Assembly (NCBI RefSeq): GCF_007120195.1
Contig: NZ_SKOG01000271.1
Coordinates: forward strand, 1 to 34,130
Direction of reading: 5' to 3'
From: Aquisalimonas sp.
Lineage (GTDB): Bacteria > Pseudomonadota > Gammaproteobacteria > Nitrococcales > Aquisalimonadaceae
DNA length: 34,130 nucleotides
The notes under the pieces were generated by a model. That model was not told the DNA's origin, did not search any database, and saw only the letters and a list, made by a program, of their open reading frames with translations. Of the stretch, positions 1-34,130 are shown piece by piece. Made by a program: the position numbers and the translations under genes. Within the stretch, counting starts at the first letter, position 1. Each line of letters begins with the position of its first letter.

Positions 1-173
1 ACGGGCTTGCCATCCCGGCTGATGAGCTGCCAGGTGTAGAGTTCCTTTTCCGTCAGCTGGTTGGCCATGCGTAATGGCTCCAGGGCGGATGCAAACGCCA
101 TGAGCGAAAAGCCGGGCACCAGCAGGAATCCCACCCGCTTTGCCTCGTTGATCGGGCTCACCTTCTGTGCCAC
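1..173 (-). CDS. GlxA-family (DJ-1/PfpI + AraC) transcriptional regulator, N-terminal part only
   Basis: This is the beginning of a minus-strand gene that leaves the window at position 1. The 57 visible residues contain VGFLLVPGFSLMAFASA followed by LEPLRMANQL and a TWQLISRDG segment. That is the opening of the DJ-1/PfpI-like domain of GlxA-type AraC regulators, closest in feel to the GbdR/CdhR group that controls glycine betaine or carnitine catabolism. The AraC DNA-binding half would lie outside the window. I chose the GTG at 173-171 because an AGGGGGAAA purine run sits just upstream at a normal distance and no ATG lies nearby in frame. The family call is firm. The specific ligand is inference from resemblance only. 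Confidence 0.82.
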   Translation of the reverse strand, partial: MAQKVSPINEAKRVGFLLVPGFSLMAFASALEPLRMANQLTEKELYTWQLISRDGKP

Positions 174-555
174 CTTTCCCCCTGGACACCTTCCCCACGC
201 AGCTGATGCTGCTGATCGCCAACTGCTCGAGGCCGCGTTCGTCGTCGCTGTGGGGCTGTGCGCGGCGATCGGCCACGGCGGGCCGTGTCGGCCCGCCGTT
301 AGGACACTGCTTTAGAGTACCCGATCACGCCGCAGCCCTCGGTTTGATAGCGCACACAAGACTCGCATTTTGGTCACTGCCGCCGACGACTGGCTTGCGC
401 GCCGAACCGGGCATCGGGTCCGCAGGAACGCACGCCATGCGCCATGGCACTTGGCTACTATATTGGCCAGTGACTTGATGATCTGGCTATGATCTGGCTG
501 CCGGCCGGGCCGATGCAGAAACAGCGGCTGCCGGCACGATCACGCTGGAGGAGCC
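174..555. other. Intergenic stretch without a recognisable gene
   Basis: Open frames exist here on both strands, but their composition is typical of chance frames in GC-rich DNA and I recognise no protein in them. The stretch separates the leftward GlxA-type regulator from the rightward SelW-like gene, so it should hold both promoters. I could not pick a convincing sigma-70 promoter. Confidence 0.5.
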
Positions 556-831
556 ATGAGCGAGAATGTGGTGGAGATCGTCTATTGCACCCGCTGCGGG
601 TGGATGCTGCGCGCCACGTGGATGGCGCAGGAACTGCTCACAACGTTCGACGGCGATATTGGAAAGTTGGTGCTCTGCCCCGGCATCGGCGGGGTGTTCG
701 AGGTGCGGGCGAATGGCCGAGGGATCTGGTCGCGCAAAAAGGAAGGTGGGTTCCCAGCCATTACGGAGCTCAAACGTCGGGTGCGCGACGAGATCGCACC
801 GGCAAGAAACCTCGGGCACGCGGACCGATGA
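556..831 (+). CDS. SelT/SelW/SelH (Rdx) family selenoprotein-like protein, cysteine form
   Basis: A 91-residue protein with the Rdx pattern: an early beta strand, then the redox motif CTRC within YCTRCGWMLRATWMAQELL at about residues 10-28. A GVFEV strand and a conserved IWSRKKEGGFP segment follow near residues 46-66. This is the thioredoxin-like fold of the bacterial SelW-like family. Where eukaryotic members have selenocysteine, this one has cysteine, so no recoding is needed. The family is generally taken to be a thiol oxidoreductase of unclear substrate. The start is supported by a GGAGGAG ribosome-binding site 3 bases before the ATG. The stop is followed by the first base of minor overlapping frames that I do not credit. 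It appears to be a single-gene unit. Confidence 0.88.
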   Translation: MSENVVEIVYCTRCGWMLRATWMAQELLTTFDGDIGKLVLCPGIGGVFEVRANGRGIWSRKKEGGFPAITELKRRVRDEIAPARNLGHADR

Positions 832-984
832 GGCACGTCACTTTACTGCCCGGCGAAATCGGGTGCGCCATCCCGTTGCGGCTCGCCCCCATAAAGCGCG
901 AGGGTATTCTCAGTGCGCCCGGTATCGAGGTCGGCAATGGGCTCGCGATGTCGTGGCAGACCAAGGCCTAAATCACCCGCCACA

Positions 985-1452
985 TCATGGCGACTCCTCG
1001 CGGCCCGGCGGCACAAGATCCAGCAGCGTCCTGCCGCTTTCCGGATCGAACGGTGCGGAGAAATGCTCGTGGGCGATCTTCCACTCCCCGTCTACGCGCC
1101 GGCAGCAGGTGGTGCCGCGCATCCATCCGGTCTGTGTCTCGCCTTGCTGGTCGGTACCACCGCAGCGAACCAGGTAATGGGCAAACGCGATGTCGCCATC
1201 GGTATGCACCCGAAGGTCATGGGCCTCGAAGGTCATGTCACCGACCATGAACGACAGGCACATCCTCCAGTGCTCGCGATACGATGCCGCATCGGTGAAC
1301 TGCAGTGGGCCGATGGCGTCGAACACGCGCAGGTGCGACGCGTAGCAGCCCATAATGGCGTCCAGATCCCCCACGATGGAGGCGTTGATCCATCGCTCGA
1401 TGAGATCCCGTACGGCGGTTTCGGCTGCGGGTTCGCGGGTTGTAACGCTCAT
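985..1452 (-). CDS. SnoaL-like / NTF2-fold (DUF4440-type) protein
   Basis: A 155-residue protein with the NTF2-like fold signature. It has an N-terminal helix with RDLIERWINASIVGDLDAI, then a YASHLRVFDAIGPLQFTD strand region, and a C-terminal GEWKIAHEHFSAPFD segment typical of SnoaL or SgcJ/EcaC-like proteins. Members range from isomerases to binding proteins, so the activity cannot be read from sequence. The start ATG at 1452 has GAGG about 5 bases upstream. It is the last gene of a minus-strand run of small fold-type proteins (YCII, VOC, DUF1428). Such clusters often carry a SnoaL protein, and this supports shared transfer or regulation. Spacing to the upstream YciI gene is about 212 bases, so it may have its own promoter. 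Confidence 0.85.
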   Translation of the reverse strand: MSVTTREPAAETAVRDLIERWINASIVGDLDAIMGCYASHLRVFDAIGPLQFTDAASYREHWRMCLSFMVGDMTFEAHDLRVHTDGDIAFAHYLVRCGGTDQQGETQTGWMRGTTCCRRVDGEWKIAHEHFSAPFDPESGRTLLDLVPPGREESP

Positions 1453-1664
1453 GTCTGCCTCGGCTTCTCAAAGTGTTCATGGTTTGAAGCAATGGCCAGC
1501 GCGGCACGCTCGAATGCGGCTGCCGGTACTGCCGCCATCGCACCAACGGGTAAGGCCGCCGTCACGCCTGCCGAAACCGCGCCGGCGATCCGCCACAGCG
1601 CCTCTATGCGCCAGGAGGCCTCCCCGGCGCGGTGGAGGTCCGTACGAGCCAGGACGGCGGCCGC

Positions 1665-2018
1665 TCAGGTGAAACACGGTCCCAGCGCACGGACTTCGAC
1701 GGTCGCCCACTCGGCCGCCGGGCACTCGGCGGCGAGCTCGAGTGCCACAGCCCTCTCCTCGCAATCGAGCAGGAAAAAGCCGCCGACGATCTCCTTGGTC
1801 TCCGCGAACGGCCCGTCGATGTAGTTGGGCTTGCCGCCGCGCACCTGCACGCGTACCCCTTCGGCGTCCGAGCGCAACGACTGGGCGTCAATCAGCAGGC
1901 CGCGCTCCTTGAGCATGTCGGCGAAGCGCAGCATGACGTCGTACAACTCCCGCCCCTGCGCCTCGCTGCGCTGGGCGCGCTGGCCCGCCGGTTCCACGAT
2001 CAGCAACATGTATGGCAT
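1665..2018 (-). CDS. YciI (YCII/DGPF domain) family protein
   Basis: A 117-residue YCII protein. It opens MPYMLLIVEP, and carries the family hallmark YIDGPFAETKEIVGGFFLLD around residues 65-84, preceded by a VQVRGGKP strand. These ferredoxin-like alpha/beta proteins have a conserved His/Asp active-site-like pocket, and most have no assigned reaction. The start at 2018 is backed by GAGG six bases before the ATG. The C-terminus ends in a short tail without further motifs. It lies between a VOC protein and a SnoaL protein on the same strand, one of three YCII paralogues in under 3 kb. It is shorter than the 4027-4440 copy and quite diverged from both others, so they are not recent tandem duplicates. 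Confidence 0.9.
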   Translation of the reverse strand: MPYMLLIVEPAGQRAQRSEAQGRELYDVMLRFADMLKERGLLIDAQSLRSDAEGVRVQVRGGKPNYIDGPFAETKEIVGGFFLLDCEERAVALELAAECPAAEWATVEVRALGPCFT

Positions 2019-2102
2019 AGCGATCCTCGCTCTTCAGTCCGCACCGGCCCGCGCCCCGGTTGGCACGGCGGGCCGGCCACACAGGATCACGCAGGCCGCG
2101 AC

Positions 2103-2516
2103 TCACGGTTCCACGTTGATCATCCACCCCACGCCGAAGCGGTCCACCAGCATGCCGAAGCACGGCGACCAAAACGTCTCGCCGAGTGGCATCTGCACGT
2201 GCCCGCCGTCGGCCAGCGCCGCGAACATCCGCTCGGCCGTGGCCGTGTCCGGCGGATTGATCGACAGCGAAAAGCCGCCGAAGTCCTTTGGATGCAAGCT
2301 ACAGTCATCCGAGGCCATCAACACGGCGTCGCCGATGCGCAGGCTCGCGTGCATGATTTTGTCGTCCATACCAGGTCGGATCTGGTCGGGACACGTGGCC
2401 CCGGGATTCTCCCGGTAGCGCATCAGCATGTCCACTTCGGCGCCGAGGGCGCTCTCATAAAACCTGACTGCCTCTTCGCAGCGACCATCGTAGAAAAGAT
2501 ACGGCTGGATCTGCAT
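2103..2516 (-). CDS. VOC-family protein, PhnB/glyoxalase type
   Basis: A 137-residue single-domain VOC protein. It starts MQIQPYLFYDGRCEEAVRFY, has ESALGAEVDMLMRYRENPG, and later LGETFWSPCFGMLVDRFGVGWM near the C-terminus. These match the PhnB-like branch whose members are often annotated as 3-demethylubiquinone methyltransferase-like but in fact have no methyltransferase fold. A longer frame begins six codons earlier, but AGGAGGA directly before the ATG at 2516 decides for the shorter start. It probably shares a transcript with its neighbours. The exact substrate is unknown. Confidence 0.9.
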   Translation of the reverse strand: MQIQPYLFYDGRCEEAVRFYESALGAEVDMLMRYRENPGATCPDQIRPGMDDKIMHASLRIGDAVLMASDDCSLHPKDFGGFSLSINPPDTATAERMFAALADGGHVQMPLGETFWSPCFGMLVDRFGVGWMINVEP

Positions 2517-2838
2517 CCTGTCCTCCTGATACACGTTGCTGCCACACTGCGACTCGTCTCTGCCGCGCTCAGGCTCGGTACAGATAAGTGCACCGCGCGA
2601 CGCGCGTCCACTCCTTCTGGCGGATTACCGCGGTTCCCCGGCGAGCGCCCCGCCACTGCGCTGAACCCCTCGGCCACCTTAGTTCCTGCCCGGCGAACCA
2701 GCACTCGGGCGCTCCGGGATCAGAAAGGCCGCCTGCCGCAGACGGCTCGATACGAGCAACTGAGCCAGGATGAGCCAGTTGCCTGGGCCCAGCGGCAGCG
2801 GTGCCGCCGGCCTTTGGGGGTGGCACTTGGGCGGTGCC
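2517..2838. other. Spacer without a recognisable gene
   Basis: Between the two VOC genes there is about 320 bases in which neither strand gives a protein I recognise. The frames present look like chance frames in GC-rich sequence. Its length suggests that something was lost here or that a promoter for the 2103-2516 gene is present, but I see no clear motif. Confidence 0.45.
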
Positions 2839-3336
2839 TTAGGGCGCCGCCCGTTCATACGCCTGCTTCAGGGCGCCGATGTCGAGCTTTGTCATCTGCA
2901 GCAACGCGTTCATGACGCCCTCGGACCTCCTTCGATCCTGGTCGTTGAGCATCTCGGGCAGGACTTCCGGAACAATCTGCCACGAGAGGCCGTAGCGGTC
3001 CTTGAGCCAACCGCATCGCTGCGCCTCCTTGTCCCCGCCTTCGGACAATCGCTCCCAGTAATAGTCGAGCTCTTCCTGCGTCTCACAGATCACCTGAAAC
3101 GACACCGCTTCGCTAAACTTGAACGCGGGCCCGCCGTTGAGGGCGACGAAGCGGACAGGGCCAATGTCGAATTCCACGGTCAGCGCCGATCCTTCCGGTT
3201 TCCCGTGAATTTCATGGCCCTCTTTTCCGTAGCGGGTCACCCTGCCGACGCTGGCATCGCTGAACACCGAGGCGTAGAAGTTCGCCGCCTCCTCGGCCTC
3301 GCTGTCAAACCACAGGCACGGAACGATCTTTTTCAT
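2839..3336 (-). CDS. VOC-family protein, PhnB-like
   Basis: A 165-residue VOC protein with MKKIVPCLWFDSEAEEAANF at the start, YASVFSDASVGRVTRYG, and GWLKDRYGLSWQIVPEVLPE near residue 120, then a C-terminal helix with MTKLDIGALKQAY. This is the longer PhnB-like type that forms a domain-swapped VOC dimer. Two starts compete. An ATG at 3354 overlaps the preceding stop as ATGA. The ATG at 3336 gives the family-typical MKK start and has GGAG eight bases upstream. I prefer the latter, and the six-codon difference is minor. Close coupling to the DUF1428 gene means they are co-transcribed. Confidence 0.9.
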   Translation of the reverse strand: MKKIVPCLWFDSEAEEAANFYASVFSDASVGRVTRYGKEGHEIHGKPEGSALTVEFDIGPVRFVALNGGPAFKFSEAVSFQVICETQEELDYYWERLSEGGDKEAQRCGWLKDRYGLSWQIVPEVLPEMLNDQDRRRSEGVMNALLQMTKLDIGALKQAYERAAP

Positions 3337-3350
3337 GTTCACAGCTCCGT

Positions 3351-3710
3351 TCATAGCTCCACAATCGCTTTGAACCCACCCCAGAACAACCGCGTGCCGT
3401 CGAAGGGCATATTCTTGACGTCAACATTGGCGATGCGCGGGTCTTTCATGACTTTGTCGTTGACCTGATCGCGGTGCTCGCGGGATTCGTACACGATCCA
3501 GGCGAACACCACGGTCTCGTCGTCCTTGAGCTGAACGCTCTGGGGAAACGAAGTGACTTTGCCGGGCTTTACGTCGTCGGCGACGCATTCGACGTACTCG
3601 AGCGCACCGTGCTCACGCCACACCTCACCGGCCTGCTGGGCCATGCGGCGATACGCGTCCAAATTGTCCCTGGGGACAGGGAGAACGAATCCATCAACAT
3701 AGCGCGCCAT
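3351..3710 (-). CDS. DUF1428 family protein (YbaA-like)
   Basis: A 119-residue protein that starts MARYVDGFVLPVPRDNLDAY and carries the DUF1428 features AWIVYESREHRDQVNDKVM and DVKNMPFDGTRLFWGGF. The family has a ferredoxin-like (dimeric alpha-beta barrel) fold similar to YCII and ABM proteins; no reaction is established. The ATG at 3710 has GGAGA about nine bases upstream. A longer frame reaching 3833 has no family resemblance before this point. Its stop overlaps a possible start of the downstream VOC gene, showing an operon. Confidence 0.92.
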   Translation of the reverse strand: MARYVDGFVLPVPRDNLDAYRRMAQQAGEVWREHGALEYVECVADDVKPGKVTSFPQSVQLKDDETVVFAWIVYESREHRDQVNDKVMKDPRIANVDVKNMPFDGTRLFWGGFKAIVEL

Positions 3711-3727
3711 TGTGCTTGTCTCCATGC

Positions 3728-3976
3728 TTAACCATAGGTGGGCCGCTGGGGCCAGCCGACTGGAGAGTCCTCCCAGTCTTCCTGGCGGCCGAGGGCGGTG
3801 AGATCGAGAAAGTAAGTAGGAGCCGCCTGCCATCTCGCAGCCACGCCTCTCCTTCTAGCCCCTGGAAGTACATCCTCCTCCTTCCCGCGGACCAAGGGCA
3901 GACGCCGGCAGGTGGCGCTAAGCGCGTCGCGGTCCCGGGGCACAAGCCTGGGCATGGCTCGCTTGTTTGTCGTCAT
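3728..3976 (-). CDS. Possible small protein of unknown function
   Basis: An 82-residue frame on the minus strand fills the gap between the 4027 YCII gene and the DUF1428 gene. I credit it only because a GGAGG sits about nine bases before its ATG and the reading direction and spacing fit the operon. The sequence (start [17 protein letters not shown]) resembles nothing I know. It has many arginines, which is what a chance frame in GC-rich DNA looks like. It could equally be untranslated spacer of about 300 bases. Confidence 0.25.
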
Positions 3977-4026
3977 GATTTCGCCCCTCCAACCCCAGGT
4001 TTCGATTGCCGATTGCCGTCCATGGG

Positions 4027-4440
4027 CTATTCACCGCCGACGCCCATCCGGCGAAACCGTTCGATGGCCTCGCTCGGCTCGAAATCCTCCAGATCGAACA
4101 TTTTTCTCACTTCGATCTCGCAGGCCTCGCCTTCGCCGCGGGGGTTGGGGAAACGCATGGCCCATTGCACCGCCTCTTCGCGGGAGTTGACCCGGATGGT
4201 GGTGTAGCCGCCGATCAGTTCCCTGGTCTCGGCGAACGGGCCGTCCACCACACTGCGTGTCGCACCGGCATACCGGATCCGAAATCCCTTCGAGCTGGGC
4301 TGGAGTCCGGAGGCGTCCACCAGAACCCCGGCCTGTTCGAGCTCCTCGTGGTAGTCCGCCATCGCAGCGATGGCCTCCGGGTCGGGCATGGCGCCCGCTT
4401 CGACTTTCTCATCACCCTTGACGATGATCATGAATCGCAT
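4027..4440 (-). CDS. YCII/DGPF-domain protein
   Basis: A 137-residue DGPF protein: [16 protein letters not shown] at the start, [16 protein letters not shown], the hallmark [16 protein letters not shown] at about residues 64-79, and a [21 protein letters not shown]-terminal region. This longer form is the one typically found in genomic association with ECF42-type sigma factors and other DGPF proteins. The ATG at 4440 is chosen over an earlier in-frame start because AGGAGG precedes it by about six bases. It ends with an acidic tail. It is separated from the upstream YCII gene by 48 bases, so co-transcription is likely. Confidence 0.93.
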
Positions 4441-4488
4441 GACTGTCCTCCTCGCTCTGTCGTTTTGAGTCCGCACTCAGCATTCCGG

Positions 4489-4833
4489 TCATGCCGCAAC
4501 CGGCCGCACCTCGACGCAGCCGAAGCGGCCGGGCGGGATGTGGGAGGCGATGCGGATCGCCTCGTTCAGGTCCCTTGCCTCGATCAGGAAAAAGCCGGCC
4601 AGCTGCTCTTTGGTCTCCGCAAACGGACCGTCGGTAATGGACACATGGTCGCCGCGGGTGCGCACGGTGCTGGCGGTCTGGACCGACTCCAGGCGCTCAC
4701 AGGCCACGAGCCGGCCCCTCGCGCGCAGCTCATCGGCGTGGGCCAGGCAGTCCTGGCCGACTTGCTCCACGAGCTCCGCGGGGGTGTCGGCAAGCTGTTG
4801 TTCATCGACATAGATCAGGCACAGGTACTTCAT
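4489..4833 (-). CDS. YCII/DGPF-domain protein
   Basis: A 114-residue DGPF protein that starts MKYLCLIYVDEQQLADTPAE, has DGPFAETKEQLAGFFLIEARD around residues 68-88 and finishes ASHIPPGRFGCVEVRPV. This is the canonical short YCII form. GGAGGGG lies four bases upstream of the ATG at 4833, a strong site. It is the first gene of the minus-strand run, so the operon promoter should lie in 4834-5050. In many genomes this exact type of gene sits directly beside an ECF sigma-factor gene. None is present upstream or downstream here, so if an ECF factor controls the set it acts in trans. Confidence 0.93.
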   Translation of the reverse strand: MKYLCLIYVDEQQLADTPAELVEQVGQDCLAHADELRARGRLVACERLESVQTASTVRTRGDHVSITDGPFAETKEQLAGFFLIEARDLNEAIRIASHIPPGRFGCVEVRPVAA

Positions 4834-5101
4834 TGGCCCCTCCGGTCAACGAGGTCGCGGGCATCCGCTGCCATCAGTCGTTGCCCCAATTGCCTCTATC
4901 CCGTAGTCGTTCTGGTAACGGCTGTTTCGACATCCGTCCGGCGGAAGCGCGCGTAATCTTGGCCAAATGTTGCTTTCGGATGCACTGCCCGGCGCCTGGC
5001 GGACGAGCTCCAGGCCACGACGGTGGCGCTCAGACTGCGGCCGGTATGGGAGTTCAGGCGTGCGTGGTGGGCCCGGGGCCAGCAAGAAAGGGGGGGCGAT
5101 A

Positions 5102-6109
5102 CTACAACTCGAAGCAGATCTTGCCTACGTGGGCACCCGCTTCCATACGCCGCAGGCCGTCTGGCACCGCATCGAAGGGCAGCGTGGTGTCGATGACCGG
5201 GCGCAACCCGTGTTGCGCGATGGTACGGCTCATGTCCTCGAAATGCGCCCGGCTGCCGACGGAGAGGCCAATCAGCCGCAGGTTCTTGCCATAGATGGAG
5301 CGCATGGCGATCTCCTGGGAGAAACCGGAGAGCACGCCGATGATCATCACCTTGCCACCCACCCGGGCGGCTTTCAGGGAGCGGTTGATGCTCTCCTTGC
5401 CGCCGAGTTCCAGGATGTGATCTACGCCGACACCGTCCGTGAGCTCCATGACGGCGCGCTCCCATTCCGGCGTGCTGCGGTAGTTGATCAGGTCATCGGC
5501 CCCGCGTGCGCGGGCCTGCTCCAGCTTCTTGTCGCTGCTGGAGATAACGATTGCGCGTGCGCCGAGGACCTTGGCGAACATCAGTGCGAAGGTCGCCACG
5601 CCGCCCGTGCCCTGCAGCAGGACAGTGTCGTGGGGCCGCAGCTCGCCCTCCACCACCAGCGCGCGCCAGGCGGTCAGCGCGGCGCACGGCAGGGTGGCCG
5701 CCTCGGACAGCGACAGGTGCGCGGGAAAGTGGGCCACGCCCTCGGCGTCGAGGAGCATCTCCGCCTGCAGCACACCGGGCAGCGGCCCACCGAGGGCCTT
5801 GCTGCGCCGTTCGGCCGTGGGCCCGCCGTCGATCCAGGACTGAAAGAACATGGGGCAGACGCGATCACCCTCCGCCACGCGGGTAACGCCGTCGCCGACC
5901 TGGATTACCTCGCCGGCGCCGTCAGAAAAGGGGATCAGGGGCAGCTTTACGCCGGGGCTTTTACCCTGCACGGTCATGAGGTCGCGGTAATTCAGTGACG
6001 CGGCACCCATCCCCACAACAATCTGGCCTGGGCGGGCGGTTGGGGCGGGGTTGTCCACCAGCCGCAGGTGCTCGATCCCCCAATCATCTTGCAGCTCCCA
6101 TGCGCGCAT
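5102..6109 (-). CDS. Zinc-independent MDR-family NAD(P)-dependent alcohol dehydrogenase / quinone oxidoreductase-like
   Basis: A 335-residue medium-chain dehydrogenase/reductase. It shows the GroES-like N-domain with ASLNYRDLMTVQGK and PLIPFSDGAGEV, then the nucleotide-binding motif GTGGVATFALMFAKVLGA and GADDLINYRSTPEWE. The catalytic-zinc cysteine and the four-Cys structural zinc lobe are absent, so it belongs to the quinone-reductase-like branch that reduces activated double bonds or quinones. The frame stays open for another 114 codons upstream. MRAWELQDDWGIEHLRL is the normal family start, and GGGAG lies six bases before this ATG, so 6109 is taken. The upstream open part encodes something unrelated (see 6182-6346). 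Confidence 0.9.
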   Translation of the reverse strand: MRAWELQDDWGIEHLRLVDNPAPTARPGQIVVGMGAASLNYRDLMTVQGKSPGVKLPLIPFSDGAGEVIQVGDGVTRVAEGDRVCPMFFQSWIDGGPTAERRSKALGGPLPGVLQAEMLLDAEGVAHFPAHLSLSEAATLPCAALTAWRALVVEGELRPHDTVLLQGTGGVATFALMFAKVLGARAIVISSSDKKLEQARARGADDLINYRSTPEWERAVMELTDGVGVDHILELGGKESINRSLKAARVGGKVMIIGVLSGFSQEIAMRSIYGKNLRLIGLSVGSRAHFEDMSRTIAQHGLRPVIDTTLPFDAVPDGLRRMEAGAHVGKICFEL

Positions 6110-6181
6110 GGCCTGCTCCCGTGTGTGCATTGCGTAATAACTGTAGCCCAAGTTGGGATGCATGGAGGTCGGCGGCCGGGT

Positions 6182-6346
6182 GAAACCCCGGCCACGTTGA
6201 TTTTCCAACTCCTCCCGCGCACGAGCGGACACTTCCTCGCCCAAGACCGGCTTTACCAGGCCCTGTTCGAACTCCCGGCTGCGCCGCTGGACCGCCTCGA
6301 GCCAGGCCCGCTCCACTTCTAATGTCCTCGGAGGCAACTGCCATTC
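6182..6346 (-). pseudogene. Remnant of an addiction-module antitoxin (Unstab_antitox/TIGR02574-like)
   Basis: In the same frame as, and upstream of, the MDR dehydrogenase is a stretch reading RTLEVERAWLEAVQRRSREF then EQGLVKPVLGEEVSARAREE. This W-x-x-E-v-x-R-R-x-r-E-F-e-x-G-x-V-K-P-x-x-g-E-E-V-x-A-R-a-R pattern is the C-terminal half of the small putative addiction-module components that pair with RelE/ParE-type toxins. The N-terminal half with its start codon is missing, no toxin follows, and the frame simply runs into spacer before the dehydrogenase. I read it as a dead fragment, not a fusion protein. The match is by eye. Confidence 0.55.
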
Positions 6347-6401
6347 TCTAGCTTTCAGGACGGAATCACTTGCCGGAGATCGGCGATGGTCGGGATACGG
6401 T

Positions 6402-6440
6402 CCGTTCCCGGCCGGCCCGGTGCGGGCCGACCGGGAACGG
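6402..6440 (-). terminator. Strong hairpin downstream of the cytochrome c peroxidase gene
   Basis: CCGTTCCCGG (6402-6411) pairs with CCGGGAACGG (6431-6440). After one mismatch the inner arms CGGCCCG and CGGGCCG also pair around a GTG loop, giving 17 of 18 pairs. It begins eight bases after the stop codon of the minus-strand peroxidase gene. There is no T-rich tract after it, so it may act by a different mechanism or as an mRNA 3' stabiliser. Confidence 0.7.
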
Positions 6441-6447
6441 GTCGCCA

Positions 6448-7455
6448 TCACGGCAGGGCGGGGAAGCTGACGTCAGGCATTTCGCCGGTCAGGGCGTGCA
6501 TGAACGCGTCGATGTCGTCCACCGTCTCCTCTTCGAGTTTGCTGCCGAGCATCTGCTCGGCCATCAGCTGGATGGCATCGTGCAGATTGTCCACCTTGCC
6601 GTTGTGGAAGTAGGGGTAGGTAACGGCAACGTTACGCAGCCCCGGCGTGCGGAAACGGAACTGGTCGTCCTCCTCGCCGGTGACAATGTAGCGGCCCTCG
6701 TCCGTCGGCCCTTCCGGCAACTCGAAGCGGTGGAACCCACCGTCCGTGAGTGCCGGGCCGTGATGGCAGGCGACACAGCCATTGTCCACGAACGCCGCCA
6801 TGCCCCGCTTCTGCTGCTCGGTCATAGCCTGCATGTCGCCACGCAGGTAGCGGTCGAAGGGCGAGTTCGGCGTGTTCAGGGTCCGCTGGAAGCTCGCCAG
6901 CGCCTTGGCCACGTTGTCGGCCGTGAGGGGATCATCGTCGCCCGGGAAGGCCTCGCCGAAGCTCTTGTGGTACTCCTCGAACCCGTCCAGGCGCTCCAGC
7001 GCCTCGTCCAGATCCATGGCCATTTCCACCTCCGCCTCGATGGGACCCAGCGCCTGCCCCTCAAGGTCCGGCTCACGGCCGTCCCAGAACTGGGAGTCGA
7101 GGAAACCGGAATTGAGTACCGTCGGCGTGTTGCGGTCACCGACCTGCCCCTCGTGGCCCACGGACTGCGGGATGCGGTCCGCCCAGCCCAGGGCCGGGTT
7201 GTGGCAGGTGGCGCAGCTGATCACGCCGCTGGATGAGATTCGCGGCTCGAAGAACAGCATCTTGCCGAGTTCGATTTTCTCTGCGGTCAGCGAATTGTCT
7301 GCCGGGATGGGCGGCAGCGCCGGCAGGGGCTCGAAACGTTCACGGTACTCGCCGTAGCCGTCATCGGCGATGGCCTGCCCGGCGATGCCCAGTGTCATGG
7401 TTCCCGCGAGGACCAGCGCGCCGGCCCAGAACCCTGTGCGTTTGATTGAGCGCAT
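6448..7455 (-). CDS. Periplasmic di-haem cytochrome c peroxidase (CcpA/MauG family)
   Basis: A 335-residue secreted protein. The N-terminus has a Sec signal peptide (two basic residues, a hydrophobic stretch to about residue 30, then AIADDG). Two haem c motifs follow: CATCH near residue 81 in SGVISCATCHNPALGWAD, and CVACH near residue 227 in DNGCVACHHGPALTDGG. NTPTVLNSGFLDSQFWDGRE and FRTPGLRNVAVTYPYFHNG are classic for bacterial di-haem peroxidases, which reduce hydrogen peroxide with electrons from c-type cytochromes or azurin. The length matches the family. AAGGAGGG lies ten bases before the ATG. It is transcribed away from msrP-msrQ, so two oxidative-damage functions share a divergent intergenic region. 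Confidence 0.95.
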   Translation of the reverse strand: MRSIKRTGFWAGALVLAGTMTLGIAGQAIADDGYGEYRERFEPLPALPPIPADNSLTAEKIELGKMLFFEPRISSSGVISCATCHNPALGWADRIPQSVGHEGQVGDRNTPTVLNSGFLDSQFWDGREPDLEGQALGPIEAEVEMAMDLDEALERLDGFEEYHKSFGEAFPGDDDPLTADNVAKALASFQRTLNTPNSPFDRYLRGDMQAMTEQQKRGMAAFVDNGCVACHHGPALTDGGFHRFELPEGPTDEGRYIVTGEEDDQFRFRTPGLRNVAVTYPYFHNGKVDNLHDAIQLMAEQMLGSKLEEETVDDIDAFMHALTGEMPDVSFPALP

Positions 7456-7521
7456 CGGTGGTGCCCTCCTTCTTGTTCGCCTGGCGGCGCTTGCATTGGA
7501 AATCGAACGAGATTGAGTCCA

Positions 7522-7550
7522 AACATACCGACCGGAGAACCCGGTGTAAA
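7522..7550 (-). promoter_or_regulatory. Candidate sigma-70 promoter for the cytochrome c peroxidase gene
   Basis: Read on the minus strand there is TTTACA, a 17-base spacer and TATGTT, ending about 65 bases before the peroxidase start. The spacer contains the inverted repeat ACCGG-AGAAC-CCGGT, which could be an operator half-site pair. The surrounding sequence is distinctly AT-richer than the genes. Confidence 0.4.
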
Positions 7551-7833
7551 AAGGTAATTATTCTGCTTATTCCCGCTCAAAACATGCATCCGAGATATTG
7601 TTTCATAGTGGGCCAAGAATCCAGCTGGCATGGCACCCCCGTGAACGCGCCATTTTCCGCCGGTCTGGGCGCTCGATCCAGAAATCAGGGCCCCGAAAAC
7701 CAGAGCTCCCTGATTGACACGAGAGCACGACGCCAAAAAGAGGAATTTACGATGCTGCTTTTGGGTGCATTCCAGGTTGGCAACACATCCAATTTCCACG
7801 ATCATGGCGAATGAATCTGCACCGGAGCACGCC

Positions 7834-8781
7834 ATGCGAGCGTTTTGCTACCCCAAACCCCGTTCCTCGGAGATCACCCCCAGACACCTGTTCGAGCGCC
7901 GCCGGGAATTCCTGCGCCAGTCGGCGAGCGGTCTGGCCCTGGCGGCGGCGCCGGCGCTGTGGAGTGCCAGCGCCTGGTCGTGGACCGGCCGTCTCGGCGA
8001 CGCGGACCCCACCGAGTTCACCACCGAAGGGGACAAGACGCCGAAAGAGGCAATCAAGACCTACAACAATTTCTTCGAGTTCGGCACGGGCAAGGACGAT
8101 CCCCACAAGAACGCCCACAAGCTCCAGACCGACCCCTGGTCGCTGGAGATCAGCGGCGAAGTGGAGAAATCCGGGACCTTTGGCCTGGAGGATGTGCTCA
8201 AGCACCACTCTTTCGAGGAGCGCATTTACCGCCTGCGCTGCGTCGAGGCATGGTCGATGGTCATTCCCTGGGTGGGATTCCCGCTTGCGGATCTGCTCAA
8301 GCGCCACGAACCCACCTCGCGGGCGAAATACGCGATGTTCGAAACCCTCCACGACCCGGAGCAGATGCCGGCGCAACGGCGCGACATCCTGGACTGGCCC
8401 TACCGGGAAGGGCTGCGCATGGACGAGGCCATGCACCCGCTGACCATCCTCGCCGTGGGCCTGTACGGCGACGTACTGCCCAACCAGAACGGGGCACCCA
8501 TTCGCCTGGTGGTGCCGTGGAAGTACGGCTACAAGAGCATCAAGTCAATCGTCCGCATCCATCTGCAGGAAAAGCGCCCGGTTTCTACCTGGGAGGCGGA
8601 ACGGCCCAACGAGTACGGTTTCTACGCCATCGTCGACCCGGAGGTGCGCCATCCCAGGTGGCACCAGGCCACGGAACGACGCATCGGCGAGGACGGCCGC
8701 CGGCGCACGGAGAAGTTCAACGGCTACGGCGAGCATGTGGCCCACCTCTACGAGGGGATGGACCTGAGCGAATACCGCTGA
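7834..8781 (+). CDS. msrP: Protein-methionine-sulfoxide reductase catalytic subunit MsrP (YedY)
   Basis: A 315-residue molybdopterin enzyme that repairs oxidised methionines of periplasmic proteins. A twin-arginine signal ([19 protein letters not shown]) lies at about residues 20-40. The molybdenum-ligand cysteine is in [37 protein letters not shown] and [13 protein letters not shown] match E. coli YedY closely. Several in-frame starts exist upstream; I take the ATG at 7834 because GGAG lies six bases before it and it gives the usual distance to the Tat motif. It is followed after 41 bases by msrQ, the membrane haem partner. The divergent neighbour is a peroxidase, which fits a periplasmic oxidant defence block. 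Confidence 0.96.
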
Positions 8782-8822
8782 CAGCCGGCTGCACTTCCTG
8801 AACGGTGAACAACGGAGCGACC

Positions 8823-9449
8823 ATGGCTGACTCCGAGATGCCCGCCCGGGGCCCCCGCATCGCGCTGCTGCTGAAACTCCTCACCGGAATCGCCTGCGCG
8901 GCACCACTGGCGTGGCTTTACTGGGCCTGGCAGGCGGGAGAACTGGGCTTTCATCCCGCCGAGGCGATCGTGCACTTCCTTGGGCGTTTTGGGCTGGGTC
9001 TGCTGCTGCTGACCCTCATTCTGGGGACGCTCGCCCACGTCTTGCGGGCCCCGAAACTGCTGATTCTGCACCCGCTTCTGGGAATCGCGGCTTTCGTGTA
9101 CCTGACCCTGCACGCCCTGTCATGGGCCGGCCTGGACATGGTGTGGGAGTGGGAGTTCATCGCCATGGAGATGGTCGACCTGCGCTACCTGCAGGTGGGC
9201 CTTGTCAGTCTGGTACTGCTGATCCCCCTGCCATTGACCTCCGGGCGCGGGCTCAGTCACCACTGGGGTTCCACGCTCTGGCACTGGCTGCATCGCCTGG
9301 GCTACGTGGCGGTGGCGGCGGGGTTGTTGCATCTGTGGATCATTACCCGCGCGGATTACGCCCTGCCGGTCATCTACATGGTCGGATTCGCGGCGGTCAT
9401 TGCACTGCGGCTGCTGACGCCGCTATGGCACACCGTGCGCGCGCGGTGA
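8823..9449 (+). CDS. msrQ: MsrQ, haem-binding membrane subunit of the MsrPQ system (YedZ)
   Basis: A 208-residue protein with about six membrane helices of the ferric-reductase/cytochrome b fold. The visible features are LGRFGLGLLLLTLILG, LLILHPLLGIAAFVYLTLHALSW and LWHWLHRLGYVAVAAGLLHL, whose histidines (including the pair HALSW / WHWLHR / LLHLW) ligate haem. It passes electrons from the quinone or flavin pool to MsrP in the periplasm. GGAG six bases before the ATG at 8823 sets the start. A GTG-less extension to 8805 lacks a site. It follows msrP closely and surely shares its transcript. Confidence 0.95.
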   Translation: MADSEMPARGPRIALLLKLLTGIACAAPLAWLYWAWQAGELGFHPAEAIVHFLGRFGLGLLLLTLILGTLAHVLRAPKLLILHPLLGIAAFVYLTLHALSWAGLDMVWEWEFIAMEMVDLRYLQVGLVSLVLLIPLPLTSGRGLSHHWGSTLWHWLHRLGYVAVAAGLLHLWIITRADYALPVIYMVGFAAVIALRLLTPLWHTVRAR

Positions 9450-9480
9450 CAGCCGACGTCTTGGCGTTGGTGCCACCCCG

Positions 9481-9711
9481 TCATTCCCGGGCGACGTGGC
9501 CGCGCACCTGCACGGGCAGACCGCGCCGACCCATGCCCACGATCACCGCCAGCCGCTGCGGCTGGGCCAGCATGTCCGCCGGGGTGTAGCGGTTCCTATG
9601 TAGCACCTGACCGGGACGCACTGATCCGGGCTGCATCGCCCAGTGCAAGGCAGTGAACGGGCGAGCCTGCTCCCGGGGGATGTGGTAGGGCGAACCGTGC
9701 CAGCGCCACCG
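9481..9711 (-). pseudogene. Unidentified C-terminal coding remnant
   Basis: On the minus strand a frame ending with TGA at 9481 reads ALHWAMQPGSVRPGQVLHRN, then RYTPADMLAQPQRLAVIVGM and GRRGLPVQVRGHVARE. The residue composition looks like a real protein C-terminus and not a chance frame, but I do not recognise the family. It is fused out of frame to a YeiH-type fragment upstream, and no start codon with a site belongs to it. I treat it as a truncated gene end. Confidence 0.3.
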
Positions 9712-9883
9712 GGCCGTCGTCCAACAGGCCCAGGGAGTTCACTGCCACCAGCGCCAGGAAAGCCACCAGGAACAGCGGCACGGGCGCGCTGCCGGTAGTC
9801 TCGCCGCGCCACAGCAAGGCGAGCAGCACGACGATAGGTGTGAGCACAGCCACGCGGAGCAGCTTGGTAATGGCGGCGGCGTC
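9712..9883 (-). pseudogene. Fragment of a YeiH/UPF0324-type putative sulfate exporter
   Basis: About 57 codons read AAAITKLLRVAVLTPIVVLL, ALLWRGETTGSAPVPLFLVA and FLALVAVNSLGLLDD. The arrangement of K-L-x-R-V, a hydrophobic helix, a short basic loop and P-x-F-x-x-x-F-x-A-L-x-x-x-N-S-L-G-L is typical of the third quarter of YeiH-family membrane proteins (about 330-350 residues when intact). Both the N-terminal helices and the final helices are absent. The frame extends upstream as a long open frame with no family resemblance, so this is an internal remnant. Confidence 0.6.
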
Positions 9884-10500
9884 GCCGGCTCGGAGACCAG
9901 ATACCCGGCCCGTAACGGCCGGGCGGCTCTGAATCGAAAAGCGCAACGGATACCGAATATTTAACGCCCTCTGGCGTACCGGCTGCTCGGGACACACATT
10001 GTCCACCAGCCGCGCGGCGCTCTTCGAAGTTCGCCTCACGGCACAGAAATAGACTGCAACCCATTGTACGTGAGACACAAATTTGGTCGCTGCAACGGAT
10101 GCCTGGTTTCGATCCGGTGGAAGTTCGTCCAGGGGACATGCCCGTGGCGGCTGCGACTGCTGAGCGTCAGGCGCCAGTACCGCTCGCGGCCCGATGCACC
10201 CGCTGCGGTGCCAGCGTGGCTCCCGCCTCTCTCCGACGGTGCGTATAGCTACACTTTTCCGGGCTGGCAAATGCCGAATGCACTGGTTACGAAAGGTTAC
10301 ACGCCCCGCCGACACACCTGCGCATTCAGTCCTGACAGCGCCACTTTTCGATGTATCCCGGCCAGCAGGCCAGCCGAAGCCATGCCCTGCGGGCGACAGC
10401 AGCGAATGGGGCCGCACCAGATCGAGCAGCGGGTCGAAAACTAGATCGTTCGGCCTAGCCCGACTTGCGTTATTCGCCGCTGAATTCTTCGAATTTCGCC
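9884..10500. other. Non-coding stretch with no recognisable gene
   Basis: Long open frames cross this stretch on the minus strand, but the translations are arginine-, proline- and cysteine-rich and match nothing I know. It contains one copy of an imperfect repeat (see 10259-10292). It lies between transporter debris and a transposase remnant, and is best read as decayed DNA. Confidence 0.45.
10259..10292 (+). repeat. Imperfect dispersed repeat, copy 1
   Basis: This stretch, beginning CCGGGCTGG and containing GCCGAAT and ACTGG, matches 11889-11922 at 28 of 34 positions without gaps and in the same orientation. The differences fall only at two of three codon phases, which suggests that both are remnants of a once-coding element. 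Confidence 0.55.
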
Positions 10501-10528
10501 TTGTTGCGGTGCGGTAATTTGCTATCAT
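10501..10528 (+). promoter_or_regulatory. Candidate sigma-70 promoter upstream of the IS1634 remnant
   Basis: TTGTTG at 10501-10506 and TATCAT at 10523-10528 are separated by 16 bases. They lie about 100 bases before the transposase start, in a locally AT-rich patch. This is plausible as the original transposase promoter. Confidence 0.35.
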
Positions 10529-10623
10529 CGCGCACTGTTGCAGCGCGTCGCACGGTCATTTTCCCTTGGAGTGCCGACTTTGCTCGTCGACCGGCTGCAG
10601 TGGCCCGGCGAACACTGTGCGCC

Positions 10624-10919
10624 ATGTTTCTGCGCGCCAAAAAAAGCGGTTCAAGGACGGCAAAGAGCACCGGTATTGGAGCATCGTGGAGAATTGCCGG
10701 GCCGCCGGCGACCGGGTGGTGCAGCACCGCGTGTGGTGGACGTGCACCTGCCGACAACCGGACGGCCGTAAGCTGGTGCTCTCCCGGTATACCCAGCCTG
10801 ATCGGGACCAACAGCTCCTGGTTCACCGGCTGCAACTCGAACTCCCAGGTCAATCCCCGCCCAGGATTTCTGGCCCTAACAGGCCGGTGGGCGAATCCAC
10901 TTCACCCGGCACGCTGTAG
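10624..10919 (+). pseudogene. Internally deleted, frameshifted IS1634-family transposase
   Basis: The N-terminus reads MFLRAKK, then after an A7 tract the frame shifts and continues KRFKDGKEHRYWSIVENCRA followed by AGDRVVQHRV. This is the conserved opening of IS1634 (IS4-like DDE) transposases. Directly after it, where several hundred residues should follow, comes PDGRKLVLSRYTQPDRDQQL and LVHRLQLELPGQ, which resembles the C-terminal end of the same family. The product would be about 95 codons in place of roughly 500-550. The catalytic DDE core is absent, so it cannot transpose by itself. The ATG at 10624 is the family start. Terminal inverted repeats were not resolved. Confidence 0.7.
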
Positions 10920-11166
10920 TGCCGACCTTTGAAGTTCGATACTGAGAAAAACAGATAGTTACGCTCGCCCCTACCCCCGAATAGCGGATCTTGGTCCGCG
11001 GGCAGGGCGGTTCGTGCCGCTGGCCGAACGCGCCTGAAGCTGTCCACAGGCCCGGAGAGGGGTGCCGAACCGCCCATTGAGTTCCGGCAATCCTCGCTGA
11101 CCGCCGAGCAGGTGCGAACCCACCTGGAAGCGGCAGCGCGGGTGGACCACTCCGCCGGCCGCCCGA

Positions 11167-11505
11167 TTAAGGCTCCTCCGCCTGCCGTGAGCTCCCCCCG
11201 TCCTTCAAGAACAGCCGGCGCAGGCCGAGAAAGATGCCGGCTATGACTACCCCTGAGACCACCGCGGCCAGCAGCGCCTGTACTGCCGGTGGCAGGTACG
11301 CGTACGCCGGGCCGAAGATCTCGCCGCCGGCAAGCGCGGCAAACACCAGCACGAACAGCACGCAGAGCAGCTGAACCCCGACGGCCAGGGCAAAGGTCAG
11401 CCCGACGCTCAGCCGAGGGTAGATCAGGAGTGCGACCCAGGCGACCGGGTTGAAGAACATCGTCATGCTCGCCCCCATCACCTCCCCTAGCCCGTTTGCC
11501 AACAT
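11167..11505 (-). CDS. Small membrane protein of unknown function (three or so TM helices)
   Basis: A 112-residue protein that I do not recognise. It opens MLANGLGEVMGASMTMFFNP, then has hydrophobic stretches VAWVALLIYPRL, VGLTFALAVGVQLLCVLFVL and VQALLAAVVSGVVIAGIFLG. It ends with a basic RRLFLKDGG tail, so it probably has three or four helices with the C-terminus in the cytoplasm. AGGAGA lies six bases before the ATG at 11505, a good site. Next upstream on the same strand is another small membrane protein (11566-11823), about 60 bases away, so the two may form an operon. Confidence 0.6.
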   Translation of the reverse strand: MLANGLGEVMGASMTMFFNPVAWVALLIYPRLSVGLTFALAVGVQLLCVLFVLVFAALAGGEIFGPAYAYLPPAVQALLAAVVSGVVIAGIFLGLRRLFLKDGGSSRQAEEP

Positions 11506-11565
11506 GTGCTTCTCCTTGTGGTTGGGCCGCCGAGGGTCGGCGGCTACGTATTCATCGTACGCCCC

Positions 11566-11823
11566 TTACGCATGGACGGAGGGGTCGTGCGCCGGATCCA
11601 AATGCGATTCGGCGATCTGACCCCTTGCCGGATTGATGATGGCGTACAACAGGAACAGGAGTACAACGAACAGGATGGCGATTCCGGCGCCAAGCCGGAA
11701 CCGGTAAGACAGCTCCAAGTGCTTCTGCACGACCGTGAAGTTCATGCCCAACACCCGCTGCAGACGCGCCTGCACCACGCCGCCGAAGGCCAGCGCGGAG
11801 GCCCTACTCCAGAAGCTCCTCAT
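11566..11823 (-). CDS. Small single-pass membrane protein of unknown function
   Basis: An 85-residue protein starting MRSFWSRASALAFGGVVQAR. The N-terminal part is amphipathic with LQRVLGMNFTVVQKHLELSY, followed by one clear membrane helix, LGAGIAILFVVLLFLLYAII, and a short polar tail ending DPSVHA. It matches no family I know. The ATG at 11823 has AGGTG six bases upstream; a GTG three codons earlier is possible. It lies just upstream of another small membrane protein on the same strand. Confidence 0.5.
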   Translation of the reverse strand: MRSFWSRASALAFGGVVQARLQRVLGMNFTVVQKHLELSYRFRLGAGIAILFVVLLFLLYAIINPARGQIAESHLDPAHDPSVHA

Positions 11824-12291
11824 GTTGAGCACCTGGCCTTAGGGCTGGCTGCATGTCAGGTCAGTATAGTAAACATAGAGACCCTAATCCGGGCTGGTCA
11901 ACGCCGAATTGACTGGGTACGAGGAGCCCCGGATGCGCTGCAGGGTTCAATGTCAATGTTGAAGACGCGGTTGAGGTGCCGAGCCCAGGTCATGGCCGCG
12001 GGGCGCTTGGCCGGGGCCCTGTCTTCGGACGCGCTTGACGTTGTACCCTTGCTGCCTGACCCCGTTCGCCCAGCGTCACCAGAGAACCGTCGGGAGACAC
12101 GACTTGGGCCCGTCGAGCAACAGCAGGTAAAACTAATGTTCCGATGCAGCGCACTGCCGAGGCGCTGAATCAGGGTGATTGCGCCAGTTTCGGCGTCTTG
12201 CGGGGGAAGCCCGCCTACTCTTAATCTGGTGGCGAGCGATGCAGCGGTCGGCGATGTCCATCACTCGCCCCGTGACGGCCGGGTGGGCGAT
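11824..12291. other. Spacer with a repeat copy, no recognisable gene
   Basis: No protein is recognisable in this stretch of about 470 bases downstream of the asparaginase gene. It holds the second copy of the dispersed repeat at 11889-11922 and otherwise only GC-rich chance frames. Confidence 0.45.
11889..11922 (+). repeat. Imperfect dispersed repeat, copy 2
   Basis: This matches 10259-10292 at 28 of 34 bases in the same orientation, about 1.6 kb apart. The flanking sequences are not similar, so the shared unit is short or the rest has decayed. Confidence 0.55.
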
Positions 12292-13365
12292 TTACTGCTC
12301 GAAATACTCCGCCTTCAGCTCGTCGGCATCCGTCGTATGCTGCATCGCCAACATCAACAGGATCCGCGCCTTATGCGGCAGCAGGTCGCCGGCGAAGACC
12401 GCCCCGGCCTCTTCAAGGGTCTTTCCCCCGCCGTCGAAGCCGTAGTGCGGACGGACATGCCCCTCCGGCGAACGGCTCGAGATCACAACCGGGATCCCCG
12501 CTTCGGTCGCGTCCTGGATCGCCTCGTAGAGCGACTCGTTAACGTTTCCCCAGCCGAGGGCCTGGACGACGACACCCTCGGCACCGTTGTCGATGGATGA
12601 CTGGAGCTTGTCGCCCTCCGCCCCGCCGTACATCATCACGATATCCACTCGGGGGAGCTCGTCATCGACCAGCGGGACGTGCTGACGGCGCTCCGGCGCG
12701 CGGTGGAAGACCAGCTCATCGGGCTCCACAGTGCCGAGGTAACCTTTCTCCCCGGAATGGAATGTGTCGGCGGCGTGCGTATGCCCCTTGCGCACGTCTC
12801 GCGCCGCATCGATCCGGTCGTTCATCACCAGCATCGCGCCCCGGCCCATTGCTTCCTCGCTGGCACAGACCCTTGCGGCACCGACCAGATTGCGGGGGCC
12901 GTCGAAGTCGTCCGCGGCGGCGTCACGCAACGCACCGATCAGCGCAATGGGCTTCTCGCTGTCGACCGTCAGGTCAAGGAAGTAGCCGGTCTCCTCGAGC
13001 GTATCGGTGCCGTGGGAGACAATGACCCCGGCCACCTCATCCCGCTCCAGCGCTGCCTCGACCTCCTGTTGCAGTTCGATCCAGCGGCGCGGGTTCATGT
13101 AGTCCGACGGCACGTTCGAGAGGTTGTACATCTCGATGTCCGCGTAGTCGCCGACTGCCGGTACTGCCTCGAGCAGATCCTCGCCAGCATCCGCCGGCAC
13201 GGGTGCGCCGGTCTCGGGATCCGGGCGCATGGCGATCGTCCCACCGGTCGCAATCATCATGCAGACCGGCACCTCGTCGGCGACGACCTGCCCCGGGAAT
13301 ACCGGCACAGCGATCATGGCGCCGAGCAAAGCACCCGGAAGCAGCGTGCGGGGTGTGGGGATCAT
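12292..13365 (-). CDS. ansB: Periplasmic type II L-asparaginase
   Basis: A 357-residue secreted asparaginase hydrolysing asparagine (often also glutamine) to aspartate and ammonia in the periplasm. A signal peptide spans about residues 1-30. The first catalytic motif ATGGTIA is near residues 39-45 with its threonine nucleophile. The second, VIVSHGTDTLEETGYFLDL, carries the Thr-Asp pair. The IALIGALRDAAADDFDGPRN stretch holds the region before the catalytic lysine site, and LGWGNVNESLYEAI near the end is family typical. GAGGAG lies seven bases before the ATG at 13365, preferred over an ATG seven codons earlier. It appears to be monocistronic, divergent from the quinone reductase gene. Confidence 0.94.
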   Translation of the reverse strand: MIPTPRTLLPGALLGAMIAVPVFPGQVVADEVPVCMMIATGGTIAMRPDPETGAPVPADAGEDLLEAVPAVGDYADIEMYNLSNVPSDYMNPRRWIELQQEVEAALERDEVAGVIVSHGTDTLEETGYFLDLTVDSEKPIALIGALRDAAADDFDGPRNLVGAARVCASEEAMGRGAMLVMNDRIDAARDVRKGHTHAADTFHSGEKGYLGTVEPDELVFHRAPERRQHVPLVDDELPRVDIVMMYGGAEGDKLQSSIDNGAEGVVVQALGWGNVNESLYEAIQDATEAGIPVVISSRSPEGHVRPHYGFDGGGKTLEEAGAVFAGDLLPHKARILLMLAMQHTTDADELKAEYFEQ

Positions 13366-13644
13366 GGGCGTCTCCTCATGAGGCACGTGGATAGTCGCGC
13401 GAATGGCTCACCGGTTCGCACCCCGGGACTCGACCAGGCTGTGAGGGGCATCAGCCGCGGCCGCTGAAGACGGTCACTCGACGTCCCGGCAAAGCATAGG
13501 AAGAATGGTGGCCGCTCGCAAGCCTGATCCAGGACATGATCCCTGGATTCGCACAAGAGCACGGCACACGCGTCTGGAGGCGCGAGAACCAGAACAACGC
13601 ACAGGCGCCCCAGGGCCAGATCCTTTCGGAGGAAATGCTCGACA

Positions 13645-14232
13645 ATGAACAAGCGCATACTGATCATCCAGGCCCATCCGGACCGCGAGCGGTCGCATTA
13701 CTGCCACGGCCTGGCGGCAGCCTACCGCAAGGGCGCCGAGGAGGCGGGTTTCACGGTAGAGGAAATTTTCCTTGCCGACCTGGAATTCCCCTTGCTCAGG
13801 AGCGAGGACGAGTGGCAGCAGCCCGGTGTTGCCGCGGATATCGAAAAGGCCCAGGAGCGGATCCATTGGGCCGATCACCTTCTCATCGTGTTTCCGCTGT
13901 GGATGGGCACCATGCCGGCCCTGCTCAAGGGGTTTCTGGAGCAGACGCTCAGGCCCGGCTTCGCCTTCAGCCAGGAAGCGCGCGGGGGACTCGGCGGTCG
14001 CCTGCTCAAGGGCAGATCGGCACGCGTGATCATCACCATGGGCATGCCGGCGTTGTTCTACCGCTGGTTTTTCGGTGCCCACGGGTTCCGCAATCTCAAG
14101 CGCAACATCCTAAAATTCTGCGGCATCAAGCCGGTGCGTCACTGCTTCGTCGGCCTGGCCGGCGCGAACCGACCGCAAGGACGCCAGAAGTGGCTCGAGC
14201 GCGTCGAGGCGCTGGGCCGCCGCGGAACCTGA
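13645..14232 (+). CDS. NAD(P)H-dependent oxidoreductase, flavodoxin-like fold (NQO1/MdaB/KefF family)
   Basis: A 195-residue flavoprotein. ILIIQAHPDRERSHYCHGLA is the first strand and FMN/FAD phosphate loop. WADHLLIVFPLWMGTMPALL and KGFLEQTLRPGFAF are the conserved flavin/quinone site. RSARVIITMGMPALFYRWFF and FCGIKPVRHCFVG complete the fold. Such enzymes reduce quinones by two electrons or act as accessory subunits of potassium efflux systems. GGAGG lies about twelve bases upstream of the ATG, a little far but the best available. No Kef channel is adjacent, so the quinone-reductase role is more likely. It is followed by degraded DNA. Confidence 0.9.
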   Translation: MNKRILIIQAHPDRERSHYCHGLAAAYRKGAEEAGFTVEEIFLADLEFPLLRSEDEWQQPGVAADIEKAQERIHWADHLLIVFPLWMGTMPALLKGFLEQTLRPGFAFSQEARGGLGGRLLKGRSARVIITMGMPALFYRWFFGAHGFRNLKRNILKFCGIKPVRHCFVGLAGANRPQGRQKWLERVEALGRRGT

Positions 14233-14260
14233 TGGCGCCTGACCGAGCGGCACACATGCC

Positions 14261-14681
14261 CTATTCCCACTTGACCCTGATACCTAAGAGCGAATCTCGC
14301 CACCGCTTGAGCAGATCCCCGCAGGCATCGATGCGCCTGTTCCTCAAGAACGGCCTGTTGCGGCATCCTTGTCCGCTGCGTTCCGGGTCCATGGTGGCGG
14401 TAGCGACTTTGGCCTCGCCGCCGGCCCCGTCGATAATCTCGCCCTTGGGGGCCGGTGAGGAGGCTGTGTCCCCAGAATTCGGCTTCAAGTTCGCCGGAGC
14501 AGCGATCGGGTTCGAATCCAACCCGGTTGCAGACAACCACCGGAAGGCCGTTGGCCACGACGTGTGCGCGCTGAATGGCGCGCCAGTCATCCCGTTGCCG
14601 CAACGGTGTTCGAAGATGGATCCGACGGCCACGCACCGGGTTTCGGCCGTAGTCTCTGAAAGCAATTTCGCAGACGGCCAT
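14261..14681 (-). pseudogene. C-terminal remnant of an AguB-like carbon-nitrogen hydrolase, with a frameshift
   Basis: On the minus strand one frame reads DDWRAIQRAHVVANGLPVVV, CNRVGFEPD and AEFWGHSLLTGPQG. Near 14441-14447 the reading continues in another frame as EIIDGAGGEAKVA and then NRPFLRNRRIDACGDLLKRW. Joined, this is the C-terminal 130 or so residues of the nitrilase-superfamily N-carbamoylputrescine amidase type (about 290-300 residues when whole), including the catalytic-cysteine-distal N-R-V-G-x-E and R-R-I-D-x-Y/C-G regions. The catalytic Glu-Lys-Cys part is missing. Upstream, MTPLRQQMISD (14731-14699) looks like the start of a tyrosine recombinase cut after eleven residues. Confidence 0.75.
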
Positions 14682-14822
14682 CGGTGGGTTCGGCCAGGAT
14701 CAGAAATCATCTGCTGGCGTAACGGGGTCATCTCACCTCTCCTCGTCACGTTGACTGGAGACGACAGTCTGCTTCGGCATCAGGCAGGTCGGAGCCCCGG
14801 CCTCAAGGCCCCGCAAAGCGGT

Positions 14823-14981
14823 TTAGCGTTCCGAATCTTCCTGTGCGAGGCACTCGGCTCCCCTGCCCCGCCTGGCCGGTGTCACCGGCGCGCGGTGTTC
14901 GCTGTTTGGCGCAAACACCCCGTGGAATCGGGCGAGGTTGACCCGCGGCCGCGGCATCAGGGCTGCCAGCACCTGATGCAG
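14823..14981 (-). pseudogene. C-terminal fragment of an IS91-family transposase
   Basis: LHQVLAALMPRPRVNLARFH followed by GVFAPNSEHRAPVTPARRGR is the well-conserved segment near the C-terminal end of IS91-type (Y2 rolling-circle) transposases. The catalytic tyrosines lie upstream and are not present. The frame then ends within a few codons. Compare the further IS91 pieces at 17165-17278 (opposite strand) and 33537-33674. Confidence 0.7.
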
Positions 14982-15250
14982 GTTGTCCTCACCGTCGGCA
15001 TTCGCGACAGCGGCGCCGGCGAGGGCCGGCTGATACGGGGCAAGTGGACGGCCCTGGACAGCGAGATGCCGGAGGCGGGCAAGCGCCATCCGCGCAGCGA
15101 CGACATCCGTTTCAATCTACGCTCCGGCAGTCTGGCAAGCCGCCACCTCGTCCTCAGCACCCGTAACGAGAGCGAGGTTGTGTGAAGCCTAATGGAAGCA
15201 ACCGCGAGATCGCCTGCAGAAATGGCCACTGCGACCAGGCGTCGGTTGCG
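14982..15250. other. Spacer with a protein-like segment of unknown origin
   Basis: On the plus strand a frame ending with TGA at about 15185 reads GRLIRGKWTALDSEMPEAGK and then RHPRSDDIRFNLRSGSLASR. Its balanced composition suggests a former coding sequence. It has no start of its own, and I do not recognise it. Confidence 0.3.
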
Positions 15251-16792
15251 TCAGGATGTCGCCGGCGCGCGGTCTTTCGGCGCCAGCGGACGCAGTCGGG
15301 CGAAGCGATAGACCTGCGCCGCAACGATCACTGCGCAGCCAAGCACCGCCATGACGGCGCCTTCGGGGCGATCGACCGCCGGCCAGCGCCACACCTGCCA
15401 CCCCGCCACGGCGACCCATGCCGTCCCCGCGAGCGTCCACAGCACCGTCTGCACCAGCAGGAATCGCGGCGAGAGCGCCCAGGCGTCGTACCAATCCCGA
15501 TACACCGTTGTTTGGCTGCGGCGTGCTGAAAGGTCAACGATCATTCCAAGCTGGTGCTGCTGCCGGGTGAGCCAGAGCACGACACCGGCGAGCGTCACGC
15601 CCAGAAGAAGCGGGAACCGCTTGGCAATGGCGTCGAGTCCGAAGGTCATTACGCCGACGGCCTCGCTGAACGATGCCATCCGATCCTTCTGCTGCTCGAA
15701 ATCCGCAGCGAGGCGCTCGGCCTCTTCTGTCAACGCGCTTATCAAGGCTTCCTGCCGAGAAATCAGCGCATCTGCCTGACGCGTGACGGCATGAACCGCG
15801 TTGACGATAAGATCGGCGGCCATCCTCTCGGAGAGAGCCGCCACACTTTCGTGGCCAAATTCGTCCTTTATCGCCTCCGAAGCCCACCAGAACGGATCGT
15901 CCGGCGGTTCCAGCGTCCAGTCGGAAATCCGGGCATCGATCCGGTCGAGGTCGCGGGCAAGCGCGGACAACTCCTCCTGCGCTTCTGGAAGCTGGCCTGT
16001 CAGATTGTCGATACTTGCGGTCAGCGCCGTGATACGGCGAGCGGCCTCCGGACGTACCTGGTGAGTCCAATAGGCGCCGAAATCGTCGAAGCGCGGCGCC
16101 ACGATATAGCGCTCGATCAAGGGGCGAAGCTCATCGCGCAGCGTTTCGATCGGCATATCGCGGCTGATATGGGATGGCAATTCTTCGGGCGGTACACCGT
16201 GGGTAGGCCAGCACTCCGAGGTGTCCGGCAGTACCTGCATCTGGAGTTGCTGCTGTTGCATCTGCATGGGCTGCTGCTGCCACTGCGGTTGTTGCTGCGG
16301 GGCTTGCTGGGTGCCCTGGAGCCTCTGTCGCTGTGGCGTCTCGAATTCCTGACCTGGCATCTGGACCTCGGGAGCCTGCGGAATGGCGTGCTGCACCCCG
16401 GGTTGCACCGGGACCGGATCGGCGGAGAGGATCCGGTCGGAGGTTGCGGAGAAATGGGCATCGAGCGTCGCATCGAGCTGACGGAAATCGCACTTCTTCC
16501 CCTCGACAAGCCATCGCATCTGCGCTGCCGGCTCGTCGGCAGCGATGCGCTTCAAATCCTCCAGGCCGGTGCGAACCTCCACGAGCGCGGACTTGGCGTC
16601 CTGCAGGCGTTCAAGCTCGGCCTCGGCGACCGCCTGGTTGCCCATGACGCGCAGGAACGGACCGATCGTCATGAGGTGGAGAAGGAAAAGGCCGAGGACA
16701 ATCACCACCGACCACCGCGCCGCGCTGTCGTACTGCTCGCGGGCCTTCGTGAAGAGGGATGACAGAACATCATCGTTGTCGGACACAGGCAT
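15251..16792 (-). CDS. Large membrane-anchored protein with a glutamine-rich linker and coiled coil, unknown function
   Basis: A 513-residue protein that I do not recognise. An N-terminal membrane helix lies at about residues 27-48 (WSVVIVLGLFLLHLMTIGPF), then a predicted coiled coil (ELERLQDAKSALVEVRTGLE). A long linker at about 125-190 is rich in Gln, Met and Pro (QQPMQMQQQQLQMQV). A helical domain with LSALARDLDRIDARISDWTL and an alanine-rich coiled coil (ALISRQEALISALTEEAERL) follows. Three more helices lie near residues 390-410, 445-470 and 480-500, with an RDWYDAWALSPRFLLVQ segment between. The layout suggests a large periplasmic domain held between TM1 and TM2. The start at 16792 is the first ATG in frame. 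It is flanked by IS91 pieces on both sides. Confidence 0.72.
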   Translation of the reverse strand: MPVSDNDDVLSSLFTKAREQYDSAARWSVVIVLGLFLLHLMTIGPFLRVMGNQAVAEAELERLQDAKSALVEVRTGLEDLKRIAADEPAAQMRWLVEGKKCDFRQLDATLDAHFSATSDRILSADPVPVQPGVQHAIPQAPEVQMPGQEFETPQRQRLQGTQQAPQQQPQWQQQPMQMQQQQLQMQVLPDTSECWPTHGVPPEELPSHISRDMPIETLRDELRPLIERYIVAPRFDDFGAYWTHQVRPEAARRITALTASIDNLTGQLPEAQEELSALARDLDRIDARISDWTLEPPDDPFWWASEAIKDEFGHESVAALSERMAADLIVNAVHAVTRQADALISRQEALISALTEEAERLAADFEQQKDRMASFSEAVGVMTFGLDAIAKRFPLLLGVTLAGVVLWLTRQQHQLGMIVDLSARRSQTTVYRDWYDAWALSPRFLLVQTVLWTLAGTAWVAVAGWQVWRWPAVDRPEGAVMAVLGCAVIVAAQVYRFARLRPLAPKDRAPATS

Positions 16793-17164
16793 GGCAGAAT
16801 GTCCAAGAGTGCCAACTCGGCCGAAGGCGAAGGCAGCCGCCGGCTGCGCGCCATTCAGCTCGACCCATCGAGCGGCTCACCCTGACCGTCCGGGAAGCTC
16901 CCGGAGATCACAGCAGGGCTGCAAGAGACGGTACTCTTATTGCAATCGTCTGAGCGCTGTTGCCGAGCGCCAGACTTCTCTCCTTCAGCATGGCCTGGCT
17001 GCTATTCGCCGCTGAGGCGAGCTCCACCGTGGTTATCAGCTTGTGAAAGGCCTCGCGGCCGGGGGTGCCGGGCAGGATAGCTTCGAGTTCCGCTCCGCTC
17101 AGAACTATAAGCAGTATAAACCCCTTTTTTGAAGGCTCGCGCGCTCTCATCACCGGCGCCGGTG
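16793..17164. other. Spacer, no confident gene
   Basis: A minus-strand frame at 16908-17153 (81 codons, containing SGAELEAILPGTPGREAFHK) looks somewhat protein-like but has no good ribosome-binding site and no family I know. It may be a remnant. Nothing else is visible. Confidence 0.3.
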
Positions 17165-17278
17165 TGCCGGTGGGTGTTGTCGCTGCCGAAGCGCTTGCGT
17201 GGGGACTTGCACCACCACCCGGGCGCGCTCGACACGGCGCTACGCATCCTGCTCGACGCGATAGAGCGCTCCCTGCGC
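17165..17278 (+). pseudogene. Internal fragment of an IS91-family transposase
   Basis: CRWVLSLPKRLRGDLHHHPG then ALDTALRILLDAIERSLR corresponds to the conserved Q-W-V-L-S-x-P-K-R-L-R segment found after the zinc-binding domain of IS91 transposases, followed by the helix preceding the HUH motif. The HUH motif and the tyrosines are absent. The same open frame runs straight on into a HicB fragment at about 17288, so the junction lies between them. Confidence 0.65.
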
Positions 17279-17287
17279 GCAGACTGT

Positions 17288-17479
17288 GATGGTACCGGCG
17301 CGTTCGCTGGGGCCGGTGACGAGGCGCTTGCCAACGCCAGGGAGGCCATCGAGGCGCATCTGGGGAGCCTGGCAGGGCATGGAGAGCCGATCCCGCAGGG
17401 CTCGGAGGTCACCGCGTATCTGCGCAATGCCGATTACGCGGGGTGGGTGTGGGCAGCGGTCGAGGAGCATGGCCACGTC
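17288..17479 (+). pseudogene. HicB-type antitoxin fragment, fused in frame to the IS91 piece
   Basis: The frame reads DGTGAFAGAGDEALANAREA, IEAHLGSLAGHGEPIPQGSE and VTAYLRNADYAGWVWAAVEE. The D-E-A-L-A-N-A-R-E-A-I-x-x-H-L-x-x-L-x-x-x-G-E-P-I-P core is the signature of HicB antitoxins. The first strands of the HicB fold, its start codon and the C-terminal DNA-binding helix are missing, and no HicA toxin lies nearby. It continues out to 17569 with unrelated residues. The in-frame join to transposase sequence upstream is probably accidental. Confidence 0.7.
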
Positions 17480-17541
17480 CATGTGCTAGTCCAAATGCGG
17501 ATAGGTCGCGCTGTCGCGACAACAAATAAGGATCGGCAATG

Positions 17542-17961
17542 TTATTCATCCCAATTCGGGTATTGTTGAGGCTTCTTGCCAACTTCGTTTTTAAGTCGTG
17601 GGTATTTTATACCGGGTTCTGGTGGATGAGGCTTTTTCCTGCTTAAAGATACTTGAAATATCCAGCCATCACCATAGTCAAACATATAGAAAAATTTCTT
17701 GTGCTTACCCAGTGGAAAAATACTTTCTATTGTTTTCGTATATACTTCGCCATTGTCATCATCAAACCGGGTACGTTGACGACTTCTCTCCGTTCTTGAC
17801 ACGTAAAATTCATACAAATGATCATCATCGAAGTCAACAGCGTTCTGGATTGCTTGGTGCAGTTCGTCGAGAAAAGAAGAAGAGTCAATCTCCAAGATTC
17901 CATCCCATTCATCCTCCTTAAATCGACCATATATGAGTTCTATTTTTAAATCATAAATCAT
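17542..17961 (-). CDS. Plasmid pRiA4b ORF-3-like (PRiA4_ORF3) family protein
   Basis: A 139-residue acidic protein. It begins MIYDLKIELIYGRFKEDEWD, carries LDELHQAIQNAVDFDDDHLY and EFYVS, then KKFFYMFDYGDGWIFQVSLS, and ends PQQYPNWDE. These are the D-x-x-H-L-y-e-F and F-x-Y-x-Y-D-x-G-D-x-W motifs of the PRiA4_ORF3 domain, found on plasmids and mobile elements and of unknown function. AGGA lies about seven bases before the ATG at 17961. The frame is open a further 212 codons upstream, but that stretch is antisense to an AbiEi fragment. The gene is far more AT-rich than anything around it, a clear sign of recent transfer. It may be intact. Confidence 0.82.
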   Translation of the reverse strand: MIYDLKIELIYGRFKEDEWDGILEIDSSSFLDELHQAIQNAVDFDDDHLYEFYVSRTERSRQRTRFDDDNGEVYTKTIESIFPLGKHKKFFYMFDYGDGWIFQVSLSRKKPHPPEPGIKYPRLKNEVGKKPQQYPNWDE

Positions 17962-18015
17962 TTCAATTCCTGTATTTTTCGCGTTTAATAGTGACGAAAC
18001 TGGTAAAAGGCGTGA

Positions 18016-18420
18016 TATCCTGACGGACGCAAGCGCTTTCGGTCCTCGACCGGGATTATACTCCGCGTGCACCCTTGGGGGCAGTGGCAATGGCCGTTGC
18101 TGATCTGCGCACCGGAACGCGCATTGCTTGAGCTCCTGGGCGAACTTCCGAAGGAGGACAGCTTTCACGACGTTGACCTCCTGGTCGAAGGACGGGTCGA
18201 TCTCAGCCCGCGCCGCATGCAGCGCCTGCTTGAACAGGCCCATAGCATCAAGGTCAAACGCTTGTTCCTTTTCTTTGCCGAACGTCCCTCCCATCGCCGG
18301 CTTGCGCACGTCGCGGAGGACCGGATCGATCTTGACAAGGGCAAGCGCATGCTGGTCATAGGGGGCAAGCTCGATCCAAAGTATCAGATCACTGTCCCTG
18401 CAGCAATTCCCGGCGATTAA
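18016..18420 (+). pseudogene. C-terminal part of a type IV AbiEi-family antitoxin
   Basis: The reading frame shows GQWQWPLLICAPERALLELL then GELPKEDSFHDVDLLVEGRV, DLSPRRMQRLLEQAHSIKVK, RLFLFFAERPSHRRLAHVAE and KGKRMLVIGGKLDPKYQITV. The S/C-x-P-E-R-A-L-L-E-L-L start, the K-R-L-F-x-F-F and the C-terminal G-K-R-x-L-V-x-G-G-x-L-D-P-x-Y-Q-I-T-V-P are typical of the AbiEi C-terminal antitoxin domain in the longer (about 250-280 residue) form. The N-terminal winged-helix domain and start are missing, replaced by sequence entering from the PRiA4_ORF3 side. The cognate AbiEii nucleotidyltransferase toxin, which should follow, is absent. The C-terminal end looks complete. Confidence 0.8.
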
Positions 18421-18517
18421 CAGGAGGCTTGCAGGATCAACAGCTTGCGGTAAGTTTGCGCGATAGCTTCTCGCAACATAAGCTAGGCCACTGAATCCCC
18501 TCAGTGGAGTGCTGCGC

Positions 18518-18721
18518 ATGGCCGCCCCTTTACCGAAACTGCGCCAAGATCTCTCCATGCCGGGGCTCGTGGCATGCGTGCGCAGGTGCTTCGCCAAGCT
18601 CGAGGATCCGCGCCGGCGTCAAAGGGGCAACGCCGGATTGCCAGAATGGGACGGTTCGGCCACCCGAGGGGCCGGAGCGACGCATGTGATCGAGACCAAC
18701 AGGAGCCGGGTCATTAGTTAG
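18518..18721 (+). pseudogene. N-terminal stub of an ISNCY-like transposase
   Basis: From the ATG at 18518 the frame reads MAAPLPKLRQDLSMPGLVAC then VRRCFAKLEDPRRRQRG. This resembles the first 35-40 residues of ISNCY-like transposases (L-x-x-x-x-D-L-S-M-x-G-L-x-x-x-V-R-x-x-F-x-x-I-x-D-P-R). After position about 18625 the resemblance stops and the frame ends at 18721. GGAG is ten bases upstream of the start. It is a truncated insertion-sequence end. Confidence 0.5.
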
Positions 18722-18817
18722 CGAACGCAAGGCGTGGCGGCGCCTGGAACAGCGAGGTTGTCATTGCCCGTCGCAATGGCATCCTTGCACCTTGGCCAAT
18801 AGCGACAGGCAACGGTG

Positions 18818-20089
18818 ATGGCCGGCTTCATCCCCCGTCTTGTCCCCTTTCTTGCTAATGCTCCAACTCGTGCATGGCATGCGATTCGTGCATGTGCCTC
18901 AGGCATTGACTGGCTTGTCCGTGGCCGATGGTGGGGTACGACCTGGGGTTACGTCGTCACCATCCTTTTCGGTCTGCTGATCCCAGTTGCGATTGGGTTC
19001 TTCATCGATCCTCTGAGCCGAGGCGAGCTCTCCGCCTGGTATGCCCTCATCTTTCTCACAGCGCTGTACGTGCTGGTTAACGCGTTACGCAATCGGCGTC
19101 TCTCGGTTGATCATCACAGGGAGGTGAATCGCCTTGTCGAGACAATGAACCGATTCCGGGACGAAGCACTCACCATGCCGGAGGAACGCTTCCTGCACCT
19201 GCAAAACAGCAGCTACCGACAAACCAAATGGGTCGGTGCAACCTATGAGGTATTCCCTTACCTGGATACGAGCGAGCGAGCGGACAGACGCGAGGAGGTG
19301 GCCGAGGATATCCGAAGCGTGCTGGATCGGCTCCTTAACCTCGCGTGGGACTGGGACCGGCAGGGTGCGGCGGCCCCGGAACTCTACCGCGCAAACGTCA
19401 TGCTCGTTCGATGGGCGAACGAGTTCGCCGGCAGCATCGATCTGCAACGCCGCCTGGACCTGGGCCTACGGCATTTCTCCAAGGCAGACCGCAAGGCGTT
19501 CAGTGCAACCGCTGCGGCGTTCCTGGACCTGGCTCTTGACCTGAGCACGAATTCGAAGCGGTTCGGCACCCCCGAGACGGATAAGCTTGAACCTCTTGCC
19601 TTGCCGGTCTTCGATCACGGAACACATGCCCCATTAATCAACATCCTGGGTGCTCCGACCGCAGTCGGCCTGAAACACCACAGCTACGTCGGTGACATCC
19701 AGAACATCGCGCGGGACATTGAGGAACGCAACGGGTTCGATTTAACGAGCCGGCGGCGGCTGGTCGCCTACTATCGGAGCAACCCCAAAGCGCATAGCGT
19801 GCTGGCCCTGCCTTTCGGGGAATACGACGAGGCCGGTGGATATGATCCCATTCTCGGTGTCGTCAACCTCTACGCGAACCGTCCCGACATCATCGGCTCT
19901 GAGCGCCAGGCGCAGCGGTTTGCGTACTTCTGCGAGCCGTTGCTCGCAGAGGTCGGGACGTTGGTGCGTGCATACCTGTGGGCAGAGCTAGCACAATACA
20001 AACGCGACGGAGCAGCGGCGCTTCGGCAGTCATCCAAACACGCCCACCCCCTTGATCACGACACTGCGGGCCCACATACTGATCATTGA
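18818..20089 (+). CDS. Two-TM membrane protein with a GAF-like C-terminal domain, unknown function
   Basis: A 423-residue protein that I do not recognise as a named family. After a basic N-terminus there are two membrane helices, at about residues 44-64 (YVVTILFGLLIPVAIGFF) and 72-92 (WYALIFLTALYVLVNAL). A helical linker with DHHREVNRLVETMNRFRDEA follows. A large helical middle region comes next (RSVLDRLLNLAWDWDRQG, YRANVMLVRWANEFAG). The last 150 residues look like a GAF-type sensor: LVAYYRSNPKAHSVLALPFG, then PILGVVNLYANRPDII and FAYFCEPLLAEVGTLVRAYL. It sits 15 bases before a 60-residue gene, so both form a unit. The ATG at 18818 is preceded by a GTG and only a weak site. Membrane plus GAF suggests sensing, which is inference. 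Confidence 0.72.
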   Translation: MAGFIPRLVPFLANAPTRAWHAIRACASGIDWLVRGRWWGTTWGYVVTILFGLLIPVAIGFFIDPLSRGELSAWYALIFLTALYVLVNALRNRRLSVDHHREVNRLVETMNRFRDEALTMPEERFLHLQNSSYRQTKWVGATYEVFPYLDTSERADRREEVAEDIRSVLDRLLNLAWDWDRQGAAAPELYRANVMLVRWANEFAGSIDLQRRLDLGLRHFSKADRKAFSATAAAFLDLALDLSTNSKRFGTPETDKLEPLALPVFDHGTHAPLINILGAPTAVGLKHHSYVGDIQNIARDIEERNGFDLTSRRRLVAYYRSNPKAHSVLALPFGEYDEAGGYDPILGVVNLYANRPDIIGSERQAQRFAYFCEPLLAEVGTLVRAYLWAELAQYKRDGAAALRQSSKHAHPLDHDTAGPHTDH

Positions 20090-20104
20090 ATCGCGGAGGT
20101 AGTC

Positions 20105-20287
20105 ATGGTCTGGAACACATCTAACAACCCGCATGTCCGCTCGGACGAGGCGCAAGGGCTTGCGCGGTCCAAGGAAAAGCTCGACATGACGGCTGCCGAA
20201 CGCTCTGCTGAGCTCGAGAAAGGCCGCGACTACGCGCGCAGGTACGTGAACCGGGTGCGCAAGCTTCTGCGCGCCTCCACGGCCTAA
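20105..20287 (+). CDS. Small basic protein of unknown function
   Basis: A 60-residue protein following the 2-TM/GAF gene by 15 bases, with a strong GGAGG site five bases before its ATG. The sequence starts MVWNTSNNPHVRSDEAQGL and continues as one long charged helix (TAAERSAELEKGRDYARRYV, NRVRKLLRAS). No membrane segment, no cysteine. The translation signals and tight spacing make it a real gene. Its partnership with the upstream membrane protein is inferred from layout only. Confidence 0.65.
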   Translation: MVWNTSNNPHVRSDEAQGLARSKEKLDMTAAERSAELEKGRDYARRYVNRVRKLLRASTA

Positions 20288-20878
20288 GGGTAAGGTCGAG
20301 GCAGAACTATCCCTCCCATCTGTTGTCACGCAGATTAAATAGTTGGACAGCCCGCTGAAGTTCTCGGTCACACGCCCCGGTGAAACGTTTGGAAAGGGGG
20401 AGGAATGTGGGTGGGAAAGTCCGAAAGGACGAGCTGGAAGCCTTTCGGGAGCTCGCGGCGGTGATGCTGTCGTATGACGGAGCGACCCTTGCAGGAGCCA
20501 TGGCCAGGCCTCTCCCTGATGGGGGATTGAGCGGGGCTGCGGGCTCTTAGAGCTGACAATCCTTCCTGAAAGGTTAGTAAGCGCGAATGCGTGATCCCGG
20601 GCCGCTTGGGCGGTGGCGGCCGGGTACCGGTATCGCGGCGGAAGTCGCGCCTTAGGTGCCGCGGTGGTGGCCGCACAAGAGCCGGGGCGGGCAGCGATGG
20701 CCGTTGCCAATGACCATCGCGATGGGCGCGGCCGAGCTGAACGGCCCGGCCGAGAGCTGGTATCGTTCGCTGTGGCATAAGGAGGCGCCGTTTCAACGCG
20801 AACGGATCATGCTGCGTTTCGTCGAAACGCTCGAGCAAACACCGCCGGTGCTCGTCGCCTACCAGGTCAGCATTGTAA
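20288..20878. other. Degraded stretch with two protein-like segments
   Basis: On the plus strand a frame near 20398-20551 reads KVRKDELEAFRELAAVMLSY, and one near 20725-20875 reads GPAESWYRSLWHKEAPFQRE then RIMLRFVETLEQTPPVLVAY. Both have balanced composition unlike chance frames, yet neither has a sound start or an ending that fits a gene, and I recognise neither. The second runs into the HlyD fragment at 20882. I read the stretch as remnants of at least two genes. Confidence 0.35.
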
Positions 20879-20881
20879 TGG

Positions 20882-21186
20882 TTGCTAGCGGAGGTCGACC
20901 AGCTGGTTGCCGAGCGTTCGGTGGAGCAGCGACGGGTCGAGCTCGATCGCAAGAACGTCGCCCGCGAGGAGGAGCTCCTGGCGCTGCTGGAGCGCGAGGT
21001 CGACCGCCTGGAGGACCTCTCGCGCGACCGGTTTGCGACCCCGGCGGAGCTGAAGCGCGCCCAGCGCGAGCGCACCCGGCAGCGCCAGGCGTTGGCCGAG
21101 CAGCGCCTTACGCGGGGCGCATCGCCGAGTTGATGGCGGCGCCTGGCGACGGTGTGGCGCCCGGCGAGCCGTTGCCGCGCCGCTGA
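20882..21186 (+). pseudogene. HlyD-family periplasmic adaptor remnant with a frameshift
   Basis: The first part is a coiled-coil hairpin: LLAEVDQLVAERSVEQRRVE, LDRKNVAREEELLALLEREV then DRLEDLSRDRFATPAELKRA. The R-x-x-A-T-x-A-E-L-x-R-A turn is typical for efflux adaptor proteins. Around 21110-21120 the frame shifts and continues GRIAELMAAPGDGVAPGEPL before a stop, which is the second half of the lipoyl/barrel-sandwich domain. The N-terminal anchor, the first lipoyl half and the beta-barrel are all missing. This is an internal remnant of a membrane fusion protein. Confidence 0.6.
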
Positions 21187-21207
21187 CGGCACAGCCCAAA
21201 CGACGTC

Positions 21208-21339
21208 ATGGACGCTCGCGGCATCAAGGAAACCGTGGAGCGCCTGCGCGAACTCCAGGGCGAGCACGGCGAACGGTTCGTGCCGGCACCCGCCCTGGAG
21301 CGCATGGCGTCCAACGGCGAGGCGTTCCACACGGACTGA
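21208..21339 (+). pseudogene. C-terminal tail of a 3-hydroxyacyl-CoA dehydrogenase-like protein
   Basis: A 43-codon frame reads GIKETVERLRELQGEHGERF then VPAPALERMASNGEAFH before TGA. The pattern L-x-x-x-H-G-x-R-F-x-P-A-P-x-L-x-x-M-A-x-x-G-x-x-F-H is how FadB/FadJ-type 3-hydroxyacyl-CoA dehydrogenase chains end. An ATG opens the frame, but there is no ribosome-binding site and the rest of the protein is absent. It follows the HlyD debris by 21 bases. Confidence 0.5.
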
Positions 21340-21434
21340 ACGTCGACCCGCCTACTCACCGTAGGAGCGGCGCAAGCCGCGACCATTGCAGAGCATTGGC
21401 GCGGACTCGTCAGGTGCCTTTGATCCAGGGGCCG

Positions 21435-21890
21435 CTAATCCTGAAAAGTACTGTCACTCATCACCCGCTCGTCATCCAGGCGGCGCGGATCCCCCAAGCA
21501 GACGGTGGCGCGGACATCCAGGACCTCTGCCAGCCGCTGGCCACGCAGGGTATCCAGCACCCGCACCGGATGCCCCACGCCGGTGGGCTCGATCAGCGAT
21601 CGGTCCGGTTGCGCTTCGCGCAGCAGCCGCGTCAGGGTGACCTGCAGGGGTGCCCCCACGGTGCAGCACAGGCACCCCCAGGCAGTTCCCGAATCACGGG
21701 CTCACCGCGTTCAGGTGCCACGGCCGCGGCGTCCACGCCGATCTGGCTGGCCGAACTCATTGACCAGCACGGCCCAGCGCTTGTTCGCCGGCGCCCCATT
21801 CAGCAATGCGCGAACCGCCGTGGTCTTGCCCACCCCGAGGAAGCCGCTGATCAGGTTGGTCGGAACGTCAGTGATGCGTTGGCGCGACAT
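21435..21890 (-). pseudogene. CobW/COG0523 (ZigA-like) GTPase, frameshifted and truncated
   Basis: From the ATG at 21890 the protein starts MSRQRITDVPTNLISGFLGV with Walker A GFLGVGKTT, and goes to WAVLVNEFGQ. Here a CCAG tandem duplication (GGCCAGCCAG) adds four bases and shifts the frame. The shifted frame continues IGVDAAAVAPERGEPVIREL to PGG, where one missing base restores the first frame at CLCCTVGAPLQVTL, the CxCC metal motif. It then continues SLIEPTGVGHPVRVLDTLRG and stops after ERVMSDSTFQD. The rest, about half of the protein, is gone. COG0523 proteins are metal chaperones, often Zur-regulated. The position beside a Zur-type operator says it once belonged to the zinc locus. Confidence 0.85.
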
Positions 21891-21945
21891 GCAATGCATC
21901 CGTCAATCTGGAAGCCCGTGGGGGCTGTGGACAGGGCGATAGGAC

Positions 21946-21958
21946 GTTATACTATAAC
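21946..21958. promoter_or_regulatory. Zur-type operator between cobW remnant and the ABC gene
   Basis: GTTATACTATAAC is a perfect 13-base palindrome (GTTATA-C-TATAAC). It matches the core of gammaproteobacterial Zur boxes (GTTATA-n-TATAAC). It lies 27 bases before the ATPase start and 56 bases before the cobW start, in the divergent gap. It overlaps the likely -10 element, with TGGACA at 21928-21933 as a possible -35. Zinc-dependent repression of both directions is the expected effect. Confidence 0.8.
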
Positions 21959-21984
21959 AAATTGCGACAGGAAGCCGGAGATCA

Positions 21985-22641
21985 ATGCTCGCGCTTGAAG
22001 GGATTACCCATCGCTATCGTGACGGAAGCACTGTCTCCCTGCCCACCTGGCAGGGCGGGAGCGGTGAACACTGGGCCATTATCGGGCCGTCCGGCAGCGG
22101 CAAGAGCACATTCCTGCATATCCTGGCCGGACTGCTGCGGCCGGCCGCCGGCCGGATCGTGGTCGGTGACCAGGAACTCCACCGCATGGGAGAGCGCGCA
22201 CTGGATCGCTTCCGGGGGCGGCATATCGGCCTGGTATTCCAGACCCTGCATCTGGTGGCGGCCCTCACGGTCACCGACAACCTGCGACTGGCCCGCTACT
22301 TCGCGGACCTTCCCCGGGACGACACACGGATACGGACGGTGCTTGGACGTCTGGACATCGACGAGCTTGCAGACCAGTACCCGCATCGACTGAGCCAGGG
22401 CCAGGCTCAGCGCGTGGCCATCGCGCGGGCACTGGTCAACGAACCGCTGGCCATCCTGGCGGCCGAGCCCACCTCGGCCCTGGACGATCGCAATTGCCGA
22501 CAGGTCATGGCCCTACTCACGGAACAGGCCCGGGAGAGCGGTGCCAGCCTGATCGTGGCCACCCACGACGGCCGTGTGCGCGAATACATGGAGCACACAC
22601 TGGAACTCGCTCCCGGCACCTCGGAGGCGCACCATGCGTGA
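21985..22641 (+). CDS. ABC transporter ATP-binding protein of a Zur-linked (PA4064-like) system
   Basis: A 218-residue LolD/MacB-type ATPase. Walker A is GPSGSGKST near residue 36, the Q-loop is in IGLVFQTLHLVAALTV, and the signature LSQGQAQRVAIARALV is near residue 136. The H-switch is ATHD. Walker B reads LAILAAEPTSALDD, with alanine in place of the usual aspartate (a GCC codon where GAC is expected), while the catalytic glutamate is kept. CCGGAG lies five bases before the ATG. Its stop lies inside the permease start, so translation is coupled. With the permease and the DUF3299 lipoprotein it matches the layout of the zinc-repressed PA4064-PA4066 operon. Confidence 0.92.
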   Translation: MLALEGITHRYRDGSTVSLPTWQGGSGEHWAIIGPSGSGKSTFLHILAGLLRPAAGRIVVGDQELHRMGERALDRFRGRHIGLVFQTLHLVAALTVTDNLRLARYFADLPRDDTRIRTVLGRLDIDELADQYPHRLSQGQAQRVAIARALVNEPLAILAAEPTSALDDRNCRQVMALLTEQARESGASLIVATHDGRVREYMEHTLELAPGTSEAHHA

Positions 22642-23989
22642 TGGGCAAGGCGCCATCGAAGGCAAGCGCGGCGGCATGAGCATGGCCCGTCTGAGCTTGG
22701 CCTACCTGCGGCGCAATGCCCTCTCGGCCACGCTGAACCTGCTGCTGCTGGCCCTGGGCATCGCCACCATTACCGTGCTTCTGCTGTTCGGGCACCAGGT
22801 GGAGCAGCGCCTGAGCCGCGATGCGGCCGGGATCGACCTGGTGGTCGGTGCCAAGGGCAGCCCCGTGCAGCTGATTCTCTCAAGCCTCTACCATATCGAC
22901 GTGCCCACCGGGAACATCCCCCTGCAGGACGCCAATTGGGTGCGGGAGCACCCTCTGGTCGCGAACACGATCCCCCTGGCACTGGGTGACAGCTACCGCG
23001 GCTTCCGTATCGTCGGCACCAGTCAACAGTACGCGACCCATTACGGTGCAACGCCGCGGCGCGGTCAGATGAGGCAGGACGACATGGAAGCCGTGCTCGG
23101 CGCCGAAGTGGCCGAGCGAACCGCCCTGGATGTGGGTGACACCTTCGTCGGCGTCCACGGCATTGCAGCGGACGGTGCCGCCGGCGGCGAAGTCCATGAT
23201 GATCACCCCTATCGCATTACCGGCGTCCTCGAGCGAACCGGCACCGTCCTGGACCGTCTCATACTGGTGAGCCTCCCCAGTGTCTGGCAGGTGCACGATC
23301 ATGACCACGACGACGATGAGCACGCCGACAACGGTGAACACGCCCATGACGATGAGGCGCAGGAGCACGCTCACGGTGACGATCATGAGGGCCACAACGG
23401 CGGCGGCGAGGAAGGGGCGGAGGCGCACGGGCACGACGACGAGCGCGAGCTCACCGCTCTGCTGGTCCAGTACCAGTCGCCCCTCGCCGCCGTTACCCTG
23501 CCCCGGGTGGTCAACAGCCGCGGTGCGCTGCAGGCGGCAGCACCCGCCTACGAGACTGCGCGCCTGGTGCGCATGCTCGGGGTCGGCATGAACACCCTCC
23601 AGGCATTCGGCTGGGTGCTGGTACTGGCCGCAGGACTGGGCGTATTCATCGGCCTGTACAATGCCCTCAAGGACCGCCGCTATGATCTCGCGCTGATGCG
23701 GGCACTGGGGGCGTCCCGCGGGCGACTCTTCCTCCACGTGCTCTGTGAAGCCATCCTGTTGGCGCTGGCGGGTGCGCTGCTCGGTCTGCTCCTGGGCCAT
23801 GTGGCCGCCGAGTTGCTAGGCCAGATGTTCCGCCAGACCCAGCAGCTGAACATGACAGGCCTGGTCTTCGTGCCGGAGCAGCTCTGGCTGGTGGTCATGG
23901 CGGTCGGCGTCGGCGTACTGGCGGCGCTGATCCCCGCCATCCGGGCCTATCGCACCGACATCGCGGAAACCTTGAGTCGCGGGCGCTGA
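22634..23989 (+). CDS. FtsX/MacB-like ABC permease with a histidine-rich periplasmic loop
   Basis: A 451-residue permease. After a short polar start, TM1 follows ARLSLAYLRRNALSATLNLL; three helices lie at the end, in VLVLAAGLGVFIGLYNAL, LCEAILLALAGALLGLLLG and LWLVVMAVGVGVLAALIPA. The large periplasmic domain between TM1 and TM2 begins GIDLVVGAKGSPVQLILSSL, which is characteristic of this permease family. At about residues 219-272 it has an acidic, His-rich stretch with 12 histidines (DHDHDDDEHADNGEHAHDDE is one part), a likely zinc sink or sensor. GGAGG six bases before the ATG at 22634 supports the start, eight bases inside the ATPase gene. Metal transport is inferred from operator, loop and context. 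Confidence 0.92.
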   Translation: MRDGQGAIEGKRGGMSMARLSLAYLRRNALSATLNLLLLALGIATITVLLLFGHQVEQRLSRDAAGIDLVVGAKGSPVQLILSSLYHIDVPTGNIPLQDANWVREHPLVANTIPLALGDSYRGFRIVGTSQQYATHYGATPRRGQMRQDDMEAVLGAEVAERTALDVGDTFVGVHGIAADGAAGGEVHDDHPYRITGVLERTGTVLDRLILVSLPSVWQVHDHDHDDDEHADNGEHAHDDEAQEHAHGDDHEGHNGGGEEGAEAHGHDDERELTALLVQYQSPLAAVTLPRVVNSRGALQAAAPAYETARLVRMLGVGMNTLQAFGWVLVLAAGLGVFIGLYNALKDRRYDLALMRALGASRGRLFLHVLCEAILLALAGALLGLLLGHVAAELLGQMFRQTQQLNMTGLVFVPEQLWLVVMAVGVGVLAALIPAIRAYRTDIAETLSRGR

Positions 23990-24021
23990 CCCCGCGGCTG
24001 AGGCATTAACAGGGGTGACGC

Positions 24022-24873
24022 ATGCGTACTCAACTCCTTTTCGTTCCGGTCCTGGCGGTGGCGCTCACCGGTTGCGGCGAGGACACCGGGACCGTCAATG
24101 ATGACGGTGCCCCGGTCCAGGCCGAGGCCGCCGCCGGCGGGAGCAGCGACGACGGCGCAGCCATTCGCGTGTACATGAAGGACATGGACGAGCTCGGTGA
24201 AGTCGCCGGACTGACCACGTCCCGGGAAGAGTTTCTCGATCTCGCCATCGCCCTGGAGGACGACGACGGTGAGCGCGTCTCCTCCGCGGAACTGGAGGTC
24301 AGTTCCCTGGTGGGCAACGAACTGAGCGACCGCCGCCTCGAGACCGATGGCAATGGCCTGGCAGAGCTACGCTTCCGCCCCATTCTCCCCGGCGAGGATA
24401 CGCTGACCTTCACCGGCGATGGCGTCAGCAAACAGCTCACCGTCTATGTCACCGACGAAGCCTTCGGCCATCCCCTGGAGCACATGGAGGAGCGCGCCAC
24501 CGAACTTCCGGACGTCGACGGCACAGTGTCGTGGGATCTGCTCGGCAGCGTGGACAGCCGCGAGGGCAATCACGGCCTGCTGGAGCCGATGTTCAGCGAC
24601 GAGCTGCGGGAACTCAATGGTCGCGAGGTCAAGGTGCAGGGGTTCATGATGCCGCTGGACAACAGCGAGAAACAGCAGCATTTCCTGGTCAGCCGCACGC
24701 CGCCTAGCTGTTTCTACTGTCTCCCCGGCGGGCCCGAGAGCGTCATCGAGGTCAAGGCCCAGCGCCCCATGGAATTCAGCTTCGACCCGGTGGTGCTTTC
24801 CGGTGACATGCAACTGGTGGAAAACAGCGATATGGGCCTGTTCTACCGACTCGAGGACGCGCGTCGGGAGTAG
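24022..24873 (+). CDS. DUF3299 lipoprotein of the Zur-linked ABC locus
   Basis: A 283-residue lipoprotein: the signal MRTQLLFVPVLAVALTGC ends in a lipobox LTGC, so the mature Cys should be lipidated. Residues about 45-150 look like an immunoglobulin-like domain (LAIALEDDDGERVSSAELEV, LPGEDTLTFTGDGVSKQLTV). The C-terminal part is the DUF3299 domain: GREVKVQGFMMPLDNSEKQQ, HFLVSRTPPSCFYCLPGGPE with a CFYC pair, and SFDPVVLSGDMQLV. DUF3299 proteins accompany this type of ABC system in Pseudomonas (PA4066) and Vibrio. It starts 32 bases after the permease with a weak GGGG site and should be in the same operon. Confidence 0.92.
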   Translation: MRTQLLFVPVLAVALTGCGEDTGTVNDDGAPVQAEAAAGGSSDDGAAIRVYMKDMDELGEVAGLTTSREEFLDLAIALEDDDGERVSSAELEVSSLVGNELSDRRLETDGNGLAELRFRPILPGEDTLTFTGDGVSKQLTVYVTDEAFGHPLEHMEERATELPDVDGTVSWDLLGSVDSREGNHGLLEPMFSDELRELNGREVKVQGFMMPLDNSEKQQHFLVSRTPPSCFYCLPGGPESVIEVKAQRPMEFSFDPVVLSGDMQLVENSDMGLFYRLEDARRE

Positions 24874-24883
24874 GAGCGGTGAA

Positions 24884-25870
24884 TTACACCCCGGCGTCCA
24901 TTAGTGCACTGGCGAGTTGGTGGCCGCTCAGCCAGGCATCCTCCACTCGGGAGCCATGGCACCAGTCACCACACACGCCCAGCCCTTGCTGTGGGGCAAG
25001 CAGATAACCGTCCTGCAGCGGGGCAACGCACTGACTATAGCGCCAGCGATGGCAACGGAGCACCTCCGCGCCGCCGGCCATCCCCGTCATCGCTTGCACC
25101 CGCCCTGCCATCTCCTGGCCGATGACACCGGCATCGTCTTCCAGGCGGGCCTCGGAAAACGGGCCGACCGCATGGGCCACCCACACGCTTGCCTCCTTCC
25201 GCCCCGGCTTGCTGCCATCCCGGGCAAGCCAGCGCAAGGTGTCATCCTCGACAAACGCGGCGTCGAACTCCGGCGTTTCGCCCGACAGACGCACCACGAC
25301 CGACCAGCATGGCCTCATCATCACGCCGGCGGCACGCTTGGCAAACTCCGGCGCGATGGGTTCCAGTAACGGTATTGCCTGCGCCGGCGGCACGGCGACA
25401 ACCACGGCATGGAAGGCGCCCGCCTCTTTGCCTGCCGCGGTCTGGAGTCGCAAGCCTCCGGGCTCGCCGGCTATCCCGGTGATCCGGGTTTCCGGCAGCA
25501 CATCCAGTTCCTGTGCCAGATTGCGGGTGACGGCACTCATGCGCGGCCCCCCAACCCAGCGCTGCCGGTCATCGTCGACCGCGGTCACGCCGGCTATACC
25601 CAGCCGCACCAGGCGGCCATCCCATAGTGCGGCCACCCCCTGGCGACGCCAGTCCTCCACGGCGGCAATAAACTCCGGATGCCGGGCGGTGAAATACTGC
25701 GCTCCCAGATCGGCCTGCCAATCCGGTCCGCGGGCGGTGGTCATGCGCCCACCCGGCCCCCGCGACTTCTCCAGCACGGCAACCTGATTACCTGCCTCCC
25801 GCAGGCGTCGGGCACAGGCCAGCCCTGCCAGCCCCGCGCCGATCACTGCCACATGGGTGCGCTCATGCAT
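24884..25870 (-). CDS. Renalase-like NAD(P)/FAD-dependent amine oxidoreductase
   Basis: A 328-residue flavoprotein. The dinucleotide-binding motif VIGAGLAGLACARRLREAG is at the N-terminus, followed by VAVLEKSRGPGGRMTTAR (second FAD contact) and ADLGAQYFTARHPEF. The C-terminal FAD motif is LLAPQQGLGVCGDWCHGSRV then EDAWLSGHQLASAL. This is the bacterial renalase-like branch, in which members oxidise aberrant dihydro-NAD(P) forms or are uncharacterised. The start ATG at 25870 has GAGG about ten bases upstream; a TTG three codons earlier is less likely. It is convergent with the DUF3299 gene (ten bases between stop codons) and has no operon partner. Confidence 0.9.
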   Translation of the reverse strand: MHERTHVAVIGAGLAGLACARRLREAGNQVAVLEKSRGPGGRMTTARGPDWQADLGAQYFTARHPEFIAAVEDWRRQGVAALWDGRLVRLGIAGVTAVDDDRQRWVGGPRMSAVTRNLAQELDVLPETRITGIAGEPGGLRLQTAAGKEAGAFHAVVVAVPPAQAIPLLEPIAPEFAKRAAGVMMRPCWSVVVRLSGETPEFDAAFVEDDTLRWLARDGSKPGRKEASVWVAHAVGPFSEARLEDDAGVIGQEMAGRVQAMTGMAGGAEVLRCHRWRYSQCVAPLQDGYLLAPQQGLGVCGDWCHGSRVEDAWLSGHQLASALMDAGV

Positions 25871-25984
25871 TGCTTTCAATCCTCACTCGCCTTCGTCCCG
25901 GGATCGCGTGGGAGCCAATGATGTCGCCTGTGGTGCCAATTCCGCAACGCCGAGGGAGGCCGGTGCCGAGCTGATCAACACCAC

Positions 25985-26250
25985 GGAATTGATGCGGCGG
26001 CTGCTTGCGAGCTGCTCCACAATGCATCGCTGGTGCACGATGACCTCAGCGATGGTGATACGGTGCGGCGCGGTCAACCCACGATCTGGCACCTCTATGG
26101 GAGCGACATCACGCTGTGTACGGGTGACTTATCGCAAAGTACTAGCGCCTTCTTCACGGCGGCCAATATCGACGACCCCGCCTCCAGCCGCACGCTGGTG
26201 CTTCACCTCGCGAAGCAGGCCGGCCGCGTGATTGGCGGGGAGGGTGTGGC
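25985..26250 (+). pseudogene. Fragment of a polyprenyl (geranylgeranyl) diphosphate synthase
   Basis: The frame reads AAAACELLHNASLVHDDLSD then GDTVRRGQPTIWHLYGSDIT and LCTGDL. The L-x-H-N-x-S-L-x-H-D-D-L-x-D-x-D-x-x-R-R-G stretch is the first aspartate-rich motif of trans-isoprenyl diphosphate synthases with its basic partner. HLAKQAGRVIGGEGVARE shortly after is part of the next helices, with a deletion between. The N-terminus and the second aspartate-rich motif (DDxxD) are missing. It is a remnant with no start codon. Confidence 0.75.
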
Positions 26251-26286
26251 GCGTGAATACGGCCACGGTGGCGCACTGGTCGACCC

Positions 26287-26475
26287 AGGCGACGAGCCGC
26301 ACACGTCCCCTACAACCCGGGCACAAGCGGGGAAACGGTGGTCGTCGCCGTTCTGCTCGGTGCGCCGGCCGAGCGCCCGCTTACGATCCCCGTCGACGAG
26401 GCCGAGGGCAACGCCCTCGACGGGCAGTGCGGCATCGACCGCGATGCCAGCGCGCCTTCGAGCGCCGGGGGCTGA
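26287..26475 (+). pseudogene. Cupin-like C-terminal fragment, copy A
   Basis: The frame reads AAHVPYNPGTSGETVVVAVL then LGAPAERPLTIPVDEAEGNA and LDGQCGIDRD before a TGA at 26473. The N-P-G-x-x-x-E-T-V-V-V-A-x-L-L-G-A-P stretch suggests the last strands of a cupin barrel. It is clearly homologous to 33857-34027 on the opposite strand. The N-terminal half is absent and the polyprenyl synthase fragment abuts it. Confidence 0.5.
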
Positions 26476-26715
26476 TGCCGGCTCGAGGGACCGGGCGTTC
26501 GCGAAGCCCCGCGCCCGGCCCCTTGCCGGCGTGCGCAGCTCCGCGCGGCTCGCGAGGAATGTCGAGGCTCAGCGGCTTCCGTCAGGCCATCTCCCGCCTT
26601 TCGACTTCGTTGAAAGCCCACAACGTTTGGATTAGCCTTTTATAAAAACCGGGGTCAGACCAACGGTTCCAGTCGTGCAGATCCCACCCTTGCAAGCGGC
26701 TTACGGAGGAACCCC
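26476..26715. other. Spacer ahead of the DUF4242-BTAD island
   Basis: No protein is visible. A GGGGTCAGACC motif occurs at about 26651-26661, preceded by a locally AT-rich TTTTATAAAAA patch that may serve as a promoter region for the DUF4242 gene. GGGGTCAGACC strings are frequent beside REP-associated transposase loci, but no such gene is present. Confidence 0.35.
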
Positions 26716-26994
26716 ATGACCTACCTGGTAATGGAGCGCACGTTCGGCGAGCCGATGCTGGACGCCGACCTCGAACTCATGGGTCAGCGCCTTGGCCCCT
26801 GCCTGCAGGACCACCGGGTTGAGTGGCTCCGCAGCTACCTCTCCCATGACCGGCGGAGAATGATTTGCACCTTTGAGGCGCCGGACGCGGAGGCCGTCCG
26901 GCTGGCGTATCGCACCGCGGGCTATCCCTTTGAACGCGTCTGGCCGGCAATGGTGCTGCCGACGGATGCCGGGCTCGCGCCACCAACGCCGTAG
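26716..26994 (+). CDS. DUF4242 (SCO4226-like, nickel-binding type) protein
   Basis: A 92-residue ferredoxin-like protein. It opens MTYLVMERTFGEPMLDADLE and has VEWLRSYLSHDRRRMICTFE then APDAEAVRLAYRTAGYPFER and VWPAMVL. The W-x-x-S-Y-L-x-x-D-x-x-x-x-x-C-x-F-E-A-P-D-x-E-A-x-R motif is the DUF4242 core. The Streptomyces member SCO4226 is reported to bind nickel; whether this one does is unknown. CGGAGG lies six bases before the ATG. It precedes the large BTAD regulator gene by 15 bases, so both are co-transcribed, and it is a candidate for the regulator's metabolite or metal sensor. Confidence 0.9.
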   Translation: MTYLVMERTFGEPMLDADLELMGQRLGPCLQDHRVEWLRSYLSHDRRRMICTFEAPDAEAVRLAYRTAGYPFERVWPAMVLPTDAGLAPPTP

Positions 26995-27009
26995 GCGAAA
27001 CGAGGTCAC

Positions 27010-30000
27010 GTGACAACGCCGGACGTGTGCCGGCTCGAAATCCGTCTGCTCGGCAGGTCATCGGTCCTGCGTGACGGCGCGGAGATGGACCTGCCCCGGT
27101 CCCGGAAGGCCCGCGCACTACTCGCCTACCTGGTTGCATCGGGTCAAGCGCAGTCCCGAGAGCACCTCTGCGACCTGTTGTGGGACGGCCCCGCCAACCC
27201 GCGCGCGGAACTGCGGTGGTGCCTGGCCAAGATCCGCCCCCTGCTCGATGATGAGACCACCACACGGTTGGTCACCGACGGGGACTACCTGCGTTTTCAT
27301 GCCGAGGACGTCGCCCTGGACGTGGCGCGCGTGCGCGCATTGATTCCCTCCACGGCGGACGATGTCGCCACCGATTGCCTGTGTCAGACGGCGGAACTCC
27401 TGCGAGGCCCCTTCCTGGAGGGCGTGGACCTCCCCGACTGTTACCGCTTCGACGCCTGGTGCGTCGCGGAGCGCCAGGCGTTGCATCAGCTCCACGACGA
27501 CGTCCTGCGCACACTGGTGCAGCGGCTGAAGGACCAGCCCGATGCCGCCTTGCCGTATGCCCGCAACCGGCTGGTGCTTGATCCGCTCTGCGAAGATGCG
27601 CACGCCGACCTGATCGCGCTTTTACACGCGATGGGGCGGACCGCGGAGGCACGGGAGCGGTACGAGCAGTGCCGGCGCATCCTGCAGCACGAACTCGGGC
27701 TAACGCCCTCTGATCGACTGGAGCAGTTGCACGCGCAGCTGACCCCGATCGCACCCGCCTTCGCTACGCCGTCCCCCTCCCGCGCGCCATCCTCGGGCGC
27801 ACCACCCCTGGTGGGTCGCCAGGCAGAACTGGCCTGCATCCGGGAGGCGCTGGAGGACGGAACCCCGCTGCTCATCGGCGGTGACCCGGGTATCGGCAAG
27901 TCCCGGCTGTTGCAGGAGGCCGCCGCGCGGCTTCAGGGCGCAGGCGCCGAGGTGCTCGGCGGGCGGGCATTCGAGATGGACGCGACGCGCCCCTATGCAC
28001 CCTGGATCGACGCCCTGCGCGCGATCCCCGCAGCGTCCACCACGATCCCCTCGGCTCTGCGGCAGGAACTCGCCGCCCTGCTGCCGGAACTGGGACCCGC
28101 GGCCGACGATTCCGGCGATCGCAACCGCCTGTTCAACGCGGTTGCCCAACTGCTGACCGAACGGTCCCACGCCGGTATGACCGTGGTCGTGATCCTGGAC
28201 GATCTCCAGTGGTTCGACGAGGCGTCGGCCGCGCTGCTGCACTATGTGGCCCGCGCCACCGCCGACGCCCCGGTGGCGTTCGTCCTGGCAGCGCGGGCCG
28301 GCGAACTGGAGAGCAACCCGGCGGCGCAGCGTGCGGTTCACGCGCTGCGACGGGATCGCGCTTTACGGATGCTGGCGGTCGAACCGCTGTCCGCGGCGGA
28401 TACGGTCGCCGTCGCCCAAAGCGTCGCACCCCAGGTGGACGGCGACCGCGTCTTTCGCGAGTCGGAGGGCAACCCCCTGTTTGCCCTCGAGATCGCGCGC
28501 TCGCACCGGAGTGGTCAGCCGTTGCTGGGGGATACGCTGGGCGGCCTGATTGCCGGTCGCCTGGCCGGCGTTGGCGAAGAGGCGGCGGCGTTGCTGCCCT
28601 GGGCTGCCGCCCTCGGTCGCCGCTTCAATCCGGACCGACTGGCGGCGGTGATGAACCTGCCGTCCACGACCCTGCTTCACGGTCTGGAGGACCTGGAACG
28701 GCACGCCATCCTGCGCGCGGCGGAGGACGGTCGGTACGAGTTCGCCCACGACCTGATCCGCCGGGCCGCCTATCAGTCACTGTCGGAGCCGCGCCGGCGC
28801 CTTATCCACCTGCAGATCGCCCGCAGCCTGGCTCGCGGCGTCCGGCAATCCCGGTTGTGGTGCCGCAAGAAGACGATCCATCTGCCGGTCGCCGAGGGCC
28901 AGGCGCGCAGCAGCGACATGGAGGAGTCGTTGGCCGGCGAGGTGGCCTACCACGCCGACCTAGGCGGCGATCATGCGCTCGCCGCGCGCGCCTGCGCGGT
29001 AGCCGGCCGCCACGCGTTGCGCATCCATGCCTACCAGGAGGCGGCGGCATTGGCTCAGCGGGGCCAGACCCATCTGGAGCCACTTCCGGACGAAACCCGA
29101 CTGCCGTGCTCCCTGGAATTGCTGGAGCTCTACATCCACCCGGGCATGGAGCCGCATCAGCCACCCGATCTGGAGCAGCGGCTGCGCGCACTGGTGCGCG
29201 AAGCCCGGGCGTTCGGAACGAGCGGGGAGGTGCATGACGGGCTGTACCTGATCGGCGTGCTGCTCTATCTGCGCGGCCGATACAGCGATGCCCTGGACTT
29301 CACGGTCCGCGCAGAACGCGCCGGACGGACCGCCGACCCGACCACCATGGTGCAGGCCGTGGCCTACACCGCCCGGTGCCTCGGCATGCTCGCCCGTGAC
29401 ATGGAGCGTGCAGAGCAACTGGCCCGCGAGGCGCAGGATCTCGCCGAGCAGTTCGACGTGCGCGAGCCCGGCTGCGAACTCCCCCTGGCCCTCGCGCTGG
29501 TCGCACACCATCGCGGCGAGCTGCAGCAGGCGCGCGCGCACATCGAACACGCCCTGGCGCTGGCCCGGCGCGACCGCATGCCCTGGTGGGAGTACTACTG
29601 CCTGTCCCGCCTACCCATGATCGAGCTCGAACGCCAGGCACCCGAGGACGCACTGGAATGGTGTCATGCCCTGCAATCCGTAGCGGTCAAGCTCGGAGAC
29701 GGCGCCGAGGTACCATTCGCGCTGGCGCTGGAAGCGCTGGCCCGGCTCCAGCATGGAGACGGTTCGGCCGCGGCGGCCTTGGATGACGCCCTGGAACAGC
29801 TGCGCGCCGCCGATAGCCAGTGGATGATCGCCTACGTGCAGAGTCTCGCCGCCTGGAGCGACTGGCAGGCAGGCCGGACCGATGCCGCCCGGGAGAGGGC
29901 CGAGGACGCGTTGCACAGCGCCGAGGTGATCGATCAGGCGAACGAGGTGACCGTGGCACGCGCCCTGCTGGTCCGGGTAGCCATGACCGCAGGCGACCGC

Positions 30001-30120
30001 GCATCGGCGCTGACCCACCTCGAGCGCATCCCGAGCGAAGCCCACCACTGCCTCTCCGCCCGCGCCCGACGCGCCGCCGAAGAGGCTGCGGCCGCGGCCC
30101 ACCCCGCCATCCCCCGCTGA
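27010..30120 (+). CDS. Large BTAD/AAA/TPR transcriptional regulator (SARP/AfsR-like)
   Basis: A 1036-residue signalling protein. Residues 8-100 form an OmpR-type winged helix (LEIRLLGRSSVLRDGAEMDL, RKARALLAYLVASGQAQSRE, HLCDLLWDG). Residues 105-250 are the bacterial transcriptional activation domain (CLCQTAELLRGPFLEGVDLP, RLVLDPLCEDAHADLIALLH, CRRILQHELGLTPS). A P-loop ATPase follows, with Walker A GGDPGIGKSR near 290 and Walker B VVVILDDLQWFDEAS near 392. From about 640 on there are TPR-like helices (AAALAQRGQTHLEPLPDETR, ARAHIEHALALARRD). The layout is that of a STAND-type activator. GAGG before the GTG at 27010 supports the start. It shares a unit with DUF4242. Targets are unknown; the downstream genes are candidates. 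Confidence 0.92.
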   Translation: MTTPDVCRLEIRLLGRSSVLRDGAEMDLPRSRKARALLAYLVASGQAQSREHLCDLLWDGPANPRAELRWCLAKIRPLLDDETTTRLVTDGDYLRFHAEDVALDVARVRALIPSTADDVATDCLCQTAELLRGPFLEGVDLPDCYRFDAWCVAERQALHQLHDDVLRTLVQRLKDQPDAALPYARNRLVLDPLCEDAHADLIALLHAMGRTAEARERYEQCRRILQHELGLTPSDRLEQLHAQLTPIAPAFATPSPSRAPSSGAPPLVGRQAELACIREALEDGTPLLIGGDPGIGKSRLLQEAAARLQGAGAEVLGGRAFEMDATRPYAPWIDALRAIPAASTTIPSALRQELAALLPELGPAADDSGDRNRLFNAVAQLLTERSHAGMTVVVILDDLQWFDEASAALLHYVARATADAPVAFVLAARAGELESNPAAQRAVHALRRDRALRMLAVEPLSAADTVAVAQSVAPQVDGDRVFRESEGNPLFALEIARSHRSGQPLLGDTLGGLIAGRLAGVGEEAAALLPWAAALGRRFNPDRLAAVMNLPSTTLLHGLEDLERHAILRAAEDGRYEFAHDLIRRAAYQSLSEPRRRLIHLQIARSLARGVRQSRLWCRKKTIHLPVAEGQARSSDMEESLAGEVAYHADLGGDHALAARACAVAGRHALRIHAYQEAAALAQRGQTHLEPLPDETRLPCSLELLELYIHPGMEPHQPPDLEQRLRALVREARAFGTSGEVHDGLYLIGVLLYLRGRYSDALDFTVRAERAGRTADPTTMVQAVAYTARCLGMLARDMERAEQLAREAQDLAEQFDVREPGCELPLALALVAHHRGELQQARAHIEHALALARRDRMPWWEYYCLSRLPMIELERQAPEDALEWCHALQSVAVKLGDGAEVPFALALEALARLQHGDGSAAAALDDALEQLRAADSQWMIAYVQSLAAWSDWQAGRTDAARERAEDALHSAEVIDQANEVTVARALLVRVAMTAGDRASALTHLERIPSEAHHCLSARARRAAEEAAAAAHPAIPR

Positions 30121-30273
30121 ACGGAAGCCGATCGCCTCCAACACCGATTCCAACGCCCGTCCCAACACCAATATGGTTTCCTGGCGCTGTCCAGTTCGTA
30201 ACCGACCGGAGAGCTGGACCGACCGACACACGCCGACATCGTTGGAAAGCGACACGTTTCGTGGGAGGCAACA
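30121..30273. promoter_or_regulatory. Intergenic gap before the AhpD-like gene
   Basis: This 153-base gap has no gene. It contains a repetitive AACACC/AACGCC/AACACC run at about 30138-30170 and is the natural site for a promoter of the secreted AhpD-like gene, possibly the target of the BTAD regulator. No consensus promoter was convincing. Confidence 0.3.
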
Positions 30274-30684
30274 ATGAAATCCGTCGTCATCACAACAGCA
30301 GCACTGGCTCTGGCAGCAACCATCGGGTTCGCCGCACCGGCGCACAGCAACGAGGCACCCGACTTCGTCCAGAACACGTTCCCCGACCAGGGGGTCGCGG
30401 CGGCCTGGGAGAGCATCCAGTCCGTGTTCACGGACCCGGACGCGGCACTCGACGGCAAGACCAAGGAGCTCATCGCCGTCGCCGTTTCGGCGCAGATTCC
30501 CTGCGATTACTGCATCTACTCGCACACAGTGGGAGCGGAGGCGCACGGCGCCACCGACGCCGAGATCCGGGAGGCCCTGGCGACCGGCGCGCTGATCCGG
30601 AAGTGGAGCACGATGCTCAACGGGGCCCAGTACGACATGGACGAGTTCCGCCGCGAAATCGACGCCATGTTCGAGACAGACTGA
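30274..30684 (+). CDS. Secreted carboxymuconolactone decarboxylase / AhpD-like protein
   Basis: A 136-residue protein with a Sec signal peptide (MKSVVITTAALALAATIGFA, with cleavage likely after AHS). The mature part is an AhpD-like helical bundle: DGKTKELIAVAVSAQIPCDY then CIYSHTVGAEAHGATDAEIR and EALATGALIRKW. The C-D-Y-C pair plus the following S-H is the AhpD peroxidatic CxxCxxxH arrangement. AhpD-like enzymes are usually cytoplasmic, so a signal peptide is uncommon and places this thiol chemistry in the periplasm. GGGAGG lies about six bases before the ATG. It sits downstream of the BTAD regulator with a 153-base gap, and upstream of a strong hairpin, so it may be its own transcription unit. 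Confidence 0.9.
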   Translation: MKSVVITTAALALAATIGFAAPAHSNEAPDFVQNTFPDQGVAAAWESIQSVFTDPDAALDGKTKELIAVAVSAQIPCDYCIYSHTVGAEAHGATDAEIREALATGALIRKWSTMLNGAQYDMDEFRREIDAMFETD

Positions 30685-30720
30685 CACCACAATACGGCAG
30701 CCACGGCGAGCAGCCAGCAA

Positions 30721-30757
30721 GGGCCCGGGCGGTCACCGACGGGGGCCGCCCGGGCCC
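30721..30757. terminator. Perfect 12-bp hairpin between the AhpD-like and phosphotransferase genes
   Basis: GGGCCCGGGCGG (30721-30732) is exactly complementary to CCGCCCGGGCCC (30746-30757) around a 13-base loop. It follows the AhpD-like stop by 37 bases and ends about 40 bases before the next start. There is no T-tract, so it may act as a GC-only terminator or an mRNA stabiliser. Confidence 0.6.
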
Positions 30758-30796
30758 GCCGGCACCACGCCGTGTCCCGCTGCCGGGAGGAACACA

Positions 30797-31900
30797 ATGG
30801 CTACGCCCACCCAGCCGACGCATACCGCGGCGTCCGACACCCGCTACCTGGCCGAGGCCCTGGCGCGCGCGGGCCGGCCGCCCTCGTTCGCCGAGCCGGC
30901 GCAAGAGCAGTTCCTGGACGGCGGCCGCACCGGGACCAGGGTGACCCGTCTCACCTGCGCCAACGGCTGCAGCTTCGTCCTCAAGGTCATCCCCCGCGAA
31001 CGCGCCTTTCGCGAGGCGCTCTGCCACGACGGCGAGGCCGCGGCCTGGCTGGCAGGGGCGACCCGCGTGCTCCCGCCGCCCTTGGTGAACCCCACCCTGG
31101 ATGCAACCCTTCACCCGGAGCGCGACGAATGGTGGCTGCTCATGGACGACGTCTCCCCGGACATCGTCACCCGCAGCGGCTGGACGGAAGCGCACACCCT
31201 GCGGCTGTTCGAGGCCATGGCGAGTCTCCACGCCACGCACTGGGAGGCCCCCGACACACCCCGCGAGGGGATCGGGACCCTGTCCGCCACCACCGCCTTG
31301 CTGGTGGAGATCGCGCTGTACGCCAGCACCGGGCGCGCATCGGTGGAATGGGCGGCGCGCAGTGCCGAGGCGTTCCAGGTACCCCGAATGCTGCTTCCGG
31401 GTTTTCTGGAAGCCGCCGGCACCGGCAACGCTGACTTCTACCTGACGCTGCTCCGGCGTTGGCGCGACATCGTCGCCGCACTCGACGACCAACCCTCTAC
31501 GCTCCTTCACGGTGATCTGCGCCGTGCCAACGTCGCCTTTGTGGATGGGCAGGTGGTGCTTTTCGACTGGGAACTGGCCGCCCGGGGATCAGCAGCGGCC
31601 GACCTGGCGTGGCACTGGTTCCTCCACTACTGGGCCTACCCACCCAACGACGGCCGTCTGCCGACGGACCGGCTCTGGCTGCGCGATGCCTACCTGGATC
31701 GGCTGGAAGAGCAACGCGGATCGCGGGTGGACCGGGACGCGTTCCGGGTGTCCTGGGAACTGGCCTGGTTGCGGGTCTTCTGCCAGTTGGGTTTCGTCCT
31801 GGCGGACGGCCTCGCCGAGGACCATTCCAACGTACGCCGCCAGCGTATCCAGGACGCCTTCCAGGAGGCCCGGAGAATCGTCGATGAGCACCTCCCGTAG
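30797..31900 (+). CDS. APH/choline-kinase-like phosphotransferase
   Basis: A 367-residue kinase-fold protein. LTCANGCSFVLKVIPRERAF contains the lysine of the ATP site. DEWWLLMDDVSPDI lies at the hinge. The catalytic loop is STLLHGDLRRANVAFVDG near residues 234-251 with the aspartate and asparagine of the Brenner motif. VVLFDWELAARGSAAADLAW carries the metal-binding aspartate. The fold is shared by aminoglycoside phosphotransferases and ecdysteroid-kinase-like proteins. The substrate cannot be assigned, and resistance is not implied. GGAGG lies six bases before the ATG. The last 17 bases overlap the methyltransferase gene, so the two are translationally coupled. Confidence 0.9.
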   Translation: MATPTQPTHTAASDTRYLAEALARAGRPPSFAEPAQEQFLDGGRTGTRVTRLTCANGCSFVLKVIPRERAFREALCHDGEAAAWLAGATRVLPPPLVNPTLDATLHPERDEWWLLMDDVSPDIVTRSGWTEAHTLRLFEAMASLHATHWEAPDTPREGIGTLSATTALLVEIALYASTGRASVEWAARSAEAFQVPRMLLPGFLEAAGTGNADFYLTLLRRWRDIVAALDDQPSTLLHGDLRRANVAFVDGQVVLFDWELAARGSAAADLAWHWFLHYWAYPPNDGRLPTDRLWLRDAYLDRLEEQRGSRVDRDAFRVSWELAWLRVFCQLGFVLADGLAEDHSNVRRQRIQDAFQEARRIVDEHLP

Positions 31901-32729
31901 CGACCGCTGGACCGCCCTGAACACGTCCCGGGCCGTACGCGACGCCGCCGACCGCCTGCGCCAGTTGAGCGCTACCGCGTCCGAGCGCGACGCCCGCAGG
32001 CATTGGCTGGTGTTGCTCGACCTTCGCGACGGGGAGCGCGCCGTGGATATCGGCGCCGGCATCGGCGACATGACGGTCGACATCGCGCGTCATGTCGGCC
32101 CGGACGGCGCCGTGCACGCCCTGGACCTGTCGCCGGGCCTGCTCCACCACACCCGCCAGCGGGCCGCGGAAGCGGGTGTGCTCGACCGTGTCGCCACCGA
32201 CACCGGCGACGCGAACGCTCTGCCCTACGGCGACGACGCATTTGACGTCGCCCTCTGCCGCTGGGTCCTTCTCCATCTCCCGGCTCCGCAACGCGCCATC
32301 GCGGAGATGCGCCGCGTGGTCCGCCCCGGGGGGCGGGTCCTCTGCGTGGAAGCGGACTGGGAGACCCTGATCGTGCACCCGGGCGATCCGGACGTCACAC
32401 GCCGGATCGCGCACGCCAACGTGGAGCGGCAGGTGGACGGTCGCATCGGCCGGAAGCTCGCGCCGCTGCTCCAATCTGCCGGCTTCTCGAACGTTTCCGT
32501 CACCCCCCTCGTCGACCTCGACCGCAGCGGCGACTGGCTGCCCTTTCTGCACACGCGCCTGGACGTGGCCGCGCAGGCCGGCGTCCCGTTGAGCACTCTG
32601 CACCAATGGTGGAAGGCAATCGAGTCCGCCGCGAGCCACGGCGAGTACCTGTTCAGCTTCACCCAGTACGGAGTGCTCGGTATCGTTCCGCCGGTCAGCC
32701 AGCCGGCGCGGGCGGAATCCCCGACATAA
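31884..32729 (+). CDS. SAM-dependent class I methyltransferase (UbiE/arsM-like type)
   Basis: A 281-residue methyltransferase. Motif I is ERAVDIGAGIGDMTVDIARH near residues 51-70. Motif II reads AVHALDLSPGLLHHTRQRAA. The acidic motif is DANALPYGDDAFDVALCRWV then LLHLPAPQRAIAEMRRVVRP and GGRVLCVEADWE. The C-terminal cap has KLAPLLQSAGFSNVSVTPLV. The sequence fits the Methyltransf_11/25 group; the substrate is unknown. CGGAG lies nine bases before the ATG at 31884, inside the end of the phosphotransferase gene. The 17-base overlap implies the two act on the same molecule or pathway. Confidence 0.92.
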   Translation: MSTSRSDRWTALNTSRAVRDAADRLRQLSATASERDARRHWLVLLDLRDGERAVDIGAGIGDMTVDIARHVGPDGAVHALDLSPGLLHHTRQRAAEAGVLDRVATDTGDANALPYGDDAFDVALCRWVLLHLPAPQRAIAEMRRVVRPGGRVLCVEADWETLIVHPGDPDVTRRIAHANVERQVDGRIGRKLAPLLQSAGFSNVSVTPLVDLDRSGDWLPFLHTRLDVAAQAGVPLSTLHQWWKAIESAASHGEYLFSFTQYGVLGIVPPVSQPARAESPT

Positions 32730-33116
32730 TCCTGTCCCGCGGCAATACAGGTTCACCTGCCACCGAGATCAATCACCGAAAGTCGGCGCAGTCCCAAGGC
32801 GCCGGACCTCGGCAACTCATTGTTGTGCCGAAGGATCCGTACCAACAGGCGGGGCCAATGCCGCTTGGAGTCGCATTATCACTGCAGAAACCGTGTGCGT
32901 AACGCGCCCGGTGCGGTGAGGCACAACGTTCGGATACTGCCTGCATCCCGGATGCTTCCGTGCGAGACGCGCCGCCGTTGCGTCCTGCAATTCGTCTCGG
33001 TCCGGGCCGACCTCCGATCGCGCCCTCGCGAGCGGGCCTCTTGCGGGCAAGGCGAAGCGTTTTGCCAGGTTGTCAAAGCACGGGTTTCGAGCCGAAATGC
33101 GCCGTTCAGGAACGAA
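32730..33116. other. Non-coding stretch with no recognisable gene
   Basis: About 390 bases after the methyltransferase gene. Open frames exist but none resembles a protein or has translation signals. It separates the BTAD island from the next patch of debris. Confidence 0.45.
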
Positions 33117-33410
33117 TTACGACCACATTTCCGATAAAACTGGATGAACATCCGGCTGTTGCGGAGGTTCGACCCCGGCCCATAGCGCCCGGGCATAGGC
33201 CGATTTCAGATCTCTTCCCCGCGACTTGTGTTCAGCCCTCAGGATGCCGGGCGAAAAGCAGTCGATGTATCCATGCTCCTCTTCGATTTTCCGGACATGC
33301 GCCCCGAATGCCGCGACCCGGCGGCGCGTGATGCCGAACACCTGGAAGAACTCGCTCCAGAAGGTCTGGGTCTCGGCACGGTCGCGGATTTCGTTCCAGG
33401 ACAGAGCCAT
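33117..33410 (-). pseudogene. N-terminal stub of an MmeI-like DNA methyltransferase
   Basis: From the ATG at 33410 the protein reads MALSWNEIRDRAETQTFWSE then FFQVFGITRRRVAAFGAHVR and YIDCFSPGILRAEHKSRGRD. This is the N-terminal domain of MmeI-type class I DNA methyltransferases/restriction enzymes, including the E-H-K-S-R-G-R-D nuclease-like motif. About 15-20 residues appear deleted between RDRA and ETQTFW compared with the usual pattern. After LKSAYARAL the frame diverges and stops at 33117. The methyltransferase body (about 800 further residues) is absent, so this cannot act. Confidence 0.72.
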
Positions 33411-33536
33411 GGGCGCTCGTGGTTTCCTTGTAAGCGCCACATGCGCGGTCGCAGACACAAACCTATGGGAGTCATCTGTGCAGGGGAAATCACGGAAGGC
33501 GCCAAGTCATGGGAAAGGGTCAATTCTCGACAAGGC

Positions 33537-33674
33537 TTAAGCGATAGCACTTGTGAGTGGACACAGAGCCCAACTCATCGCGGCGCGGCGTTCGGCCGGT
33601 GTCGGCTCCTCCGTATCCTAGGTCCTGGCACGCCGGCCTCCCCGGCCCCGCTTGGCCGGTGTTACCCGCGCCAA
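33537..33674 (-). pseudogene. C-terminal fragment of an IS91-family transposase
   Basis: The frame reads LARVTPAKRGRGGRRART, has an in-frame TAG, then DTEEPTPAERRAAMSWA. The V-T-P-A-K/R-R-G-R-G and the E-x-x-T-P-A-E-R-R-A-A-M-S/T-W-A patterns are consecutive parts of the C-terminal region of IS91-type transposases. It overlaps, at the V-T-P-A-x-R-G-R-G segment, the place where the 14823-14981 fragment ends, so the two come from different copies. Confidence 0.6.
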
Positions 33675-33811
33675 CAACTGCTACCTGCCGGACACCGCAC
33701 CAAAGCACGCGGGCAGCACGTCGCCTCCAGAGGTCCAGCGCGCCCCCTATCAAGCAGCAGATATTGATGCAGCGTTGTTCTTCTCTCCTGTCCCACAGGA
33801 CCGTAGCGGGT

Positions 33812-33835
33812 GGCCGGGAGCGTTAACTCCCGGCC
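33812..33835. terminator. Perfect 9-bp hairpin beside the cupin fragment
   Basis: GGCCGGGAG (33812-33820) pairs with CTCCCGGCC (33827-33835) around a CGTTAA loop. It lies 22 bases past the stop of the minus-strand cupin fragment and may be its old terminator. There is no T-run. Confidence 0.55.
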
Positions 33836-33856
33836 CCTCGGCCCAGGTATGACGGA

Positions 33857-34027
33857 TCAGTGACCGGAATGCCCCGCTGCGATCTGCTCCCGATCGATGC
33901 CGCACTGCTCGTCCAGCGCGACGCTCTCCTCCTCGTCCACCGGGATGGTGAGCGCGCCCTCCTCGGGTGCCCCAAGGAGCGTGGCGATGACCACGGTCTC
34001 CTGCTCAGCGCTCGGGTTGTAGGCGGT
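33857..34027 (-). pseudogene. Cupin-like C-terminal fragment, copy B
   Basis: On the minus strand the frame reads YNPSAEQETVVIATLLGAPE then EGALTIPVDEEESVALDEQC and GIDREQIAAGHSGH before the stop at 33857. It aligns with 26287-26475 along almost its whole length (YNP, ETVV, LLGAP, LTIPVDE, ALD-QCGIDR identical). The frame remains open upstream, but an HxlR-like frame on the other strand takes over near 34028. No start codon with a binding site is visible, so this is a C-terminal remnant. Confidence 0.5.
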
Positions 34028-34130
34028 GTGCCGCTCATGTCGCGCGCGTTGCTCTCCCGGCGGCTGCGGGAGCTCATGGCAGCTGGCGTCGTGGTCCGCG
34101 ACGAGCATGGCCGCTACCGGCTCTCTGAGG
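34028..34130 (+). CDS. HxlR-like winged-helix regulator piece, runs off the right edge
   Basis: The plus-strand frame reads VPLMSRALLSRRLRELMAAG then VVVRDEHGRYRLSE and continues beyond the window. This is the recognition helix and wing of HxlR-type regulators (V-P-L-M-S-x-x-L-L-S-x-R-L-R-E-L-x-x-A-G-V-V, then R-Y-R-L-S/T-E). No start with a ribosome-binding site precedes it inside the window. The sequence upstream on this strand belongs to the opposite-strand cupin fragment, so the gene is probably truncated at its 5' end. Its 3' end is unknown. Confidence 0.55.
   Translation, partial: MPLMSRALLSRRLRELMAAGVVVRDEHGRYRLSE

Follow-up and report, generated by a model that had tools for sequence, protein, structure and literature searches.

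SARP-LAL regulation is known from the antibiotic gene clusters of actinomycetes. To our knowledge, the signals to which STAND-type SARP regulators and AAA_16-TPR nucleotide cyclases respond are largely unknown. The site of the archetype SARP-LAL, PimR, consists of three heptameric direct repeats with 4-base spacers, with a 10-bp variant also described (PMC5930380), and the period of known SARP sites is 11 bp (PMC5930380, PMC10936776). A distance of 8 bp separates AfsR-type sites from the -10, which reads CACTGT in the AfsR-dependent promoter of afsS (PMC10936776). As for DUF4242 proteins, the passages cited here describe SCO4226 of Streptomyces as a nickel-binding protein with ligands Asp43, Ser46 and His76 (PMC4186839), and its gene as adjoining phoU-phoR-phoP, not a STAND gene (PMC4186839, PMC4991794); what these passages report on DUF4242/SCO4226 is nickel binding and the phoU-phoR-phoP location, a STAND partner being unmentioned in them.

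Layout and genomic setting of the cassette

The window analyzed here, a stretch of 34,130 nt that constitutes one entire contig of a 4.05 Mb genome in 292 contigs, contains a five-gene cassette, all on the plus strand, and its host is a salt-lake bacterium. An earlier note had delimited the five genes from the sequence alone; its ORFs proved exact, including a 15-base gap and a 17-base overlap, and the families it had named were recovered by profiles. The first gene (26716..26994) encodes a DUF4242/SCO4226-like protein of 92 aa, assigned by the PF14026 profile and cysteine conservation. Its end lies 15 bases before the GTG start of the gene for REG (27010..30120), a 1036-aa STAND regulator of the large SARP/SARP-LAL type with orthologues that are 76-78% identical. 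Downstream of REG there is a predicted REG operator of three direct repeats with a 12-bp period (30137..30169), conserved in L044, L045 and partly in L047, followed by a weak candidate -10, CGCTGT (30185..30190), proposed from a conserved alignment block. The three remaining genes code for a protein of the AhpD/CMD family with a Sec-type signal peptide, MKSVVITTAALALAATIGFAAPAHS (30274..30684), a phosphotransferase of the APH/choline-kinase fold (30797..31900), and a class I SAM-dependent methyltransferase of 281 aa (31884..32729), whose ATG precedes the kinase stop, so that both genes overlap by 17 bases. A scan for consensus sigma-70 promoters gave no match. Because the conserved, repeat-bearing region separates REG and DUF4242 from the three enzyme genes, the cassette probably comprises two transcription units.

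The order DUF4242-REG-AhpD-kinase-methyltransferase, at 68-88% protein identity, is found in another Aquisalimonas locus (L031/L044) and in Billgrantia (L047), and REG through kinase in another member of the Ectothiorhodospiraceae (L032/L045); the full order is thereby present in three genomes and the partial one in a fourth. Since gene order is kept at this level of identity, the cassette is real and more than a chance arrangement. In Billgrantia campisalis A4 (L047, 10001-11480), one out-of-frame deletion broke both the kinase and the methyltransferase genes, with DUF4242, REG and AhpD remaining.

The genes upstream of the cassette are collinear, with 86-87% DNA identity, with G003, a complete genome from the same genus, and with G002, up to position 25858 of the window, and the sequence from ca. 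25880 to the contig end was not found in these collinear stretches; G002 does carry the cassette, on another contig. The kinase gene is rare, occurring in two of 369 gammaproteobacterial genomes, and the nine relatives found are scattered over Gammaproteobacteria, delta/myxobacterial bins and one bin of Alphaproteobacteria, with a single set of sediment bins (CSSed) supplying five of them. The kinase of the window is more similar to the alphaproteobacterial copy (64% identity) than to one from the window's own family (59%). The synteny break, the rarity of the kinase, its scattered taxa and the closeness of the alphaproteobacterial copy lead us to infer that the cassette was horizontally transferred. 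The kinase had no match in plasmids and none in viral contigs.

The surroundings of the cassette contain other features. A frameshifted remnant, polyprenyl synthetase-like by eye, occupies positions 25900-26640, just past 25858, at the left edge of the island; two copies of an inverted repeat (26289-26444 and 33888-34043), 74% identical, stand on either side of it; and a fragment on the minus strand (33117-33458) matches the N-terminal domain of the restriction enzyme MmeI.

Payload genes and a paralogous module

The AhpD-like protein scores 55 bits with the CMD profile and 59 bits with the AhpD core domain, and it contains the active-site motif E-x11-CxxC-xxxH (E65, C77, C80 and H84), ELIAVAVSAQIPCDYCIYSH at aa 65, whose residues are invariant in six relatives. 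The kinase (APH profile, 45.8 bits) has the HxD-x4-N motif (HGDLRRAN, aa 238) and the metal-binding Asp (DWE, aa 257), with the catalytic positions invariant in nine sequences, and a structure search with its model (pLDDT 75) retrieved the APH/choline-kinase fold, choline kinases being among the matches. The methyltransferase (Methyltransf_11, 74.7 bits; model pLDDT 80) has the fold of natural-product or phosphoethanolamine-type methyltransferases. Both fold searches returned a general fold only (TM about 0.5) and no specific substrate. Assignment of the kinase to the class V lanthipeptide synthetases was rejected, with 17.9 bits to the NCBIfam LxmK model against a cut-off of 315 and no LxmX/LxmY partner among the cassette genes.

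The overlap of the kinase and methyltransferase genes is kept in nearly all relatives; this pair forms the core of the enzyme trio, which supports the reading of both as one functional pair. AhpD precedes the pair in the window and in L044, L046, L047 and L048, and precedes the kinase in L045, where no methyltransferase follows; no recognizable AhpD gene was seen in the kinase-methyltransferase loci L049, L050 and L051. The gap between the AhpD and kinase genes holds a strong, G+C-rich hairpin (30695..30785) that is predicted in the window, L044 and L045 (RNA fold z -6.4, -4.5 and -3.6, respectively), with sequences that differ. Because it lacks a U-tract, the hairpin may set the expression of AhpD apart from that of the kinase and the methyltransferase. 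L044 (7854-9196) has a duplicate of the predicted operator and of the start of the AhpD signal peptide ahead of another small secreted ORF (8061-8459), whose product would thus come under the same type of promoter.

In L046 and L048, the gene upstream of the enzymes codes not for REG but for a divergent regulator of the AraC type, which in L046 includes a DJ-1/PfpI domain. The functional unit is therefore that of the enzymes, with exchangeable regulators. The L046 locus (8372-16597) comes from a Rhodobiaceae bin; close to its enzyme trio are genes for a BCCT transporter, an SDR and what appears to be an acyl-CoA dehydrogenase, and the DJ-1/PfpI-AraC regulator is upstream.

REG also occurs in a paralogous module, in the order REG, a double DUF4242, OsmC and a Pyr_redox_3 flavoprotein, which is present in the window's own genome (contig C200; L027, 305-2800), L033, L035 and L186; in L034 the contig stops before the payload genes. 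A triple repeat, TNCCACG, again with a 12-bp period, is situated after the DUF4242 gene and before OsmC, and only 0 to 3 of 200 shuffles were as good at word length 7. The first payload gene is AhpD in one module and OsmC in the other, from two distinct thiol-peroxidase-type families, which makes it plausible, if speculative, that the signal or the product is reactive (redox or electrophile). The earlier note had also placed the enzymes under such a regulator, and had seen DUF4242, regulator and enzymes as one island. The gene order kept in relatives agrees with the former, although the association is not obligatory, as the two loci with an AraC-type regulator show; the island does recur elsewhere, but REG and DUF4242 are also combined with the OsmC and flavoprotein payload.

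REG, its DUF4242 neighbor and the triple repeat

REG (BTAD, 59.6 bits; AAA_16, 90 bits) consists of a SARP domain (aa ~9-252), an AAA_16 ATPase domain (aa 266-425) with intact Walker A (GDPGIGKS, aa 291) and Walker B (VVILDDLQW, aa 393) motifs, and a TPR-like C-terminal half. Residues 10-252 match the AfsR SARP structure (PDB 8hvr) over the full SARP length (phmmer, E 7.6e-8), which upholds the initial classification as a SARP/AfsR-like STAND regulator. The protein features of SARP-LALs, an N-terminal SARP (winged helix plus BTAD) and a large ATPase with Walker motifs, are thus found in REG, and no C-terminal LuxR helix-turn-helix was detected in it. Among 72,556 plasmids searched with REG there were only two strong matches, in Mesorhizobium (L121) and Nostoc (L122).

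A DUF4242 gene adjoins REG in all eight of its close relatives, understood as those aligning over most of their length and including the window itself. It is upstream of REG in the window, L044 and L047; downstream, as a double domain and with overlapping genes, in L033, L034 and L035; and in the plasmids of Mesorhizobium and Nostoc it follows REG and has one domain. A second REG-DUF4242 pair in the window's genome is apparently split over contigs C18 and C200. In the stretches examined around farther BTAD-AAA regulators, no DUF4242 was present. REG and DUF4242 are therefore a conserved pair well beyond this genome, in agreement with the coupling that the earlier note had read from the window alone, and the neighborhood analysis of DUF4242 with BTAD-AAA genes in Proteobacteria that it had suggested yielded co-occurrence in other genomes.

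We surveyed 76 sampled DUF4242 places in other Pseudomonadota. In eight of them DUF4242 and a class III nucleotide cyclase domain form one protein, in six a STAND or SARP-type protein is encoded within 200 bp on the same strand, and 56 have no such gene nearby. The fusions, found in L111, L168, L169, L170, L172, L174, L180 and L182, are short adenylate/guanylate cyclase-DUF4242 proteins. In Rhizobium and Ruegeria plasmids a DUF4242 gene is ca. 30-40 bp from the gene for an annotated cyclase-AAA_16-TPR protein, and in Caballeronia it adjoins an AAA_16 protein. A DUF4242 tree sorted the domains by signalling partner: the partner label changes 6 times on it, compared with 27 to 30 times when labels are shuffled, although the tree comes from 79 alignment columns and many of its forks are weakly supported. 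The window protein scores 54.5 bits with PF14026 (SCO4226-like; cut-off 28.5). Cys51 is invariant in the 95 domains compared, whereas Cys29 is confined to the REG-linked ones (15 of 15, against 0 of 80 elsewhere). The nickel-ligand positions Asp43 and Ser46 of SCO4226 would correspond to Arg39 and Leu42 in the window protein when placed from a conserved Trp alone, in an alignment that is not settled. Adjacency and clade-specific residues together suggest that DUF4242 may be the input partner of REG.

In the window, the repeats conform to (T/C)CCAAC(A/G)C, with CCAAC at 30138, 30150 and 30162, an exact 12-bp period, in the gap that separates the REG and AhpD genes. The block is kept in five copies of the REG-AhpD gap (window, two in L044, L045 and L047), with the first repeat of L047 off-spaced by one base. 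None of 400 dinucleotide shuffles of the window gap contained an equally good triple, at word length 7 or 8, and in its specific form the array is unique in the genome. Conservation in the same gap extends to GTCCAG...CTGGAC arms and to a ribosome-binding region. A triple repeat with 12-bp period stands ahead of the first payload gene in the AhpD-module copies and in five OsmC-type loci. No window-like array was found with the Mesorhizobium and Nostoc REG-DUF4242 pairs.

A unified motif, YHCMACR-N5 three times, was derived from the module sites themselves. It has seven perfect matches in six module-bearing genomes (ca. 22 Mb), all seven of them inside modules; the module site in G479 has one mismatch. 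The REG-less genome G003 contains three perfect matches elsewhere, and with one mismatch allowed the motif was no commoner than a reversed control. The L034 region contains a further triple repeat, with one mismatch (G013:C163:22613-22643); it precedes the REG gene, lies on the opposite strand, and is possibly autoregulatory or serves the divergent gene.

The 11-bp (7 + 4) period of SARP-LAL operators was rejected for these arrays, since counting gives three repeats with a period of 12 bp both in the window and in relatives. The candidate -10 (CGCTGT; CACTGT in L044) lies 16-17 bp past the third repeat, and a CACTGT-like -10 at 17 bp makes the geometry different from that of AfsR. The array is likely a SARP operator, PimR-like but spaced at 12 bp. 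By analogy, REG would work like a SARP-LAL or large SARP regulator; we file it as a variant because the classical operator spacing was looked for and not found.

Proposed mechanism and comparison with known systems

Our preferred reading, which we hold as somewhat probable, is that of a laterally acquired, cluster-specific one-component switch for small-molecule-modifying enzymes. REG, as a STAND ATPase, would be inactive until a signal arrives, as AfsR suggests, and the most likely receiver or relay of the signal is the DUF4242 protein, which is predicted to be ferredoxin-like and has two conserved cysteines. If REG acts as AfsR and PimR do, its active form would multimerize on the three 12-bp-spaced repeats ahead of AhpD and bring RNA polymerase to a weak promoter. 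AhpD, a putative periplasmic thiol protein, would then be switched on together with the kinase and the methyltransferase; the latter two probably share one small-molecule substrate in detoxification or tailoring.

A different role for the two regulatory elements has to be weighed. DUF4242 could be a metal- or redox-buffering protein merely co-transcribed with REG, whose TPR region would then sense the ligand. Nickel binding by SCO4226, placed in the cited passages beside phoU-phoR-phoP without a STAND gene (PMC4186839, PMC4991794), and the absence of a STAND neighbor from most sampled DUF4242 genes fit this idea, which we nevertheless find rather unlikely given the adjacency to REG in eight of eight cases across phyla, the cyclase fusions in eight genes and the partner-specific clades. 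The triple repeat, in turn, could be some other regulatory or RNA element and not the REG operator. Its period and its distance to the candidate -10 are indeed unlike canonical SARP promoters, and the conserved arms and ribosome-binding region share the same gap; but this possibility is rather doubtful, given that two paralogous modules agree in period and position although their payloads differ, that no perfect match in the module-bearing genomes falls outside a module, that the period is close to one helical turn, and that the repeats number three, as in PimR.

The enzymes also admit other interpretations. That they are part of a larger pathway, e.g., quaternary-amine or phosphocholine-like metabolism, with the other genes elsewhere, would agree with the BCCT betaine/choline/carnitine transporter near the Rhodobiaceae trio, which itself adjoins the DJ-1/PfpI-AraC regulator, and with the choline kinases and phosphoethanolamine methyltransferases among the structural matches. 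These matches are at fold level only, though (TM about 0.5), and other loci have unrelated neighbors and no conserved fourth gene; we regard this alternative as unlikely. An arsenic methylation or arsenosugar cluster, with an ArsM-like methyltransferase and an AhpD-like protein, is extremely improbable: the scores of 71 bits of the methyltransferase to the arsenite methyltransferase/AhpD model and of 36.9 bits of AhpD to an arsenosugar-associated peroxidase model fall far short of the curated thresholds of 510 and 120 bits, the methyltransferase scores higher with UbiE-type models, and its alignment (A5) has no invariant cysteine, so that membership was rejected.

Returning to the switch formed by REG and DUF4242, its broader version is one that we advance tentatively: these DUF4242 clades could be dedicated signal receivers of STAND ATPases with two outputs, SARP activators and class III cyclases, the REG-linked clade switching by Cys29/Cys51 and its regulators reading a 12-bp-spaced triple repeat. 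If true, Pseudomonadota and Cyanobacteria would share a signalling system of two proteins that has yet to be described. Because DUF4242 is a neighbor of both STAND types and is fused to cyclase domains in other genomes, this small conserved partner is a concrete candidate for signal input that can be studied through a 92-aa protein, and the predicted operator gives a direct target for a binding assay. Since perfect motif matches are nearly confined to modules, the regulon in this genome seems to comprise just one or two operons. The STAND-DUF4242 pairing and the unusual operator geometry are more interesting than the enzymes. SARP-LAL regulation would thereby extend to halo-alkaliphilic proteobacteria and to the small mobile enzyme cassettes that they carry.

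Among described systems, REG resembles the SARP-LALs PimR, PteR, SanG and PolR of Streptomyces in its N-terminal SARP, its large ATPase half, the lack of a detectable LuxR helix-turn-helix and the three direct repeats, here a predicted operator, before a cluster gene. It differs from them in a period of 12 bp instead of 11 (or 10), in being gammaproteobacterial, in its constant DUF4242 neighbor and in its small enzyme payloads, as opposed to antibiotic clusters. With AfsR (PDB 8hvr) it shares the SARP domain match and the ATPase plus TPR architecture, but sequence similarity is low, the ATPase of REG is of the AAA_16 type, and the candidate -10 lies 16-17 bp from the repeats instead of 8 bp. 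The cassette kinase has the APH fold and catalytic residues of LxmK (class V lanthipeptide) and other APH-fold kinases, and, unlike LxmK, no lyase or precursor peptide partner. The DUF4242 protein belongs to the same Pfam family as SCO4226 (PF14026) and has the Cys51 that is invariant in the domains compared here, but falls in a separate, REG-linked clade with the additional invariant Cys29. The adenylate/guanylate cyclase-AAA_16-TPR proteins of the Rhizobium and Ruegeria plasmids have the same AAA_16 STAND core and adjoining DUF4242 gene, with a nucleotide cyclase as output domain where REG has a SARP. What is new here is thus a variant of SARP-LAL regulation, with a predicted operator spacing of 12 bp and a DUF4242 partner.
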